A stretch of 64,000 bases of DNA from Acetobacter thailandicus (GTDB lineage: Bacteria; Pseudomonadota; Alphaproteobacteria; Acetobacterales; Acetobacteraceae). Both the position numbers and the translations under genes were made by a program. Shown here piece after piece: positions 1-64,000 of the stretch; within the stretch, counting starts at the first letter, position 1, and each line of letters begins with the position of its first letter. The stretch covers positions 124,001 to 188,000 of the forward strand of contig NZ_WOSV01000001.1 of assembly GCF_011516655.1 (NCBI RefSeq), written 5' to 3'. A model generated the notes under the pieces. That model saw only the letters and a program-made list of their open reading frames with translations, did not search any database and was not told where the DNA came from.

Positions 1-2
1 TT

Positions 3-137
3 GGCGAAGGTGCCAGCCTGCGCATGACCCAACGCCAGGATTATGCCTCTTACATTGCCCGAAACGGCGGCAAGGTCAGCGCACTAATCAGCGCACTAAA
101 ACGCCAGATTGCCAACCACAGCGCAGCGCAGCAGTAA
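3..137 (+). CDS. C-terminal end of an unidentified protein (5' truncated by the window)
   Basis: An open frame enters from the left edge and stops at TAA 135-137, giving 44 residues that end in NHSAAQQ. The fragment is polar, with a probable helix (KVSALISALKRQIA). It carries no motif I recognise. It points towards the GNAT gene, so the two are convergent. Being open to the edge and ending cleanly supports a real gene end, but no function can be given. Confidence 0.5.
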   Translation, partial: GEGASLRMTQRQDYASYIARNGGKVSALISALKRQIANHSAAQQ

Positions 138-170
138 TCTTGCAAAACAGCGACGCCTGATATTTTTCAT

Positions 171-722
171 TTAACGTATCAGGCGCGCTCTTCTTCTGTC
201 AGAAAACGCAGGAAGGCGCGGCGCTGGCCGGAAGCTTTCATAAACCAGCATACGCTGGCCATCACGTTCAAACGTATCACACTGCCGCATCCCTATCCCT
301 TTAAGAATGCTGCATGAGGAAAGATTACTTTCCTTAGCAACGGCGATAAGACGTTCAACACCGGCATCATGTGAAAAATTAAGCGCAGCACTCGCCGCCT
401 CACGTGCGATTCCTCGCCCGCTTGCCCAGGGGTAAAGCGAAAAACGCAAACTAAAGCCACGACCATCCGGACGGTCGTGCACACCGGTCATACCAACGAA
501 CCGGTTTTCTTCATGAATAGTAAGAATACCAACCTTGTGACATGCCCAGAAGGCAATATCGTCAGCCATATCCTGCTCAGCCTGCTGCCGTGTCCGTACA
601 CCACCGAGCATCTGCCCAAAAGCACTGCCATCCTGCTTCAGGCGCACCATATCTTCCATATCAGACCAGCTGACAGGCTTTAGCAGAAGTCGGCCTGTGC
701 GCACGGTACGCGCATCAGTCAT
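171..722 (-). CDS. GNAT-family N-acetyltransferase (RimJ/RimL-like)
   Basis: This 183-residue protein has the layout of the GNAT fold used by acetyl-CoA-dependent acetyltransferases. TGRLLLKP is the typical first strand of RimJ/RimL-type enzymes. The acetyl-CoA-binding loop is seen around WASGRGIAREA (the R/Q-x-x-G-x-G/A motif), and a late SNLSSCSILKGIGM segment matches the conserved N..S..ll.k.GF region. The C-terminal tail is basic. The substrate cannot be read from sequence; proteins of this subgroup acetylate N-terminal amines or small molecules. It lies downstream of ettA on the same strand, but a terminator separates them. Confidence 0.8.
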   Translation of the reverse strand: MTDARTVRTGRLLLKPVSWSDMEDMVRLKQDGSAFGQMLGGVRTRQQAEQDMADDIAFWACHKVGILTIHEENRFVGMTGVHDRPDGRGFSLRFSLYPWASGRGIAREAASAALNFSHDAGVERLIAVAKESNLSSCSILKGIGMRQCDTFERDGQRMLVYESFRPAPRLPAFSDRRRARLIR

Positions 723-793
723 TGGGCAAGCCCTCTTTTCAGAAAAGCCTCTCCGGCATCAATACTAAAGAACACGAGCGAACAACCGTAGCT

Positions 794-829
794 AAAAAAA
801 AAGCACTGACACAAGAGCGCCAGTGCTTT
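794..829 (-). terminator. Rho-independent terminator of ettA
   Basis: On the minus strand AAAGCACTG (829-821) pairs with CAGTGCTTT (808-800), a 9-bp stem with a 12-nt loop, followed by a run of T residues (the A run at 794-802 on the plus strand). It lies just past the ettA stop. Confidence 0.85.
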
Positions 830-837
830 CAGCCTGA

Positions 838-2517
838 TCAGCGCGCTATAGGGCGATATCTGATACGGCTGGGCTCTGTTGCATTTGGCCCCAGGCGGCG
901 GCGTTTATCTTCTTCATAGGCTTCGAAGTTTCCTTCAAACCATTCAACGTGAGAATCACCTTCAAACGCAAGAATATGCGTAGCCAGACGGTCGAGGAAC
1001 CAGCGGTCATGGGTGATCACCACAGCACAGCCAGGGAACTCAGCCAGAGCCTCCTCAAGTGCACGCAGGGTATCAACGTCAAGATCGTTAGTAGGTTCGT
1101 CAAGCAGCAGAACGTTACTTTCCTGGCGCAGCATTTTAGCCATATGCACGCGGTTACGCTCACCACCGGAAAGGATGCCGACCTTCTTCTGCTGGTCTGA
1201 GCCTTTAAAGTTAAAGGCACCGGTATAAGCACGCGATGGCACAGCCCGTTTACCCAGATAAATCACATCAGTGCCGCCGGAGATCTCTTCCCACACTGTT
1301 TTTTCAGGGTCCAGATCATCGCGAGACTGGTCAACATAACCAAGCTTAACAGTTTCACCAATTTTCAGCGAACCCGCATCTGGCTTTTCTGCGCCAATAA
1401 TCATTTTAAACAGGGTCGATTTACCCGCACCGTTTGGCCCGATCACCCCAACAATGCCGCCTGGTGGCAACTTGAAGTTAAGATTATCAATAAGCAGACG
1501 CTCACCAAAGCCTTTGCTCAGGTCTTCGGCCTCAATAACGGTGCTGCCCAGGCGCGGACCGGGCGCAATAACGATATCTGCAACGCCGTTCTGCTTCTCA
1601 GCACTCTGCGCCAGCATTTCTTCATAGCGGGCAATACGTGACTTACTTTTAGCCTGACGCGCTTTAGGGCTTGACCCAATCCACTCCTGCTCAGCAGCAA
1701 GAGCGCGCTGACGGGCACTTTCTTCTTTCTCTTCCTGAGCAAGACGTTTGCGTTTCTGCTCAAGCCATGAAGAATAATTGCCCTCGAAGGGGATGCCACG
1801 GCCACGCTCGATCTCAAGGATCCAGTTGGTCACATTATCAAGGAAGTAACGGTCATGGGTGATGACCATAACTGTGCCGCTGTAATCCTGAAGTGTTTTT
1901 TCCAGCCATGCAACGCTCTCAGCGTCAAGATGGTTGGTTGGTTCATCAAGCAGAAGAATGTCAGGTTTCTCAAGCAGCAGACGGCACAGTGCCACACGAC
2001 GGCGCTCACCACCTGAAAGTTTATCAACCGGGCTGTCGGCAGATGGGCAACGCAGTGCATCAAGCGCCATATCGAGCTTACGGTCGAGCTCCCAGCCATC
2101 GCCTGCATCAATTTTTTCCTGCAGCTCTGCCTGTTCAGCCAGCAAGGCTGTCATTTCATCATCTTCCATGGGCTCGGCAAAGCGCATGGAAATCTCGTTA
2201 AAGCGATCAACAGCTTTTTTCAGGTCACCGAAACCCTGAGCAACGTTTTCGCCAACTGTGAGAGACGGATCGAGCTGTGGCTCCTGCTCAAGATACCCGA
2301 CTTTAACACCTTCAGCAGCCCAGGCCTCACCACCATATTCTTTATCAATGCCGGCCATAATTTTCAGCAGGGTCGATTTACCCGCACCGTTAACGCCGAG
2401 AACACCGATTTTTACGCCGGGAAGGAAGGAAAGCGTAATGCCTTTAAATACTTCACGCCCACCAGGATAAGCCTTGGTCAGGTCTTTCATCACATAGACG
2501 TATTGATAAGCTGCCAC
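838..2517 (-). CDS. ettA: Energy-dependent translational throttle protein EttA (ABC-F ATPase)
   Basis: EttA binds the ribosomal E site and couples translation to the ATP/ADP ratio. The protein has two ABC domains without membrane segments, each with a Walker A (GVNGAGKST, GPNGAGKST), an LSGGERRRV or LSGGERNRV signature and a Walker B ending LLLDEPTNHLD or LLLDEPTNDLD. A charged linker (about residues 250-310) contains the arm region. I chose the GTG at 2517 because GAGGAG lies 9 bases upstream and the resulting 559 residues match the roughly 555 of E. coli EttA; a longer frame reading upstream has no such support. The gene is monocistronic, with its own terminator. Confidence 0.93.
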   Translation of the reverse strand: MAAYQYVYVMKDLTKAYPGGREVFKGITLSFLPGVKIGVLGVNGAGKSTLLKIMAGIDKEYGGEAWAAEGVKVGYLEQEPQLDPSLTVGENVAQGFGDLKKAVDRFNEISMRFAEPMEDDEMTALLAEQAELQEKIDAGDGWELDRKLDMALDALRCPSADSPVDKLSGGERRRVALCRLLLEKPDILLLDEPTNHLDAESVAWLEKTLQDYSGTVMVITHDRYFLDNVTNWILEIERGRGIPFEGNYSSWLEQKRKRLAQEEKEESARQRALAAEQEWIGSSPKARQAKSKSRIARYEEMLAQSAEKQNGVADIVIAPGPRLGSTVIEAEDLSKGFGERLLIDNLNFKLPPGGIVGVIGPNGAGKSTLFKMIIGAEKPDAGSLKIGETVKLGYVDQSRDDLDPEKTVWEEISGGTDVIYLGKRAVPSRAYTGAFNFKGSDQQKKVGILSGGERNRVHMAKMLRQESNVLLLDEPTNDLDVDTLRALEEALAEFPGCAVVITHDRWFLDRLATHILAFEGDSHVEWFEGNFEAYEEDKRRRLGPNATEPSRIRYRPIAR

Positions 2518-2589
2518 GAGATGAGACTCCTCACAATGGAATAATAAATTTAGGCCGTCTGGTAAGGGACGTGAGGTTATAGAGAAACC

Positions 2590-2663
2590 TGCGCCCGGCA
2601 GGACTTGAACCCGCAACCTAGCCGTTATGAGCGGCCCGCTCTAACCAGTTGAGCTACGGGCGC
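2590..2663 (-). tRNA. tRNA with CAT anticodon (elongator Met or Ile2)
   Basis: A full cloverleaf is present on the minus strand: acceptor GCGCCCG/CGGGCGC with discriminator A, D arm, anticodon stem GGCCG/CGGCT around loop CTCATAA, and a T arm with loop TTCAAGT. The CAT anticodon fits elongator tRNA-Met or the lysidine-modified tRNA-Ile2. The three G-C pairs of an initiator anticodon stem are absent. CCA is not encoded. It sits between ettA and ppa. Confidence 0.93.
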
Positions 2664-2823
2664 GCAGGTGTTCTCTGATTTACGCAACCTGAGCCATTTG
2701 GCAAGAGCTGATGAGCGAATTTTCGATAAAAAGTCATCTTTTCTGTTCTGCCTTGGCAAGAAGCCTTGCGCCGGATAGGGTCTGCCCTCTCTACTGACTG
2801 ATAAAACCGGAGTACCCTGAGTA

Positions 2824-3348
2824 ATGGATATTTCTAAACTTTCCCCTGGCAAAGATGTTCCCAACGACATTAACGTCGTGATCGAAATTCCTCAGGGATC
2901 ATCTGTCAAATACGAAGTCGACAAAGACAGCGGCGCAGTTATTGTTGACCGCTTCCTTTTCACACCAATGGCTTACCCGACAGCTTATGGTTTCATTCCC
3001 GGCACACTGGCTGCTGATGGTGACCCGACCGATGCCCTGGTGCTGACACCGTCTAATGTTGTGCCCGGCTCTGTTATTCGTGCACGCCCGATTGGTGTAC
3101 TGAAAATGGAAGACGAATCAGGTCAGGACGAAAAAATCATCTGCGTACCACATGATAAAATCTCCCCCATCTTCAGCAAAGTGCAGAGCATTGCCGACCT
3201 GCCCGAACTGACAGTGAAAGAAATCGAACATTTCTTCACTCACTACAAAGACCTTGAGCCCGGCAAATGGGTTAAAGTAACCGGCTGGGGTGACCGCAAT
3301 GAAGCAGGTGCTTTCATTACCAGTGCTCTCGAAGCTGCAAAAAAATAA
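2824..3348 (+). CDS. ppa: Inorganic pyrophosphatase (family I, soluble)
   Basis: It hydrolyses pyrophosphate to two phosphates and so drives biosynthetic reactions; cytosolic, magnesium dependent. The 174 residues match the usual bacterial family I length. The signature metal-binding aspartates are in DGDPTD (residues 65-70), and the substrate-contacting segment with KYEVDKDSG, FTPMAYP and AYGFIPGTL is intact. GGAG lies upstream of the ATG. A strong terminator follows, so the gene is probably its own unit. Confidence 0.96.
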   Translation: MDISKLSPGKDVPNDINVVIEIPQGSSVKYEVDKDSGAVIVDRFLFTPMAYPTAYGFIPGTLAADGDPTDALVLTPSNVVPGSVIRARPIGVLKMEDESGQDEKIICVPHDKISPIFSKVQSIADLPELTVKEIEHFFTHYKDLEPGKWVKVTGWGDRNEAGAFITSALEAAKK

Positions 3349-3382
3349 GCCTGACGTACTGTCACGCCTGATATAAACAGAG

Positions 3383-3421
3383 AAACCGGAGGCGGCCTGA
3401 CATCGGGCCCTCCGGTTTTTT
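3383..3421 (+). terminator. Rho-independent terminator of ppa
   Basis: AAACCGGAGG pairs with CCTCCGGTTT, followed by a T run. It lies about 35 bases past the ppa stop. Confidence 0.88.
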
Positions 3422-3528
3422 AATTCTTTTTTGCAAAGAACTGTTTTCATAAACATACGGCATCCCCATCTGTCATGATATCCTGGCCTGACATAGCAGG
3501 CCGCCATCCGACAAAGGAATTGCCGCGC

Positions 3529-4350
3529 ATGAGCAGCACCTCTCCTGCAACCACGCATAAGCGCCAGCCAGCAGTTTTTATACCCCATGGGGGCGGCCCC
3601 TGCTTTTTTATGGACTGGCCTGATGTATGGGACAAAATGGCAGAGTTCCTGCGCGGGTTCAGCCATACACTCCCTCAGAAGCCAGATGCTCTTCTGGTCG
3701 TTTCAGGACACTGGGAGACGGAAACACTCACAGTAACAGCGTCAGAAAAACCTGAGCTGATCTATGACTATCACGGCTTTCCTGAGCATACCTATTCCTT
3801 ACGCTACCCCGCTCCGGGCAACCCGGCACTGGCCACACAAATCTGTTCGCTTCTCAAAAATGCGGGGATTAGCGCAACATCTGACCCTGATCGCGGCCTG
3901 GACCACGGTGTTTTCATTCCGTTCATGCTGGCTTTCCCTGATGCAGACATCCCGGTTGTTGAGCTCTCCTTACGCCAGGACCTTGATCCGGCCTTTCATA
4001 TTCAGGCTGGTAAGGCGCTCGCTCCGCTCAGAGACCAGAATGTACTCATTGTCAGCACAGGCATGAGCTACCATAATCTGCGTCACTTTATGACAGCCAA
4101 CCCAAAGACAGATCAGGACGCGGTAGCATTTGACACATGGCTTGATAAAGCAGCCTGCCTGCCCGAAGCAGAGCGCAACAATGCCCTGATACATTGGGAG
4201 GAAGCCCCCGCTGCACGCGTCATTCATCCGCGTGAAGAACATCTGCTCCCGCTGATGGTCGCAGCCGGCGCAGCCGGAGCTGATCAGGGGGAGCGTATTT
4301 ATAGCGACACAGTTCTTGGCAAAGCTCTCTCGGGCTTCCGCTTCGGATAA
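3529..4350 (+). CDS. DODA-type extradiol ring-opening dioxygenase family protein (YgiD-like)
   Basis: This 273-residue protein belongs to the LigB/DODA fold, which uses a metal ion to open aromatic diols; YgiD of E. coli is 271 residues. Near the N-terminus FIPHGGGPCFF supplies the first metal histidine. VSGHWE, the DYHGFPEHTYSLRYPAPG stretch, LDHGVFIPF and the late HPREEHLLPLMVAAGAA are all family hallmarks. I prefer the ATG at 3529, which has AAAGGA upstream, to the in-frame ATG at 3475. The physiological substrate is unknown. Confidence 0.88.
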   Translation: MSSTSPATTHKRQPAVFIPHGGGPCFFMDWPDVWDKMAEFLRGFSHTLPQKPDALLVVSGHWETETLTVTASEKPELIYDYHGFPEHTYSLRYPAPGNPALATQICSLLKNAGISATSDPDRGLDHGVFIPFMLAFPDADIPVVELSLRQDLDPAFHIQAGKALAPLRDQNVLIVSTGMSYHNLRHFMTANPKTDQDAVAFDTWLDKAACLPEAERNNALIHWEEAPAARVIHPREEHLLPLMVAAGAAGADQGERIYSDTVLGKALSGFRFG

Positions 4351-4357
4351 TCTCGGG

Positions 4358-4377
4358 GGCCTGCTCTAACGCAGGCC
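4358..4377. terminator. Hairpin between convergent genes
   Basis: GGCCTGC and GCAGGCC form a 7-bp stem with a 6-base loop between the dioxygenase stop and the convergent outer-membrane gene. No clear T run follows on either strand, so bidirectional termination is only a possibility. Confidence 0.4.
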
Positions 4378-4400
4378 TCACCCCTCACAGAACAGATCAA

Positions 4401-5429
4401 TCAGAACACTGTATTCAAAGCACACTGGGGCGACACCACAAGACTGGTATTGTGGCCGGCAAAGTAAACTGATGACCCACAGATGACGCCAAAATTGGGG
4501 CTCCAGCTGAACTCAACTGCCGGTGCAGCCAGCCAGTCACCTGACGGGCTGCCCATATTGTCAATGATACTGCCATCCTTCATGACACCGCGCACACGGC
4601 TGCCATTGCTCCAGTCACGAGCAATATCCATTGCCAGCACCCACTTCTGATTAATACCATATTCGAGAGAGAAACCTGCCGAACCAAAAAGGCCGGCGCG
4701 GGCGTTGCCACGAAATCCGGGCTCTGTGCCGTAACTGCTCATACCATGCAACTGCGCTTTGTTCAGGGGCTTACGCAGCGTTGCCCACATACGCAGGCGC
4801 AACGCATGGTTACCGGGCAACGTGTAAGTGGACTGCTCAGTCAGAGCCAGGCGCAGAGTATATGTTCCAGACCCTACACCATCCTGAGTGCGGTCGATTC
4901 TCTGATAATCTCCGGTCGGAAATGCCATACCCACAAAAGCACTCAGAGCCGGAATAAAACGATCAGGATTCGCATCCAGATAACGCCACATCACATCAAC
5001 CGGCAGATCAGAAAACTTGACCCCGCTGCTTGTCTGGTTCCCGTGACCGCCCCAGCGATAACTGAACGTCGGCAATGTCTGCACACTGACGTTGTCCGTG
5101 ATAGAATATTTAATCATTGTAAAATTAGTGATATTTTTTGTGCGCGGATGTAACGGCCCGATATTCCCGTTACTATCAATATACCCCACAGGCTGATTGT
5201 AGGTCACATAAGGCTCAATCGCGAGGATACCCTTTTGCGTCATAGCCCCGGAAGGAGAGACAAGAGAACCCGTATACCATTGCGGCTTCGTAACAGCCTG
5301 TACTTCAGGAGGAGCAGTTAAAGAATGTTCAGTCTCAGATGCCAGGACAGAAGAATAAGAGCTGAAACAGAGCGAAACGGTAAATGTTGTTAAAAACTTT
5401 ACTGCATAACGTGCTCTATATCTGATCAA
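4401..5429 (-). CDS. Probable outer-membrane beta-barrel (Phenol_MetA_deg-like family)
   Basis: 342 residues. The start has a basic n-region and a hydrophobic stretch (FLTTFTVSLCFSSYSSVLA), a likely signal peptide cleaved near residue 30. The remainder shows alternating aromatic and polar strands with QKGILAIEPYVTYNQPVG, FTMIKYSITDNVSVQTLPTFSYRW and FSLEYGINQKWVLAMDIARDW, and ends in F, all as in outer-membrane barrels. The pattern resembles the transporter/MetA-pathway barrel family. Transport substrate is unknown. A long AT-rich region upstream probably holds its promoter. Confidence 0.65.
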   Translation of the reverse strand: MIRYRARYAVKFLTTFTVSLCFSSYSSVLASETEHSLTAPPEVQAVTKPQWYTGSLVSPSGAMTQKGILAIEPYVTYNQPVGYIDSNGNIGPLHPRTKNITNFTMIKYSITDNVSVQTLPTFSYRWGGHGNQTSSGVKFSDLPVDVMWRYLDANPDRFIPALSAFVGMAFPTGDYQRIDRTQDGVGSGTYTLRLALTEQSTYTLPGNHALRLRMWATLRKPLNKAQLHGMSSYGTEPGFRGNARAGLFGSAGFSLEYGINQKWVLAMDIARDWSNGSRVRGVMKDGSIIDNMGSPSGDWLAAPAVEFSWSPNFGVICGSSVYFAGHNTSLVVSPQCALNTVF

Positions 5430-5751
5430 TTCTGTGCCCTCCCTCTGACCGCATCTTTTTCAGCTTTTTTGCCAGTCATTCTGCTTCATTAACAGAGAAA
5501 CAGGCACGGTCTTTATTATTACAGAGAATAGCACCAAAGATAAATAAAATTTCATTTTAGCAACGATAAAATGCTGAATGTTGCTTTTCAGGCAACAAAA
5601 TGGACATATTGTAACAGCACCTCAAAACGATAAATTTAAAAAAATGCACAAAAACGTATTTTTTTGAAAAAAGCATATTGCCAAAGAAAAAAACAACGCT
5701 ATAAAACGCGACATACCGACGCACACGAAACGACAGTGAGCGTCAGAAAAT
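5430..5751. other. AT-rich intergenic region
   Basis: This stretch of about 320 bases separates the outer-membrane gene from tRNA-Asp. It is strongly AT-rich with many A runs and should contain the promoters of both, but I cannot place -35/-10 boxes with confidence. A small GTTGC/GCAAC hairpin lies near 5580-5597. No coding frame is visible. Confidence 0.5.
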
Positions 5752-5828
<77 letters not shown>

Positions 5829-5973
5829 TTCTCTTAAAAATTTTATCAGAATGAGCGCACCATGTGACACAGAGTTGTGTCCTGGCATGTAACTTCATAT
5901 CAGCATATGACTTAAGGCAGACCCGCTCTGCGGTGCCTGCCTCTGATCACATTTAATCACTACAAACTGTTAC

Positions 5974-6501
5974 TCAGCTTTCAAGAGCGCTTACACCGTC
6001 AAGCGTTACAGCAACGCCGTGTACGGTAGCCGCAATACGTGCAGCAGTCTGCACAGCCTGAGCACCCAGAGCTTCTCTCACAATTTTTTCATGGCTCGTA
6101 ATGCACAGCTCACAGCCATTAATCGCTGAAACAGCCAGAGACCACAGTTCAAAATCTTCTTTTTCGACCCCGGGGCGGCCAATAACACTCATACGCAGCT
6201 GTGCAGGCATTTTAGCATATTCATCACCAGCCATATGAACAAAGCGATAATAAATATTATTCATACCCATAATCGCGGCAGCAGATTTTGCTGCATTCAG
6301 CGCTTCAGGAGAAAGACGGTCAGAAAACTCAGCCGTAACAGCTTTAATCACTTCGTCATTACGCGACGCAAGGGCTGAGGCAACAAAGGTACCAGCCAGC
6401 TGCTGCGGTGTCAGCGTAACATCGTTTGCCAGAGAGCTAAGGTTAAGACGCAGGTCTTTTGCATAATCAGGAATACGATTTTTCAGAGCATCAATAGACA
6501 T
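5974..6501 (-). CDS. ahpD: Alkylhydroperoxidase AhpD
   Basis: AhpD-type proteins reduce peroxides themselves or reduce oxidised AhpC. The 175-residue length is typical. The catalytic CxxC is in [13 protein letters not shown] (Cys130, Cys133) followed by His137, with an upstream glutamate in the EDFELW segment. The ATG at 6501 has AAGGA nine bases upstream; an upstream in-frame Met lacks this. It follows ahpC on the same strand after a 240-base gap containing a hairpin, so ahpCD may form a unit with intercistronic processing. Confidence 0.92.
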
Positions 6502-6697
6502 CAGATCCATCCTTATCAGGAAAATAAAGCAGGCAACATCAAACACTGTTTCATTGCACTGAAACAGACAGCAGCAGACTCAGTTATAAAAAAGAAAAAC
6601 GGGCGCTTTGTCTGAAATCAGAAAACGCACAATGGCAGCGCAGCGCGCTTCTGCCATCAAAACCCCACCACAACAGGAAGGGATGCCAGAGGCATGC

Positions 6698-6717
6698 TAT
6701 GCTGCCTGAGCAGCATA
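6698..6717 (-). other. Hairpin in the ahpC-ahpD gap
   Basis: TATGCTGC and GCAGCATA form an 8-bp stem with a CTGA loop directly past ahpC. A second inverted repeat (ATGGCAG 6632-6638 / CTGCCAT 6651-6657) follows. Neither has a T run; they may stabilise or attenuate the ahpC transcript. Confidence 0.45.
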
Positions 6718-6741
6718 ACACCCCCTGACGCACAAAGAAGA

Positions 6742-7284
6742 TCAGACTTTAATAAAGTCGTCGCCTTTGTTCCAGTTACATGGGCACAGCTCATCGCTCT
6801 GCAGGCCATCAAGAATACGCACGATTTCCTGTGGGTTACGACCAACTGACAGATCGTTAACAGACACGTGGCGGATGATACCCTGCGGGTCAACAATGAA
6901 GGTCGCACGCAGAGCAACGCCTGCGTCTTTTGCCATAACGCCCGTGCCTTCTGTCAGCTCACGCTTAATGTCAGCCAGCATCGGGATTTCGAGGGTTTTG
7001 AGGTCCTCGTGGTGCAGGCGCCAGTTCAGGTGAACGAACTCGCTGTCGATAGAAACACCGTAAACAACGGCATCACGGTCAGCAAAGTCAGAAGCCTTTT
7101 TACCGAAAGCAACGATTTCGGTCGGGCAGACGAATGTGAAATCTTTAGGCCAGAAGAAAACGATCTTCCACTTACCAGCGTCAGATTTGTCAGAAATCTG
7201 GACAAACTGCCCTTTCAGACCTTCCGGACCACCAGGAACGGCTGTCAGATCAAACTCAGGAAATTTATCACCAACTGTCAGCAT
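6742..7284 (-). CDS. ahpC: Peroxiredoxin AhpC
   Basis: A typical 2-Cys peroxiredoxin of 180 residues that reduces hydrogen peroxide and alkyl hydroperoxides in the cytosol. The peroxidatic cysteine is in DFTFVCPTE (Cys53), with the conserved VYGVSIDSEFVHLNW and ATFIVDPQGIIRH segments. The C-terminus has DELCPCNW (Cys167 and Cys169), which supplies the resolving cysteine. It is divergent from oxyR and is probably activated by it. Confidence 0.95.
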   Translation of the reverse strand: MLTVGDKFPEFDLTAVPGGPEGLKGQFVQISDKSDAGKWKIVFFWPKDFTFVCPTEIVAFGKKASDFADRDAVVYGVSIDSEFVHLNWRLHHEDLKTLEIPMLADIKRELTEGTGVMAKDAGVALRATFIVDPQGIIRHVSVNDLSVGRNPQEIVRILDGLQSDELCPCNWNKGDDFIKV

Positions 7285-7456
7285 AAATCTGCTCCTTTAT
7301 TATGCCAGATACATCAGACAACGACACAGACTGCCGTTGTGTGTGGGCTTATCTATGGCGCGATATGACAATTCATGCCAATGAATATTTTATATCCAAA
7401 TCATCGACCCATTCGATCATTACATCTCACCAGCGACCTTACCGGAGACCACATCT
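7285..7456. promoter_or_regulatory. Divergent ahpC/oxyR control region
   Basis: A 172-base region between divergent ahpC and oxyR. It is the expected site for OxyR binding by analogy with other oxyR-ahpC loci. It contains AT-rich half-site-like words around 7360-7425 but no unambiguous four-part OxyR site that I could place. A purine-rich SD (GGAGCAG) precedes ahpC. Confidence 0.55.
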
Positions 7457-8383
7457 GTGCTTCCCCTGCCCTCTGCACAGCAACTGCGCTACCTTATTAC
7501 CCTCTCAGAACTGCGCCATTTCGGGCGGGCAGCGGCGGCCTGTGCTGTAACGCAGTCTACCCTGTCAGCCGGGATTATGACACTCGAACGTCAGCTTGAT
7601 GCCCAGCTTCTTGATCGTACCGTTGGCAAAAAAGTAGTGTTTACCCCCCTGGGGCAGGAGGTCGCCCGTAAAGGGCGTCAGGCCCTTGAGGCTCTTGAGG
7701 CTGTACCACAACTTGCAGCAGCTGCCCGTACCCCGCTGACAGGCCCTCTACGCCTGGGCGTTATTCCGACAATAGGGCCTTTTCTTGTTACCCCGATGGT
7801 GCGCACAATACAGGAGCGCTTTCCTCAGATTGTACTCTCCGTGACAGAAGATACGACTGAACGTCTCCTTGAGAAACTGAGCCTTGGCCGCCTGGACCTG
7901 CTCATCCTGGCAATGCCCTGCCTGTGCGATGGCACCGAAACCCTGCCTCTGTGGCGCGACCCCCTTCAGGTCATTATGCCTGAAGGGCATCCTCTCGCCT
8001 CAGCCAGCCACGTTTCTGCCGAACAACTTGAAGATCAGCGTATGATTATGATGGAGGACGGTCACTGCCTGCGCGAGCAGACACTGGCCGTCTGCCGTCA
8101 GGGACGCGGATGGGATAGTTCAGACGAAAATGATGCAACATTTACGGCTACATCCCTCCATACGATGGCAGATATGGTCGCCCTTGGCCTTGGTATCGGC
8201 GTTGTGCCGACTCTGGCCATCGACAACGGCCTGCTCAGCACTCATCCGGTTATCAGCCGTCCACTCTCAGGCGGGCCGGTCTGGCGTACAATCGGCCTTG
8301 CCTGGCGGCCGCGCTCTCCGCGTTCTGCTGATTTTCATACCCTGGCGGCAGCCTTTTCAACCTTGGCTCCCGCGGCAGAATAA
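7457..8383 (+). CDS. oxyR: Hydrogen-peroxide sensor and regulator OxyR (LysR family)
   Basis: 308 residues with an N-terminal LysR winged HTH (LRYLITLSELRHFGRAAAACAVTQSTLS) and a LysR substrate domain. The redox pair is recognisable: DGHCLREQTLAVC places cysteines at 204 and 213, the same nine-residue spacing as Cys199/Cys208 of E. coli OxyR. Peroxide forms a disulfide there and switches activation on. Divergence from ahpC, with ahpD downstream of ahpC, fits direct control. Confidence 0.94.
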   Translation: MLPLPSAQQLRYLITLSELRHFGRAAAACAVTQSTLSAGIMTLERQLDAQLLDRTVGKKVVFTPLGQEVARKGRQALEALEAVPQLAAAARTPLTGPLRLGVIPTIGPFLVTPMVRTIQERFPQIVLSVTEDTTERLLEKLSLGRLDLLILAMPCLCDGTETLPLWRDPLQVIMPEGHPLASASHVSAEQLEDQRMIMMEDGHCLREQTLAVCRQGRGWDSSDENDATFTATSLHTMADMVALGLGIGVVPTLAIDNGLLSTHPVISRPLSGGPVWRTIGLAWRPRSPRSADFHTLAAAFSTLAPAAE

Positions 8384-8516
8384 AAAATGAAAAACTGCCT
8401 GATGCAAAGAAAATCACTGTATAACGGCTCAAATTATTGACTCAGAGCGCCCGAAACGTTATGTGCGCACTCATCTTAATTTCAACTCATCTGGAACTGG
8501 CGGAGAAAAACAGGCC

Positions 8517-8642
8517 ATGAAAATCAGAAACAGCCTGAAATCGGCCAAAGTGCGTGACAAAGACTGCCGTGTAGTACGTCGTCGTGGCCGGGTTTATGTT
8601 ATCAACAAAAAGAACCCTCGCATGAAAGCCCGTCAGGGCTGA
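8517..8642 (+). CDS. rpmJ: 50S ribosomal protein L36
   Basis: A 41-residue gene beginning [11 protein letters not shown] and ending NPRMKARQG. The sequence is that of the zinc-site-poor (C-minus-like) L36 seen in alphaproteobacteria, with a single Cys and basic [15 protein letters not shown] core. It starts at ATG 8517 with GGAG upstream. Confidence 0.95.
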
Positions 8643-8675
8643 TTTATGTTGTCTCTGGCCTTTTAAGGCTGGCAG

Positions 8676-9395
8676 ATGAGACATGATATCCGTATAACCC
8701 GTTTTTCCATTCTATGGAGGAGCGGGTTTTTGCGTTCAGGATCTTTTATTCGCAGCGCCTCAGGGCATCTCATTAAAGGCCTGCTGCTTTATACTGCACT
8801 CAGCAGCACTGCGGCTTTATGCGCATCAGCACATCATAAAAAAGCTGAACAGACATCTGAAGCCCTGCCGCCGCCCGCAGCGGCATCAGCCCATGCACCG
8901 AAAAAATCACCTGCCGATGAACTTCAGGCAGCCCTGGTGGTACAGCTGACGCATACAACATCAGCTGATGAGGCGCATCTTATCGCTGATAAGCTGGAAA
9001 GCCTTCGCTCAGCCGGCCTCTCTCCCACGACACTTCTTTTGCTGCGCCGCGCCAGAAAGGATGTCACAGACCAGAAACCTGATGACGCCTCGGAAGACAT
9101 GAACGACGCTCTGGCATTGCAGCCCGAAAAAGCTGTGTTATGGCGCTCTCGCGCGCAGATTCGTCTTGTTGCAGGTGACCTGAAGGGCGCTGTCAGTGAC
9201 CTCGGCACAGCCCTGCAAAAAGACCCGGATGATGCGACCAGCTGGGCCCTGCTCAGCACGGTGGAGGAACAGCGTAAAGACGGCAAAGCCGCACTGAAAG
9301 CATGGCAAAAAGTGCTCTCGCTTAATCCGACAGCTGACAAAAACCATAAACGCCTTGATGCCCTGCATATCCTGGCTTACGGGCAGCCAACCTGA
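8676..9395 (+). CDS. Exported TPR-repeat protein
   Basis: 239 residues. A basic N-terminus and hydrophobic stretch (GHLIKGLLLYTALSSTAALCASA, about residues 29-52) suggest a signal peptide or anchor. A Pro/Ala-rich linker follows. The second half has at least two tetratricopeptide units with alternating helices (EDMNDALALQPEKAVLWRSRAQIRLVAGDLKGAVSDLGTALQKDPDDATSW and a further one). TPRs mediate protein contacts; the partner is unknown. The real start may be internal. Confidence 0.75.
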   Translation: MRHDIRITRFSILWRSGFLRSGSFIRSASGHLIKGLLLYTALSSTAALCASAHHKKAEQTSEALPPPAAASAHAPKKSPADELQAALVVQLTHTTSADEAHLIADKLESLRSAGLSPTTLLLLRRARKDVTDQKPDDASEDMNDALALQPEKAVLWRSRAQIRLVAGDLKGAVSDLGTALQKDPDDATSWALLSTVEEQRKDGKAALKAWQKVLSLNPTADKNHKRLDALHILAYGQPT

Positions 9396-9398
9396 TTT

Positions 9399-10295
9399 TC
9401 AGGCCTGACGGTTCTGAATAAGGCTCTTACGGATTTTACGACCGCGTTCTATCCGGTCAACGATATACTCTTCATCAGCCCAGCGGATAGCACGGGCCAT
9501 TGCCTGTGCATCTTCAGTAAAGCGCGCCAGCATTTCCAGCAGTGCCTTGCGATTAAGCAGGAAGATATCACGCCACATGATCGGGTCAGAAGCTGCGATG
9601 CGTGTAAAATCCCGAAATCCTGATGCTGCAAAGTCCAGCACTTCAGAGCGCGTTTCATCTGCCAGATCATCGGCTGTACCACAGATTGTAAAGGCCAGAA
9701 GGTGCGGAAGATGGCTGACAATCGCACAAACCCGGTCATGGTGCGCAGGTGTCATTTCACGCAGGCGGCTACCACATCGCTCCCAGAAGGTCAGAGTCGC
9801 TTCAATCGCTTCATGCGGTGTGTCTTCGAGCGGTGTCAGCAGGCACCAGCGATCTTCAAACAGGGTAGCAAAACCTGCATCAGGCCCTGAGAATTCTGTA
9901 CCGGCCATAGGATGCACAGGCACATAGGCAATATCAGGCCGCAGGTAAGGCGTAATCGCCTCGATGACTGAAACCTTAACCGAACCGACCTCGCTCAGAA
10001 TAGCACCAGGCTTCATAGCGGGCAGAACGCTGGCTGCAACATGCCCCATAGCACCAGCAGGCACACACAAAAGCACACAATCAGCCTGAGCTGCCGCCTC
10101 AGCAGCATCGGTCGTTACTTCGTCAGCAATACCAAGCTCCTGCACACGGGCACACACCGCAGGATCAATATCAACAGCGATAGTACGACGCGCAAGCCCA
10201 GGAAATTCACGCACACGACGCAAAACTGAAGACCCGATAAGCCCGGGGCCAACAACAGCAAGAGTCTCGAAAACAGCTTCAGTCACCACCCTCAC
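9399..10295 (-). CDS. tyrC: Prephenate/arogenate dehydrogenase family protein (cyclohexadienyl dehydrogenase)
   Basis: It would make tyrosine by NAD-dependent oxidative decarboxylation of prephenate or arogenate. 298 residues: an N-terminal Rossmann loop (LAVVGPGLIGSS), the conserved EVGSVK, VPVHPMAGTEFSGP containing the catalytic histidine, and HHDRVCAIVSHLPHLLAF. The start is GTG 10295, which overlaps the upstream stop as GTGA with AAGGA just before it, so the gene is translationally coupled to the hpnL-like gene. The exact substrate preference cannot be read. Confidence 0.88.
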   Translation of the reverse strand: MRVVTEAVFETLAVVGPGLIGSSVLRRVREFPGLARRTIAVDIDPAVCARVQELGIADEVTTDAAEAAAQADCVLLCVPAGAMGHVAASVLPAMKPGAILSEVGSVKVSVIEAITPYLRPDIAYVPVHPMAGTEFSGPDAGFATLFEDRWCLLTPLEDTPHEAIEATLTFWERCGSRLREMTPAHHDRVCAIVSHLPHLLAFTICGTADDLADETRSEVLDFAASGFRDFTRIAASDPIMWRDIFLLNRKALLEMLARFTEDAQAMARAIRWADEEYIVDRIERGRKIRKSLIQNRQA

Positions 10296-11347
10296 TCCTT
10301 CACGGCCGAGAAGTCAGCTTCCTCAATAACCTCTGGCTTCTGTGCTCCGTCCTTACTGGCGGGCAGCTTTCGCAGCCCACGCATTTCAAGCATCTGCCAC
10401 ACCAGCAACACCGGTACACCAATACTCAGCTCCCGGCCACGCCGCAAAAGGGAAAGGCCCAGGGAAACTGAAGCGTCAATACCAAAAGCATGCCCAAGAG
10501 CAATATAAGCGCCCTCCTGCACCCCGAGGTTGCCTGGCACCAGAAAGCCCATAGACAACACAGCACAGGTTACGCCTTCAATCGCAATGGCGTTCACCAG
10601 GTTAAGGTGCACTCCCAGAAAACCAGCTGTAAGCCACAGCATGCCTGCACTGCTGATCCAGCCAATAAGATGATAAAAAGCGGAGAGAGCAATACGCAAC
10701 GGACGCGACCAGACGGCTTCCATACGCTGCTGCACTTCGTCTGCACTATTCAGCAGGATATCCTGCCACTGTGCAAGAATGTTACTGGTCAGCTTATTGC
10801 CCAGATGGCGAAACAGACTGCCGCCGTGCCTTTGTGTCCAGACAAAGCCTGCGGCACCCATCATCAGAAAAACCGCGCCAATGATAACAGGTATGACAAG
10901 AGGACTGTTACGCTGATGCGCAGCAAGGCACCCAACAGCCAGCAGCACAAACGCTACCTGCCCCATCACCTCAGTTGTAATATCAACAAGGTTCGCGGTT
11001 GCAGCCTCAGGCAGGTCCACTTTGCGTTTACCGGCCCCGCGCACAGAACAGGTGGCACGAATACCGATAACAAAACCGCCGAGCTGGGAAAATGGCAGAC
11101 AGGATGCCGCTGCGTCCCGCACCATACGCGCACCGGTCAGCTTCAGGAAGCCAATCTCTGGCACAGCCGCGCTCCAGGCGAGCCCAAGCACACCATCAAC
11201 CAGAAGCTGACACAATACCATAAGCAGAAAGCCGCCCGGACCAATGCGCATAACCGCATGCGCCACGGCACCAAAACCACTCCACGCCATAGCTGCAGTA
11301 ATAACAAGTAAGCCCAGCAGGGTCAGAAAAACAGTAAGCTTCTTCAC
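10292..11347 (-). CDS. hpnL: HpnL-like multi-span membrane protein (UPF0104 / LPG synthase TM family)
   Basis: 351 residues with about seven or eight hydrophobic helices, beginning MKKLTVFLTLLGLLVITAAM. The region GMLWLTAGFLGVHLNLVNAIAIEG...LSMGFLVPGNLGVQEGAY matches the UPF0104 family, whose HpnL branch occurs in hopanoid gene clusters; the proven roles of relatives are in membrane lipid handling. It is divergent from hpnA, which supports the HpnL assignment. It is coupled to the tyrC gene downstream. Confidence 0.78.
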   Translation of the reverse strand: MKKLTVFLTLLGLLVITAAMAWSGFGAVAHAVMRIGPGGFLLMVLCQLLVDGVLGLAWSAAVPEIGFLKLTGARMVRDAAASCLPFSQLGGFVIGIRATCSVRGAGKRKVDLPEAATANLVDITTEVMGQVAFVLLAVGCLAAHQRNSPLVIPVIIGAVFLMMGAAGFVWTQRHGGSLFRHLGNKLTSNILAQWQDILLNSADEVQQRMEAVWSRPLRIALSAFYHLIGWISSAGMLWLTAGFLGVHLNLVNAIAIEGVTCAVLSMGFLVPGNLGVQEGAYIALGHAFGIDASVSLGLSLLRRGRELSIGVPVLLVWQMLEMRGLRKLPASKDGAQKPEVIEEADFSAVKE

Positions 11348-11563
11348 AGTACGCGCTTTAGTGTCTGCCCGAAAAGCCCCCGCCGGACCTTCCAGAAACC
11401 TGTCATGAAATCATCATGAAGGAGGGCGTTAGGTATATAAGTCAGACCTATTACACCAGCACAGGGTCTGGCGCCACCTTGGATGACAGGATAAAAGAAA
11501 CAAACCAGCATTTCGGGCTTAACAGCCCTGTTCTTACTTCATACCCCTGCGGGAGCCCCTTTG

Positions 11564-12559
11564 ATGACTGCTCATACGCTTGTAACCGGCGCAACCGGTT
11601 TTGTTGGCTCAGCCGTAGCCCGCGCTCTGGTTAAACATGGCCACTCGCTCAGGCTGATGGTGCGCAAAGGAAGCGACCGTCAGAACATTGCCGATATTCC
11701 GGCTGAACTGACAGAGGGCGACCTCTCCCGCCCGGAGAGTTTTGATCAGGCCGTCAAAGGCTGCCGCTACGTATTTCATGTTGCCGCTGATTACCGTCTG
11801 TGGGTGCCAGACCCAACACCGATGATGACCGCCAACGTTGAGGGCACACGCAAACTGATGCTGGCTGCAAAAGCAGCTGGTGCAGAGCGCATTGTCTACT
11901 GTTCCTCCGTCGCTGCTCTGGGGCTGATTGGCGATGGCACGATCAGCAATGAAAATACACCGGTGCATGAGCATAGTGTTATTGGCATTTATAAACGCTC
12001 CAAATACAGAGCTGAGCAGGAAGTGCTGCGCCTGGTACGCGACGAAAACCTGCCTGCCGTGATTGTTAACCCCTCAACACCAGTGGGACCGCGAGACATT
12101 AAGCCAACACCTACCGGGCAGATGATTCTCGACTGCGCTGCCGGGCGAATGCCCGCTTATGTTGATAGTGGTGTCAATATTGTGCACGTCGATGACGTGG
12201 CCGAAGGTCACGCTCTGGCGCTCGAGCGTGGTGTTATAGGCGAAAAATATATTCTTGGCGGAGAGAACTACCTGCTGCGTGACCTGTTCGCCATGGTTGC
12301 AGAGATTGCTCACGTCGCAAAACCAAAAGTCCGCCTTTCCCCCGAGGTGATATGGCCCGTTGCTATTGCTTCAGAATGGCTATCCCGCAGCTTTGGCATT
12401 ACCCCACGGGTCACCCGTGAAATGCTGGCAATGTCACGAAAAAAGATGTTTTTCTCCTCTGACAAAGCCATCGCAGAACTGGGCTATGCTCCCCGCCCCG
12501 CACGAGAAGCCGTTGAAGATGCCGTTAGCTGGTTTCGCTCACATGATATGCTGAAATAA
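11564..12559 (+). CDS. hpnA: Hopanoid-associated sugar epimerase HpnA
   Basis: An extended short-chain dehydrogenase of 331 residues. The NAD-binding motif GATGFVGSAVARAL is at the N-terminus, and the YKRSKYRAE segment supplies the Tyr-x3-Lys catalytic pair. The WVPD, NVEGTRKLMLAA and GGENYLLRDLF segments match HpnA, linked to hopanoid side-chain modification. The ATG at 11564 has GGGAG eight bases upstream; a TTG three bases earlier is less likely. A hairpin terminator follows. Confidence 0.9.
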   Translation: MTAHTLVTGATGFVGSAVARALVKHGHSLRLMVRKGSDRQNIADIPAELTEGDLSRPESFDQAVKGCRYVFHVAADYRLWVPDPTPMMTANVEGTRKLMLAAKAAGAERIVYCSSVAALGLIGDGTISNENTPVHEHSVIGIYKRSKYRAEQEVLRLVRDENLPAVIVNPSTPVGPRDIKPTPTGQMILDCAAGRMPAYVDSGVNIVHVDDVAEGHALALERGVIGEKYILGGENYLLRDLFAMVAEIAHVAKPKVRLSPEVIWPVAIASEWLSRSFGITPRVTREMLAMSRKKMFFSSDKAIAELGYAPRPAREAVEDAVSWFRSHDMLK

Positions 12560-12591
12560 TATTTCAAATATCAGTAAAGACTTAAAAAAAT

Positions 12592-12640
12592 ATGGTAAAA
12601 TCAGGCGGTTTTTTATGCCTGTTTTTACCATAAAAAATAA
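12592..12640 (+). terminator. Terminator of hpnA
   Basis: ATGGTAAAA..CAGGC pairs with GCCTG..TTTTACCAT (12592-12606 with 12617-12631), followed by an A/T-rich tract. The symmetry suggests it could stop both strands. Confidence 0.75.
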
Positions 12641-12720
12641 TTAAAATTAATTTACAATAATCTATATAATCTATAAACGATCCAAAGATATTTTTATAAA
12701 AATCAAAATGGAAATTTGTT

Positions 12721-13122
12721 ATGAAATTTTCTGCATATATTATAGCCGCCTCATTACTTCTCGGGTCTGTTACTTCGGCTTACGCAAACGCATATGACAG
12801 CATCTCTGTCTATGCCATCGAAAAATCTCACGGATCAATCGCTACCGGGTCAAACACAGCCTATGTGAAGACCTATAATATCACCATATCTAATTTATCA
12901 GATACAGAAGCTGATTTATCCAAGATCTGCTTAAAAGCATACTCTGCCGAAAACAAAGAACTCAGACTTGATACAGTAGATGCCAACCTGGTTACTGGTT
13001 TCCTGAAAAAGGGACAACCAGCAACAGGTACGGCTATCTTTGCCTCACACGATGACATCATCTCAAAACCCGTTATCGTCAAACTCTCTGACAACTGTAA
13101 TTTTGTCAGAATCTCCCGCTAA
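12721..13122 (+). CDS. Small periplasmic protein, DUF4354-like
   Basis: 133 residues with a clear signal peptide (MKFSAYIIAASLLLGSVTSAYA, cleavage before NAYD). The mature part reads as a single beta-rich domain: YNITISNLSDTEADLSKICLKAYS, LDTVDANL, KKGQPATGTAIF, and two cysteines that could form a disulfide. I recognise this pattern as resembling the uncharacterised DUF4354 family of periplasmic proteins; the match is from memory. The gene is more AT-rich than its neighbours and stands alone behind a terminator, which suggests horizontal gain. Confidence 0.7.
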   Translation: MKFSAYIIAASLLLGSVTSAYANAYDSISVYAIEKSHGSIATGSNTAYVKTYNITISNLSDTEADLSKICLKAYSAENKELRLDTVDANLVTGFLKKGQPATGTAIFASHDDIISKPVIVKLSDNCNFVRISR

Positions 13123-13140
13123 CAGACTTATTAAAATTAC

Positions 13141-13938
13141 TCAGGGTGCTGACAACAGGGAATGGTCAGCCGCATCCCGCTCTGTCTGACACTGTGCAGC
13201 ATCCACCGGAGGCTGAGTGTGCGCCATAGCGCGCAGCTCATCCTGAGCAGCTTTAAGATCCTCCTGCAGCGAAGGTTCCCGCAGCAGAACACTCATTTGC
13301 GATGCTGCATTCAGGTAACCAGCCTCTACGTCTGACTTCCAGTGGACGCCGCAAACAATCCGGCTTTCACCAAAAACACGACCCCGCTGCAAAACAGGAC
13401 CAGCCTTCTCAGGCAAAAGACTGGCCAGCACCAAGGCCATGCCATATCCCGCTGTTGTGTGACCAGAAGGGAACGAAGAATAAAGCCCTAAGTCAGCGAC
13501 TGTTGTGCATGTTGGCTGGTCAGTACCAACAAACGGACGACGACGGTGCCAGAGGTGCTTAACCTGAGATGTTCTCTCTTTAATCGCCGGGGCAACCTTA
13601 TCAAAAAACGACTTCAGATGCGGAGCTTGTTTAAGATCAAGTTTATACCCAACAGCGCATGAAAAATCTTCCAGCAGGGTCGCTTTATCAAGGAGTGCAT
13701 CATGCTGAGCAAGCATCCAGCGTGAGCTGCCCCGCAGGTCACGGGTTGCTTTAAATACCTGATCATCATCAGCCTGACCTGCACTACCCGGAACAGGCGG
13801 CGGTGGCAAAACCTCACGCGCGTCAGGCAAAGACGCAGCCGGAATAACCGAACCAGCGTGCCCTGAAGAACAGGCCGACAAAGCAGCTGTAAAACTCACT
13901 ACAAAACACAGAAGACCTGCGCTCTTTTTCATTTTCAT
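13141..13938 (-). CDS. PhoN-type class A acid phosphatase (PAP2 superfamily), putative lipoprotein
   Basis: 265 residues. The signal ends in a lipobox-like LSAC (Cys23), so the enzyme may be lipid-anchored; class A enzymes are usually soluble in the periplasm. All three PAP2 motifs are visible: KHLWHRRRP (K-x6-RP), PSGH, and SRIVCGVHWKSD. They form the phosphate pocket and the phosphohistidine intermediate. It removes phosphate from small esters. An in-frame ATG two codons downstream is an alternative start. Confidence 0.9.
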   Translation of the reverse strand: MKMKKSAGLLCFVVSFTAALSACSSGHAGSVIPAASLPDAREVLPPPPVPGSAGQADDDQVFKATRDLRGSSRWMLAQHDALLDKATLLEDFSCAVGYKLDLKQAPHLKSFFDKVAPAIKERTSQVKHLWHRRRPFVGTDQPTCTTVADLGLYSSFPSGHTTAGYGMALVLASLLPEKAGPVLQRGRVFGESRIVCGVHWKSDVEAGYLNAASQMSVLLREPSLQEDLKAAQDELRAMAHTQPPVDAAQCQTERDAADHSLLSAP

Positions 13939-14032
13939 CTTCTGTATCCATTACACCATCTGAGAAGGCTACGTTTCACACATCGTCTTGAAAATTTCTA
14001 TCCTTTCACAAAATATTAACCATTACTCTCCA

Positions 14033-14932
14033 TTAAGAACTCAGACTCTCTTTTATAAGAACCTCAGTCAGAGACCTGAGTGCTGAACTGAGTTCAGAAA
14101 AATTTTCAATTTTTTCATACGTTGCCTCTTTCATATATAGGCTGCGACGCATTTCGATCTGCAATGCATGAAAGCCGTTCTGCGGTCTGCCATAATGCTG
14201 CGTGATATAACCGCCAGCATAAGGCTTATTACGTGACACTCTAAACCCGGCCTGGCGCAGTTCATGTTCAGCACAGTCAGTAAAACGGGCCGCACAGCTC
14301 CGGCCATGACAGTCACCCAGAACAAAATCGGGTGAACCCGCATCAGGCGCATCAGGCATGGAGTGGAGATCGAGCAGAAGCACTATTCCAAAGCGTGTAT
14401 GGGCCTGCCCCAGTAACTGATATAAAGCGTGATGATAAGGGAGCCAGCATGTCTGTATTCTTCGTGCGGCCTCCTCAAAAGGGATTGCCTTACGATAAAT
14501 ATTACAGTTACCTGCGGCGATACGCGGTACAGACCCCAGGCCAGAAAAAGCCCGTTCAGACGGTTTTACAAAGGCCGGCACCGGCCCGTCAAACATACGA
14601 GGATCCATATCCCAGGCTGCGCGGTTTGCATCGCAAAACACACGGGGAAACAGGGCATGAAGTAAGGTCGGCCCACACGCCTGAGCTTCAGCCGCCAGCT
14701 CTTCAACGTAGCTATCTTCACCGCGGCGCAAAACAGATAAAGGCTGACGACTGTTACTGACAAACGCCTCAGAATAACACCGCCCGGAATGAGGAGAAGC
14801 CAGCACAACCGGCACGACAGTCTTACCCACAACGCCATATGGTGCGCTGGCTTCACTATGAAATTGTTCACTGTGAGCAGGAAAAAAGGATTTCAGACCT
14901 TTACGCACAAAAAAATGGGTAAAATTTTTCAT
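14033..14932 (-). CDS. N-formylglutamate amidohydrolase family protein
   Basis: 299 residues from the chosen start. Family motifs are ASPHSGRCY near the N-terminus, DANRAAWDMDPRMF, LLLDLHSMP, VLGDCHGRSC and GGYITQHYGRPQNGFHALQIEMRRSLYM. Relatives release glutamate and formate in histidine breakdown or act on related peptides; no hut genes are seen here, so the substrate is uncertain. The start is doubtful: the ATG at 14932 has GAGG almost touching it, while an upstream extension would run into the tRNA-Val promoter. Confidence 0.85.
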   Translation of the reverse strand: MKNFTHFFVRKGLKSFFPAHSEQFHSEASAPYGVVGKTVVPVVLASPHSGRCYSEAFVSNSRQPLSVLRRGEDSYVEELAAEAQACGPTLLHALFPRVFCDANRAAWDMDPRMFDGPVPAFVKPSERAFSGLGSVPRIAAGNCNIYRKAIPFEEAARRIQTCWLPYHHALYQLLGQAHTRFGIVLLLDLHSMPDAPDAGSPDFVLGDCHGRSCAARFTDCAEHELRQAGFRVSRNKPYAGGYITQHYGRPQNGFHALQIEMRRSLYMKEATYEKIENFSELSSALRSLTEVLIKESLSS

Positions 14933-14987
14933 TCCTCTATCATTGTAGGGTTGCACACAGAACACAAGCAGGATAAAAGCCCCACAG

Positions 14988-15082
14988 GACAGGAATGGTG
15001 GGCGCATAGCTCAGCGGTAGAGCACTACCTTGACATGGTAGGGGTCGTAGGTTCAATCCCTGCTGCGCCCACCATTCCTGTC
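14988..15082. repeat. 19-bp perfect inverted repeat enclosing tRNA-Val
   Basis: GACAGGAATGGTGGGCGCA (14988-15006) is the exact reverse complement of 15064-15082. The inner seven bases are the tRNA acceptor stem; the outer twelve extend pairing beyond the mature tRNA on both sides, so the primary transcript could form an unusually long closing stem. Confidence 0.8.
15000..15074 (+). tRNA. tRNA-Val (GAC); prophage integration site
   Basis: A cloverleaf with acceptor GGGCGCA/TGCGCCC, anticodon stem CTACC/GGTAG around TTGACAT (anticodon GAC), T loop TTCAATC and encoded CCA at 15072-15074. The integrase gene begins about 120 bases beyond its 3' end and points back towards it, the standard arrangement for tRNA-targeted prophages; attL should overlap the 3' half. 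Confidence 0.95.
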
Positions 15083-15101
15083 GCAGAAAACTGCGGTTTT
15101 T
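15082..15101 (+). terminator. Terminator after tRNA-Val
   Basis: CGCAG-AAAA-CTGCG followed by GTTTTT. It lies eight bases past the tRNA. Confidence 0.75.
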
Positions 15102-15169
15102 AAGACATTCCCCAAAAATTTATATATCATTTAATGCCATCTGATACCGCTTAATATCATTTGGAACTG

Positions 15170-15191
15170 TGCCAGATCCGTGCCAGATCCG
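15170..15191. repeat. Tandem 11-bp repeat beside the integrase
   Basis: TGCCAGATCCG occurs twice in direct tandem between tRNA-Val and the 3' end of int. Repeats at this place are candidates for integrase arm-binding sites. Confidence 0.6.
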
Positions 15192-15196
15192 TTCTG

Positions 15197-16273
15197 CTAT
15201 AAACCCCACCAGACTCGTATGTCCTCTTTATATTCAGCAGGCATTTTTTTGGCATAGTGAGCAACGATGGACATTGTAGCCCATCCCCCCTCTTCTTTTA
15301 GAGCCAGAATGTCTTTGTGCAGACAATAATGCCATGATGCCCATGTGTGCCTCAGATCGTGCGGAGTTATATCCGGCACAAAAAATGACTGCTCTCTACT
15401 TTTCCCCTTCGGAGTCCATACACGCATATGGCCAGAGAATCCGGCATTGCGACATGCGACAGACCATGCCGCCTTAATCTGGCCGCCGCTCTGCCGTTTG
15501 TTATCCGCGAATCCAGCCGTCACCCTATCAACTCTGTGCTTTGGCCTAAAAACCGGGCCATCACGATCTTTTAATGACAGCAAAGAATTTATAACTCTCG
15601 GCACAAGCTCAACGTACCGTTCATTCCCCTGTTTTTGCCAGACGACTGCCCTCCTCCCTCGTATGTCAACATCTCGCCAGTCCAGTTCAACCGCCTCAGA
15701 CAGCCGGCATCCTGTGCATAGAAGAAATATAAGCAATGGCCTGATGTGGGGTGCGGCCGCCTGAACCAGTCGTGTTGCGTCGTCAGGATTTAAAAAAAAT
15801 GATCGCGACTTCGGAATTGATGGGCCTTTAAATGCAGGCTTGTCACACCACTGACGGATTGCTGCAAACGTCAGAACAGACTGTATCGGTGTCAAAACTC
15901 CTCTGACTTTTGTAGCTGGTGAGGAATCGCGACCCTTTTGCAAAATCCTGGCATAAGAGTTGTCGATTACCTCCTGCGTAATATCAGCCAGCTTCATTCT
16001 GCCAAAATGAGGGAGAAGTCTTGCAAGATAAGCTTTTGTTGCTTCTGACCGATCTTCAGCTTCGACATACGCCTGAACAGCACTGGAAAATGTTATGACA
16101 GCTCGTGCGCCGTAAATTCCTGCCGTCCAGAGCTCCGCCTCGCGTTTTGCCCGGTATGCTTCGGCTTGCTTTTTGTCAGTAGTGCCTGTGCTCTCAAATA
16201 TGCTTTTTCCGCAGACGGTTCCACGGACGTAAAGGTATTCGCGGCCGGCGCGACTGACAATTTTGAGGGACAT
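15197..16273 (-). CDS. int: Tyrosine recombinase (phage integrase)
   Basis: 358 residues. An N-terminal arm-binding and core-binding part (to about residue 155) precedes the catalytic domain, where Arg190 (GCRLSEA), His305 and Arg308 (HDLRHTWASW), Trp331 and the nucleophile Tyr340 (VAHYAKK) are all present. It catalyses integration into and excision from tRNA-Val. It is the last gene of the leftward early operon, and its 5' end overlaps the excisionase-like gene by about 180 bases. Confidence 0.95.
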   Translation of the reverse strand: MSLKIVSRAGREYLYVRGTVCGKSIFESTGTTDKKQAEAYRAKREAELWTAGIYGARAVITFSSAVQAYVEAEDRSEATKAYLARLLPHFGRMKLADITQEVIDNSYARILQKGRDSSPATKVRGVLTPIQSVLTFAAIRQWCDKPAFKGPSIPKSRSFFLNPDDATRLVQAAAPHIRPLLIFLLCTGCRLSEAVELDWRDVDIRGRRAVVWQKQGNERYVELVPRVINSLLSLKDRDGPVFRPKHRVDRVTAGFADNKRQSGGQIKAAWSVACRNAGFSGHMRVWTPKGKSREQSFFVPDITPHDLRHTWASWHYCLHKDILALKEEGGWATMSIVAHYAKKMPAEYKEDIRVWWGL

Positions 16274-16467
16274 TCTAAACTTTTCAACAGTCTTTCAATA
16301 TCATCACCAGAGAAAACAATTTTTTTACCCCATCGTCTATGAGTGGGGCCTCCTGCAAAAACAGGCGTCTCCTGCAGGTGTTTTCTCAGTCTTGTTTCAC
16401 CTATTTTGCCACTCAATCTAGGCAAAAGATCCTTCATCATGAGAAGGTTAGATAACTCATCACCCAT
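16093..16467 (-). CDS. Excisionase-like DNA-binding protein
   Basis: 124 residues: the N-terminal half has the short HTH-like pattern LRKHLQETPVFAGGPTHRRWGKKIVFSGDDIERLLKSL that resembles MerR/Xis-type folds reading 'gap - W - G - F..DDIE.L'. The basic C-terminal tail (KSKPKHTGQNARRSSGRQ) is encoded in a frame overlapping the int start. Position directly before int and the small size suggest a directionality factor. This is inference from position and a weak motif. Confidence 0.6.
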   Translation of the reverse strand: MGDELSNLLMMKDLLPRLSGKIGETRLRKHLQETPVFAGGPTHRRWGKKIVFSGDDIERLLKSLECPSKLSVAPAANTFTSVEPSAEKAYLRAQALLTKSKPKHTGQNARRSSGRQEFTAHELS

Positions 16468-16576
16468 GCCGCCCCTCCTTTTTCAGCAATTCCGCGGCAA
16501 TAGCAGCATACCTCTCGTTAAAAATAGCGCATGATAAACGAGGGCATGCAGGATCAGGCCAGTTGTTTGTGGTCAT
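16460..16576 (-). CDS. 38-residue phage protein
   Basis: MTTNNWPDPACPRLSCAIFN... encoded from ATG 16576, overlapping the exonuclease stop as ATGA with GGAG upstream. Its end overlaps the start of the excisionase-like gene. The perfect coupling on both sides supports expression. No function is known. Confidence 0.6.
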   Translation of the reverse strand: MTTNNWPDPACPRLSCAIFNERYAAIAAELLKKEGRHG

Positions 16577-17159
16577 ACGGCGGCTCCTGAAGACTTCAGA
16601 TGAAAAAACAAACGAGCGCATGCCCGAACATCAACAAGAGCGTCATGTGCTCCCTCAAGCTTTTCTCCGAAAAAGTGCTCTATACACTCCTCAAGTTTTG
16701 GCGCTTTTGGCTTATTAATACCGGCTCTGACCATCCGGGGCGTTGGCGGCAAATCAACAATCGGAGCTGATATCTCCATCGTGTCACAGGCAGGTTTATC
16801 AAATACCCAGCCACGCTTCAGACGGCTGAACATAATTCGTATAATTTGCCGATCAAACTTCTCATTATGAGCAACGACAAGATCTGCTTTATGAAGAAGG
16901 TCATAAAAGGCTGTTGCAACAACTGCCTCTCTGATTCCTATTTTCTTTGCTGTTTCTGTGGTGATGCCATGCACAGCTGCTGCGCCAGCAGGGATAGTCC
17001 AGTCGTCAGGATGAACAACCAGATTAATACATGACTGCTCAACGCCTTATCATCTGTAAGAATTGCCGCAAGCTGAACGCAACGTGGCTGCTTAGGATCA
17101 TCCAGACTACAATATTTGTCCGGAAGGCCGGTGGTTTCTGTATCATAAAAAAGAATCAT
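16573..17159 (-). pseudogene. DnaQ-like 3'-5' exonuclease, frameshifted
   Basis: The start MILFYDTETTGLPD contains the exonuclease I motif (DxE). Reading continues normally to TDDKALSSH, then breaks. One frame over, LVVHPDDWTIPAGAAAVHGIT, VVAHNEKFDRQII (motif II) and AHDALVDVRACARL (motif III) follow without a gap. Inserting one A at about 17023-17028 (TTAAT to TTAAAT) restores a single 195-residue protein. The start overlaps the bet stop as ATGA. It is either a real inactivating deletion or a sequencing error; a recombination exonuclease next to Bet would be expected. Confidence 0.85.
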
Positions 17160-18007
17160 GCTACCACCTCTTCAATCTGTTCTTCTGCTACCTGCTCTGA
17201 AAACTCTGAGCGTTTATCGCCAATCATATCAAACACGGTTGACTGAACCTCAGGCGCAATCGGTCGTCCTGCTTCCTCTGCTCTCTGAATTACCATCTCC
17301 CACTTCGACCACAAACCATCCACATCATTCGCATGAATGCACTTAGTTAGACGTTCCGCAAAAATCTTTATGTGATCTATATTTGCTGCAATAGTCTTAC
17401 TCTCCGTCTGAGATGGGGTTATATCAATGGTCGGCCCCAGGATTTTACCGTCCATTTCATCATTAGTATTTGTACCACCCGTCTGCTCAGGAAACGCCAT
17501 GCGCAATGCCTGAGCTTCAGCGCACTTTGCCAGCTGGCCGTAAGCACGTTTTTTCCACATGGTATTGGGTGCATCAGTATCTTTTTTTGCTGTTGCGTAG
17601 TTCTCAATCCAGTACTCCTTGGCTGTAAACTCACATTCGCGCCCATGCACCAGGCGGCGCACCGTCATTCGGCACCATTCAGGGAAACGAACCCGAACAC
17701 CTCCAAGCTCGATATTTTGCAGGGGGCCAAACTCAGGCTCACTTTTGCCGATATATTGACCAGTACGTGATGCTTCAATTCGATAAAGAGAGATGCCGGG
17801 CATAACCACATCCCGCATACGGCCAATACTCTTGTCCCATATAGGAACAATATGAACCGGCTTTTTCATCACATCCAGAGAAGCTGCACGACAGTATCCG
17901 ATAACCATGCGGATGCTGTTATCCTCAGCCCCCGGATATAAACTGTCCCTTAAGACGTTTATTAACTCGTTTTCCTGCTCTGGGTTAAGTGGCACTAAAT
18001 TAGTCAT
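17156..18007 (-). CDS. bet: Phage recombination protein Bet (RecT/Red-beta family)
   Basis: 283 residues. The single-strand annealing family signature is clear: IGYCRAASLDVMKKPVHIVPIWD, MRDVVMPGISLYRIEASRTGQYIGKSEPEFGP, and the aromatic/basic WKKRAYGQLAKCAEAQALRMAFPEQTGG block. It anneals single strands during phage recombination, normally with a partner exonuclease, here the adjacent frameshifted gene. ATG 18007 is chosen because AGGAAGG lies nine bases upstream and the preceding stop is immediately adjacent. Confidence 0.93.
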   Translation of the reverse strand: MTNLVPLNPEQENELINVLRDSLYPGAEDNSIRMVIGYCRAASLDVMKKPVHIVPIWDKSIGRMRDVVMPGISLYRIEASRTGQYIGKSEPEFGPLQNIELGGVRVRFPEWCRMTVRRLVHGRECEFTAKEYWIENYATAKKDTDAPNTMWKKRAYGQLAKCAEAQALRMAFPEQTGGTNTNDEMDGKILGPTIDITPSQTESKTIAANIDHIKIFAERLTKCIHANDVDGLWSKWEMVIQRAEEAGRPIAPEVQSTVFDMIGDKRSEFSEQVAEEQIEEVVA

Positions 18008-18008
18008 A

Positions 18009-18470
18009 TCACACATCCTTCCTAGCACTCACACGGAGAACCGGAGCACCACCATTCGATAAGCTAACGCCAGGTAAAGAACCTTTACGGGCCAGCTTGT
18101 TTAATTCGGTTCTGTTGAGCTTGTCTGGCTGGGGTTCCCACAACTCAGGATGCAGGATCTTGAGCGCAGACTCATCCGTTATCATCGCGGTCTGAGGAGA
18201 TCTGGCTAAACTACCGACCCACACATCGGACTGCATAGCAACAACACCATCCTCCTGCATTTGCCCGCCAAGTTTTTCACGCAGTATTTCAGCTGCACGT
18301 TTAGTGTGCTTTGTAAGGCTCTCAAGAGTTCCGATCAGATCCAGCGTATCATTGTCTGTTCGCGCATTTTCTGAACGAATAGAAAGCATCGTTTTATTTA
18401 TTGCCGACAAATCAGCTTTGAGGTGGTCGGCGTAAACCTGATTGACAGCAGTTAACATAGGATCAGACAC
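18009..18470 (-). CDS. Unidentified early phage protein upstream of bet
   Basis: 153 residues. The N-terminal 70 are predicted helical and charged (AINKTMLSIRSENARTDNDTLDLIGTLESLTKHTKRAAEILREKLG), suggesting a coiled coil. A conserved-looking WEPQPDKLNRTELNKLARKG stretch follows. Such genes next to bet often encode nuclease inhibitors or accessory proteins, but no known domain is recognised here. It overlaps its upstream neighbour by eight bases and ends two bases before bet. Confidence 0.75.
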   Translation of the reverse strand: MSDPMLTAVNQVYADHLKADLSAINKTMLSIRSENARTDNDTLDLIGTLESLTKHTKRAAEILREKLGGQMQEDGVVAMQSDVWVGSLARSPQTAMITDESALKILHPELWEPQPDKLNRTELNKLARKGSLPGVSLSNGGAPVLRVSARKDV

Positions 18471-18747
18471 AGCTCACGCCCCCAACGTAATCACGCACTT
18501 CCCTGCGCAGTTCAGGATTTTTCCTAAACAGGTCACGAACCTCCTGACGAAGGTTATACAGCTCGTTAAAATTGCGTTGCACACTTCTGAGATTTAGCGT
18601 GCTGAAATCTGCCATTGAGCAAAATGAGTCTAACAGGTTGTCAGTGTTTCGCTGAAAATCCTGTAGCTCACCTTCGAGTAGCAGCTGCGTACATTTAATC
18701 AGGCGCTGCATACGCTCAACGCATTCAATTGCCTGCTTGCGGCTCAT
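18463..18747 (-). CDS. Small early phage protein
   Basis: 94 residues, mainly helical and charged (MSRKQAIECVERMQRLIKCTQLLLEGELQDFQ...), with YNLRQEVRDLFRKNPELRREVRDYV near the end. No known family recognised. The ATG overlaps the upstream stop as ATGA, so it is coupled in the leftward operon. Confidence 0.65.
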   Translation of the reverse strand: MSRKQAIECVERMQRLIKCTQLLLEGELQDFQRNTDNLLDSFCSMADFSTLNLRSVQRNFNELYNLRQEVRDLFRKNPELRREVRDYVGGVSCV

Positions 18748-19025
18748 GACAACACCCCGCGTCCGATATCAAAAAATACTGAAATTATCGACAACAATGC
18801 GGCAATCAGATCACCTGTTACGGCCTCTCCCGTCTCTGTGAACATCATCCACAGGGTTATGCAGAGCATAAATGCAATACCGAACAATGCCTGCACCAGT
18901 TCATTGTCAGCGGCGCGACAGAACGCATTGACAACATAGCCAGCTATCCAGCCAGCTATTGCGCGAAAATTATGCGAGTTCACAGGCGTTCTCCCGTGCG
19001 AGTTCATGGATTTTCTCAACATCAT
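18744..19025 (-). CDS. Small membrane protein of the early operon
   Basis: 93 residues with two probable membrane segments (about 50-62, ALFGIAFMLCITLWMMF, and 72-87, LIAALLSIISVFF). Several starts are possible: ATG 19025, 19022 or 19007; none has a strong SD. It overlaps the preceding gene. It might alter the host envelope, for example superinfection exclusion, but that is only a guess from topology. Confidence 0.55.
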   Translation of the reverse strand: MMLRKSMNSHGRTPVNSHNFRAIAGWIAGYVVNAFCRAADNELVQALFGIAFMLCITLWMMFTETGEAVTGDLIAALLSIISVFFDIGRGVLS

Positions 19026-19257
19026 CGCGCTCTATTTCCTGAGCGAGTGCTTCCAGATCAGGAGCGACTGCGAGAACAGCCAGATCCCCGTTACACTCCA
19101 GCTTGCGCGTCAGGCCTGCTATCGTCTGAGAGGCCTCTCGCAAAATGCTGACGATCATTGCAATCGTAGCGTTATCTCGTGTCGGCGATACATTGTGCCG
19201 GATAGGTGCATAGATCGGGCTGCCCGGTACTGATCGTATATTGTCAGGGTAGTTCAT
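18970..19257 (-). CDS. First gene of the leftward early operon, unknown function
   Basis: 95 residues beginning MNYPDNIRSVPGSPIYAP. The C-terminal half is acidic and helical. ATG 19257 has AAAGGAGA upstream, a strong SD, in preference to an upstream in-frame start. It sits directly behind the repeated operators at 19291-19339, so it should be the first gene repressed in the lysogen. Confidence 0.65.
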   Translation of the reverse strand: MNYPDNIRSVPGSPIYAPIRHNVSPTRDNATIAMIVSILREASQTIAGLTRKLECNGDLAVLAVAPDLEALAQEIERDDVEKIHELARENACELA

Positions 19258-19290
19258 GGCCCATCTCCTTTCGGTTGATGGGCTCAACGT

Positions 19291-19305
19291 AAGTTTTTCT
19301 TACTT
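19291..19305. promoter_or_regulatory. Putative repressor operator OL1
   Basis: AAGTTTTTCTTACTT, within the palindrome CGTAAGT-n7-ACTTACG. It differs at one base from the consensus shared with the cI-cro region. Confidence 0.7.
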
Positions 19306-19324
19306 ACGCGTCAAGCAAAAAAGA

Positions 19325-19339
19325 AAGTATTTCTTACTG
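19325..19339. promoter_or_regulatory. Putative repressor operator OL2
   Basis: AAGTATTTCTTACTG, one base from the inverse of the site at 21646. It lies 34 bases from OL1, centre to centre, upstream of the leftward operon. Confidence 0.7.
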
Positions 19340-19613
19340 TTTGTGATTTACGTTCTTACACACCAAAAGGTATATGGAGCCTAAATATTTATTTTCAGTG
19401 TGTTTTGCCACGGTATAAACTTACCCGCCCCACAAAGCGGACATACGCAACACAATAAAATGCAAAAATTTTAATAAACAACAATAGTTATCAACAGGAA
19501 AAATCTGCAACTCAAGCTAACCGTGCAACCACTTATGAAAATATTCTACAGATTAACGATAAATATTGAAGTGCTAATGCTTATAGATGCGCATTAAATC
19601 ACTACCTTATTAG
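19340..19613. other. AT-rich leftward promoter region
   Basis: A gene-free region between OL2 and the gene ending at 19614. It should contain the leftward promoter. It has a DnaA-box-like TTATCAACA near 19488-19496 and long A/T tracts. No open frame with a start signal is visible. Confidence 0.4.
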
Positions 19614-20441
19614 CTAATAAGCCATACCTAAGGTAATAAGCATATTCCTATTTATTGCATCTATTTCAACCACGTTCGTAATAGATGCTAAGAGCGATAG
19701 GTTTTCAGGGCCAATATCTTTTGCTATGGCAGGATCATAAATCGCCCAACGAGAAACATTAATATCTTCTCTTCTGCTCACGTCAAAATTTGCAGAGACA
19801 ATAGAGTTAACTTTGCGTGGGCGAACTTCATCGATCAAAAGTGGTGTCTTGTTCTTATACACAGCTTCAATGTCGAAAGTGTGCATCTTCTTACTCGCCC
19901 CCAAAAAATCAGCATTTTTTTTAGTGGAAATTCCCGGGAACCAATCATCCAATCGATCTATGAACTCCTTTGCTATGTCGCGATAGACACGAGGCTCTGC
20001 ATAGTTGGCAAGTGATAAAGCAAGCTCAGAACTTGCATTCGAGACGAGTGCGACAAAGGATGGTATCTCAGATACGGATATTTCTGGACTAAGGAGTATC
20101 CCATCACGTGACGTAAGCCCATATCTTTTGGCGACTGCACTTGCCAGTCTCGCACCAGAATAAGGTCTCTTTCCTTCGGACACAATCCTATCCAATGCAT
20201 TACCATCATCAGTAACTAATATTCTATCACCCTTAGGGCCAATGATTATTCGCACAGAAACAGAAGAAAAATCATAATATAAACAATCAGTTACAACTGA
20301 TATAATATCGCCACGGACAAGAAGCTCTCTGTCTGCATTTATTTCTTTTTTTACCTTCTCTATAATAGCCTGTCTTGTGGAGGAAGACCGAATTTCTCCA
20401 TGTGTTCCGGGAGAGCTACCCAGCATTCTGTGATAAACCAT
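19614..20441 (-). CDS. DUF1828-like protein, second gene of a two-gene unknown module
   Basis: 275 residues. The segment SVVTDCLYYDFSSVSVRIIIGPKGDRILVTDDGNALDRI resembles DUF1828, where an 'I.I.....g..llTDDG.tl' core is typical. A DUF1829-like second half may follow; this is from memory and weak. GGAGGAGG lies seven bases before ATG 20441, deciding the start, and places it 82 bases inside the upstream gene. The pair sits between the repressor and early operon, where prophages often carry lysogenic-conversion or exclusion genes. Base use is more AT-rich than the late genes. Confidence 0.6.
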   Translation of the reverse strand: MVYHRMLGSSPGTHGEIRSSSTRQAIIEKVKKEINADRELLVRGDIISVVTDCLYYDFSSVSVRIIIGPKGDRILVTDDGNALDRIVSEGKRPYSGARLASAVAKRYGLTSRDGILLSPEISVSEIPSFVALVSNASSELALSLANYAEPRVYRDIAKEFIDRLDDWFPGISTKKNADFLGASKKMHTFDIEAVYKNKTPLLIDEVRPRKVNSIVSANFDVSRREDINVSRWAIYDPAIAKDIGPENLSLLASITNVVEIDAINRNMLITLGMAY

Positions 20442-20881
20442 AAAACAGCCTCCTCCCAATTTTCTATAGAATTAGGTAAATTATTTGCTAACGGTAAATG
20501 TGCTTTTTGTGCACCGTCTATCAAGCGTAATCGATTATCCTGCCATAAGTGCACATGTGGACAGCCAACCCGACGAGGAAATCCTGGAGGAAGCTCACCC
20601 TTATTGATGTGCCACATGTCCTCATGGCCAATTTCTAACCTGGCAGCCTGAAAGCCAGATTGAGTCGAATAATGCACTTTAGCCCTTTTGTCACCCTGAC
20701 CGGGGTAAGCAGTGAGTATAATCTGGTCCGTAAGCCCTATACCTTCTAGGCTCAAAGCACATATTTTTTGCCACTCACCGGACGAAACAGGAACTGGCGT
20801 CCACCCACCAATTACCCCAATTTCTTTCTGAGAACCCATCCTACGATCTAGGTCTGAAAATTGAGACTTAGTAAGCTTCAT
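20360..20881 (-). CDS. Unknown protein, first gene of the two-gene module
   Basis: 173 residues. No catalytic motif is certain. The core RVGCPHVHLWQDNRLRLI has a PHVHL pattern reminiscent of the DUF6978 family; several His, Trp and acidic residues (GHEDMWHINKGELP) could bind metal. It begins 63 bases after the cI stop on the same strand, so it may be transcribed with cI in the lysogen. Its 3' end overlaps the next gene by 82 bases, an unusually long overlap that implies coupled expression. Confidence 0.6.
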   Translation of the reverse strand: MKLTKSQFSDLDRRMGSQKEIGVIGGWTPVPVSSGEWQKICALSLEGIGLTDQIILTAYPGQGDKRAKVHYSTQSGFQAARLEIGHEDMWHINKGELPPGFPRRVGCPHVHLWQDNRLRLIDGAQKAHLPLANNLPNSIENWEEAVLWFITECWVALPEHMEKFGLPPQDRLL

Positions 20882-20943
20882 ATCAGAGTAATATCTCTTC
20901 CGTTAAGTTAAAATATCAAAGCCGGAATTAAAGTCCGGCAACA

Positions 20944-21612
20944 TCACTTCCAGGCCCATTTCCCGATTACTCGCCCATTAATACTAATCTCATCGAGAGT
21001 CAGTTCATAAGTGGAATACGCAGGATTTATACTCATAATCCTTACGCGACGTGGCTCTTCCATCCCAGGTAACAACTCCAGCCGCTTAAGAACCAAACCG
21101 TAGCCATCCCAAAGAACATAAACCCCAGGAGGAGATGGCACACGATGAGAAGTGTCCATTAGCACCCGATCGCCCGCTTGATACTCAGGCTCCATGCTAT
21201 CTCCCGCCACTCGAATGATGGCGAGTTTATCCGGGACGTCTGAAAAGGCAGAAATATAAGCACGAGGTATCTGCCAATGCTCTGCTGGCCTCAAACCTTC
21301 ACCAGGCGAACAAAGCTGCGGCACCGCGCCTGGTCCCGCTGAAGTTACCACATCATATTCGGGTATAGTTATGTAAGAAGGAGCGTGGACTATTTTAGTA
21401 ATCTCTCGTCGACTGCCTTTTTCTGAATGCAGTTCCTCCCAAGAGGTACCTAAAAAAATAGCAAGATCCTTTAGACGCTTCCCAGTAGGATGTGTCTTGC
21501 CTGAAATCCATTGACTAACCGCCTGCGATGAAATGCCTAAGGCGTTCCCTATGTCGGTTGGTCCTACACCAGCGGACGCCATAGCATCCTGAAGATTCTC
21601 TTTGAAAGACAT
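20944..21612 (-). CDS. CI-like phage repressor (HTH + S24 peptidase)
   Basis: 222 residues. An N-terminal HTH (about 15-45: GPTDIGNALGISSQAVSQWISGKTHPTG) is joined to an S24/LexA-like domain with the catalytic serine in AGDSMEP (Ser139) and lysine in LKRLEL (Lys176). Ala92-Gly93 (VVTSAGPG) is at the expected self-cleavage site. It should bind the AAGTATTTCTTACTT operators and be inactivated by RecA on DNA damage, releasing the lytic programme. It is divergent from the Cro-like gene. Confidence 0.92.
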   Translation of the reverse strand: MSFKENLQDAMASAGVGPTDIGNALGISSQAVSQWISGKTHPTGKRLKDLAIFLGTSWEELHSEKGSRREITKIVHAPSYITIPEYDVVTSAGPGAVPQLCSPGEGLRPAEHWQIPRAYISAFSDVPDKLAIIRVAGDSMEPEYQAGDRVLMDTSHRVPSPPGVYVLWDGYGLVLKRLELLPGMEEPRRVRIMSINPAYSTYELTLDEISINGRVIGKWAWK

Positions 21613-21645
21613 TCTTTCTTTTACCCTCCTTTCGCATATTTACAT

Positions 21646-21660
21646 AAGTAAGAAATACTT
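21646..21660. promoter_or_regulatory. Putative repressor operator OR1
   Basis: AAGTAAGAAATACTT, the exact inverse of AAGTATTTCTTACTT, in the 81-base gap between cI and the Cro-like gene. Confidence 0.7.
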
Positions 21661-21668
21661 GCTCTATT

Positions 21669-21685
21669 AGAAAGAATAACTTACG
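21669..21685. promoter_or_regulatory. Putative weak operator OR2
   Basis: AGAAAGAATAACTTACG; its inverse matches the operator consensus with about three differences. It lies just before the Cro-like gene start. Confidence 0.5.
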
Positions 21686-21693
21686 GTGCGGGT

Positions 21694-21975
21694 ATGACCA
21701 GAAACCCTACTAGCACCAGGCCACCATGTGTGCAGGCCGCAATCAATAAAGCGGGCAGCGTGTCAGCGCTCGCGAGTATTGTTGAAGTGACACCCGCTGC
21801 TATTCGTCAGTGGCGCGCCATTCCTGTTCATCATGTAAGAAAAATCAGCGAAGTTCTTCAAGTTCCGCTATGCGACCTTATACCCACGGCACGCTCCGTA
21901 AAGAATAAGTATCAGGCACAAGCTGGGAAAAAACATTCCGTATCCTCATCCACTCCGTATGTGGAGCCTGTGTGA
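21694..21975 (+). CDS. Cro-like / YdaS-family transcription factor
   Basis: 93 residues. The HTH reads AAINKAGSVSALASIVEVTPAAIRQWRAIPVHHVRKISEVLQVPLCDLIP, the standard layout of YdaS/Cro proteins in which a short recognition helix is followed by 'W....P..H...I'. The C-terminal tail is polar. Divergence from cI across a shared operator region makes it the probable Cro. Its stop overlaps the next start (TGATG). Confidence 0.82.
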   Translation: MTRNPTSTRPPCVQAAINKAGSVSALASIVEVTPAAIRQWRAIPVHHVRKISEVLQVPLCDLIPTARSVKNKYQAQAGKKHSVSSSTPYVEPV

Positions 21976-22775
21976 TGACCACTCAAATAATGCCGTTCCA
22001 TATTGAGAAGAAGCATGACGGCGAATTGCGCATTAGTGAAACTGAACTGGCGCGACGTCTTGGTTACGCGCGTGACCGAGATTTTCGTAGAATTGTGAAA
22101 GCATATCGCCGCCGCATTGATAGGCTCGGTTCCGCGCTGCTGCTGCGCGAAACCTCTGGCAAGGCAGGCGGAAGGCCTAAAACTGTTGAATGGTTCACTC
22201 AAGAACAAGCTGTATTTCTTGCGAGCAGGTCCGACACAACAGCCGCAGATGACGTAATGGAAGGTATTTCTGTCCAGTTCGTCGAAATGCGCAAGCGTTT
22301 GACCAATACGGCTCCAGCACTAACAAAAGAGCTACTGGCAATGAACATACTCTCTCCTGAAGTCAGAGTATGGGAAAAGAAATTCGAACCGCCATTTTTT
22401 GAAAAGCTCCACCGTGTTCTCGGTGTACACAGATCGACACGCAACAATCATCCACTCTGTGGGAAATTCATCAATAAATATGTGTATGAGTTCCTGTTTG
22501 GTAATCTTGGTCTTGAAGTAATACGCGACGCCAACCCATCGAATACTGAATACCACCGTGCATTCAAACATCACCAGATGCTGAAGCCAGAGCATGATGA
22601 GCCCTTCAGAACTCATATAAAAATGCTGACCGCTCTGTTGTCTGTTGCACAAAGCCCGAAGCACTTCAATGACATATTCAATACGGCATTCCCTAAGAAA
22701 CAAACCCAAATCGGCATGATGTTCAACGAAATATCGCAACGGGTTTCTTCTCCAGCTCTGGAGTATGTAAAATGA
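21975..22775 (+). CDS. P63C-domain phage protein (antirepressor-like)
   Basis: 266 residues. The N-terminal part (LGYARDRDFRRIVKAY...GRPKTVEWFTQEQAVFLASRS) resembles phage regulatory Rha/AntA-type DNA-binding domains. The C-terminal part (KFEPPFFEKLHRVLG, HPLCGKFINKYVYEFL) resembles the P63C domain found in phage antirepressors. It probably interferes with repression early in induction. Start ATG 21975 overlaps the upstream stop. The target is not known. Confidence 0.75.
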   Translation: MTTQIMPFHIEKKHDGELRISETELARRLGYARDRDFRRIVKAYRRRIDRLGSALLLRETSGKAGGRPKTVEWFTQEQAVFLASRSDTTAADDVMEGISVQFVEMRKRLTNTAPALTKELLAMNILSPEVRVWEKKFEPPFFEKLHRVLGVHRSTRNNHPLCGKFINKYVYEFLFGNLGLEVIRDANPSNTEYHRAFKHHQMLKPEHDEPFRTHIKMLTALLSVAQSPKHFNDIFNTAFPKKQTQIGMMFNEISQRVSSPALEYVK

Positions 22776-22915
22776 CAATCACCCTGGAGAAGACTTCTGC
22801 CCGGCGTCCTCGATCCTGGACGCGCGATGAGGATATCGCGCTGGCGTGGGCCGTATACCGCAACCAATCTACGGCTGACGTGTTGCGCGAAATTGGCCGG
22901 AGTTCAACACGATGA
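22772..22915 (+). CDS. 47-residue Myb/GcrA-like DNA-binding protein
   Basis: MTITLEKTSARRPRSWTRDEDIALAWAVYRNQ...VLREIGRSSTR. The W-x4-D..LA........A..I...GRS pattern is that of a short HTH like GcrA or a Myb repeat. It overlaps the P63C stop (ATGA) and the next gene start (ATGA). Too short to infer a partner. Confidence 0.6.
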   Translation: MTITLEKTSARRPRSWTRDEDIALAWAVYRNQSTADVLREIGRSSTR

Positions 22916-23106
22916 TCGTCACCCGCCAGAAAACAATCCCATGCGGGTTTAAGCCTGCGTTTTCTAAACCAGACTATGCCCGCGAATGGACAGCGTTCGG
23001 CAATCAGAAGCGCAATCCTGATCATCTGATAAATCAAGCCACTCTCGACCCTGATATTCTCGTGGTTCGTCAGGACGGCATGCAGACGATCTATCTGAGG
23101 CCATGA
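22912..23106 (+). CDS. Small early phage protein, 64 residues
   Basis: MIVTRQKTIPCGFKPAFSKPDYAREWTAF... no recognised family. Its ATG overlaps the preceding stop as ATGA, which supports coupled translation. Confidence 0.5.
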   Translation: MIVTRQKTIPCGFKPAFSKPDYAREWTAFGNQKRNPDHLINQATLDPDILVVRQDGMQTIYLRP

Positions 23107-23108
23107 GG

Positions 23109-23300
23109 TCACGAAATGCTGTCCACACCCAGCAACTGCGCTACCTGCACCAGTAATTTTCTACGTTCGTCAAGCGTAGCAAACGGGTGCAGGAACGACC
23201 ACAACTCGGCGGTATCAACCAGAGAATGTGCCAGAAATGGCGTGCCGATTAATGTGTTCGGATCAGCGCAGTCGTATGAGTGTGGATCAGTATCACACAA
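23109..23300 (-). CDS. Possible 63-residue protein on the opposite strand
   Basis: GTG at 23300 with GGAG upstream opens a frame that ends two bases after the neighbouring plus-strand stop, filling a 240-base gap. The product (SLVDTAELWSFLHPFATLDERRKLLVQVAQLLG) has a protein-like helical composition. It runs against the local transcription direction, so it may be a chance frame. Confidence 0.3.
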   Translation of the reverse strand: MCDTDPHSYDCADPNTLIGTPFLAHSLVDTAELWSFLHPFATLDERRKLLVQVAQLLGVDSIS

Positions 23301-23347
23301 GGTTTGTCTCCGTATTCGTTCTCACAAAACAGAATATGGAGGAAATA

Positions 23348-23779
23348 ATGAGAAATATTTTGGAAAATCGTTCCAAAATTTTGGAAAACTGTCCAATGAC
23401 GATGACTAACTCAGTCACGCATGACGCCCAGATGATGGCCCGGACAATCGTTAAGACGTTTGGCCCTGGCCTTGGCGTCAAAGCGACCATTCACCGCCTT
23501 GCTCGCGTCCTGAATATCTCAGAGCGGCAGGCGAAAAGCATTTACTATGGCGAGCCGATAACAATTACGGCGCAAATTTTTATGAAGATGCTCGCCATTT
23601 ATCAGGAAACACTGGGCCGACTGCAAAAGAAAGCGGAAGAAGAAGCCGCTATCTATCGCGCCTTAAATAATGAATGGGACGAAAATGGGGAAACTCATTT
23701 TGCAATGGCGGATTGTCATCACTCGAAAGCGCGCAAAGAGAGCACTGTGCCGAGCGCTCTACTACAGAGAGATTGCTGA
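23348..23779 (+). CDS. Phage early protein with HTH-like region
   Basis: 143 residues. The middle (GPGLGVKATIHRLARVLNISERQAKSIYYGEPITI) has the shape of a helix-turn-helix with a conserved-looking YYGE segment. ATG 23348 is preceded by GGAGG at five bases, so it is preferred over upstream in-frame starts. The early codons contain repeated TTGGAAAA words. The C-terminal end overlaps the next gene by 95 bases. Confidence 0.6.
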   Translation: MRNILENRSKILENCPMTMTNSVTHDAQMMARTIVKTFGPGLGVKATIHRLARVLNISERQAKSIYYGEPITITAQIFMKMLAIYQETLGRLQKKAEEEAAIYRALNNEWDENGETHFAMADCHHSKARKESTVPSALLQRDC

Positions 23780-23849
23780 ATGGCTGAATGCCCGGGCCAA
23801 CGCTCTACAGGAAAAAGCAACTCGTCTCTCGAAGGAAGGCTGCGAATGA
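23685..23849 (+). CDS. 54-residue basic phage protein
   Basis: MGKLILQWRIVITRKRAKRALCRALYYREIAEWLNARANALQEK... highly basic and helical, perhaps nucleic-acid binding. It lies mostly inside the end of the preceding gene in another frame, and its stop overlaps the next ATG as ATGA, with AAGGAAGG serving the next gene. Coupling argues for expression. Confidence 0.5.
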   Translation: MGKLILQWRIVITRKRAKRALCRALYYREIAEWLNARANALQEKATRLSKEGCE

Positions 23850-24079
23850 AAAATATGCTGGATACAACCGATATTTACGCACTTCTTAACCGCAAGGTTA
23901 ATGAAATGAAGACAGCTAAAAATTTTGCTCTGGCTCATGGGCTGACAGAGGGCTTTCTTTCAGCTGTGCGTAACGGTTCCAAACCCATCCCAAAACAAGA
24001 CAGCCCGTTAACCCGTGCCCTGGGCATTGAATGGGTAAAACCAACTGATGGTTACTGGCGTTTCCGGGAGAATGTATAA
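23846..24079 (+). CDS. Small HTH-like phage protein
   Basis: 77 residues: LLNRKVNEMKTAKNFALAHGLTEGFLSAVRNGSKPIPKQ reads as a Cro-type HTH, then PLTRALGIEWVKPTDGYWRFRE. AAGGAAGG precedes ATG 23846. It overlaps the GapR-like gene by one base. Probably a regulator of early genes. Confidence 0.6.
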   Translation: MKNMLDTTDIYALLNRKVNEMKTAKNFALAHGLTEGFLSAVRNGSKPIPKQDSPLTRALGIEWVKPTDGYWRFRENV

Positions 24080-24345
24080 TGAGTGACATTGGCCACAACA
24101 GCGAAGCCACGACCGGCGGGATTGCAGCTGACAGGCTGCGTAGCATCATAGAAAGAATTGAGAGGCTGGAAGAAGAGCGCAAAGCTCTGGCAAGCGATAT
24201 TAAGGATATTTTCACGGAGGCAAAATCAGCCGGATTTGATGTAAAGGTTATTCGACAGATCATCCGCCTACGCAAGCAGGAACCGGCAGAGGTGGAAGAG
24301 CAGGAAACGCTGCTCGACATATATAAACGCGCTTTAGGGATGTAA
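24079..24345 (+). CDS. GapR-like nucleoid protein (DUF2312)
   Basis: 88 residues. RLRSIIERIERLEEERKALASDIKDIFTEAKSAGFDVKVIRQIIRLRKQ is the DUF2312 signature. The Caulobacter member GapR encircles overtwisted DNA and supports replication fork progress. A phage copy beside replication genes could aid phage DNA replication or alter host nucleoid behaviour. Opens with MSDIGHN, common in this family. Confidence 0.9.
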   Translation: MSDIGHNSEATTGGIAADRLRSIIERIERLEEERKALASDIKDIFTEAKSAGFDVKVIRQIIRLRKQEPAEVEEQETLLDIYKRALGM

Positions 24346-24349
24346 TGAT

Positions 24350-24931
24350 ATGGCCCGTATACGTAGCATTCACCCTGGTATTTATACAGATGAGTCCTTC
24401 GCCACCCTCTCTATGGCTGCACGCATTCTCATTATAGGCATTTGGAATCATGCTGATGATGGAGGTGGCTTTGAGTGGAAGCCTCTCTCTTTAAAAATGA
24501 AAATTTTCCCGGCCGACAATATTGATGTGTCTGAATTACTCCATGAACTTGAAGCTGGCGACGTTATAAAAAAATACGAAGTTGACGGAAAAAATTACGG
24601 AGCAGTTCGGAACTTCGGTAAGTGGCAGAGGCCTAAAAAGCCTTCCAGGTTCTGCCCTATGCCGGAACCAGTTCGGAATTATACATGCACAAATGATGAT
24701 AAAAACGAAACCAGTTCCGAATTGGATGCATCTGAGGCCACCAATAATGGAAACCAGTTCCGTACCAGTTCCGAACCAGTACGGAAATTCAATTTCAGAA
24801 GGGAGGAAGGGAGGAAGGTAATAGTTATACATCCTCACTACGTTCGGATGGCGCGGCGACGCCGCCCCGAGACGAACAGGTTCGTGCGACCTGGGGCAAG
24901 ATCGAAATTATACCGGGAACCTGACCAATGA
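24350..24931 (+). CDS. Phage replication initiation-type protein, possibly frameshifted near its end
   Basis: The N-terminal 110 residues (ARIRSIHPGIYTDESFATLSMAARILIIGIWNHADDGGGFEWKPLSLKMKIFPAD) match the winged-helix 'replisome organiser' type found at the start of phage replication modules. Beyond about residue 150 the frame becomes Arg-rich and implausible. A second frame from the GGAGGAAGGGAGGAAGG repeat (about 24800-24818) gives EEGNSYTSSLRSDGAATPPRD...WGKIEIIPGT and stops at 24924, a more natural ending. A slip in the purine repeat is likely. Confidence 0.72.
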   Translation: MARIRSIHPGIYTDESFATLSMAARILIIGIWNHADDGGGFEWKPLSLKMKIFPADNIDVSELLHELEAGDVIKKYEVDGKNYGAVRNFGKWQRPKKPSRFCPMPEPVRNYTCTNDDKNETSSELDASEATNNGNQFRTSSEPVRKFNFRREEGRKVIVIHPHYVRMARRRRPETNRFVRPGARSKLYREPDQ

Positions 24932-25428
24932 GCACCGCTGTAAAAATTCAAAACGCTAACTCCGCTCCGGTTGCAGCAATGGCGGCCCCGTCCGCCAGCC
25001 TCGATGCAATGCTGTGGGCCATGCGCTCAGGCATCCCGACGATTGCCCGCGACCTCACCAGCGAGCGTGTGCAGGAAGCCCGCGCTATCGTTGCCGCCGG
25101 ATGTGGACCGGCAGACCCCCGCGTTGTGCTCTCATGGCTGACAAACCTCGCAGCAATGATCGTCAATGCGCCGGTTTTCGAGAATGCGCCGGAGAAGGTC
25201 AGTGCCATCCTGGAGGTCTGCGAGGATCTGCCCGCCGGTGTCTGGACGCGCGAAACCCGCCTTGCCTGGGTACGTCAGGGCGAACGGGGTAAGTTCTGGC
25301 CAGCTCCCGCCGAGCTGTATGCGCATCTCAGGCCGTATGCCGACCGCATCACGCGCCAGTTCGAAGGCTGTCAGCGAATTGTGAGGACGGCAGAGCAGCA
25401 GACACGCACTAAGAGCCGTCAGGTTTAG
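24928..25428 (+). CDS. Unidentified phage replication-region protein
   Basis: 166 residues. No recognised domain; the WFPAPAELYAHLRPYADRITRQFEGCQRIV segment recurs in proteins after phage replication initiators, so a helicase-loader-like or accessory role is possible but unproven. The GC content is higher than in nearby genes. The ATG overlaps the preceding stop (ATGA). Confidence 0.6.
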   Translation: MSTAVKIQNANSAPVAAMAAPSASLDAMLWAMRSGIPTIARDLTSERVQEARAIVAAGCGPADPRVVLSWLTNLAAMIVNAPVFENAPEKVSAILEVCEDLPAGVWTRETRLAWVRQGERGKFWPAPAELYAHLRPYADRITRQFEGCQRIVRTAEQQTRTKSRQV

Positions 25429-25519
25429 CGGAAAGCACGATGAAACGTGCGGGACTATACTTCACACATAAAAGCATGAAAAACGCATGTGCGATGAAAT
25501 ATGAGGGAGGCCAGACATA

Positions 25520-25699
25520 GCCAAGGGCTTTGAAATCCTGCCTCGCTGCTGGGTGGTCGAACGAACATTCGCCTGGCTCGGTCGCTGCAGGCGGCTCGCC
25601 AAAGACTGGGGAAAATCCATAGCCTCGTCAACAGCGTGGACTTTGATCGCCTCAATCCGCATGCTGACACGCAGAACCGCAACGCATTGTCAGTGCTGA
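25520..25699 (+). pseudogene. IS5-family transposase remnant (C-terminal end)
   Basis: The frame [19 protein letters not shown] followed by [19 protein letters not shown] and [13 protein letters not shown] is the conserved end of IS5-family (IS427/IS1031-like) transposases, with the catalytic E in the VVERT motif. There is no start codon, no N-terminal catalytic domain and I see no intact terminal inverted repeats. It marks an old insertion beside the KAP gene. Confidence 0.85.
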
Positions 25700-26020
25700 A
25701 AAATTTCGGATCAGGCTCTTAAGCCGAATAATAATATAAAAGACTTGCGTTTTTGATACACAGGTCCTGAAATAGGCATTCTGAGGATAGTCCGCTGGAG
25801 ATTCTTCTCATTTCCACATAACCGCTTTTGCATCAACATGGACGAACCAGACGATGACAGGATAACGTGTTCATTGCGCGGCGCTTGGCGGGTGTCCTTG
25901 GAATAATACACGCATATCTAAGACCAAGTCATATGGCCACCGCAGCACCGTAAAAAGAGTAGTGCAACAGCAAACATTATCTAAGTCCAGAAGCTCTCCG
26001 AATACAAGGAAAGAAACTCT
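25700..26020. other. Gene-free stretch before the KAP-like gene
   Basis: About 320 bases between the transposase relic and the NTPase gene. It has no credible coding frame. A minus-strand frame of 66 codons (25711-25911) lacks start signals and family resemblance. It must hold the promoter of the NTPase gene. Confidence 0.4.
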
Positions 26021-28057
26021 ATGATATTCAGAGTGCAGTTATCTTCTTACCTTAAGAAACTATCATGGGTATTTTTTGGACATCTTTCATCGACGGTCAG
26101 AAAAGAACGGAACTGCGCAATGTTACCTAAGGCCGATTTATTTCCGGATCCTAATCTACCTATCATCGAAACCCTTAATGATCATGCAGACAGCGACACT
26201 CCTCGTGACTATTCTTTGCTTGTAGATGGTCCATGGGGCACTGGTAAAACGTATTTAATCAAGAAATTTATAGAAGGACGAGGAGCAAAAGAGGAAGATC
26301 GACCTCTATATATATCTCTTTACGGCATAAAGGACGTAGAAGAGCTTGATTCTGAAATATTAACAAGTTTATATCCGCGCCTAAATGGAAAAGGTGCCCG
26401 TCTAGCAAGTTTTGTTGGGAAAACTCTTCTGAAAAATGTTCGTATTGATCTTGATGATTTTAAGAAAGGGCTGACGGCAGGCGGCGGTGGTATCGAAATT
26501 GGTGGGTTTAAATTACTAGAAACTAGCCCGAAAGGGCGTATCATTATTTTTGATGATCTTGAGCGTTGCGCAATTCCACCAGGTGTTCTTTTGGGGCATA
26601 TCCATCAGCTGATTGACGATGGTAAGAACCGGGTTATTCTGGTGGCAAATGAGACTGAAATCGCTCAAGATGACAGTGCGGCTCTCAGTGAATACAAGAA
26701 AGCAAAAGAAAAGACCGTTGGTTTTTCATTGACATTGCAAAGCGACTTCAATGGAGCGTTTTCTGCCTTTGTTTCGGAAATGTCTGATCCGACATACAGA
26801 TTGTTTTTAGATGATGCAAAATTAAGGATTGCAGAACTTCCGGTTCATACCTCGGAGATTAACCTTCGCGTTTTGAAGCGTGCAATTACAGCATTCGAGA
26901 TATTGTTCTCCTATATAGATGAAAATTTAAAGAAAAAAAAATATTGGTTAGGAATTCAAGATATATTTCTAAATGTCTATATGGCATTTATTTTAACGAG
27001 AGAAGATCACGTGTCGATTGAAGTTTTAAATAACGAGGCTCTTCAAAAGGAGCGGCGCTATACCTATTTTTCTTCGCGACGCCATGAATCTACAATAGCC
27101 ACCCCGCTTAGTGATGCGATGAGGCAGGTGCGCGAAAGGTATACATTTGACTTCCTGAAAGCGTCCGCTATCTCGTTCCCAGTTTTGCATGACCTCGTAT
27201 GTCATAATCACGTTAATCCGGAAGCCCTGAATGCTGATCTTTCCAAGCATTCCTCTTTCAATCCACCAATATCGTGGCCTGCATGGCGGAAACTGTATAC
27301 ATACTGGGACTTGGCACCAGATGAATTTGTAAGTGCCCTGAATTCTTTCAAGGAGGATTTTATCAAACGCGTTTATGTAAGCATCGATGATATTCTTCAC
27401 TCATTTAGCGTCTATCTGCAAATGAAAGAAAGTATGCCAGAGAAGTTTCCTTTAGATGATAAAATGTCGCAATTTACCTCCTATGTGGATGATGTGATAA
27501 GAAGCAAGTCGGAGTTATTGGACTGCTCAATTGACTCTAACGGCGATAATGAAAATCGTTCATCGTCAATACTTGGCTACCAAAGTGAAGGACACGGACA
27601 ATTTTCAGATGAATTCGCACAGGCGAAGGAGATGTTGATCCATAAAATTCGTGAAGGGAAAGTCTCACGAATTGCAAAAAATGCTGAAGATTTTTTTGAT
27701 AAGACCAAAGATAACCCTGACCTATTTGATGAGTTGCTTGTCAGTAACGCGTCTCGTAAGGCACCCTACGCCAGGATTCCGATTTTGGCCGAAATTGATT
27801 ATAAGCTCTTTTCTCGTCACCTAGTCGACTTGGATCCTGTTACACGAAAGCGTTTTCTTGCTACATTATTCAATCGACATGATCTTACTCGCAATCTCAA
27901 CGATGAACAAATACGGAAAGAAAAATCTTGGTTAGATCGTGTAAGAACGGAAATGATAGATTTATTTGGAAAAGAATCAATACAAATTTTAAAAGACTCC
28001 TATATCGATACTGTTAAGAAATATATTAATCCATGTATTCCAGAAATGAATGAGTGA
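26021..28057 (+). CDS. KAP-like P-loop NTPase (candidate anti-phage protein)
   Basis: 678 residues. DGPWGTGKTYLI (Walker A, residues 69-80) and GRIIIFDDLERC (Walker B, 172-183) define a STAND/KAP-like P-loop ATPase; the DDLER form is typical of KAP and related domains. The remaining 480 residues are helical and have no recognised effector domain or membrane segments. AAGGAAAG eight bases before ATG 26021 supports that start, though an in-frame ATG at 26120 would begin closer to the domain. It stands alone between IS debris and a structured repeat, in a replaceable cargo position. The AT-rich codon use suggests acquisition. Confidence 0.72.
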   Translation: MIFRVQLSSYLKKLSWVFFGHLSSTVRKERNCAMLPKADLFPDPNLPIIETLNDHADSDTPRDYSLLVDGPWGTGKTYLIKKFIEGRGAKEEDRPLYISLYGIKDVEELDSEILTSLYPRLNGKGARLASFVGKTLLKNVRIDLDDFKKGLTAGGGGIEIGGFKLLETSPKGRIIIFDDLERCAIPPGVLLGHIHQLIDDGKNRVILVANETEIAQDDSAALSEYKKAKEKTVGFSLTLQSDFNGAFSAFVSEMSDPTYRLFLDDAKLRIAELPVHTSEINLRVLKRAITAFEILFSYIDENLKKKKYWLGIQDIFLNVYMAFILTREDHVSIEVLNNEALQKERRYTYFSSRRHESTIATPLSDAMRQVRERYTFDFLKASAISFPVLHDLVCHNHVNPEALNADLSKHSSFNPPISWPAWRKLYTYWDLAPDEFVSALNSFKEDFIKRVYVSIDDILHSFSVYLQMKESMPEKFPLDDKMSQFTSYVDDVIRSKSELLDCSIDSNGDNENRSSSILGYQSEGHGQFSDEFAQAKEMLIHKIREGKVSRIAKNAEDFFDKTKDNPDLFDELLVSNASRKAPYARIPILAEIDYKLFSRHLVDLDPVTRKRFLATLFNRHDLTRNLNDEQIRKEKSWLDRVRTEMIDLFGKESIQILKDSYIDTVKKYINPCIPEMNE

Positions 28058-28090
28058 CGCGCAGTGGTTTCCTTAAGAGTCTATCGATTT

Positions 28091-28283
28091 TCAATAAACC
28101 TCTACGAAGAGGACATGACTGAAGATACTGCCTGACCACTACTGCTGACGCCAGCAAAATCATTCGTGCCTAAAAAGACAGCGATGCAGGTATGGTGACA
28201 TACCTGTGGTCTCTTCAGAGACAGTCACGCTTGAGCAGGTAAACCTGCTCATAATAAAGGCTCTTTCAGGAGATTAATACGTC
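28091..28283. repeat. Structured dispersed repeat, copy A
   Basis: About 160 bases (28091-28250) match 62413-62571 at roughly 85 percent by eye, with five short hairpins in series: CCTCT/AGAGG 28099-28112, GCTG/CAGC 28144-28155, CAGGTAT/ATACCTG 28187-28206, GTCTC/GAGAC 28209-28222 and GAGCAGG/CCTGCTC 28233-28250. A further 19-bp word (28265-28283) matches 63266-63284 with two differences. A frame through the last two hairpins weakly resembles a tyrosine recombinase, so it may be a mobile-element relic or a structured RNA. Confidence 0.75.
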
Positions 28284-28370
28284 TCGGCAGATAGTTGCTC
28301 TAATCAGTGCACCAAGACTTTAAAATTACGAACCTGGTGCACCAACTAGTAGCTCTTCAACTCTCCCGGG

Positions 28371-30500
28371 TCAGGCTTGAATAGCAGATTGTTCAGGTAA
28401 TCTATTTTCTAAAATATATGGACCTCCTGCATGGATATCTATTGCCATCAAAGCAATACTACCCATCGGGCGCTGGCCCAGCTTTAGAAGAGCATTACCC
28501 TTTGTCCAGCGCACTGTCTCGCCTTCTATATTATTCCACCCTGATAGTTCAGGATCCTGCAAGTGATCTGTCAGCGTAATAGTTGTATCTCCTTCACAGA
28601 GCATCACGCTACCTACAAGAACACCAAGTTTCCTGCGATCATCGACAAACGGACCAATAACATCACAGGGGCGACTGGCATGAGAAACAAGTCGAACACT
28701 CTCAATACCAGCAGGTATCATAAACATTACCCGGCCATCGCTCTCACGGATCTGACGTATCGTTGCGCCAGTTTCCGTAACAAGATAGAGGTTATGGTCA
28801 TGCACTAAAGGCTGAACGATGGTCTGTACATCACGCCCCTTTTGTTCAGCACGACTTTTAATCTGACAGAAAATTAGTTCAACATCATCGCGTGAGACAG
28901 TCAAAGGAGCTGCCGCGTCATTCCAGCTCAAAGTGCGAGATCGTGAAAATGAAACGACATTTCCTGTCTGTGTAAATGTATGACGGTTACCGGTATCGAG
29001 GTAGCTTTCTGTAAGCATACCATCTGCCATAATGACTGAGTGCTCTTCAGTTTCGATGTGATAATACTTATAAGCATTAATGGAGGTATCATAAAAAATA
29101 GAACTACCATTTACGAGCATTCTTGCCGGAACAAATTTGCCATCAAAAAATAAACAATGTTCAGCTGTAATCAGAAGGTCTTTGAATGGCACTCCATCTG
29201 CAATAGAATCCTTAAGGATGCGAATAGGGTAGCCCGCCTGATCCAAAGGAAGATGTGGGCGTATTACACAATGTCCCTCTCCTGCCCACGTCACATGACG
29301 ATTTTTTTCAACACCATCAACATAAGCAATCACTTGATCACCAACTGACAACTCCTCAACCGGAACCAGTCCTGATGGTGTAGTAATCAAGCTGCCAGCC
29401 AGAAAACATGCTTCTGATGATTCAAATGTTGCTGTCTTATAAACAGTAAGAGCTTCATTGACGACTGTTGGGTTTGATATATAGCCACCGCTACCAACTA
29501 ATACGTAACTTGTATTATCCCCACCAGCGAATTTACTACCATTTAGCGTTCCAGACGTGTAGCCACCGCTATATGACTCTGTAAAAACATCATCTGTTGA
29601 TGATCCGCCAGAATATATAGTAGTAACCTCAGATTCATACGAGTTGCTTAAAGATGACCCGCCGGAATATATATTCAAATAACCATTTGCTGTATATGAT
29701 GATTCTATAGTTCCACCAGATGATACGTATATAGTACCATTTGCAGCTCCAAATGTAGCTACAGATACCAGGCCAGATACAACAGCTCCGCTACTTATTG
29801 TCAGGCTTGCATTCCATAAATTAACCGGACCAGAAACAACTTTCGTACCACTAACGTATACAGTTTGCCCTGCATTATTAAGCTTTGCTACCCAGGTTCC
29901 TCCTGATATTACATTGTTGTTATTTGTGATATCAGGTGGCGTTGTTTTGCTAACAGCATTATTATAAACTGCGCTAGAAGCAAGAGTAAATTGTTGATTT
30001 GAAATGGATGGATATGATATATAACCACCGTTCAAAACATTTACATAACTTGTATTATCCCCACCAGCGAATTTACTACCATTTAGCGTTCCAGATGTGT
30101 AACCACCGTCATATGACTCTGTAAAAACATCATCTGTTGATGATCCACCAGAATATACAGTAGTAACCTCAGATTCATACGAGTTGCTTAAAGATGACCC
30201 TCCAGAATAAATATTTAAAGGTCCATTAGCAACATACGATGATTCTATAGTTCCTCCCGACAATACAGTGAGAGTACCATTCCCAAGCCCAAATGTAGCT
30301 ACAGATACCAGGCCAGATACAACAGCTCCACTACTTATTGTCAGGCTTGCATTCCATAAATTAACCGGACCAGAAACAACTTTCGTACCACTAACGTATA
30401 CAGTTTGCCCTGCATTATTAAGCTTTGCTACCCAGGTTCCTCCTGATATTACATTGTTGTTATTTGTGATATCAGGTGGTGTTGTTTTACTTTCGCTCAT
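28371..30500 (-). CDS. Hint-domain protein with duplicated repeat region
   Basis: 709 residues. Residues 4-363 are two 180-residue units rich in Gly, Ser, Thr and Asn (NVISGGTWVAKLNNAGQTVYVSGT...), resembling the beta-solenoid repeats of AIDA-type adhesins. The Hint domain begins at Cys365 (ACFLAGSLITTPSGLVPVEELSVGD) and includes the conserved ITAEHCLFF; Hint proteins cleave themselves at that cysteine. A family-specific C-terminal extension follows. It has no evident signal peptide. It is convergent with the KAP gene and divergent from the late operon, and has a paralogue at 58006. Function on the phage or host surface is unproven. Confidence 0.85.
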   Translation of the reverse strand: MSESKTTPPDITNNNNVISGGTWVAKLNNAGQTVYVSGTKVVSGPVNLWNASLTISSGAVVSGLVSVATFGLGNGTLTVLSGGTIESSYVANGPLNIYSGGSSLSNSYESEVTTVYSGGSSTDDVFTESYDGGYTSGTLNGSKFAGGDNTSYVNVLNGGYISYPSISNQQFTLASSAVYNNAVSKTTPPDITNNNNVISGGTWVAKLNNAGQTVYVSGTKVVSGPVNLWNASLTISSGAVVSGLVSVATFGAANGTIYVSSGGTIESSYTANGYLNIYSGGSSLSNSYESEVTTIYSGGSSTDDVFTESYSGGYTSGTLNGSKFAGGDNTSYVLVGSGGYISNPTVVNEALTVYKTATFESSEACFLAGSLITTPSGLVPVEELSVGDQVIAYVDGVEKNRHVTWAGEGHCVIRPHLPLDQAGYPIRILKDSIADGVPFKDLLITAEHCLFFDGKFVPARMLVNGSSIFYDTSINAYKYYHIETEEHSVIMADGMLTESYLDTGNRHTFTQTGNVVSFSRSRTLSWNDAAAPLTVSRDDVELIFCQIKSRAEQKGRDVQTIVQPLVHDHNLYLVTETGATIRQIRESDGRVMFMIPAGIESVRLVSHASRPCDVIGPFVDDRRKLGVLVGSVMLCEGDTTITLTDHLQDPELSGWNNIEGETVRWTKGNALLKLGQRPMGSIALMAIDIHAGGPYILENRLPEQSAIQA
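29412..30491 (-). repeat. Tandem 540-bp duplication within the Hint gene
   Basis: Units 30491-29952 and 29951-29412 are nearly identical at the DNA level (for example 30361-30420 equals 29821-29880 exactly). Differences cluster in the segments coding residues 68-96 and 150-180 of each unit, a mosaic pattern expected from partial gene conversion. Confidence 0.92.
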
Positions 30501-30829
30501 TTACAACCCCATAAAAAGTTAGATACTTTGTAACTGATTTTAATTTCATAATAATTGGTTAATTTTTTCAATAAAAATATTATTAATTTTAAATAAATGT
30601 GTCATTCACTGTAATGTGACCTGCAAGAATGACACTATAAAATCACATGTATGTGTCTGATCGTCACTCTATGCACACCTTTAAATTTTGTAATGAATAT
30701 TTAAAGTGGTGCATTACATTAAACATAAATTTCCTGCACAATATATGTTTCCATTTTGAAGATAGATCGCTTTCCTTTTGACTGTATAAAAACTCTGGTA
30801 CTCGCCGGCAGTTTGTACTATGACGAATC
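30501..30829. promoter_or_regulatory. AT-rich divergent control region with inverted repeat
   Basis: This region lies between the Hint gene and the start of the late operon. GTGTCATTC (30599-30607) and GAATGACAC (30627-30635) form a 9-bp inverted repeat with a 19-base spacer, a candidate regulator site. Both promoters should be here; boxes could not be assigned safely. No coding frame with a start signal is visible. Confidence 0.5.
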
Positions 30830-31057
30830 ATGAGCAATACAAACGAGTTATGGCCGGGTTGCTGCACGGAAAACTACCGTGAGCATCTGACGAAGCCCAG
30901 AGACTGGAACGCGGCGTGTTTGATCACGCAGATGCGTTCGGGCCTTACTCTTGAGCAAATGACTGACGCACAACGCAAAATATGGGAGCGTTTACATGGC
31001 GATCACGAAAGCCCGCAAACGCAGGCCGATTGTCTACACACCTCAGTTTCAGGATAA
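30830..31057 (+). CDS. Small protein at the head of the late region
   Basis: 75 residues; WPGCCTENYREHLTKPRDWNAACLITQMRSGLTLEQMTDAQRKIWERLHGD reads like a compact helical protein. It overlaps the next gene by 62 bases in another frame. No recognised family. Confidence 0.5.
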   Translation: MSNTNELWPGCCTENYREHLTKPRDWNAACLITQMRSGLTLEQMTDAQRKIWERLHGDHESPQTQADCLHTSVSG

Positions 31058-31526
31058 CGGCCCTACAGACGAACGCCGCCAGCATGATACGATTACAAAC
31101 TCATCACCCCCGCGCGTACGCCAGACTATTCAGAGCCTGCTAAATAATGGTGATATCAGCCAGGATGCCGCCAATGCATCAGAACGCTGGCACCGCGACT
31201 ATGTATTTGGTTATCACGGCTACGCTGAATATCCTGAGAACTATATCCCTGAATGTAACGGACGCCATGATGAAGTATCGTGGGCGTGTGTAAGAGCAAA
31301 CGCATGCGGGCGTATTATCGATATCCGTCGCGCTCTTGGCATGTGCAGTCATATACGGCTTGAAATGCTTATCGTTAAAAACATGAGCTTTCGTGAAATG
31401 GGGGCTGAGCTATTCCCTAGTATCAACAAGGTAAAAGCCGGACAAAAAACATCTACACAGTGCTGCCTCCTCCTGGAACAGCTCCATAATTTTTATGCCA
31501 ACCAGAAAAAAGAAATTGACAGGTAA
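30996..31526 (+). CDS. DUF6456-like putative late regulator
   Basis: 176 residues. The second half (WHRDYVFGYHGY..., RRALGMCSHIRLEMLIVKNMSFREMGAELFPSINKVKAGQKTSTQCCLLLEQLHNFYA) resembles the alphaproteobacterial DUF6456 domain, which combines an 'ERF..DY' start and a late HTH-like segment. Position at the head of the packaging genes suggests control of late transcription, possibly by antitermination. That is inference. Confidence 0.6.
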   Translation: MAITKARKRRPIVYTPQFQDNGPTDERRQHDTITNSSPPRVRQTIQSLLNNGDISQDAANASERWHRDYVFGYHGYAEYPENYIPECNGRHDEVSWACVRANACGRIIDIRRALGMCSHIRLEMLIVKNMSFREMGAELFPSINKVKAGQKTSTQCCLLLEQLHNFYANQKKEIDR

Positions 31527-31573
31527 TTACCCAAAGGGTACAAAAACACCATAATTCGATAACTACGTCTAAT

Positions 31574-31597
31574 AGCCGCCATGTGCGGCTTTTTTTG
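31574..31597 (+). terminator. Intrinsic terminator before the packaging genes
   Basis: AGCCGC-CATGT-GCGGCT then seven T. It lies between the DUF6456-like gene and the packaging genes, so late transcription must pass it or restart after it. Confidence 0.85.
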
Positions 31598-31608
31598 TAT
31601 CTGGCCCC

Positions 31609-31992
31609 ATGAAAAACTTAAAACCCGGCGACGTTGTGCGGCTAAAGCTGCATGACGCAATCTGCGTTGCGGTCGGCAAAGATTATGCATACGTCTGCAC
31701 AATCGTGTCCGGAAAAGAACCGACAAAGCATCGTGCAGATATCCGACTTCCTCAGATGGAGGCGTCGTCTTTCAGCTATTCGACATTCAGCCGCATCCGA
31801 TGCACACCTGAAACTGCAATGAAGCTCGGAAAAACAATCGGGCGTGTATCAGAGAAAACACTCAGTGATATCATTATTGGCATCACCCGAGAGCACCGCA
31901 TGCGCGAAATGGAACAAGAGACCGCGAAACGCGGCAACCTTGCCCACGGTTTAAGTGGATGGATACGCCATGAGCATACTGCCATCGCTTAA
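31609..31992 (+). CDS. Unidentified phage protein upstream of terminase
   Basis: 127 residues starting MKNLKPGDVVRLKLHDAICVAVGKDYAYV, which resembles a small beta-barrel fold at the N-terminus. The C-terminal half is helical and charged. The SD is weak and the start comes directly after the terminator T run. No family recognised. Confidence 0.55.
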   Translation: MKNLKPGDVVRLKLHDAICVAVGKDYAYVCTIVSGKEPTKHRADIRLPQMEASSFSYSTFSRIRCTPETAMKLGKTIGRVSEKTLSDIIIGITREHRMREMEQETAKRGNLAHGLSGWIRHEHTAIA

Positions 31993-32055
31993 TATCCGCA
32001 GGTGGGAACCCTCAAATCTCATGCTCTCAATTATGAATTTTAAATTCTTCGAAAA

Positions 32056-32382
32056 ATGACAGAAACGCAGAAAAAACAACGCGGTAGACCGAAAGGTAAA
32101 GTCGGACAAGCAACCATGCGTCGCCGTGCGTTAGTTGAGCGCGTAGAGAAATCGCTGAAATCCAAAGGCCGAACCCCCCTTGAGATTTTTGCCGCCGTGA
32201 TGGGTGGTGATCTCAGCATTACTGAAATGCAGTTTGAAGCAGCAAAAGCGGCTGCCCCTTACATTCATCCCAAACTCTCGTCCGTGGAAATGAACGCGAC
32301 TGTAAGGCGGCGCATAGAGGATATGTCTGACGATGAGCTTGAAGCGCTCGCAAACTCTGGAGATAGCGCGGAAGAAAGCTAA
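32056..32382 (+). CDS. Terminase small subunit
   Basis: 108 residues. A basic RGRPKGK start, an HTH-like core (LEIFAAVMGGDLSITEMQFEAAKAAAPYIHPKLSSVE) and an acidic tail ending NSGDSAEES are typical of this protein, which recognises phage DNA and brings it to TerL. It overlaps TerL by 50 bases. Confidence 0.82.
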   Translation: MTETQKKQRGRPKGKVGQATMRRRALVERVEKSLKSKGRTPLEIFAAVMGGDLSITEMQFEAAKAAAPYIHPKLSSVEMNATVRRRIEDMSDDELEALANSGDSAEES

Positions 32383-33775
32383 AGCTGAACTATCCAGACG
32401 CCAGACTGCACGTGAAGGCTCTCTCGCGTTCGCTCAATACACAATGCCGGGTTACAGGGTTGGTGCTCATCACAGGTTACTCTGCGAGAAACTCGACGCT
32501 GTAGAACGCGGTGAGATTAAGCGCCTGATGGTGTTTATGCCCCCACGACACGGCAAGTCAGAGCTGACCAGTAAACGCTTTCCTGCATGGTATATGGGGC
32601 GGAATCCTAAAAAGCAGATTATCACAGCATCCTACGGCGCCACTCTCGCACAAGGTTTCGGACGCGATGTGCGTAACATTGTCGGATCCCCTGAGTTTGC
32701 GTCTTTGTTTCCTGGCGTAGGTGTTGCGTCTGACAGCTCTGCCCGTGACAACTGGCACACCAATAAAGGCGGCGTTTATACCGCCATGGGTGTTGGTGGC
32801 GGCCTCACTGGTAAGGGCGCGCATGTTGCCCTCATAGACGATCCGGTTAAAGACCGTCAGGACGCAGAAAGCCCCGTCATACGTGAGGCAACATGGGACT
32901 GGTATCGCTCTGTATTGCGAACCCGACTAATGCCGGGAGGAGCCATCGTTCTGGTACTTACACGGTGGCACCCTGACGATCTGGCAGGGCGTCTGCTTGA
33001 TGAAATGGTGAACGGAACCGGTGAGAGCTGGGAGGTTCTTTCTCTCCCTGCCATCTGCGAAACTGAATCAGATCCCCTGGGGCGCAAAGCTGGCGATGCA
33101 CTCTGGCCTGACGTTTTCCCGCTCAGAGAGCTGCGGCAGATTGAAAAATCTGTTGGCCCTCGTGAATGGGCAGCTCTGTATCAGCAGAAACCTGCTCCAT
33201 CTAAAGGTGCACTATTTGATACGTCTGTCATCAACATTGTCGATGCTGCGCCAACTGGCGGAACAATTGTCAGGCGATGGGATCTGGCCGCAACAAAACA
33301 AGTCGGGACACGCGATCCGGACTGGACTGCAGGTGTCAAAACGTTACGCACGTCAGACGGCAGGATTTATATCCTTGATATCGTTCGCCTTCGTGGTGGC
33401 CCTCTCGATGTTGAAAAATCAATTATGGGGACGGCATCACAGGACGGCCCTCAGATTGAAATTATCCTTCCACAAGACCCGGGGCAGGCAGGAAAATCTC
33501 AGGCAGAGTATCTGATACGAAAGCTGGCGGGATACCGCGTCAAGGCTGTTCGTGAAACAGGAGATAAGGCAACTCGTGCCGCTCCTTTTGCCTCGCAGGT
33601 AAACGCAGGGAATGTCTTCCTGGTTAAAGCCCCATGGAACAGGACATTTATTGATGAACTCACATCATTCCCCGCCGGGGCTCATGATGACCAGGTCGAT
33701 GCCGCAGCCGGAGCTTTTGACCGCCTCGTAAACGAAAACAACTGGACCAGTATTTACGAAAGATTAGCCGAGTGA
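32333..33775 (+). CDS. Terminase large subunit
   Basis: 480 residues. The packaging motor ATPase has the P-loop PPRHGKSE, a Walker B-like HVALIDDP, the motif III region VLTRWHPDDL, and a C-terminal RNase H-type nuclease (RRWDLAATKQ, DIVRLRGGP, GAHDDQVDAAAGAF). The start lies within terS. The stop overlaps the portal GTG as GTGA. It cuts concatemers and pumps DNA into the prohead. Confidence 0.95.
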   Translation: MSLKRSQTLEIARKKAKAELSRRQTAREGSLAFAQYTMPGYRVGAHHRLLCEKLDAVERGEIKRLMVFMPPRHGKSELTSKRFPAWYMGRNPKKQIITASYGATLAQGFGRDVRNIVGSPEFASLFPGVGVASDSSARDNWHTNKGGVYTAMGVGGGLTGKGAHVALIDDPVKDRQDAESPVIREATWDWYRSVLRTRLMPGGAIVLVLTRWHPDDLAGRLLDEMVNGTGESWEVLSLPAICETESDPLGRKAGDALWPDVFPLRELRQIEKSVGPREWAALYQQKPAPSKGALFDTSVINIVDAAPTGGTIVRRWDLAATKQVGTRDPDWTAGVKTLRTSDGRIYILDIVRLRGGPLDVEKSIMGTASQDGPQIEIILPQDPGQAGKSQAEYLIRKLAGYRVKAVRETGDKATRAAPFASQVNAGNVFLVKAPWNRTFIDELTSFPAGAHDDQVDAAAGAFDRLVNENNWTSIYERLAE

Positions 33776-35223
33776 CGACTAAACCAAAATATCGCGTCCC
33801 GGCTCGCGTTCGGACATTTGACGGCTATGTAAACCCCGCAACCCGGACTGGTCGTGGGATGGATAACCTTGCCTCAGCCGGTGGCTATGCCTTCACCTAC
33901 TGGACAAGAAATCGCACTCAGCTGGAAGCTGCCTACCGTGGTTCATGGATTATCGGAAACGCTGTTGACTGCGTTGCTGAGGATATGACCCGCGCAGGAA
34001 TTGACATAACCGGGCTGTCAGATTCTCAGCAAGATGAGCGTCTTCAGGCAGAAATTTCACGACTGGGCATCTGGCAGGCATTCTCAGATGTTGTGAAATG
34101 GGCACGTCTTTTCGGTGGCGGTCTCGGCATCATTATGATCGACGGGCAGAACGTCTCTGACCCTCTGAATGTAGACAGTATAGGCGAAAATCAGTTCAGA
34201 GGCATTTACGCCATGGACCGGTGGGTCGCGATACCGGATTACACAAGACTGGTTAAAGAACTGGGGCCTGACATTGGTAAACCTGAATTCTACCAGATTG
34301 CCCCTGGTGACTGGCCTTTCTCTGGCCTCAGCGTTCATTATACTCGTGTTATACGCATGGATGGCGTGCGTCTGCCCATATACCAGAGACAGTATGAAAA
34401 TGGCTTCGGCATGTCGATTGTCGAACGTATTTTCGATGCACTGACTGCATTCGACAGCGGTACCGTAGGCGCATCACAGCTTGTGTATAAAGCACACCTG
34501 CGTGTGATGAAAATTGCCGGGTATAAAGAAGTTATGGGCGGCATGAACGACGCTGCCAAGCGTGGAATATTCGCCCAGATTGATAACATCAGACAATTCC
34601 AGTCAAATGAAGGAATGTCTGTTATCGACAAGGAAGATGATTTTCAGGCACTCGTTTACTCGTTCTCAGGATTAAACGATATTCTGATGCAATTCGCTCA
34701 GCAGGTTTCAGGCTCAGTCCAGATACCAATGACACGGCTGATGGGACAGTCTCCCGCGGGTTTTTCTACCGGAGACAGCGATATCCGTCAGTATCAGGAG
34801 GGTATCAGCCAGAAACGCGAACAGGCACGTCCTGTCGTTCATCTGATCGTGGATATGCTTTACCGGTCACTCTTTGGAAAGCCACCTCCAGAGGCACTCA
34901 ATTTCAGGTTTAAGTCACTATGGGAAATAGACGACGAACAGAAAGCAAATATTGCTTCAACCCGGACAACATCAGTCATCAGCGCTTTTGAAAGCGAATT
35001 GATCAGCCAGAGAACGGCCCTGCAGGAACTTAAATCCGGGGCTGATGTGGACGGAGCGTGGAACACAATCACCGAGCAAATGATCGAGGAGGCGGACCCC
35101 ACTCCACCATCCTCCAGTGAGTTTGATGATCAGGGAATGGGCATGCCTCTCTCCGGACTAACAATACACCGCGTTCCTGAGAGAGATTTAACGAAGGAGG
35201 TCATTACTCCTGACAGTGAGTAA
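33772..35223 (+). CDS. Portal protein (DUF1073 family)
   Basis: 483 residues from a GTG start coupled to terL. The WIIGNAVDCVAEDMTRAGI and GGGLGIIMIDGQ segments, and VQIPMTRLMGQSPAGFSTGDSDIRQYQEGIS, match the DUF1073/phage portal type seen in myophages. It forms the dodecameric DNA channel at the head vertex. Confidence 0.9.
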   Translation: MTTKPKYRVPARVRTFDGYVNPATRTGRGMDNLASAGGYAFTYWTRNRTQLEAAYRGSWIIGNAVDCVAEDMTRAGIDITGLSDSQQDERLQAEISRLGIWQAFSDVVKWARLFGGGLGIIMIDGQNVSDPLNVDSIGENQFRGIYAMDRWVAIPDYTRLVKELGPDIGKPEFYQIAPGDWPFSGLSVHYTRVIRMDGVRLPIYQRQYENGFGMSIVERIFDALTAFDSGTVGASQLVYKAHLRVMKIAGYKEVMGGMNDAAKRGIFAQIDNIRQFQSNEGMSVIDKEDDFQALVYSFSGLNDILMQFAQQVSGSVQIPMTRLMGQSPAGFSTGDSDIRQYQEGISQKREQARPVVHLIVDMLYRSLFGKPPPEALNFRFKSLWEIDDEQKANIASTRTTSVISAFESELISQRTALQELKSGADVDGAWNTITEQMIEEADPTPPSSSEFDDQGMGMPLSGLTIHRVPERDLTKEVITPDSE

Positions 35224-35229
35224 GCCTCA

Positions 35230-35955
35230 ATGGATTACGATAATCAGGCTGTATTTCAGGCACGGAAAAGTCAGGCCGGCGAATATGAGCGGATGCTCAG
35301 AAAAATTGCCCGCAATATAGGCGACCTGACTAAAACGATGGGTGCTGATGCTGTTATCGACAACCCTGAGCCATTGCAGGATGCCCTCAGTAAATACGCT
35401 GAAGCCATAGAGCCATGGGCTAACGTTGTCTCAGGAAGGATGCTGAAAAGCGCAAACCGCATCAATTCGCGGCAATGGAAATCATATGCGCAGGTCATTG
35501 GTCGTGAGCTGGCCCATGAAATTGCAAATACTGATACGGGAGCCGCAATCAGAGACCTGCAGCAATACCAGGTGCTTCTGATTAAATCACTTCCGATTGA
35601 AGCCGCTCAGCGCGTGCAGAGAATTGCCACTGAAGCACTCAGTAATGGCAACAGATACGACGCACTCAGGCAGGAAATTTTACGGACTTCTGAGGTCACT
35701 GAAAGTCGGGCAACTCTCATTGCACGAACCGAGAGCAGCCGCTGTGCCGCTACACTCACTCAGGTTCGCGCGCAGATGAATGGCTCATCTGGTTACACCT
35801 GGCGTGCACACCGGGACAAACGAACAAGACGCTCACATCGCGAAATGAATGGTCGCTTCGTCGCATGGGACGAGCCTCCAACACTGGATAATCTGACCGG
35901 GCACGCAGGGTGTGTCCCTAACTGCAGGTGTTTCACGATGCCTGTATTCGACTAA
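35230..35955 (+). CDS. Head morphogenesis protein (SPP1 gp7 / Mu gpF-like)
   Basis: 241 residues. The C-terminus has the conserved RAHRDKRTRRSHREMNGR and NCRCF segments of the Mu F/SPP1 gp7 minor head domain, preceded by a helical region and the ESRATLIARTESSR signature. A few copies are packaged near the portal and help head assembly or DNA ejection. Confidence 0.87.
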   Translation: MDYDNQAVFQARKSQAGEYERMLRKIARNIGDLTKTMGADAVIDNPEPLQDALSKYAEAIEPWANVVSGRMLKSANRINSRQWKSYAQVIGRELAHEIANTDTGAAIRDLQQYQVLLIKSLPIEAAQRVQRIATEALSNGNRYDALRQEILRTSEVTESRATLIARTESSRCAATLTQVRAQMNGSSGYTWRAHRDKRTRRSHREMNGRFVAWDEPPTLDNLTGHAGCVPNCRCFTMPVFD

Positions 35956-35963
35956 GGCAAACA

Positions 35964-37370
35964 ATGCGCACTGTTGATAAAACCATCGGCAAACTCAAAG
36001 ATGTTTTCACGATCAGCAAAGAAGGAAATACCCGCGAGCGGTTAGCTGATGGCTCCTTGCTCTGCCGTGATGTGCCCTTCGCCCGCACAGGAACGATGCT
36101 TTATGATCAGTCAGAGTTTGCCGGGTCACCCGATACAAACGGCGACCCGATAACCTCTCCTGATGGTGTCATAATTGTCCATCGTGACGATGAAACACTG
36201 TTTTCTGAGCCCACAATAACAAGCTTTGAATCAGCCCCGGTTACAGTGGGGCACCCGCCCGACTTTCTGAATCCTGATAACCGCGCAGCCTATGACCAGG
36301 GAACCATCAGAAACATACGCCGTGGCGATGGAGCTCTGTCTGACTACCTGCTGGCTGACGTTATCGTTAAAGGCCGCGAAGGTCTGGACGCTATTGAGAA
36401 AAAGGGAATCCGCGAAGTTTCTCCGGGATATGACGCGGATTACGAGCCCATCGAAGGTATGCCCGGTCACTACAAACAATCCACAATTACAGGAAACCAT
36501 CTGGCGATTGTTGAACGAGGCCGTGGTGGCCGAGGCGTCAGAATTGGTGACGAACAAAAGGAGCCAGACGTGGCTTTCAGAAAAAAAACATGGGGCGCTC
36601 GTTTACTGAACGCCATTACGACAAATGATGCTGATGGTATTGAAGAAGCAATCCGTGAAGGTGCCGATGAGATGCCAGAACGTGTGAAGCCAACCATCGC
36701 GAACACGAGCGATGAGCAGGTTGCCACAGTCGAACAGGACGATCAAAAACGCCATACTGAGGTCCTCGACGCCATCCACGATCTTGGCAATAAAGTCACA
36801 GCTCTGGTTGACGTGCTCACTCCAAAAACAACGGATGATGAGCAGACAGAGCAGGACAGGACTGATGAAGCAGTTGGTGCTGCACGGGCAGATCAGCGTA
36901 AAGATGACCTGAAAGCCGTCGAAGAAACGGAAGATGAAGCGGAATGCCTGACCGAGGAAGGCAAACGCGTTCCTACCGGCGATGCCGCTTTCTCAGCAGT
37001 ACGCCTGAACACAATTCAGGTTGCCGAAATCATTGCTCCGGGTATGCGTCACGGTACCGTTGATACCAGCGCATCACGAAAAGAGCAGCGTTCTGCTGTG
37101 AAGAATATCCGTGTTGCTGCACTCGAAAGTGCGTTACGTGGCCCACATGCTTCTGTCGTGCGTCGCTATGTTGGCGCTCAGCCTGTCCGCAATATGACTG
37201 CAGATGCTGTGTTTGTGGCGTTCCGTGCCGCGGGTGATGCGATCGCGAATACAAACCGAAGCAGCGTAATGCCGCAGTCCGCATACATACCCTCTCACTC
37301 ACACACCCATAGCAATCCAGCCGCAGAAATGAACGCCCGTAACCGCGCGTTTTGGGGTCGGAATAAATAA
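35964..37370 (+). CDS. DUF2213 protein: prohead protease/scaffold
   Basis: 468 residues. The N-terminal 200 (VPFARTGTMLYDQSEF..., VTVGHPPDFLNPDNR, GIREVSPGYDADYEP, HLAIVERGRGG) match DUF2213, considered a prohead protease. The long charged middle (KTTDDEQTEQDRTDEAVGAARAD...) is scaffold-like. ATG 35964 with AAGG upstream is preferred over a frame starting earlier inside the preceding gene. Confidence 0.87.
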   Translation: MRTVDKTIGKLKDVFTISKEGNTRERLADGSLLCRDVPFARTGTMLYDQSEFAGSPDTNGDPITSPDGVIIVHRDDETLFSEPTITSFESAPVTVGHPPDFLNPDNRAAYDQGTIRNIRRGDGALSDYLLADVIVKGREGLDAIEKKGIREVSPGYDADYEPIEGMPGHYKQSTITGNHLAIVERGRGGRGVRIGDEQKEPDVAFRKKTWGARLLNAITTNDADGIEEAIREGADEMPERVKPTIANTSDEQVATVEQDDQKRHTEVLDAIHDLGNKVTALVDVLTPKTTDDEQTEQDRTDEAVGAARADQRKDDLKAVEETEDEAECLTEEGKRVPTGDAAFSAVRLNTIQVAEIIAPGMRHGTVDTSASRKEQRSAVKNIRVAALESALRGPHASVVRRYVGAQPVRNMTADAVFVAFRAAGDAIANTNRSSVMPQSAYIPSHSHTHSNPAAEMNARNRAFWGRNK

Positions 37371-37381
37371 GGCGAACTCTC

Positions 37382-37894
37382 ATGGTTGCTTATCTCAAAA
37401 GAATGGACACAGGCTACGCTGGCGGATTATCCCGCGAGCCTGGGCCTGGCGATATTGTCAATGAAACCCTCGACAGCACGATAGACTGGTCAACATACGG
37501 CTTTGGCCGCCCGGTCAAATACACAACCGCCGGTAAAATTACGCCGCTCGCATCAGGTGATACCTCAGCTGATATCATCGGGTTTCTGGTGCGTACCTTT
37601 CCCGGCCGTGCTGTCTCTTACACAGGTCTGGCCGCTTACCCTCAAATCAATGGCGGTGCTGTACCGGTTGCGCGTCGTGGCTTTATGACCGTCGCTCTTC
37701 AGGGAGCAACAGCTGCGACCAAAGGCGGAGCAGTTTACGTCCGTGTTGCGGGCACATCGAGCACGGAGGTTCCTGGTGGTATAGAGGCTGCAGATGACAG
37801 CACAGCTGGTAATACCATTCTTCTGGCAAACGCGCAGTTTGAAGGTCCTGCCGGCACAGACGGCATTGTCGAAATCTCTTTTACGATCCTGTAA
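37382..37894 (+). CDS. Head decoration / structural cement protein
   Basis: 170 residues, beta-rich: PGDIVNETLDSTIDWSTYGFGRPVKYT and AVPVARRGFMTVALQGATAATKGGAVYVRV match the capsid cement type. It lies between the protease/scaffold and the capsid gene, as in other head modules, and likely stabilises the capsid. Confidence 0.8.
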   Translation: MVAYLKRMDTGYAGGLSREPGPGDIVNETLDSTIDWSTYGFGRPVKYTTAGKITPLASGDTSADIIGFLVRTFPGRAVSYTGLAAYPQINGGAVPVARRGFMTVALQGATAATKGGAVYVRVAGTSSTEVPGGIEAADDSTAGNTILLANAQFEGPAGTDGIVEISFTIL

Positions 37895-37907
37895 GGACGG
37901 CGATATA

Positions 37908-38888
37908 ATGATTGAACTGAAAAGGCGCGTCCGCACACAGGATGGCGCGTTTACTTACGATGCTCAGACACGTGACAGCATCGGCAACTTCTTTGTCGGT
38001 GAGCTTGAGCGTCTTGACCCTACACTGCACGAGCCTCTGGCTGCTGTTACCTGGGGACGCGATATTGATCTGCGCGAGGATGTTGGGCCCGGGGATGACC
38101 TGTCCAGCTTTACGCAGTCAGCATTCGGATCTGTAGGTGGCACCACGCCAGGCGGTATCAACTGGATTGGCGATGAAACAACGTCTATCCCTTCAGCAAC
38201 GGTTGATCTGGATAAAGTCGCACAGCCTCTGCGTCTGGTTGGCTACAATCTGTCATACACCCTGCGCGAGCTTGAGAAATCCATGCTCCTGGGGCGTCCT
38301 GTTGATCAGCAGAAACTGGCTGCGATCCGTCTGAAACACCAGATGGATATTGACCAGATGGTCTATGTTGGCGATCCGAACAGCTTCGAAAACGCATATG
38401 GCCTTGCAAACGGCTCCGACGTGGCGACGGATACTGTAACAAGCGCGTGGAGCGCAGGGACAGCAGCTCAGATGCAGGATGACATTCTGGATGGCCAGCA
38501 GAAAGCATGGCAAGCATCAGGATACGCTGTCTGCCCTTCTCATATTCTATTGCCTCCTGCTCAGTATGCGCTACTCAACAGAACCAACAGTTCTGCCGGC
38601 ACGCAGTCTGTTATGGAATACATCAAGCGTAATAACCCGTTTACACAGTCTACTGGCCGCGATCTCGATATTCAGCCGGTCAAATGGCTGAATGATGCCG
38701 GTGCAAGCGGTGCATCACGTGCAGTGTTTTACACGAAGGATGTGAATTATGTTCGTTATCCTCTCGTGCCTCTCCAGCGTTCGCAGATCACTCCGCAGGA
38801 TATGTGGCTGCGCACGACCTACTGGTCTCTGCTCGGTCAGGTTGAGTTCGTGTATCCTGAAACCCTGCACTACAAAGACGGCATCTGA
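37908..38888 (+). CDS. Major capsid protein (DUF2184 family)
   Basis: 326 residues from ATG 37908, with AAGGA upstream; longer frames reach into the previous gene. The start RTQDGAFTYDAQTRDSIGNFFVGELERLDPTLHEPL and QMVYVGDPNSFENAYGLANG fit DUF2184, an HK97-fold capsid family of myophages. Its stop overlaps the next ATG. Confidence 0.86.
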   Translation: MIELKRRVRTQDGAFTYDAQTRDSIGNFFVGELERLDPTLHEPLAAVTWGRDIDLREDVGPGDDLSSFTQSAFGSVGGTTPGGINWIGDETTSIPSATVDLDKVAQPLRLVGYNLSYTLRELEKSMLLGRPVDQQKLAAIRLKHQMDIDQMVYVGDPNSFENAYGLANGSDVATDTVTSAWSAGTAAQMQDDILDGQQKAWQASGYAVCPSHILLPPAQYALLNRTNSSAGTQSVMEYIKRNNPFTQSTGRDLDIQPVKWLNDAGASGASRAVFYTKDVNYVRYPLVPLQRSQITPQDMWLRTTYWSLLGQVEFVYPETLHYKDGI

Positions 38889-39142
38889 TGATTGCCGTTC
38901 TGGTGAAACAGCCGTTTTTCATTGGGAAACGGTATTTCCCCAAAGGCCGTGCTGAACTTAACGAGGCAGACCTGGGGAATTACCTGGTCCAGTCCCGCAC
39001 TGTTGTTTTCGGGGGTGGTTTAAAAACTACTCCTGAAGCAAAAACTGCTGACAATACTGAAGTTAGCACAGATGAGACCTCAGACAATGATGTGCAATCC
39101 CGATCAGGTCGCCGTGGACGCAGACCACGTAGTGACAACTGA
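38888..39142 (+). CDS. Small head-region protein
   Basis: 84 residues. MIAVLVKQPFFIGKRYFPKGRAELNEAD... is followed by a low-complexity, charged tail. Coupled to the capsid stop by overlap. Function unknown; related genes often sit before head completion proteins. Confidence 0.65.
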   Translation: MIAVLVKQPFFIGKRYFPKGRAELNEADLGNYLVQSRTVVFGGGLKTTPEAKTADNTEVSTDETSDNDVQSRSGRRGRRPRSDN

Positions 39143-39512
39143 TGACTTCAGAACGTTTTTCCCTGAGTTTTGTGATGCGACCAAATACCCGGGCAACCTG
39201 ATCGTCACTTATCTGCAAATTGGCGTTCAGTTTGTGAGCATTTCAAGATGGCAACAAAGCTGGAAGCTCGGCGCATGCCTTTTTGCTGCCCATGAACTCA
39301 CAATGGGAACAATCGCAACAAAGGCAGCTGCCACAGGAGTACCCGGGCAGGCCACAGGGATTGTTTCAGCAAAATCAGTCGGGCCAGTCAGTAAATCATA
39401 CGATACATCGTCCGCGATGTTCAGTGACGCCGGCTATTTCAATCTGACCACTTATGGCCAGAGATACTGGTATTTCATGCGTCTGTTCGGAACAGGCGGC
39501 GTGCAGTTGTAA
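39087..39512 (+). CDS. DUF4054 head-completion (adaptor) protein
   Basis: About 141 residues. TTDDFRTFFPEFCDATKYPGNLIVTYLQIG and LGACLFAAHELTMG, with a late SYDTSSAMFSDAGYFNLTTYGQRYW, match DUF4054. It probably attaches to the portal. Several closely spaced ATG starts (39072, 39087, 39090) are possible; the start is within the preceding gene. Confidence 0.82.
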   Translation: MMCNPDQVAVDADHVVTTDDFRTFFPEFCDATKYPGNLIVTYLQIGVQFVSISRWQQSWKLGACLFAAHELTMGTIATKAAATGVPGQATGIVSAKSVGPVSKSYDTSSAMFSDAGYFNLTTYGQRYWYFMRLFGTGGVQL

Positions 39513-39521
39513 GGTTACACA

Positions 39522-40091
39522 GTGACTACAGGGGGCAAAGCAGACGTTACGGTTACTCGTGACAAGGCCCGCGCCGTCCTGAAAACCATTCGGGACCTGA
39601 CAAACCAGCGCGTTCTGGTCGGCATACCTGAAGACGAGAATGAACGACCAGAAGGTGACGCAGGGAATGCTCTGATCGGATATGTTCTTGAAACCGGGGC
39701 ACCCGAACGGAACCTTCCGCCACGACCATTCCTTGTGCCGGGCGTTGAGAAAGTTGTCGATAAATCACTCGAACGCCTGCGCACGGCTGGCAAGCAGGCT
39801 ATGGAAGGCGTTGCCGGAGCAGTTAATATCCAGCTCAATGCCATAGGTCTGGAAGCCTCAGCTTCTGTTAAAGACAAAATGGACACAGGCCCCTTTGAGC
39901 CCCTTGCCGACGCAACCTTACGTAACCGCATCAGCCGCGGTGGTGGCGCGCAGGCCGGGGCGCGGGAGGAGCTGGCTAACCGCGAAGCAGGGAACCCTCC
40001 AGGGACTGACCTCGCCCAGCCTCTGATTGACACAGGCAACCTTCAGAACTCAGTGACCTACGTTATCCGCGATGCAAGGAACCGCATCTGA
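39522..40091 (+). CDS. Neck/tail-completion protein
   Basis: 189 residues from a GTG start. VLVGIPEDENERPEGDAGNALIGYVLETGAPERNLPPRPFLVPGVE is typical of proteins found at the head-tail join in myophages. It overlaps the next gene by one base. Likely neck or tail terminator; the exact place is uncertain. Confidence 0.72.
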   Translation: MTTGGKADVTVTRDKARAVLKTIRDLTNQRVLVGIPEDENERPEGDAGNALIGYVLETGAPERNLPPRPFLVPGVEKVVDKSLERLRTAGKQAMEGVAGAVNIQLNAIGLEASASVKDKMDTGPFEPLADATLRNRISRGGGAQAGAREELANREAGNPPGTDLAQPLIDTGNLQNSVTYVIRDARNRI

Positions 40092-40462
40092 TGCCATTAC
40101 TGGACGTATCAGACATACTGGATGACCCTGACTTCAATCAGGCCATCACCGTAACGCGCTCAGTAAAAGATGTTGATGAGCGTGGCGAGACAACCATCAA
40201 ACAGACAGAAATGCTGACCTATGGTGTCGTCGCCCCTATCACAGCAAACGAATTATATCGTCTGCCAGATGCAGAACGTCTGTCAGGTGGCTGCACAGTC
40301 TATTGCCGCTTCCCTCTGTTCACAGGACAAAACAACTACACAGCTGACCGTATTACAGCAAACGGGTCGCAGTATGTGGTGATTTCCGTTGATGACTGGG
40401 AATCATTTGGCCAGGGCTTTGTTGCAGCAAAATGCGCCTTACTCGACATGCGCGATAATTGA
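40091..40462 (+). CDS. Head-tail connector protein
   Basis: 123 residues, beta-rich, with a ...YGVVAPITANELYRLPDAERLSGGCTVYCRFPL... segment seen in head-tail joining proteins. It lies between neck genes, one base overlapping upstream. Confidence 0.65.
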   Translation: MPLLDVSDILDDPDFNQAITVTRSVKDVDERGETTIKQTEMLTYGVVAPITANELYRLPDAERLSGGCTVYCRFPLFTGQNNYTADRITANGSQYVVISVDDWESFGQGFVAAKCALLDMRDN

Positions 40463-40470
40463 ACAGCATC

Positions 40471-41055
40471 ATGACAGAGAACTCTCCGGCCAGTGGGGGT
40501 ATGCTACAGACAGCAACCCTGAACGCAGCTGAAGATGTAAATCTCGACCTGTTGCTCGGAGACTGGATTTCTCAGCTGACCGGTTTACCCCGCAACTTAT
40601 GCCGGCGACGCTGGCAGGAAAGTCCGCCGGTACAACCTGCCAGAGACACAGACTGGTGTGCACTTGGTGTAACTACCGTTATGCCAGATCAGAACATTGC
40701 GGCAACTTTTAAAGATAATGTTTATACTCTGCACCTGCACGAAACCATTGAAGCATTATTTTCATTTTATGGGATCAACGCTTCACAAAATGCCATGTCT
40801 TTACGTGTTGGTCTGAATGTCAGCGTCAATCGTACATTTCTCACAAATAACGGCATGACTTTTCTTCGGTCATCAGACGTTCGTCGCGTGCCAGCAATTA
40901 TCAATCAGCTCACCCTGATGCGCTCTGATATTTCCATGCAGTTTCGACGGCAGGAACAGCGCACTTACCCTATTCAATCCGTTCTGGTTTCAGACGGATA
41001 CATCACCACAACTGATGGTTTTAACTGTAAATTTTCAACGGAGTATGCCGAATGA
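40471..41055 (+). CDS. Phage neck terminator-like protein
   Basis: About 194 residues. LLGDWISQLTGLPRNLCRRRWQ... is the typical start of the neck terminator family found just before DUF3383 sheath genes. A TTG at 40459 would overlap the previous stop and is an alternative start. The stop overlaps the sheath start. Confidence 0.72.
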   Translation: MTENSPASGGMLQTATLNAAEDVNLDLLLGDWISQLTGLPRNLCRRRWQESPPVQPARDTDWCALGVTTVMPDQNIAATFKDNVYTLHLHETIEALFSFYGINASQNAMSLRVGLNVSVNRTFLTNNGMTFLRSSDVRRVPAIINQLTLMRSDISMQFRRQEQRTYPIQSVLVSDGYITTTDGFNCKFSTEYAE

Positions 41056-42173
41056 CGGCTGGCCTGCCCTTATCTGATATTGTGAATGCTCAGGTCACGC
41101 TTGACCCACAGGCGTCTGCAACACGAAATTTTGGAACTCTGCTGATCGTTGGCTCCGAGAGTGTTTTATCTGACACTGAAGATCTGCGTTCATATTCCTC
41201 GCTTGATAGTGTTGGCGATGATTACGCAGTCACATCGCCAGTCTACCTTGCCGCCACACTGTTTTATGCACAGTCACCGCAACCTTCGACACTCTATGTC
41301 GGTGAGCAAAGAACGTCAGAGACTAATCTGACGACAACGGTACAACGTCTGGCCGCAGCATCCGGAGACTGGTACGGTCTGGCTTTTGCTATGGCAACGA
41401 TGCCGACAGATACAGTTATTGTTCAGGTTGCTCAGCAGATTGAAGCACTGACACCGGTTCGCACATTCTGGGCTACGACACAGGATGCCAATGCCATCGT
41501 ATCATCCGGCACAACTGATCTGGCTTACCTTCTTTGTCAGGCAAATGTCAGCAGAACCTGGTGTCAGTATTCGACATCAAATCCATATGCATCAATCTCT
41601 GCTTTTGCGCGCATTGCCACTGTCAATTACAGCGGTCAGAACACAACTCTCACGCTGAAATTTAAAAACGAACCTGACGTCACAAGCGAAACTCTGACCA
41701 CTACTGAGTATTCTGCGCTCAAAGCAAAATACTGCAATGTGTTTGCCCTGCTCCAGAATGGGGAGAGTATTATCCATGAAGGCTATATGGCCGACGGAAC
41801 ATGGGCTGATACGCGTATCGGCTGTGATGCTTTCCAGAATGGCCTTCAGGTTGCTGGGTTTAATCTTCTGTATTCAAATCTGAAAATTCCTCAGACTGAT
41901 GCAGGCATGGTGATCCTCAAAGGAACATACGACACCGTATGTCAGACCTACGTCACTAATGGTCTGTTTGCTCCTGGTGTGTGGACAGGTCCCACTATTG
42001 GCGCTCTGAAAAACGGCGATACTCTCAACGACGGCTATTATATTTACTGCCCTTCTGTTGCTTCTCAGTCTGCTGCTGACAGATCAGCCCGAAAGGCCGT
42101 AACCATGCAGATTGCCTGCAAACTGGCTGGAGCTGTCCATTCCTCTAACGTCCTGGTAAACGTGGTGCAGTAA
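41052..42173 (+). CDS. Tail sheath protein (DUF3383 family)
   Basis: 373 residues. The start LPLSDIVNAQVTLDPQASATRNFGTLLIVGS and the end SVASQSAADRSARKAVTMQIACKLAGAVHSSNVLVNVVQ match DUF3383, the contractile sheath of a group of small myophages. This is the main evidence that the phage has a contractile tail. Confidence 0.9.
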   Translation: MTAGLPLSDIVNAQVTLDPQASATRNFGTLLIVGSESVLSDTEDLRSYSSLDSVGDDYAVTSPVYLAATLFYAQSPQPSTLYVGEQRTSETNLTTTVQRLAAASGDWYGLAFAMATMPTDTVIVQVAQQIEALTPVRTFWATTQDANAIVSSGTTDLAYLLCQANVSRTWCQYSTSNPYASISAFARIATVNYSGQNTTLTLKFKNEPDVTSETLTTTEYSALKAKYCNVFALLQNGESIIHEGYMADGTWADTRIGCDAFQNGLQVAGFNLLYSNLKIPQTDAGMVILKGTYDTVCQTYVTNGLFAPGVWTGPTIGALKNGDTLNDGYYIYCPSVASQSAADRSARKAVTMQIACKLAGAVHSSNVLVNVVQ

Positions 42174-42625
42174 TGACAACAGGCGCGACATACAGCTTTC
42201 TTGATGTTTCCTGCTCTCTTGTAGGGCCGGGCATCGCAACAACACTCGGCAATGAAGCAGGATCCGCAGAAGAAGGTATTTCTATCGAGCTTCAGGCCGA
42301 TAAAAATACAATGACCACGGGCGCTGACGGAGGCTATATGCACTCCCTTCATGCTGCTAATGCAGGCACGGTTACTGTTCGTTTACTAAAAACATCACCT
42401 CAGAACCAAATTCTGATGGCCGCCTATAACGCTCAGAGAATTAGTTCGAGCCTCTGGGGGAAAAATGTCATCACGCTTATCCAGTCCAACGCCGATGATG
42501 CGATTGTCTGCACCGGGTGTGCTTTTGTGCGTCAGCCCAACCTGGAATATGCGACTGACGGCGGCACTAACACCTGGACATTCCACTCCGGGAAAATTAC
42601 CGGATTGCTTGGAGCATACAGCTAA
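42173..42625 (+). CDS. Tail tube protein (DUF3277 family)
   Basis: 150 residues. ATYSFLDVSCSLVGPGIATTLG and EEGISIELQADKNTMTTGADG match DUF3277 tube proteins, always next to DUF3383 sheaths. It overlaps the sheath and chaperone genes by one base each. Confidence 0.88.
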   Translation: MTTGATYSFLDVSCSLVGPGIATTLGNEAGSAEEGISIELQADKNTMTTGADGGYMHSLHAANAGTVTVRLLKTSPQNQILMAAYNAQRISSSLWGKNVITLIQSNADDAIVCTGCAFVRQPNLEYATDGGTNTWTFHSGKITGLLGAYS

Positions 42626-43044
42626 TGGAAGAAGTCGAAATTAACGGCCGTAAATACACCGTCAAAAAACTTCCCGCTATGCAGCAGTTTCATGTCGCTC
42701 GACGCCTTGCGCCCATTCTGGCAGCTTTTGTAGCAGGTATCCCATCAGGTGGTGAGATAACAGACTCACTCGCCGGGTTTGATCTGGCAAAAATCGGTGA
42801 AGAAATTGCAGCTTTGCCTGATAAAGACGCGGAATACATCCTTAATACAGCACTAAGCGCAGTAACCTATCGCGATGAAGAAGCACAGCGAGATTACTCC
42901 ATTCAGGTTCGCCCTGGTGTGATGCGCTACAACTGGATTGAGCTTCCCGAAATGCTCCGCCTGACGGTCTCTGTGATTCAGCATAATCTTACGGGTTTTA
43001 TTCCCGCCGCGGCCTCAGATTCGAAAGACAAGGCCCCGGCGTAA
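42625..43044 (+). CDS. Tail assembly chaperone, short form
   Basis: 139 residues. EEVEINGRKYTVKKLPAMQQFHVARRLAPILAAFVAG is typical of tail assembly chaperones. It stops at 43042-43044, but a second frame beginning before this stop continues to 43229, so two products are expected. Chaperones coat the tape measure during tail assembly. Confidence 0.86.
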   Translation: MEEVEINGRKYTVKKLPAMQQFHVARRLAPILAAFVAGIPSGGEITDSLAGFDLAKIGEEIAALPDKDAEYILNTALSAVTYRDEEAQRDYSIQVRPGVMRYNWIELPEMLRLTVSVIQHNLTGFIPAAASDSKDKAPA

Positions 43045-43229
43045 CCTTTGAAGTTATTCTTCTACCTGATGACCTCGATTATATGATGCGACCCGTTATT
43101 GCCGGAATGTGCAAAATGGAAAGCCTCAAAGATGGCGCTCTTGATCTGGAAGACGTCGCGTTAATGAATGACGCACTCGATGCAAAAACAGAAAATGAAA
43201 TAAGGTCGAACGCGGCCAGGAAAGAATAA
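42625..43229 (+). CDS. Tail assembly chaperone, -1 frameshift long form
   Basis: The -1 frame is open from 42987 to the TAA at 43227-43229 and has no start codon before 43083. A slip at GGGTTTT would join 125 residues of the short form to 76 more, giving about 201 residues ending LEDVALMNDALDAKTENEIRSNAARKE. The added part (VTFEVILLPDDLDYMMRPVIAGMCKMESL) resembles the DUF6889-type domain seen in such phages. The tape measure follows at once. Confidence 0.8.
42993..42999 (+). promoter_or_regulatory. -1 programmed frameshift heptamer
   Basis: G GGT TTT fits the X XXY YYZ rule exactly in the chaperone frame. The -1 frame has its last upstream stop at 42984-42986, just ahead of the site. Confidence 0.78.
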
Positions 43230-45031
43230 TGGCAGACGCAGGCGTTATTAAAGAGTTTCTGGTTGGCCTTGGTTTTAAGATTAACCAGAAAGGCCAGCGC
43301 GACTTTAAAGAGGCCCTTGATGGCGCTCAAAAAGCTGCCCTTGGCCTGATCGCTGGGTTGAGCGCTGTTGTCGCAGCCGTTGGCAAGGTAGCCCAGTCAT
43401 ATGAACAACTGGGGTATGCCTCAGAGCGCGCTCAGTCTTCAGTCTCTGGTATGCAAAGGTTTGCCTTCGCCATTTCACAGGTTGGAGGTAATGCTGATTC
43501 CGCACGAGCCAGCCTGCAGTCGATTGGTAACTTTCTGCGCTCTACTCCGGGCGGAGAAGGCTTTATTCAGCGGCTTGGTGTGCAGACACGAGATGCGCAC
43601 GGTCATCTGCGTGATACAGCTGCGATCATGTCGGATATGGGATCACACTTCAGGACGATGCCATACTGGCGCGCCCGGGCGTCTGCCGGGGTTCTGGGTA
43701 TAGACGAAAACACTCTTCAGGCCATGATGAGAGGTGGTCAGGGTCATTGGCAGAACAGATACGCTGAGATTTATCGTCGCCTTGGCGTTGACCAGAATAA
43801 AGCAGCAAAAGCCTCACACCATTTTATGCAGGAACTGCGTGATCTCGGTGTCGTATTCCAGGCTGTCAGAGATAAAGTCGCTATCACTCTGATGCCCGTG
43901 CTGGAGCGATTTCGTGACTTCTGCTTTCATATGTATGACAGCTTCACTCATCTAAGCACGGCAACAAAAATATGGGTCTTCGCGATAGGGAGCGCTGTTG
44001 TTGCCTGGCGCTTGCTTAATACCGCATTTATGCAGTCTCCTGTTGGCCGGGTTCTCGCGCTCGGAGCTGCGCTTCTTGCTCTTTACGACGACTATAAGAG
44101 CTGGCAGTCGGGTGCGAAATCTCTGATCAACTGGAAAGAGTGGCAACCTGGTATTGATGCCCTGCAGGACGGGGTAAAGCAGGTAGGCATACTTCTCAAA
44201 GAGTTATGGCCTGATGTTGAGCCTGCACTTGCCCCTATGGGCAACTTCTTCAGGAATATTCTTGTTGATAGCCTTAAAGCTACAGGACATGCCATTTCAG
44301 GAATTGCAAAAGCACTTGATAATATTGCTCATGGACGGTTCAGAGCGGCCTGGGGAAATATTATGGATATGACACAGGAAGGTGTGGGCAACCTGAAAAA
44401 TATTGGCCAATCCGGAGCAGGTCTCTTATCTTCTGGAATAGGTGCTCTTTCCGGAATGGATGCCGGGAAAGTCAATACCGCCATGCAATATCTGACTGAC
44501 CAGGGCATAGACAGGGAGCATGCTTTGGCAATGATCGGAAACTGGCAGCAGGAAAGCGGACTGTTAAATCCAGAACGGACTGATAAAGGTCATTTTGGTC
44601 TGGAACAATGGGAACCCTACAGGCGGGATACTATCCTGAAAAACCTTGGTATTGATGTAAAGAAAGCGGGTTTTTTAGACCAGATGAGGGCCGCAGTATG
44701 GGAATTACGTAATGGACCAGAGTCCAAAAACTGGGATGGTTTCCTTAAAACATCAGGAATGTCTGATGCGGCAGCTTTTTTTGCTAAAAACATAGAACGT
44801 TCTGGAGAAAAACCGGGAGACCCAGGATTTGATTCCAGAATTGCATATGCGGCAAAAGCTGCCTCAATCAGCAACTTTAATACTCTGGCCGGCTCTCACG
44901 CTCCAACAATTAACCAAACGGTTAACATCACCAGTAATGGTAATCCCGCTGCTATAGCCAGCGCTGTGCATGGCGCGACCACACATGCGTTAAACACAGC
45001 AGTTCGGAATATGAAAGCCAGAAGGCAATAA
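43229..45031 (+). CDS. Tail tape measure protein with lysozyme-like domain
   Basis: 600 residues. The N-terminal half is helical with Ala-rich segments and a hydrophobic stretch (KIWVFAIGSAVVAWRLL about 265-285; VGRVLALGAALLALYDD). Residues about 415-560 (MQYLTDQGIDREHALAMIGNWQQESGL...DKGHFGLEQWEPYRRD) match the phage tail lysozyme domain, which opens the peptidoglycan during injection. It starts at the ATG overlapping the chaperone stop. It is short for a tape measure, predicting a short tail of roughly 90 nm at most. Confidence 0.87.
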   Translation: MADAGVIKEFLVGLGFKINQKGQRDFKEALDGAQKAALGLIAGLSAVVAAVGKVAQSYEQLGYASERAQSSVSGMQRFAFAISQVGGNADSARASLQSIGNFLRSTPGGEGFIQRLGVQTRDAHGHLRDTAAIMSDMGSHFRTMPYWRARASAGVLGIDENTLQAMMRGGQGHWQNRYAEIYRRLGVDQNKAAKASHHFMQELRDLGVVFQAVRDKVAITLMPVLERFRDFCFHMYDSFTHLSTATKIWVFAIGSAVVAWRLLNTAFMQSPVGRVLALGAALLALYDDYKSWQSGAKSLINWKEWQPGIDALQDGVKQVGILLKELWPDVEPALAPMGNFFRNILVDSLKATGHAISGIAKALDNIAHGRFRAAWGNIMDMTQEGVGNLKNIGQSGAGLLSSGIGALSGMDAGKVNTAMQYLTDQGIDREHALAMIGNWQQESGLLNPERTDKGHFGLEQWEPYRRDTILKNLGIDVKKAGFLDQMRAAVWELRNGPESKNWDGFLKTSGMSDAAAFFAKNIERSGEKPGDPGFDSRIAYAAKAASISNFNTLAGSHAPTINQTVNITSNGNPAAIASAVHGATTHALNTAVRNMKARRQ

Positions 45032-45673
45032 ATGGTCGTATCTGATATTGCATCTCTGCTGTTCGACAGTAACCGGAAGATAACCGGCCAGGATGGCACC
45101 ACCGTCATTCCTGACCTTGCTATCCGGGAGCGTCACATCGACAGACTTGGCATCACCTCAATGCCAGTACAGACCGGAGCAGCAATAACAGACCATGCTT
45201 TCTATATGCAGCCCGAGTTTACACTCGAGTTTGGCTGGTCAAATGCCACTCTTGCCGCCACATTATCAAACTTTTCAGGCACTACTCTTTCTGGCCTGGT
45301 CAGCGGCGACTTCGGTGAGCAGTATATCAGGACCGTATATGCAAAAATCCTGAAACTACAAAAATCCCGGCAGCTCTGCACTGTAGTAACAGGAAAACGA
45401 ACATACAAAAATGTTCTGATAGAAAGCGTCGAGACAAACAGCAGTTCAGAAACAGCTTATTCAATGTTTGCAGTGATGAATTGCAGGTCACTAAACCTTG
45501 CTCATAGTGCTGTCACTCAATCAGGGATAACAGCAATAAACCAAAAAATACCCGCAAGCACATCCCCTGAAGCAAGTAATGGCACAAAACAGTTGCAGCC
45601 TGCCAGCAACAGCTCCGGGCTGGCCAGTATGTGGAGCGGCGTTAAGTCAGCTTTTTCGAGTGCATTTTCATGA
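45032..45673 (+). CDS. Baseplate protein, Dit-like N-terminal domain
   Basis: 213 residues. SDIASLLFDSNRKITGQDGTTVIPDLAIRERHIDRLGITSMPVQTGAAITDHAF and the KLQKSRQLCTVVTGKRTYKNVLIESV segment fit Dit-like proteins that link the tail tube to the baseplate. It overlaps the next gene by four bases. Confidence 0.76.
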   Translation: MVVSDIASLLFDSNRKITGQDGTTVIPDLAIRERHIDRLGITSMPVQTGAAITDHAFYMQPEFTLEFGWSNATLAATLSNFSGTTLSGLVSGDFGEQYIRTVYAKILKLQKSRQLCTVVTGKRTYKNVLIESVETNSSSETAYSMFAVMNCRSLNLAHSAVTQSGITAINQKIPASTSPEASNGTKQLQPASNSSGLASMWSGVKSAFSSAFS

Positions 45674-45990
45674 CAGTTTTCTATGAAGTGCCGCTACAGC
45701 CAACCAATCAGACTGTGAGTGTCTCAATATCAGGCAGCTCATACAGTTTCCGAACATATTATTGTAACGAGGAAAACAGTGGGTGGGTTCTGGATATTTC
45801 AGATAACAGCGGAAATCCTATTATACAGGGAATCCCACTGGTAACAGGAGCCGATCTTTTAGGACAATTCGCATATCTGAACCTTGGTTTTTCCCTGATG
45901 GTTACAACTGACAGTGCTCCGGCCGCCGTTCCGACCTTTGAAAACCTCGGCATTAATGGTCGTCTATACGTGGTAACAAATGACCAGTAA
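45670..45990 (+). CDS. Baseplate plug protein (Pam3 gp18-like)
   Basis: 106 residues, beta-rich. NQTVSVSISGSSYSFRTYYCNEENSGWVLDISDNSGNPIIQGIPLVTGADLL is typical of the small plug family placed between Dit-like and hub proteins. Overlaps both neighbours. Confidence 0.75.
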   Translation: MTVFYEVPLQPTNQTVSVSISGSSYSFRTYYCNEENSGWVLDISDNSGNPIIQGIPLVTGADLLGQFAYLNLGFSLMVTTDSAPAAVPTFENLGINGRLYVVTNDQ

Positions 45991-46957
45991 ATTCCTGCGT
46001 GTCTGCACAATGGTTCTTTCTGATAATTCAGGTAACAAACTCACATTATCAGACTTTCGAATAGTATTTCGTGTAACACACGGGATCATGCAGACACCAC
46101 GGCACTTAGAAGCCAGAATTTATAACCCGAATGCGGCCACAATAAACCGTATTAAATCAAAATACTCTGTCGTTGAATTATCTGTGGGGTATGGCTCTGA
46201 TGACGATGCCAGTCTTCTGTTTCAGGGTATGATCTGGCAAACCCGGGACGGTCGGGAAAATCCGACTGATACTTTCATTGATATCATTGCTGCCACGCGA
46301 GACACTGCTTTCACCACAGGCACAATCTCAACTGTTCTTGCTGCTGGTTATAAATACAGTCACGTTCAGAATGTAGTCGCTCAGAACATGGCTTCTGACA
46401 ATATTGCTGCTGGCGCATTTCCTGATATCCCCGGATCTGCAGCTCGACCTAAAGTAATGTATGGCATGACCCGGGATCATTGCCGGACCCTCGCGCACAG
46501 TACTGCAAGTATGTACTTCATGGATGAGGATAGCCTGAACTATGTCGCGATTGCAGATACATCCCGCGTCAGGACAACGCAAACTGTCATCGAGCTAAGC
46601 CCTGAGACCGGCCTTATTGGCATCCCGGTTCAGACCCCTGATGGAATTGATGTTACCTGCCTGCTTGATCCTGCCATTAAAGTGAATTCACGCATCCGTC
46701 TGATAAATGCCGCGGTTCTGGATCAGATCGCTGATCTGTCTTATTCGCCGTCTGATGTTGCGAATGCACAATACAGCTCGGATGGCAGCAGGGCCCATAT
46801 ATCAGGTGTCAATGCAACCGGCGATTATCGTGTGGTATGGGCAGATCACTATGGAGATACCTACGGCAATGACTGGTTTTCATCCCTGAAATGTATCTCA
46901 ATTGACCCCTCAGACACTGTGCAGTCACGCTCTGCGCTGGAGGTAACACCAGAATGA
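45980..46957 (+). CDS. Baseplate hub protein (Mu gp44/phage D-like)
   Basis: 325 residues. FRIVFRVTHGIMQTPRHLEARIYNPNAATINRI and DTFIDIIAATRDTAF fit the hub family that sits on the end of the tail tube. The spike gene overlaps its end. Confidence 0.8.
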   Translation: MTSKFLRVCTMVLSDNSGNKLTLSDFRIVFRVTHGIMQTPRHLEARIYNPNAATINRIKSKYSVVELSVGYGSDDDASLLFQGMIWQTRDGRENPTDTFIDIIAATRDTAFTTGTISTVLAAGYKYSHVQNVVAQNMASDNIAAGAFPDIPGSAARPKVMYGMTRDHCRTLAHSTASMYFMDEDSLNYVAIADTSRVRTTQTVIELSPETGLIGIPVQTPDGIDVTCLLDPAIKVNSRIRLINAAVLDQIADLSYSPSDVANAQYSSDGSRAHISGVNATGDYRVVWADHYGDTYGNDWFSSLKCISIDPSDTVQSRSALEVTPE

Positions 46958-47640
46958 GCACGATTGATATTCGTGAACGCTACAATGACCACCAGGAAAA
47001 TACACGAGTAGCAGAAGATGCTCTGCAATCACGCATCTGGACGATGCTGCCAGGAGTGATTGTGTCATTTACTGCTGCTGATGGTGCGCCGATTGCATCT
47101 GTTAAACTGGCAGTTAAAGGCTATGACAGCGCAAATGACGGGTCACGCTCGTTTCATGACCTGCCAACCTTGCCTCATTGTCCGGTTGTGTTCCCACGCG
47201 GTGGTGGCTGCTCCCTCACATTCCCGGTTAATGCTGGTGATGAATGCATGGTACTATTTTCCAGCCGCTCCATAGATGAATGGTGGCAGTCAGGCATAGG
47301 GCAACCTCCTTTCGATTACCGCCAGCATGATCTGTCTGACGGACTTTGCTTTGTCGGGCTGACCAGTAAAGCGCGCCCTCTGGCAAATATCAGCACAGCA
47401 GCTGCTCAGCTCCGTTCTGACGACGGAACTACACTGATCGAGTTAAATGCCAGTTCAAAAGAGGTACGCATTGTTGCAACAGGAGGAATTACGCTGGATG
47501 GACCGGTTAACATAACCGGTGCAGTTACCACCGAAAGCACCATAACGGCACAGGGCGATGTAAAAGCTGGAAGTATCAGTCTCACAAGCCACGAACACCC
47601 GGTCACAGAGGCTCCGGGTACAACGGGGACGCCTCAGTAA
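46954..47640 (+). CDS. Baseplate spike / Gp138 N-terminal domain protein
   Basis: 228 residues. An OB-like region (MLPGVIVSFTAADGAPIASVKLAVKGYD, PVVFPRGGGCSLTFPVNAGDECMVLFSSRSID) belongs to the Gp138/gp45 spike family, and the C-terminus has repeated beta units (TLDGPVNITGAVTTESTITAQGDVKAGSISLTSHEH) as in a trimeric needle. The next normal gene, gp46-like, is separated by an inserted gene. Confidence 0.85.
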   Translation: MSTIDIRERYNDHQENTRVAEDALQSRIWTMLPGVIVSFTAADGAPIASVKLAVKGYDSANDGSRSFHDLPTLPHCPVVFPRGGGCSLTFPVNAGDECMVLFSSRSIDEWWQSGIGQPPFDYRQHDLSDGLCFVGLTSKARPLANISTAAAQLRSDDGTTLIELNASSKEVRIVATGGITLDGPVNITGAVTTESTITAQGDVKAGSISLTSHEHPVTEAPGTTGTPQ

Positions 47641-47946
47641 CTGAAAAAATATCCGGTCGGCAGTAAATTCTTATTTATAAAAATTCAACTACCGAAACAG
47701 CCCAAGAAGAACACATTTTTGTAAGGTTAATAATAAGAATAAATAATATTTAAATAAATACAATCTAATTCATATGAAAAAAATATACCCAAATTTTCAA
47801 CAAATACTAACTCTATTTTAACACTAAAAACAAAAACTTGAGTGATATACGGATTTTTAGCGTGCGATACTTAATTGATGGAAATATTGTTCGGTCATTT
47901 TTGTTTTTGCTAGCTATCAACTAATATTTAACTGGAAACTCAACTC
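47641..47946. other. AT-rich region upstream of the inserted peptide gene
   Basis: About 306 bases, much richer in A and T than the flanking late genes, with no coding frame. It should hold a separate promoter for the gene at 47947. Abrupt change in composition marks the left edge of an insertion. Confidence 0.55.
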
Positions 47947-48459
47947 ATGGATATAATGGCAAAGCTCTCTGCCCACCCCCAGTCCGGGCTGGTCAATCAG
48001 CAAATGCTCACTGTTCGCCTGAGCCTGGAAGCAGCACAGCACGATAATACCGTACGCGAGAAACTGCTTGAAAATCCCGGAGCCTATCTCGCCTCCGCGG
48101 GTTATCCGCTCAGCCCGGATATGATCCCTGATTTTAACCGTTTTATCCATAATGACACCAGTATTCCTGCAATATTAGGTCAACTTCAGAGCGGAGAAGG
48201 TCTTACCAACCTGGAAGGCATTCGTTGCACAATCTGCAAGGTCGCAGCATACGGCATCGCAGCTGCTCTGGTTGCCCTCGGAGCTGCTGGCCTCACGACT
48301 CTTTCAGTAAGTTCAGGCATAGTAATAGCTTTAGCAGCTTTTGCAGGAGTATCCGCTACAAGCGCTCTGGCGTTCATTGCTGGTCTTGCTTCGGTTATTA
48401 GTGGAGGCGTCAGTACAGTGTCCGGGTATATCTGCTCCTGGACGGGAGCTTGCTCCTGA
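47947..48459 (+). CDS. Bacteriocin-precursor-like peptide inserted in the baseplate cluster
   Basis: 170 residues in two parts. Residues 1-88 are a hydrophilic leader: NTVREKLLENPGAYLASAGYPLSPDMIPDFNRF recalls the 'LL.NP.A.LA..G..L' leader pattern of some modified-peptide precursors. Residues 89-170 are a Gly/Ala-rich hydrophobic core with three possible membrane helices and cysteines at 94, 97, 163 and 169 (CTIC and CSWTGAC). It could be a bacteriocin, a lysogenic-conversion peptide or a membrane effector. No modification or export genes adjoin it. SD is weak (TGGAAA). Confidence 0.6.
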   Translation: MDIMAKLSAHPQSGLVNQQMLTVRLSLEAAQHDNTVREKLLENPGAYLASAGYPLSPDMIPDFNRFIHNDTSIPAILGQLQSGEGLTNLEGIRCTICKVAAYGIAAALVALGAAGLTTLSVSSGIVIALAAFAGVSATSALAFIAGLASVISGGVSTVSGYICSWTGACS

Positions 48460-48504
48460 ACACGGTGCCTACTGAGATTTTGAACTAAATATTGCATTGT
48501 GATT

Positions 48505-48548
48505 CACAGGGTGTCGAGTGACGATAACCCTGTGCATTGCATTTTTTA
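48505..48548 (+). terminator. Terminator after the inserted peptide gene
   Basis: CACAGGGT pairs with ACCCTGTG around a 14-base loop, then CATTGCATTTTTT. It lies 45 bases past the stop. Confidence 0.65.
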
Positions 48549-48659
48549 CTACCTGCGAGAAAATTCCTGAATCCTCGTAAAATACAAAACTTAATCATCA
48601 TAAAAATTCTTTAATAATCTAATAATTTTTTATTTTACATCATAAAATTAAAAACAGGA

Positions 48660-48684
48660 AAGCGGCCTTCGGGTCGCTTTTTTT
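48660..48684 (+). terminator. Strong terminator before the gp46-like gene
   Basis: AAGCGGCC-TTCG-GGTCGCTT followed by a T run. The UUCG-type tetraloop is very stable. It sits 18 bases before a structural gene. Confidence 0.85.
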
Positions 48685-48701
48685 ATGACCAGAGGCCAGA
48701 T

Positions 48702-49052
48702 ATGCGCATCAGACTTATGGATAATGATGGGGATATGACCTTCGGGCAATCCCTTGCTAATTTTACGACAGATACGCCTGCCGGGGTTGCGCAGCTGATC
48801 GGAACACGCCTGAGACTGTGGTCAGGAGAGTTTTTTGCCGACACTTCGGATGGCATGCCCTGGGCCAGTGATGTGCTCGGAAACCGCACAACCTCTGTTT
48901 ACAACGCAGCAATACAGGCACGAATTGCAAATACAGAGGGTGTTTCATCTATCACCAGTTACTCCAGCACGCTCAACAACAGAAAACTTACCGTTAGTGC
49001 TGAGGTTCAAACGAACTATGGCATTACAACAATTATATTCGGAGAGTCCTGA
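48702..49052 (+). CDS. Baseplate wedge protein (Mu gp46/GpW-gp25-like)
   Basis: 116 residues. Starts MRIRLMDNDGDMTFGQSLANF and ends in a beta segment (RKLTVSAEVQTNYGITTIIFGES). It fits the gp46 family. AGAGG lies six bases upstream. It overlaps the gpJ-like gene by one base. Confidence 0.82.
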   Translation: MRIRLMDNDGDMTFGQSLANFTTDTPAGVAQLIGTRLRLWSGEFFADTSDGMPWASDVLGNRTTSVYNAAIQARIANTEGVSSITSYSSTLNNRKLTVSAEVQTNYGITTIIFGES

Positions 49053-50242
49053 TGGCTGTTTCGTCTGTCTCTGATATTGCCTGCACAGTTAGCACAACCG
49101 GCATTACAGCTCCGACTTATGATGCGATTCTTGACTGGTATCAGACGCAATATCGTTCAATTTACGGATCTGATGTCGTACTTGATAACTCTACACAAGA
49201 CGGCCAGTGGATCGCTATTCAGGCACAGGCAATGAACGCCTGTAATCAGGCGATGATCACCGTTTTTAACTCCTTTTCTCCGGCGAAAGCTCAGGGCACG
49301 GCGCTGTCAGGCAATGTTAAAATTAATGGTATTACGCGCTCGGCTTCGACAAACTCCACCTGTGACGTTGTAATCACCGGGGATGTAGGAACAATCATCT
49401 CAAACGGTACTATTCAGGATACGGTTAATCGTTACACCTGGTCTTTACCTTCCGGCATTACGATCCCATCTGCCGGATCAATTACTGTCACCGCAACCTG
49501 TGAAACATCTGGTTCAGTTTCAGCCGCGGCCGGCACGCTGACGATTATCGCAACTCCAACCAGTGGATGGACTTCTGTTACGAACAAAACCGCTGCCGCC
49601 ACAGGGTCTGATGCTCAGAGTGACGCCTCTCTCCGGCTACAACAGGCGGCCAGCACTATGCTCTCCAGCGTTGTGATTATGGACGGAATTACCGGGGGGA
49701 TTCTTAGCCTGTCCGGAGTAACAAATGTTCAGGGTTATGAAAACGACACTGATACTACAGATAGCAACGGACTGCCGGCCAACAGCATAGCGCTGGTCGT
49801 GAAAGGAGGCGATGCCTCAGAAATTGCGACTGTGATTGCCAACAAAAAAACTATGGGAACACCAACCTATGGCACCACAACAGAAACAATCACTGACAGC
49901 TCAGGTGCACAAAGAAGCATCAGCTTTTTTCGTCCGGCAGAAACGCAGATCTATGTCACAATTACCCTTAAAGCACTCACAAACTATACAACATCCATAG
50001 GTTCTTCTGCAGCTCAGGCTGTTGCTGACTATATTGCCGCTCAGAATATTGGCAGCACAATACACACAACTCGCCTCTATAAACCGGCAACACTTGATGA
50101 TGCAGCTGGTGGTCTGACCTACGATATCGTGAGTATTGAAATTGGCACCTCTGCCAGCACGGCCTCCGCAGACAATCTGGCATTATCCTTCAATGAGCGT
50201 CCAAACTGCACTGCAGCGAATGTAACGGTTAACGCCTCATGA
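49052..50242 (+). CDS. Baseplate J-like protein (Mu gp47)
   Basis: 396 residues. YDAILDWYQTQYRSIYGSDVVLDNSTQDGQWIAIQAQAMNACNQAMITVFNSFSPAKAQGTALS is the hallmark of baseplate J proteins, followed by Ig-like beta regions and RPAETQIYVTITLKAL. It forms the wedge of the baseplate. ATG coupled to the previous stop. Confidence 0.93.
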   Translation: MAVSSVSDIACTVSTTGITAPTYDAILDWYQTQYRSIYGSDVVLDNSTQDGQWIAIQAQAMNACNQAMITVFNSFSPAKAQGTALSGNVKINGITRSASTNSTCDVVITGDVGTIISNGTIQDTVNRYTWSLPSGITIPSAGSITVTATCETSGSVSAAAGTLTIIATPTSGWTSVTNKTAAATGSDAQSDASLRLQQAASTMLSSVVIMDGITGGILSLSGVTNVQGYENDTDTTDSNGLPANSIALVVKGGDASEIATVIANKKTMGTPTYGTTTETITDSSGAQRSISFFRPAETQIYVTITLKALTNYTTSIGSSAAQAVADYIAAQNIGSTIHTTRLYKPATLDDAAGGLTYDIVSIEIGTSASTASADNLALSFNERPNCTAANVTVNAS

Positions 50243-50811
50243 GCGTATCAACTGACAGCTTTACCGGCCTGATAACCACTGAACATCAGGACAAATCAAA
50301 GTTCGTCCAGACTGTTTCCTTATCCTGTCAGGGGTATGCCGATCAGATAGCTCTCTGCAATCAGACCTGGGAACTTTACGATCTTGATAACGCAGAAGGA
50401 GCACAACTCGACGTGGTAGGGTTGTGGGTAGGCCTGTCACGATACGTTGCACTGGCAATCGACGTTTACTTTTCCTGGGATGTATCCGGCGTTGGATGGG
50501 ATCAGGGTGTCTGGTGGGCGGTAGGTGATGCCGAAGATATGGTCACAACTCTCTCTGATGACCGGTACCGCACTTTGCTCAAACTTAAAATCGCCTGCAA
50601 TAAGTTTAATGGCACCCTCCCTGAAGCCTTAAAAATTCTTAGCGACGCTGTATCGGCAGATGGCTGCACTGTATCCGCCTCCGAAACCTCTATGGCAGTT
50701 ACGTTCACTATAACCGGCAACATTTCTACCGTAATGAAAGCAGTCATAGAGGGAGGCTATCTTCCCCTCAAACCTGCCGGCGTCTCTGTGACCTACAAAT
50801 TTTCTCAATGA
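50239..50811 (+). CDS. Baseplate protein DUF2612 (Mu gp48-like)
   Basis: 190 residues. YADQIALCNQTWELYDLDNAEGAQLDVVGLWVGLSRY and WWAVGDAEDMVTTLSDDRYRTLLKLKIACNKFNGTLPEAL match DUF2612 proteins encoded between the J protein and fibres. It overlaps the J-like stop. Confidence 0.85.
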   Translation: MSVSTDSFTGLITTEHQDKSKFVQTVSLSCQGYADQIALCNQTWELYDLDNAEGAQLDVVGLWVGLSRYVALAIDVYFSWDVSGVGWDQGVWWAVGDAEDMVTTLSDDRYRTLLKLKIACNKFNGTLPEALKILSDAVSADGCTVSASETSMAVTFTITGNISTVMKAVIEGGYLPLKPAGVSVTYKFSQ

Positions 50812-50820
50812 GATCAATAA

Positions 50821-52077
50821 ATGGCAGATAATAAAATCCTTCCATGGGCCGCAGGGTCTGATCCTAATGTCATGTCTGATACAGACTACGCCGCAGCACT
50901 CGCGGCAGGAGGAACTTACGCAAACGGTGTTGAATCTGGGCAGGCTTCTTCCGCACAGGCGAATAAAACCTGGAAACAGTCCGCGGCAGTCTCTTCAGGT
51001 GTTGCTCAGTTTCTGACTGACAATCTCTCAGTAGATGTGACAGATACTGATACAGCTGCAACTTTTTCAGACCGCATTGCAAATGCTATTCTAAAATTAT
51101 CACAGATTAGCCCTTTCAACTCATCCTTTGCTACCGCAACAGGGGGGTATAAGAAATATGCAATTGTCTCGGACAGTTCAGGGAATTTCTGGGTCAGCAC
51201 AGCTGACAGTAACCTGACTACTCCGGGGGCTACCGGCGCGTCCTGGCAGAGCCTGTTCAATGGATACGCCACTGAGAGCTGGGCTAATGACACGTTCGTT
51301 GGAAAAGCAGAAGGCGATCAAGATTACTCACCACTACAAGCGGGCGTGAATAAAACATCTGGTGAAATCTGGCTTTCATATACAAACAGCTCGGGAACTG
51401 TGGAGTATGTATTCGCTCAGATCGCAGGTGATTATGCACTACAAACTGCGTTGACCGCTGAAGTAACCAGAGCCACAACAGTTGAAAGTAATCTCCAGTC
51501 ATCAAAAGTAAACCGCGCTGGCGATACAATGACTGGCGCTCTTTATAATTCTGTCGGTTATAATGTAAATTATAACCAGGCCGGAAGTGACGCGAATGGC
51601 GTTTGGTATAACGGCTTCACCTCACGGCCTTCTCTGACATCATCAGCTTTTTCTACTTTTGTTCATAGAACGAGAACGGGGAAATATGACTATCTGTCAT
51701 TGCAGCTAACTAATTCTGATGGAGGCTGGCAGCAGTTAGAATTTAGGCCGGACGGCAGACTTTACACAACTGGTGGAAATACATTCGCTTTAACATCTGA
51801 ACTTCCTGCGTCAGGAACCACTACACACGGTTCATATATTACAGTTGGTAATATCAGAACCCTGTATTTTATGTTGGAAAACATACAATCAGGAACGACA
51901 TACGAGTTCGATCTGCCATTCTCAGGAACACCTCACTCTATAGTCGTGGCTCCTATAGCCGGTGCATCATCAGGTTCTGATCCGGCAACAGGTGCATGGT
52001 CAGCTTCAGGTTTTGTATTCTGGAATGCGGGCAACCTGAACGGTTCATACTCATTTATTGCGACAGGCCCAGCATGA
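50821..52077 (+). CDS. Tail fibre protein
   Basis: 418 residues. The N-terminus (ILPWAAGSDPNVMSDTDYAAALAAGGTYANGVESGQASSAQANKTWKQSA) is the typical attachment domain of tail fibres. The middle is repetitive and Ser/Thr-rich. The tip (GTTHGSYITVGNIRTLYFMLENIQSGTTYEFDLPFSGTPHSIVVAP) looks like a receptor-binding beta domain. It probably sets host range. Confidence 0.82.
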   Translation: MADNKILPWAAGSDPNVMSDTDYAAALAAGGTYANGVESGQASSAQANKTWKQSAAVSSGVAQFLTDNLSVDVTDTDTAATFSDRIANAILKLSQISPFNSSFATATGGYKKYAIVSDSSGNFWVSTADSNLTTPGATGASWQSLFNGYATESWANDTFVGKAEGDQDYSPLQAGVNKTSGEIWLSYTNSSGTVEYVFAQIAGDYALQTALTAEVTRATTVESNLQSSKVNRAGDTMTGALYNSVGYNVNYNQAGSDANGVWYNGFTSRPSLTSSAFSTFVHRTRTGKYDYLSLQLTNSDGGWQQLEFRPDGRLYTTGGNTFALTSELPASGTTTHGSYITVGNIRTLYFMLENIQSGTTYEFDLPFSGTPHSIVVAPIAGASSGSDPATGAWSASGFVFWNAGNLNGSYSFIATGPA

Positions 52078-52715
52078 CGAACCCCATCACATCAGGGCGC
52101 TGGTCCCCTTCATCAGCCCGCACGATCGAGGCTGTCGCACCGGTTAATTTAAGAACGCGGGGTCTGCTGGCAGAGATTACACCTCTGTCTCTAGCTCCTA
52201 AAAACAGCGGTGATGTTCTCGATTTCTCAGTAGATTTCTCAGCATTGTTCGACAGTAACACTGACGCCCTGAGCAAGGTTTGCTCTGTCAGTATCGCGAA
52301 TAAAACGAACGATCCGTCAGAGCTGACAATACTCTGGACCAGCATCGTCAACGGTCTGGCATGCGTATTTCTGGGTGGTGGCATCACTGATACAATCCGC
52401 TCTCTCACGGTAACGGCGGCAACACGCAATGGCCTGACGTTATCGACAACCGTTGAACTGGCGATCACTGGCTCAGATAACTGCACGCCCTGCCTGTGCG
52501 ATTATCCGACGCTGCCAGACGGGACCGGCATACCACCGAATACGGTTATTTTGCCCGGTGACGCAGTCCTTACGATGGGTCCGTCAGTATCCACTCTGAT
52601 TTCATCAGACCGTATCTACACGCCTGACCTGTCACACTACATCCTTTCACCAGATGGGCGACCACTGCTCACAGAGACCAGAGACGCACATACAGACGTT
52701 CTCCTTCTCGCATAA
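52074..52715 (+). CDS. Fibre-tail adaptor-like protein
   Basis: 213 residues starting at ATG 52074 (ATGA overlap with the fibre stop). VLDFSVDFSALFDSN..., ACVFLGGGITDTIRSLTVTAATRNGLTLSTTVEL are typical of adaptor proteins linked with fibres in related phages. A cysteine pair (CTPCLC) follows. The C-terminal half is beta-rich. Confidence 0.65.
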   Translation: MTNPITSGRWSPSSARTIEAVAPVNLRTRGLLAEITPLSLAPKNSGDVLDFSVDFSALFDSNTDALSKVCSVSIANKTNDPSELTILWTSIVNGLACVFLGGGITDTIRSLTVTAATRNGLTLSTTVELAITGSDNCTPCLCDYPTLPDGTGIPPNTVILPGDAVLTMGPSVSTLISSDRIYTPDLSHYILSPDGRPLLTETRDAHTDVLLLA

Positions 52716-52741
52716 TCCACTATCTGGATTTGAAAAAAATG

Positions 52742-52765
52742 ACCGGCTTCGTGCCGGTTTTTTTA
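52742..52765 (+). terminator. Intrinsic terminator inside the fibre cluster
   Basis: ACCGGC-TTCGT-GCCGGT followed by seven T. The layout is the same as at 48660 and 31574. Confidence 0.85.
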
Positions 52766-52794
52766 TGTCTAAAACCCAACAGGGAGACGCTTTC

Positions 52795-52812
52795 ATGAGC
52801 GTAATTCTATAA
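52795..52812 (+). CDS. Five-codon leader peptide coupled to a fibre gene
   Basis: ATG AGC GTA ATT CTA TAA, with GGGAG eight bases before. The TAA shares its last A with the ATG of the next gene (TAATG), so ribosomes ending here could reinitiate. The fibre gene itself has no close SD. Confidence 0.5.
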   Translation: MSVIL

Positions 52813-53516
52813 TGTCGTGCGGTAAGACCTCGGCGTCTGGCACGCCGGTCACATCCCTGCCACTTGCCTCATCTGTCGCACTGACTGACACACTCCTTGG
52901 TGTCGTTACATCAGGCGGCGTGACAACAGCGCAGCAGGTTTCAGTCGGCATTCTCAGCAGTGCTATTGCATCGGGCGCAGGCCTGACAGACGCAGTAACA
53001 GCGGCGCAGAACGCGGCACAAACTGCGGCAAACGCAGCGACAGCAGCCGGAAATAATGCAGCAGCTACCGTTTCGGCGATGCGTGGCGTTGCAGGGGGCG
53101 TGGCTGCTCTTGATAGCGCAGGCCATCTGGCACTGAGTGATGGTGCAAAACTGGTCTCAGTTCTGACTGTCACGTCAGCAACCCAGTCAACGCCGGCCAT
53201 ACTCTCACCTGATATCCCGCTTTCTGACCAGACACAGATCGGCACAGGCGGCACGATACTGGCTGACATTATCGCCCGCGCCGATGCTCTGCCGTCTGGC
53301 ACCTATTACGTTGATCAGAACGATGTTGTCCGCAGAGCTCGCATTGTCGGCACACTGCCCGATGATGTGACGGTTAACGGCGGCGTTTATATCGCAGGCA
53401 GCAGCACCCTGCCCGCAGGCCTCACCTCAGAAGGCAACGTCATTATCACTGACGGCACGGTCTATTTCCCAAACACTTGGAACAATAACGGCGTTCTCTG
53501 CGCCGCAGGAGCATAA
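52812..53516 (+). CDS. Fibre protein with collagen-free coiled N-terminus
   Basis: 234 residues. The start resembles fibre attachment domains (LPLASSVALTDTLLGVVTSGGVTTAQQV); the middle is Ala-rich (AAQNAAQTAANAATAAGNNAAATVSAM), a coiled-coil-like shaft; the end has beta strands (VTVNGGVYIAGSSTLPAGLTSEGNVIITDGTVYFPN). Probably trimeric. Its start depends on the TAATG coupling described above. Confidence 0.72.
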   Translation: MSCGKTSASGTPVTSLPLASSVALTDTLLGVVTSGGVTTAQQVSVGILSSAIASGAGLTDAVTAAQNAAQTAANAATAAGNNAAATVSAMRGVAGGVAALDSAGHLALSDGAKLVSVLTVTSATQSTPAILSPDIPLSDQTQIGTGGTILADIIARADALPSGTYYVDQNDVVRRARIVGTLPDDVTVNGGVYIAGSSTLPAGLTSEGNVIITDGTVYFPNTWNNNGVLCAAGA

Positions 53517-53519
53517 TTT

Positions 53520-54608
53520 ATGTCTACAGCAACAGGCACACCAGTATTCGTCTCAGTTGGTGGCGATGCGTCACTTGCAACTGCCACATACACAGCATCA
53601 GGTGCAACCACTTCAACGACTGTAACGCTTGGCGATCTTGCCGCATCAGTCGGTAGTAATTCCACTGATATCGCAACGGCAACTACTAACGCAGCAACAG
53701 CACTCTCAAAGGCTAATGCTGCACAGTCAGCTGCTAATTCAGCCAGCACCACAGCAGCATCTGCTCTATCAGTAGCAAACGCTGCCATTCCTGCCACTAA
53801 AATTGGTGCTACAAGTGGCGTTGTCGGTATCGACTCTCAGTCACGCGCATCAATTCCAAACGGCGCGCAATTCGGCGCATCAGCAACAAATGCAATAGCG
53901 ATTCAGTTCGGGAACGGCACAAACGCAATCGGGTCTGTTTATCAGTGGTATTACGTTAACGGAACATCTAATGCCGATATCGGCATTCAATTTACGGGCG
54001 GAAGCACAGCAGATGGCGGGCAGGGAAGTATTGCTTACTCGGCAATACAACTTGCACCGGCATCAGCTAACGTAACGGCACTTGGCACTGCATCTTCGCC
54101 GTGGTCTGGTGTTGTTTCACAGACTGCAGTGCAAGTCGTATCTGATGCAAATGACAAAACAGTTGTAGGCACAATCGGCGCATCTGATTATACAGCGGAA
54201 ACTACAAAACTACGAGCTGCATGGGCTGCTATTTCTGGCGTTGTTTACACGCTGAATTTTCGCACGAACAAACGCAACCATATCGGCGTTATTGCTCAGA
54301 CGGTTCAGTCTGCATTTACTGCACAGGGACTAGACCCGTCTGACTATGGACTCTGGTGCTCAACGCCTAAAACAAAACAAGTAGAAAGCACTGTTGACGG
54401 GGAAACTGTTTACACAACAGAGCCTGTCTATGAAGCAGATGGTAAAACTCAGGCGACTCAGCAGACTATTCGCTACGAGGAACTTCTCACACTTGGAATT
54501 TTCTGTGAACGTCTCGAACGTGCTGATCTGGCTGCTCGCGTGACTTCTCTTGAGTCAAAATCAACCACTACAACAACTACGGCCTCAACTACTTCAACAA
54601 CTGCTTGA
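53520..54608 (+). CDS. Tail fibre/spike with S74 intramolecular chaperone
   Basis: 362 residues. An Ala-rich shaft (TNAATALSKANAAQSAANSASTTAASAL) leads to VVSDANDKTVVG, where Ser-Asp is the self-cleavage dyad of the S74 peptidase/endosialidase chaperone. After it, LRAAWAAISGVVYTLNFRTNKRNHIGVIAQTVQSAF and a terminal coiled coil (ERLERADLAARVTSLESK) match that domain. The chaperone trimerises the fibre then cuts itself off. Thr/Ser-rich tail. Confidence 0.87.
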   Translation: MSTATGTPVFVSVGGDASLATATYTASGATTSTTVTLGDLAASVGSNSTDIATATTNAATALSKANAAQSAANSASTTAASALSVANAAIPATKIGATSGVVGIDSQSRASIPNGAQFGASATNAIAIQFGNGTNAIGSVYQWYYVNGTSNADIGIQFTGGSTADGGQGSIAYSAIQLAPASANVTALGTASSPWSGVVSQTAVQVVSDANDKTVVGTIGASDYTAETTKLRAAWAAISGVVYTLNFRTNKRNHIGVIAQTVQSAFTAQGLDPSDYGLWCSTPKTKQVESTVDGETVYTTEPVYEADGKTQATQQTIRYEELLTLGIFCERLERADLAARVTSLESKSTTTTTTASTTSTTA

Positions 54609-54616
54609 GGTGACAG

Positions 54617-55894
54617 ATGAGCAATATTGACAATTCAGTATGGAGTCTCCGTTCATCGGAGACTCAAATCTGCATACAGTATCCATCCACTCAGATGCGT
54701 GTTGTTGTGGACGGTGACTGGCCAACGGATTTGAGTGATACACGCACACCCTCCCGCGTGACATGCGCTGTGATGTGTGGCAGCACTACTCTGTTTACAG
54801 CGCAAGCAGATTTGAGTTTTCAGGGTCATTTTTCTGTGCTTAATGAAAACAAAAAATCTCTGAAATTTGTGTGGTATAATTACACCACAGGCGATGATCT
54901 TACAGTAAAAGTCGGGCCATGGCTGGCTTCTCAGAAAGTCGATATGAAGGCCTACGGCAATGCGCCGGGTTATGAAATGGACAGAACTTTAATCCGTGAC
55001 GTTCTGTGCAATAAAATTTACAATGCTATTTGTGAAGAACGAACATGGCCCGGACCATTAAAAGCACCCGAGTATGTCTATACAAAAACCATGACGGACA
55101 ATTCAGGTTTCCCGTCTGGTGCACTGTTCGGATGTGACGGTTTCCCGTGTGAAATCTGGCAGGGAGATACGTTTAAAGGGCTGTTTGTATGGCGCACTAC
55201 TGCTCCTGCAAAAGACTTTTTAGTCGATAAGTCAACAGGAGATGATTATCTAGTTCAGGCAAACTATGGCGATGATACATTCTGGACGACTTACAATGAG
55301 AGTTTTCTAAAAATATCAGCTCCGAAAACAAAAAAATACAAAGCTGAATATCTTACTACTCTTATTGATTATACCGCTGGATGTATTGCAGGAACATCAT
55401 CATGGGATGATTTATCAAATTATGCTGACGTTCAGAGTTGGCTTGATTATCTGATACATTGCGAGCTGACGTATAACAAAGACGGAATGGTAAATAATCT
55501 GTATCTGGCATCGTGGGATAAAACGCACTGGTATCTTTATCCTTATGATATGGACGAGACACTCGGCGTGTATCCATGGTCCAGCACTAAAAATGTTGCC
55601 CCAGATCAGATGGGTTTCGCTACAGATGAATATACTATGTGGAAGAATTTGCGCACAGGACTCGATGGTAAAATTCAGAAACGATGGGCTGAATTACGTT
55701 CATCAGAGGTAATTTCTCCAGCATCTATTTTCGCTCTGGTTAAATCCCTGACAGATTTAATGGACGTATCAGCATATCAACAGGATGTGGAGCTATGGGG
55801 AACAAACTCCATTTCTTCAATCCCGTGGATATTGTGGTGGCTGAATGGCCGCATTGCGTGGCTCGATGAACAATGGAGCTATAGCGCGTCATAA
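54617..55894 (+). CDS. CotH-kinase-like protein in the tail fibre cluster
   Basis: 425 residues. KSLKFVWYN (Lys83), a conserved DRTLIRDVLCNKIYN helix, GLFVWRTTAP, and the kinase-like core NKDGMVNNLYLASWDKTHWYLYPYDMDETLG (residues 287-317) are the pattern of CotH, whose Asp-containing 'D-x-D' binds metal and ATP. CotH of Bacillus phosphorylates serines in spore coat proteins. Here it follows the fibre genes; possible targets are the Ser/Thr-rich fibres or a host surface molecule. No signal peptide is seen, in keeping with a virion or cytosolic protein. This is inference. Confidence 0.78.
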   Translation: MSNIDNSVWSLRSSETQICIQYPSTQMRVVVDGDWPTDLSDTRTPSRVTCAVMCGSTTLFTAQADLSFQGHFSVLNENKKSLKFVWYNYTTGDDLTVKVGPWLASQKVDMKAYGNAPGYEMDRTLIRDVLCNKIYNAICEERTWPGPLKAPEYVYTKTMTDNSGFPSGALFGCDGFPCEIWQGDTFKGLFVWRTTAPAKDFLVDKSTGDDYLVQANYGDDTFWTTYNESFLKISAPKTKKYKAEYLTTLIDYTAGCIAGTSSWDDLSNYADVQSWLDYLIHCELTYNKDGMVNNLYLASWDKTHWYLYPYDMDETLGVYPWSSTKNVAPDQMGFATDEYTMWKNLRTGLDGKIQKRWAELRSSEVISPASIFALVKSLTDLMDVSAYQQDVELWGTNSISSIPWILWWLNGRIAWLDEQWSYSAS

Positions 55895-55910
55895 CAGCGC
55901 ATGACGAACG

Positions 55911-55937
55911 AAACCGCCTGAAAGGGCAGTTTTTTAT
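55911..55937 (+). terminator. Terminator-like hairpin after the CotH-like gene
   Basis: AAAC(C)GCC-TGAAA-GGC(A)GTTT with one mismatch, then T5ATTT. A weak stem, but placed between the fibre cluster and lysis genes. Confidence 0.6.
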
Positions 55938-55954
55938 TTCTGGACTACAAAAAT

Positions 55955-56416
55955 ATGACGGAAGAACAGAGCGGGGGTTCTGCCCCTGCATCTGACGAGG
56001 ATCTGCGCCAGATTGTCAGAGACCATACGCAGGATATTGCACAGCTCAGACAGGATGTTGGCGAGATAAAACTAAGCCAGAACAACCTGCGCGACGAGGT
56101 TATCGCTATGCGTGCTGAAGGCAAGCAGTGGCGCGTTAACAGCGACCAGAAAACCGAGAGCCTGCAAACCTCGATAGATAAACTCACACGGGAAATGGCC
56201 GTGCGAAACGGCGTCGAGCAGGAGAGAAACCGCCAGTCTCAGGAAAGAACACAGGCTCTGCGCCGTCTGTCTCTGTTCTTTGGGATGCTGTGCGCCATTC
56301 TCGGGCTGATCAGCACGACACTTTTTTCCTCTCAGACATTCGACACAGCGTTCTGGGGGCATTTTCACCTGCACCCCCGAACTGAAAGCCACACACATGC
56401 AAAACCAGATAACTGA
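55955..56416 (+). CDS. Coiled-coil membrane protein of the lysis cassette
   Basis: 153 residues. A long charged coiled coil (about 18-100: DLRQIVRDHTQDIAQLRQDVGEIKLSQNNLRDEVIAMRAEG...) is followed by one hydrophobic helix (LFFGMLCAILGLISTTLF, about 107-125) and a short polar tail. The layout suits a holin-associated or spanin-like membrane protein. It overlaps the endolysin gene by 20 bases. Confidence 0.6.
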   Translation: MTEEQSGGSAPASDEDLRQIVRDHTQDIAQLRQDVGEIKLSQNNLRDEVIAMRAEGKQWRVNSDQKTESLQTSIDKLTREMAVRNGVEQERNRQSQERTQALRRLSLFFGMLCAILGLISTTLFSSQTFDTAFWGHFHLHPRTESHTHAKPDN

Positions 56417-56834
56417 CCCTGTGCAGGCTGTTGCCCGCACAGCCTGGGGAGAAGCGCGCGGAGAAGGTGTGCGCGGGATGCGTGCTGTGATGAACGTTAT
56501 CGCTAACCGTGCCGCAACTCCCTGCTGGTGGGGGCGCGATTACCTCACAGTCTGCCTCAAAGCCTGGCAGTTTTCCTGCTGGAATGAGAACGACCCCAAC
56601 CGCCCGAAACTGCTCTCTGTGACCGGCACAGATCCGCAGTTCAGAGATGCTCTCGATCTGGCGGCACAACTCATATCCCGAAAACTGCCGGATATCACGC
56701 AGGGATCGGACCACTATTTTGACACTCGCACCAAAACACCGGCGTGGGCCGATAGCAATGCGTATCGCTGCACGATTGGCCACCATGCGTTTTATCGCCT
56801 GGGGCCTTACGGTCAGGAAAAAAACAATGGCTGA
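56397..56834 (+). CDS. SleB-like cell wall hydrolase (endolysin)
   Basis: 145 residues. VARTAWGEARGEGVRGMRAVMNVIANRA is the SleB/hydrolase_2 signature with the catalytic Glu in the WGEARGEG segment. It cleaves peptidoglycan at the end of the lytic cycle. It has no signal peptide, so it depends on a holin. It overlaps the next gene by eight bases. Confidence 0.88.
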   Translation: MQNQITDPVQAVARTAWGEARGEGVRGMRAVMNVIANRAATPCWWGRDYLTVCLKAWQFSCWNENDPNRPKLLSVTGTDPQFRDALDLAAQLISRKLPDITQGSDHYFDTRTKTPAWADSNAYRCTIGHHAFYRLGPYGQEKNNG

Positions 56835-57162
56835 CGAAACGACACCTGCAGAACAGGTAGCCACCAAAAAAGAATCGGTTGCAACGACAATCAAAGCAAC
56901 AGCGGCCGGCCTCTCACCTATGGCGCTGGTGATGGCATTGCCAGAGCCATATTCCACCTGGGCGCTCTATGCCTGTGTGGTGTTTGCCTGTGCGGGCCTT
57001 GCCGCAACGCAGATTCCTATGCCGGAGCATCCGAACAGCAAGCTGCTTCCCTTCTACAAAATCCTCAATTTTCTGGCTGCCAACTGGAAATTTGCCGCGA
57101 ACACAGCGATGGCGCTGCGCGGTAAGACCAGTTCAGGCGTAACGAAAGATACCTCAAAATGA
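56827..57162 (+). CDS. Holin-like membrane protein
   Basis: 111 residues, ATG 56827. A polar start (ADETTPAEQVATKKESVATTIKATAAG) precedes one or two hydrophobic segments (MALVMALPEPYSTWALYACVVFACAGLAA) and a basic tail. Its position after the endolysin fits a holin. Longer frames upstream are shadows of the endolysin. Confidence 0.62.
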   Translation: MADETTPAEQVATKKESVATTIKATAAGLSPMALVMALPEPYSTWALYACVVFACAGLAATQIPMPEHPNSKLLPFYKILNFLAANWKFAANTAMALRGKTSSGVTKDTSK

Positions 57163-57536
57163 AAAAAGCACTTCTTCTCCTGCCGTTGCTGGCTGTTACT
57201 GCCTGCGCCAGCACCTCTCAGGGCAAACTGCGTCAGGCTGTGTACGACATGGACAGCGCATATCACATCCTGGCAAACCCGATGCCCGATGTAATGGCAG
57301 GTAAGGTGCCGGGAGTAACACTCACGGACACACAGAAAAGCCTCGTGAAACGTGCCAGCCAGACGGTTTTCAATGAGCTGAGCACGCTGAACACCTCAGT
57401 TCAGAATGGCGACAGCATCACAGAGACAGCCGTTGCCGCAGCGCAGACTGATCTCGCATCCTTCACGGCCTGCTGGAGCGGCGTGAAAACAGGAACAACA
57501 CCGGCGGAATGCACCGCCCTTGCAGGGAGCAAATAA
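57159..57536 (+). CDS. Small lipoprotein of the lysis region
   Basis: 125 residues. MKKALLLLPLLAVTAC is a clear lipoprotein signal (lipid-modified Cys16). The mature part is helical and polar. An outer-membrane spanin or an exclusion lipoprotein are both possible; the sequence does not decide. Confidence 0.68.
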   Translation: MKKALLLLPLLAVTACASTSQGKLRQAVYDMDSAYHILANPMPDVMAGKVPGVTLTDTQKSLVKRASQTVFNELSTLNTSVQNGDSITETAVAAAQTDLASFTACWSGVKTGTTPAECTALAGSK

Positions 57537-57538
57537 TC

Positions 57539-57739
57539 ATGGACGCAGCAGCAATCAGTGCAATTCTTGGCGTAGCCGGAACTGTTTTCGAGCTGGCAGA
57601 GAAATACGGGCCGGAGATTTACGAGACGGTGATCAGCGCGATCAATCAGACCAAGTCAGGCACCGGGCCGACCACGGCAGAGCTTGAGGCAATCTTTGCT
57701 AAATGCAAAGCCGACAACGAAGCCATTCAGAGTGCCTGA
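57539..57739 (+). CDS. Small protein of the lysis region
   Basis: 66 residues. ISAILGVAGTVFELAEKYGPEIYETVISAINQTKSGTGPTTAELEAIFAKCKADNEAIQ; an amphipathic start and a helical rest. ATG 57539 has GGGAG upstream. No family recognised. Confidence 0.6.
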   Translation: MDAAAISAILGVAGTVFELAEKYGPEIYETVISAINQTKSGTGPTTAELEAIFAKCKADNEAIQSA

Positions 57740-57860
57740 CTTTGAACTTGGCATGATAGTCGGTGGTGGCGGGGTAACTCTCGCCATCACCTTGCTGGCT
57801 ATCGTGTGGCGCATACTCGTCGTAAAATCTGACTTCTGGCGCAATGCTGAAGATAAGTAA
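57732..57860 (+). CDS. 42-residue single-span membrane protein
   Basis: From GTG 57732 (overlapping the previous stop) or ATG 57753, it encodes GGGGVTLAITLLAIVWRILVV, one membrane helix, and a charged tail. A tiny holin or antiholin would fit the place. No strong SD. Confidence 0.5.
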   Translation: MPDFELGMIVGGGGVTLAITLLAIVWRILVVKSDFWRNAEDK

Positions 57861-58005
57861 AACTGACAGTGTAATTTAAAAAATCATTTATCCCAGTTAA
57901 CTTTATTACACATAAAAATTTGACAAAATATACTTTTCTTTAATTTTAAATGGCAACGAGTTAGGTGCTATTTAACAGATCTGACATCCACAAGAGGAGG
58001 TGAAA

Positions 58006-59712
58006 ATGCCTATAATCGTCGCCGGGGTTGGAGGATCAACAACCTATCCGGATGATACAGATCTAGCATCAATCGCAAATATTCAAGCTGCAACATCAGT
58101 AACCGTTACTGGCTCAGGAACCGTAGTTAATACTGAAGCCCTGGCAGCACTCTCAGCCCTCAAAACATTAACAGTAACCGACGGGGCTACTATTGTTGAT
58201 AATGGCGGTCTGGCAAGCATATCAACTTTAAGTAAAATTGAAATAAATGGCGGAACTTATGAAGACACAGGAGGAGCAATCAATGTAAACCTTCTAAGTG
58301 ATATAGTAATAGGGCCCACGGGAGGCGTTTTAAAAATAGATGCACCGTCACTTGTAGGTGTATCACTAACCACTCCAATTTCTTATGTAGATAGTAGCGG
58401 CAATACTACAAGTACACCCCCTAAAAACTTCGTACTTGATCTTCCATACCTTACATTTAAAGACCTTATTGGAACAACACATTATATTCCAATTGATGTA
58501 ACATACAATGGAACGACAACTGTAGTACAGGATAATACTGGACTTGTTACTCAACTATTAAGCTCTCTTGGAATTAGCTTAGTAACCCGTACAATTACAC
58601 TTGAAGGCAACCCTTTCGACTTAACAAGCGGACAAACAAAAGAATATACCGGAAGCACTTCCAGTTCTGATGCTATTATTTGCTTCTTAAGTGGCTCTAT
58701 GATTGATACTCCATCAGGTCTGGTTGCCGTTGAGGACTTATCAGTTGGAGACCTCATAAATGTATATGAAAATAATAAACCTCATATACGTTCCGTAAAA
58801 TGGTCAGGGTATGCACACTGCGCTGTAAAACCAGAAAAGCCTGATGATATGGCTGGTTATCCGGTGCGAATTCTGAAAGATGCCATTTCCCCTGGTGTAC
58901 CGTTTAAAGACATGCTGATTACTGCAGAGCACTGCCTGTTTTTTAACGGTACTTTTATACCGGCACGTATGCTGGTGAATGGCCGTTCGGTTTTTTATGA
59001 TAAATCCATCACTTCTTACACTTATTATCATATTGAAACAGAATCTCACTCGGTGATCATGGCTGATGGCATGCTAACCGAAAGCTATCTGGACACAGGA
59101 AATCGCAGAACTTTCCAGCAGAAAAGCAGTGTTTTCATCTTCAACGAAAATACAAAAAGCTGGGAGAACGATGCTGCCGCTCCTCTGGATGTATCACGCG
59201 AACGGGTAGAACCCATTTACCGCCAGATTGCACAACGTGCAGATAAGATGCTCCTGCCCATTCAAAGCAATCTTCAAATATTAACTTCTGAAAGCAACCT
59301 GCATCTTCGTTCAGCTGCCGGACACGTTATTAAGCCGCTCCGTAATATTGAAAATCATACCCTTTTTATGATTCCTGGCAATATTAACACAGTTCAGATT
59401 GTCTCAAACAGCAGCAGACCGTCTGATACACAAGGTCCATTTGTCGATGACAGGCGTAATTTGGGCGTGCTTATAGGTAAAATCTTTTTTTCCGAGGGCA
59501 ATACAAAAAGAGAAATCACACATCACCTGATCGACGAAGATCTTGAAGGCTGGCATAGCCTGAGCCACCCATCCTTACGCTGGACAAACGGCTGTGCTTA
59601 TCTACATCTGGGGCCACGCGAACCCGGGAGTATTGGCCTGCTGTCAGTCAGCATTGAAGCTGCCGGCCCTTACTGCATAACGCATGAAGAACTCAACCTG
59701 GCAACAGCATAG
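58006..59712 (+). CDS. Second Hint-domain protein
   Basis: 568 residues from ATG 58006 with AGAGGAGG five bases upstream. The first 220 residues are Thr/Ser/Gly-rich beta repeats unlike those of the gene at 28371. From CFLSGSMIDTPSGLVAVEDLSVGD onward it is closely similar to that protein, including ITAEHCLFF, ARMLVNG, YYHIETESHSVIMADGMLTESYLDTGNRR and FVDDRRNLGVLIG. The cysteine nucleophile and histidine of the Hint fold are kept. It is set apart from the lysis genes by an AT-rich gap and ends in a strong terminator. Confidence 0.86.
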   Translation: MPIIVAGVGGSTTYPDDTDLASIANIQAATSVTVTGSGTVVNTEALAALSALKTLTVTDGATIVDNGGLASISTLSKIEINGGTYEDTGGAINVNLLSDIVIGPTGGVLKIDAPSLVGVSLTTPISYVDSSGNTTSTPPKNFVLDLPYLTFKDLIGTTHYIPIDVTYNGTTTVVQDNTGLVTQLLSSLGISLVTRTITLEGNPFDLTSGQTKEYTGSTSSSDAIICFLSGSMIDTPSGLVAVEDLSVGDLINVYENNKPHIRSVKWSGYAHCAVKPEKPDDMAGYPVRILKDAISPGVPFKDMLITAEHCLFFNGTFIPARMLVNGRSVFYDKSITSYTYYHIETESHSVIMADGMLTESYLDTGNRRTFQQKSSVFIFNENTKSWENDAAAPLDVSRERVEPIYRQIAQRADKMLLPIQSNLQILTSESNLHLRSAAGHVIKPLRNIENHTLFMIPGNINTVQIVSNSSRPSDTQGPFVDDRRNLGVLIGKIFFSEGNTKREITHHLIDEDLEGWHSLSHPSLRWTNGCAYLHLGPREPGSIGLLSVSIEAAGPYCITHEELNLATA

Positions 59713-59719
59713 CACTATC

Positions 59720-59754
59720 AAGGATCTGGTGATGCTTTGTCACCAGATCCTTTT
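59720..59754 (+). terminator. Terminator after the second Hint gene
   Basis: AAGGATCTGGTGA pairs exactly with TCACCAGATCCTT (13 bp), followed by TTTT. The strongest terminator in the region; it marks the likely end of prophage transcription. Confidence 0.9.
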
Positions 59755-60100
59755 ATACGGGTGTGATACAATTATCGAGAAAAACATAGGAGATTCCCGC
59801 AACAACGAAAACCAATACAGAATTTCACCCTAAATATGCCAGACGCCATAAGATTAATAAATCTCATATCCGAGGTAAAAAATTTTATCTGTTTTGTAAA
59901 ATGCAAAACCCGAACCATAAAATTATCTTTAAAAACGTAAAAAACTACCATTTTTTAAATCAAATGTATGTCCGCAATCCACATCGCAGCAAGCTTCATC
60001 TTCTATCTCAAAGAAGGAGTCCTGAGCCTAGAAGATGTTTGGTAAAGGTGATGAAGCCATCACCCGGACAGACCGCTTGCCCTCCATATTTGAGGGTAAC
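59755..60100. other. AT-rich gap at the probable right end of the prophage
   Basis: About 345 bases without a credible gene. Contains a GGTGATG/CATCACC hairpin at 60047-60064. I looked for a copy of the tRNA-Val 3' half or the sequence right of it and found none. Confidence 0.5.
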
Positions 60101-60994
60101 TTAAACCTGAAAAGCCTGTTGAAGCTCGGTTACAAAGACTCGCAGTTTTGGCGTCATAACCGGACCTGCGTTATAGAGCAGGTGCATGGGCCTGTCCGGA
60201 ACTGTCCACCTGGGCATAAACCGGACAAGCCGTTTGCTTTTAATATCAGGAAGCAGGGCCTGCTCATATCCCAGCAGAATGCCATCGCCAGCAAGTGCTG
60301 CAGAATGCAGAACACTTGAATCATTACTGATTATCCGCCCGGAGACGGTCACAAGCCGCGTAACGCTCCCTTGAGAAAAGTGCCAGGTCGTTACAGGGCC
60401 GCCGGAATTTTCATATATGAGACACTCATGACGCATCAGATCTTCGGGCTGCCCTGGAAAACCGTGTTTTTCCAGATAGGTCTTAGCCGCACAAATGACC
60501 CGACGATAGGCCGTCAAAGGACGACTGACCGCTGTAAGGTCCGTCTCCAGTTCACCAATTCGGATCACAGCCTCATGACCATCCATTGTGGGATGAACCA
60601 GTTGGTCTGTCAGTGACAAATGGACTTGAATTTCTGAATATTTTTTTTGAAAATTGTGAACAAATGGCAGGAATACTGTTCGCCCGAAGGTGACGGGTAC
60701 ACTGACAGATAATATGCCACGCGGTGTGCCAAGCGTATTGGCTGCCAGACTGTCCGCTCGTTCAACGGTCTTCAGAACCAGGCGACACTGCTCGCAATAG
60801 AGCCGTCCTGTTTCAGTCAGACTTTGCCGACGTGTGGTCCGATGTAACAGGCGAGCACCAAGGTGATGCTCCAGAGCCTCTATATGTTTAGCGACCATCT
60901 GCGGCGACAAAGTCAGCTGCTGGGAGGCCGCAGCAAAGGACCCCAGTTCCACGACCCTGATAAAAATCTTCATGCTGGTTAAACGGTCAAGCAT
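60101..60994 (-). CDS. LysR-family transcriptional regulator
   Basis: 297 residues. LTSMKIFIRVVELGSFAAASQQLTLSPQMVAKHIEALEHHLGARLLHRTTRRQSLTETG is the LysR winged HTH; the remainder is a substrate-sensing domain of the CrgA/DsdC-type group. It is divergent from the YCII and metallo-beta-lactamase genes, its likely targets. Confidence 0.93.
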   Translation of the reverse strand: MLDRLTSMKIFIRVVELGSFAAASQQLTLSPQMVAKHIEALEHHLGARLLHRTTRRQSLTETGRLYCEQCRLVLKTVERADSLAANTLGTPRGILSVSVPVTFGRTVFLPFVHNFQKKYSEIQVHLSLTDQLVHPTMDGHEAVIRIGELETDLTAVSRPLTAYRRVICAAKTYLEKHGFPGQPEDLMRHECLIYENSGGPVTTWHFSQGSVTRLVTVSGRIISNDSSVLHSAALAGDGILLGYEQALLPDIKSKRLVRFMPRWTVPDRPMHLLYNAGPVMTPKLRVFVTELQQAFQV

Positions 60995-61109
60995 TCATCA
61001 TCCTCAGTTGTGACTGATGTCTCATATCGACAATTTATCCAGCAAAAAAGAAGAATATACTGAAGGCTTCGAGTGATTGGTAAGCCCGGTTCTGAAGGAG
61101 ACTTTTGAA

Positions 61110-61442
61110 ATGCCTGTTTATCTTGTTCGCATGGAGCACCCTGACGGCGAGGGATGGGGACAGCATGTCGCAGCACACGTGTTGTATCTCAGGCGCCTTA
61201 TACAGGAAGGCAGTCTGCTGGCCTCTGGTCCGTTGCAAGGCACCCCATTGCGCTCCGGCTTTCTGATTATGAAAGGCGCCGGTCGACAGGAAGTTGATGC
61301 GATGATTGCCAGTGATCCCTTTGCATCAGAAGGTTTGATTTGTGAGCTGCGCATTGAAGAATGGGACCCGCTTTTCGGGTGTCTGTCAAACCATGCAACA
61401 GGCGTACTCCCACAAGACTTGAAATCTCTTTTCCCTTTATGA
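61110..61442 (+). CDS. YCII-related protein
   Basis: 110 residues from ATG 61110 (AAGGAG upstream). PVYLVRMEHPDG, LYLRRLIQEGSLLASGPLQGTP, GFLIMKGAGRQEVDAMIASDPFASEGLI and RIEEWDPLFG match the YCII fold, small ferredoxin-like enzymes including dehalogenases. Probably works with the following hydrolase. Confidence 0.9.
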   Translation: MPVYLVRMEHPDGEGWGQHVAAHVLYLRRLIQEGSLLASGPLQGTPLRSGFLIMKGAGRQEVDAMIASDPFASEGLICELRIEEWDPLFGCLSNHATGVLPQDLKSLFPL

Positions 61443-61488
61443 CAACAGTGCTGTATTTCTTTGAGAAATAAAAACGAAAGGGAGGCTT

Positions 61489-62382
61489 ATGCTTCTGAAC
61501 GATCTTCAGTGGTATACTGTAGGGGATGCCCGCATTCTGAAAATACAGGACCTGACGCTGAAAGCACTCTCTCCTGAACAGCTACTTCCTGACTGGAATA
61601 ATGCAACGGCACTTCAGGCCTATCCCGACCTGCCTGAAACGCTGGATGCCTCAGAAAAGAAAGTCCTTTTGAGCGTTCATAGCTGGCTCGTCGAGGATCG
61701 CGGCCGGAAAATTCTTGTGGATACGGGAGTTGGAAATAACAAGGTCCGTCCTGCTGCTCCGCATTTCGATCATTTGCAGACAGTGTGGCTTGAAAATTTA
61801 ATGCGCACTGGCGTCAGGCCTGAAGACATCGATTTTGTTCTTCTTACCCATCTGCATGTCGATCATGTCGGATGGAATACACGCCTGAAAAATGGCATCT
61901 GGGTTCCGACCTTCCCGAATGCCCGATATATTTTTTCCAAAGCCGAATACGATTTTTTCAGCAATCCTGCTCATGATAGTGCCCGTAATAAAACCAGCTT
62001 CATGACACGCATAGATAGCGTTGATCCGATTGTTTCGGCAGGTCTTGCAGATCAGATTGACGTAGACGGATCCGAAATTCTTGAGGGAATTTCCTTTCAT
62101 TCCACACCTGGACATACGCCACATCACGCATCTCTTGTGCTGAAATCTGGTATGGAGCGTGCAATCTTTACGGGAGATGTCATGCATCACCCTATGCAAG
62201 TGCGTGTTCCGGAGTGGAGTGCCGTTTTTGATGCAGATCCCCAGACAGCCATCGTATCGCGCAAATGGGCTTTGAATTACGCTATTGAACACGATGCGAC
62301 AGTATTCACATCACATTTCCCGATGACATCTGTTGGCAGAGTTATGACAAGTGACCAAAACATGAGCTGGTCCTTCCTTTAG
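61489..62382 (+). CDS. Metallo-beta-lactamase-fold hydrolase (lactonase-like)
   Basis: 297 residues. The zinc motif THLHVDHVGW, then PGHTPHHASL, TGDVMHHP and a late TSHFPMTSVG define a two-zinc MBL hydrolase. N-terminal length and layout resemble lactonase or quorum-quenching types, though substrate is unknown. It is 46 bases after the YCII gene, on the same strand; AAGGGAGG precedes it. Confidence 0.88.
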   Translation: MLLNDLQWYTVGDARILKIQDLTLKALSPEQLLPDWNNATALQAYPDLPETLDASEKKVLLSVHSWLVEDRGRKILVDTGVGNNKVRPAAPHFDHLQTVWLENLMRTGVRPEDIDFVLLTHLHVDHVGWNTRLKNGIWVPTFPNARYIFSKAEYDFFSNPAHDSARNKTSFMTRIDSVDPIVSAGLADQIDVDGSEILEGISFHSTPGHTPHHASLVLKSGMERAIFTGDVMHHPMQVRVPEWSAVFDADPQTAIVSRKWALNYAIEHDATVFTSHFPMTSVGRVMTSDQNMSWSFL

Positions 62383-62412
62383 AGCCACCATTACGCTGGC
62401 ATGTTACGTCAT

Positions 62413-62571
62413 CCAATAAGTCTTTACGAAGAGGGCATAACTGAAGATGCCGCTTGACCACTACTGCTGACGTCAGCACAATCATCCGTGCCTAAAAAGA
62501 CAGCGATGCAGGTATGGTGACAACCTGCGGTCTCTTTGGAGACAGTCACGCCTGAGCAGGTAAACCTGCTC
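62413..62571. repeat. Structured dispersed repeat, copy B
   Basis: Matches copy A at 28091-28250. Hairpins are kept: TCTT/AAGA 62421-62432, GCTGACGTCAGC 62466-62477, GCAGGT/ACCTGC 62508-62528, GTCTC/GAGAC 62530-62543, GAGCAGG/CCTGCTC 62554-62571. Loops differ (TTCA to TTTG) while stems remain paired. The short word 63266-63284, which follows copy A within 15 bases, lies 695 bases further here, so the VOC gene seems to sit inside this copy. Confidence 0.75.
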
Positions 62572-62676
62572 CTGACCATGGCCGGGCACGACGAGGATTG
62601 GCCTCGTCTGTGGTCGGTCGTCGTTGTCCATGTTGCGACCGGCTCGTGTCCGTCTCACCAACGGAAAGGCACAGCT

Positions 62677-63096
62677 ATGAAGCTAAACCACATCAACCTC
62701 TACAGCCACGATACTGAAGCTGATCGCGCAATGTTCGAACAATATTTCGGCCTGCGAACTCTCGTTGTGCGTGGAACCAAAATGGCCATCATGCAGGATG
62801 ATGACGGGCTGGTACTAATCGTCAATCATTTCGCCAAAAAACTCGAAGACTTCAGTTACCCCAGGCAACCCGACATCATGCACATTGGTTTCATACAAAA
62901 GTCTCACGAAGACGTCGATGCTCTGTATAAGCGTCTCAGTGCGGATGGCTGGGAGGTGCATGCTCCATGCGACACACATGGTGCATGGTCCTTCTACTTT
63001 CGAGCAAAGGGCGGCTACTTCATCGAAGTAACGACATTGACGCCGTTTCGACCCAGAGAAGCGTATCAGGGAAATCCACAATCATACCCGGCATGA
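62677..63096 (+). CDS. VOC-family (glyoxalase-like) protein
   Basis: 139 residues. LNHINLYSHDTEADRAMFEQYFGLRT is the first half of a vicinal oxygen chelate fold; HIGFIQKSHEDVDALYKRLSADGWEVHAPCDTHGAWSFYFRAKGGYFIEVTTL is the second. Metal ligands are likely the histidines and the final Glu. Substrate unknown. ATG 62677 with GGAAAGG upstream is preferred to a longer reading that includes repeat copy B. Confidence 0.88.
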   Translation: MKLNHINLYSHDTEADRAMFEQYFGLRTLVVRGTKMAIMQDDDGLVLIVNHFAKKLEDFSYPRQPDIMHIGFIQKSHEDVDALYKRLSADGWEVHAPCDTHGAWSFYFRAKGGYFIEVTTLTPFRPREAYQGNPQSYPA

Positions 63097-63309
63097 GGAG
63101 TGCAGTATCAGTGCTAAGGGGTTGTGAAGAGCACTCATATGTTCAAGATGATTTCAATCAATTCCTTCATCTCGAACTTAGGTATTAGATAAAAATATCA
63201 GGGCGCCTGAGGAAAACAGGCTGACCTTCATTGGCAAGCTCGTTGAGTCATAATCTCTCGCTGACTTCAGAAGATTAATGCGTCCTGCCCCTGGTATTAC
63301 AGTCGCATT

Positions 63310-64000
63310 TTACACCTGACCGCCATGCTCAAAATAACGAGCCGGTGTTTTACCGAGCGCTTTTTTAAACATCTGAATAAATGCCGTAACCGATTCATAA
63401 CCTAATGCTTCAGAAACCTTCTGAACGGCAACTCCTTTAGCAAGCTCTCGTAACGCTATAATCAGCTGAAGCTGCTGACGCCAGCGGCCGAAGGTCAGTC
63501 CGGTCTCCTGTACAATCAGTCGCGCGAGAGAGCGTTCGCTCAAAGCAACACGCTCGGCCCAGATTGCCATTGTTGCTCTGTCAGCAGGGTTACTGGTGAG
63601 CGCTTTTGCTATTTCCCTTACTTTCGGATGATCAGAAACGGGCAGGTTCAGCCGCTCCTCTGGCATAAGGGTCAGTTCATCAAGCAGCACTCTGACAAGT
63701 CGAGCTGTGTGACTATTAGCGCTGTAGTCAGAGGAAAGACCTGCAAGATGAAGAATCATCTCACGTACAATAGCTGATATTCCCAAAGTGCAGCAATAAT
63801 CAGGTAAAGCAGCAGCACCGGGTTCAACAAATAAAAAAGCAAGGTGAGCATTATCTGTTGCACGATTGCTGTGTACCACCCCGCCAGGCACCCATACACC
63901 ACAATTGGGAGGTACGATCCAAATACCATTGGCAGCTGTAAAAGTTACCGCACCATGTAACGCAAGAATAAGCTGCCCCTTACGGTGCGTATGTGCCGGA
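63310..64000 (-). CDS. AraC-family regulator (5' end beyond the window)
   Basis: The frame continues to the right edge. PAHTHRKGQLILALHGAVTFTAANGIWIVPPNCGVWVPGGVVHSN is the cupin-like sensor domain. The C-terminal double HTH (MAIWAERVALSERSLARLIVQETGLTFGRWRQQLQLIIALRELAKGVAVQKVSEALGYESVTAFIQMFKKALGKTPARYF) is the AraC DNA-binding domain. About 230 residues are in the window. Confidence 0.92.
   Translation of the reverse strand, partial: PAHTHRKGQLILALHGAVTFTAANGIWIVPPNCGVWVPGGVVHSNRATDNAHLAFLFVEPGAAALPDYCCTLGISAIVREMILHLAGLSSDYSANSHTARLVRVLLDELTLMPEERLNLPVSDHPKVREIAKALTSNPADRATMAIWAERVALSERSLARLIVQETGLTFGRWRQQLQLIIALRELAKGVAVQKVSEALGYESVTAFIQMFKKALGKTPARYFEHGGQV

Follow-up and report, generated by a model that had tools for sequence, protein, structure and literature searches.

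The window, a stretch of 64,000 nucleotides of the Acetobacter thailandicus genome (contig NZ_WOSV01000001.1, positions 124,001 to 188,000), carries a temperate, contractile-tailed prophage, whose genes include those for an integrase (15197-16273), an S24/HTH repressor (20944-21612) and a cell-wall hydrolase (56397-56834). A tRNA-Val gene (15000-15074) beside the integrase gene is likely to serve as an attachment site; the segment 14951-15250 has no exact repeat of at least 12 bp after position 55000 of the window. A gene for a KAP-family P-loop NTPase (26021-28057, plus strand; PF07693, E 2.4e-15) separates the repressor region from the structural genes, and since KAP NTPases include phage-exclusion proteins, it is a possible cargo gene in addition to the one described below. 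Large repeat-like proteins with a Hint_2 domain (PF13403) are encoded twice, on the opposite strand inside the prophage (28371-30500, minus strand; E 3.2e-32) and near its far end (58000-59712, plus strand; E 6.9e-32), and a CotH kinase-like protein (54617-55894, plus strand; PF08757, E 4.9e-15) is encoded between the tail-fibre-like genes and the lysis region.

The membrane-puncturing spike gene of the prophage (46954-47640, plus strand; PF18352, E 3.6e-32) is separated from the gp46-like baseplate wedge gene (48702-49052, plus strand; PHROG 120, E 1.8e-27), which is followed by a Baseplate_J gene, by an insert of 1,061 bp (47641-48701). The insert consists of an AT-rich non-coding upstream part (47641-47946, 306 bp, 26.5% GC), a plus-strand open reading frame (ORF) of 170 codons (47947-48459, 52.2% GC) and a downstream part of 242 bp (34.3% GC) with two intrinsic terminators on the plus strand; the tail genes at 41052-47640 have 49% GC. 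The ORF, the sole plausible gene within the insert, encodes a protein with a leader-clan-like motif (residues 33-61) and a Cys-bounded hydrophobic C-terminal segment. Shuffling of the whole insert produced an ORF of at least 170 amino acids once in 1000 trials, and shuffling of the ORF segment alone produced ORFs of at least 150 amino acids in 5 of 1000. A sequence-only reading of this DNA had described an AT-rich intervening segment of about 1 kb with one gene and two terminators, a description that length, composition and predicted folding bear out.

Both terminators are identified by sequence and predicted folding. The first (48498-48547) is a stem-loop at 48498-48541 followed by six T residues, with a folding energy of -21.7 kcal/mol (z -4.23; none of 200 shuffles as low), and the second (48656-48683) has the sequence GCGGCC TTCG GGTCGC followed by a T run that is partly paired, in the predicted fold, with As preceding the stem (-15.8 kcal/mol, z -3.87; none of 200 shuffles as low). 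A simple terminator scan had neither of them among its output, and the Rfam matches near the second, all under gathering scores, were disregarded. In the upstream part, the folding of two pieces is unremarkable (z 0.10 and -1.67). A promoter scan of the insert gave two weak plus-strand sites, one of them across the start codon of the ORF, and on both strands together four matches to the promoter consensus were seen against 2.7 expected, all of them weak. Of the separate signals that had been proposed for this gene, the terminators are upheld by their folding and a dedicated promoter is presumed. Because two strong terminators lie within a late operon, expression of the gp46-like gene and those after it should depend on readthrough, antitermination or an additional promoter. 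The AT-rich DNA between the terminators (48550-48690), which has no Rfam match at or above the gathering score, may contain a promoter or a short RNA that ends in the second terminator.

The best 80 of 94 IMG/VR loci with a relative of the spike were examined together with the window copy (81 loci, some of them near-duplicates), and a gp46-like gene was detected downstream of the spike in 65. Among the 64 loci other than the window in which both genes were detected, the gap between them is -20 to +16 bp in 58, in keeping with the earlier statement that the spike gene is normally followed at once by the gp46 gene. The other gaps are 49 bp (two loci), 97 bp (one) and 327, 465 and 3,034 bp (one each); by inspection, the 327-bp gap contains a 97-codon ORF whose product resembles a PAAR protein, one ORF runs through the 465-bp gap, and the 3,034-bp gap contains a fibre-like ORF of 1,012 amino acids. 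The 16 loci without a detected gp46, which were left out of the gap count, comprise four that stop inside the spike, one that is a cut copy of the same prophage, three with 0.4-1.0 kb remaining, and eight with 1.8-3.4 kb of downstream DNA in which no gp46 was found downstream even at E values up to 10. In seven named genomes the gap is 12 bp or less in six and 111 bp in Serratia sp. Ag1.

Some match to the spike is present in 17 of 200 genomes of the family (own genome included). The spike and gp46 genes adjoin directly in L007-L009 and in L050, where the spike is 55% identical, and in L051 (genome G349; spike 44% identical) the same junction is occupied by another insert, roughly 300 bp long (1204-1494). 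That insert forms a predicted hairpin of -31 kcal/mol (z -4.66; 1 of 200 shuffles as low) without a clear T run, and has a 50-codon ORF for a product like a small membrane protein, with no Pfam or NCBIfam match at the limits used. At two loci (L053 and L054) the gp46-like match precedes the spike, so that the order of the two genes varies. Where it can be read, the junction is usually closed, and it occasionally takes other genes. Two marks of a phage moron are present: insertion between genes that adjoin each other in related phages (58 of 64 loci; L007-L009 and L050), and a transcription terminator of its own, here two by sequence and predicted folding.

The location directly after the spike gene, the strong hydrophobicity of the product and the tail-like ORFs seen by inspection at the same junction in two other loci (L258 and L249) might instead point to a virion component, a membrane-active passenger beside the spike that would be delivered at the tail tip. 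This is very unlikely, since terminators of its own and AT-rich flanks distinguish the gene from a co-transcribed tail gene, and most relatives lack it.

Relatives of the 170-residue protein are scarce. A prophage contig (IMGVR_UViG_2858105562_000001) is 99.2% identical to the window over 8,425 bp and ends at window position 48404, inside the ORF, which is intact as far as it can be read (residue 152), with one synonymous and one non-synonymous change. This near-identical copy appears, by sequence comparison, to be the only convincing relative in the databases searched. Among 50,697 phage records there was one match, at E 5; 72,556 plasmids and, with tblastn, the GTDB genome contigs had no homologue. 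A search of 100 genomes (own and 48 congeners included) found, besides the own genome, only a match in G066 (E 0.005) to core residues 96-158, which was discounted as low-complexity. With the N-terminal part alone, 397 genomes of the family (own included) gave, besides the own genome, nine with matches at E 0.011-0.038, which were discounted as chance. The low-complexity filter of BLAST may have hidden matches to the core alone. A similarity to tape-measure proteins (PHROG 15478, E 0.0094) was discounted by judgement for its hydrophobic low complexity.

A scan of viral contigs for the pattern of the core, CK.AA...C...G.C, with the first Cys in its TGC spelling only, listed at least 120 stretches, among which there was no relative. 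These included 11 open frames, nine with negative mean hydrophobicity; the other two were L100 (mean hydrophobicity 0.53, eight charges) and L175 (1.12, four charges), the latter antisense to a frame of 843 residues. The proposed search for the same gene in related prophages has thus yielded one near-identical copy and no other convincing relative among phages, plasmids, GTDB contigs and family genomes. An orphan with one near-identical relative only, and with weak promoter matches, could be a recently arrived ORF that is non-functional or unexpressed; this is unlikely, considering that the ORF is intact over the compared part of the second prophage contig, with the single synonymous and non-synonymous changes noted above, and is followed by two terminators.

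The C-terminal 72 residues of the protein (99-170, following K98) contain no D, E, K or R, are Gly/Ala-rich and hydrophobic, and are predicted to be helical. Cysteines at positions 94 and 97 and at 163 and 169 lie two by two at the ends of this core, which was correctly described in the sequence-only reading as Gly/Ala-rich, hydrophobic and bounded by Cys. A single-sequence AlphaFold model of the core alone has three helices, a short one flanked by two long ones (pLDDT 64, pTM 0.41), and from this model the core may be a helical hairpin. The corresponding full-length model is poor (pLDDT 50) and places the C-terminal part in four helices, unlike the model of the core alone; a Foldseek search against the PDB returned nothing better than E 6.8. 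The hydrophobic, helix-predicted segment would also suit a holin-like membrane protein that serves as a lysis accessory, which is highly improbable: the cell-wall hydrolase lies at 56397-56834, the rest of the lysis cassette is likely to be around it, and the cassette described here is separately terminated.

The N-terminal part resembles leaders of the NHLP clan. Residues 33-61 match NF038399, the model of the Os1348 NHLP-clan RiPP leader, at E 6.8e-4 with the whole protein and E 3.7e-4 with residues 1-95; at 20.5 bits against a curated cut-off of 40 the match falls short of a leader-domain assignment. Residues 28-55 match TIGR03793 (NHLP leader) at E 0.16 (11.8 bits against a cut-off of 50.9). 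In a search with NF038399 at genome scale, the ORF (E 0.0016) is level with several spurious matches. The peptide LLENPGAYLASAGYPL, in which a leader pattern had earlier been perceived, lies within the stretch that matches the NHLP/Os1348 RiPP-leader model, and may fairly be called leader-like.

A clan HMM was built from eight hand-cut segments (L286, L287, L289, L290, L295, L012, L016 and L018); the first five come from a set of ten loci, of which L288 and L291-L294 were left out as implausible frames by inspection, and the other three from a set of eight places, of which L011, L013, L014, L017 and the own L015 were dropped. The N-terminal part scores 15.3, which none of 5000 shuffles reaches (3197 scored; best 5.6), and over the window the ORF ranks first among 216 reported frames (13.5 against 6.8 for the next), a test that is not independent because the same NCBIfam model had served to collect the segments. 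Without the four nitrile hydratase segments the real sequence scores 6.2, reached by 2 of 5000 shuffles (best 12.9), and with a model of those four segments alone it scores 10.5, reached by none of 5000 (best 8.2). L012, L016, L018, L289 and L295 are taken, as named from their sequences, to be members of the nitrile hydratase alpha or LigA type. Since the clan also holds nitrile hydratase alpha and LigA-type proteins, the motif alone does not mean a RiPP. No double-Gly type of cleavage site is evident by inspection in residues 70-93; its absence is not decisive, because PosA and PflA of Pseudomonas also have no typical one.

The core was compared with known bacteriocins. It aligns over all 69 positions of the halocin C8 model TIGR04449, at E 1.7 (9.7 bits, cut-off 24), and a haloarchaeal HMM gives it a score of 12.0, which is matched by 33 of 1000 free shuffles and by 20 of 1000 with Cys fixed. 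At the level of the class, TIGR04449 has matches at E values up to 1 in 33 of 289 genomes, none above the cut-off, and the own genome is not among these 33. Membership in the halocin C8 family was rejected, the resemblance being within the range of shuffles and the score far under the cut-off. Among Pfam and NCBIfam matches of the core at E values up to 10, from a search in which the HMMER filters discard most weak matches, halocin C8 is the only bacteriocin model and there is no circular-bacteriocin family. The host genome has no match to C39 peptidase (PF03412), YcaO (PF02624) or LanC (PF05147), and it has one SPASM protein (PF13186), which looks by its sequence like PqqE; the models searched (C39, YcaO, LanC and SPASM) thus gave neither the modification enzymes nor the C39/NHLM export of an NHLP/Os1348 system.

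The protein could nevertheless be a bacteriocin-like precursor, with an NHLP-like leader and an antimicrobial core, that is released unmodified in the manner of colicins when the prophage lyses some cells, or is processed by the enzymes of another host. Such a reading, the main rival of the conversion gene preferred below, is possible though rather unlikely. It gains from the matches to NF038399 and TIGR03793 over overlapping stretches, from a clan HMM score that no shuffle out of 5000 reached, and from the Gly/Ala-rich hydrophobic core with paired Cys; furthermore, PosA and PflA of Pseudomonas are NHLP-type precursors that have neither a typical double-Gly site nor a protease gene, although modification enzymes are encoded adjacent to them (PMC12636437). 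It loses from leader scores far under both curated cut-offs with no evident double-Gly site, from an insert that has no modification, export or immunity gene, from a host that has no C39, YcaO or LanC match and whose only SPASM protein looks like PqqE, and from family matches of the core that are not above chance. Of the bacteriocin interpretation in the sequence-only reading, then, the leader-like motif and the Cys-bounded core have survived, and membership in a known family of modified or circular bacteriocins has not; a bacteriocin is a possible identity for the 170-residue product.

The more specific proposal of a stand-alone precursor in a baseplate operon, which would combine the leader fold of NHLP and nitrile hydratase alpha with a Cys-clamped, charge-free, pore-forming core and would be released at lysis without dedicated enzymes, is distinctly unlikely. 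If it were true, induced lysogens would kill non-lysogenic neighbours by a peptide as well as by virions.

The tentatively preferred interpretation, to which somewhat less than an even chance is given, is lysogenic conversion: the gene would encode a membrane protein that acts in the lysogen, for example in superinfection exclusion. The cassette would be a moron of one gene, lodged at the spike/gp46 junction of the temperate contractile-tailed prophage, and a signal within the AT-rich upstream part would drive expression of the gene in the lysogen. The helical N-terminal part may keep the hydrophobic part manageable, or may address it; the C-terminal segment would enter the inner membrane, possibly folded into a helical hairpin with its ends joined by the Cys pairs, and the resulting membrane protein would alter the lysogen in a way that benefits it, the exclusion of other phages being the most likely effect. 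Judged from the cassette and the membrane-type segment, phage exclusion would be the likeliest single conversion function among several possible ones.

The moron interpretation is favoured because the junction is closed in 58 of 64 loci and a different insert with a hairpin occupies it in G349 (L051); because the insert has terminators and its product a charge-free hydrophobic segment with predicted helices, in a host with no C39, YcaO or LanC match; and because an integrase, an S24/HTH repressor and the KAP NTPase are present, with the cell-wall hydrolase elsewhere in the prophage. Against a conversion function count the promoter matches, which are weak only, the lack of a homologue of known function, the empty Foldseek result and the poor full-length model; moreover, a RiPP precursor would explain the leader-clan motif no less well than a membrane protein would.

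The spike/gp46 junction, closed in most of the loci in which it could be read, can thus take autonomous cargo, and a RiPP-leader-clan motif is found here joined to a membrane-type segment on a prophage. An antimicrobial product would link phage cargo with precursors of the RiPP type, and an exclusion protein would add an orphan family to a known class. According to a published account (PMC7067206), the expression of moron loci during lysogeny is often high. In cyanobacterial bacteriocin clusters with NHLP members among their precursors, C39 transporters are reported (PMC3140520). No open-access article was found that joins an NHLP leader peptide, nitrile hydratase and a prophage, and no such gene appeared in the excerpts of the matches listed from the open-access literature on prophage RiPP or bacteriocin precursors and on Acetobacter prophages; the excerpted text of a study of ocean RiPPs and phages mentions no phage-borne precursors (PMC11118758).

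Among known systems, the halocin C8-like domain (TIGR04449) shares with the core a CxxCK beginning and a CxxxGxC end, but the core has 4 Cys rather than 10 and does not have the conserved Cys array. Circular bacteriocins are hydrophobic, Gly/Ala-rich, helical and about 75 residues long, as is the hydrophobic, helix-predicted segment of this protein, whereas the Cys pairs and the long N-terminal part set the protein apart, and it matches no family of this type. The alpha subunits of nitrile hydratase and LigA-type proteins have the same helix motif, and the same model matches L012, L016, L018, L289 and L295; the 170-residue protein, however, has neither the CTLCSC metal claw nor the enzyme domain, but CTIC followed by a membrane-type segment. 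With Os1348/PosA and NHLP precursors (NF038399, TIGR03793) it shares the leader-clan motif D..(F/V)R..LL.(D/N)P...L...G in residues 33-61 and, with PosA and PflA, the lack of an evident double-Gly site; it differs in its score of 20.5 bits against 40, in an insert without modification enzymes and in its long hydrophobic C-terminal segment. Phage morons differ from the cassette in that it lies within a baseplate operon, between spike and gp46, with an orphan product and only weak promoter matches, but it resembles them in being a single gene between genes that are adjacent in relatives, with its own terminators, in a temperate prophage.
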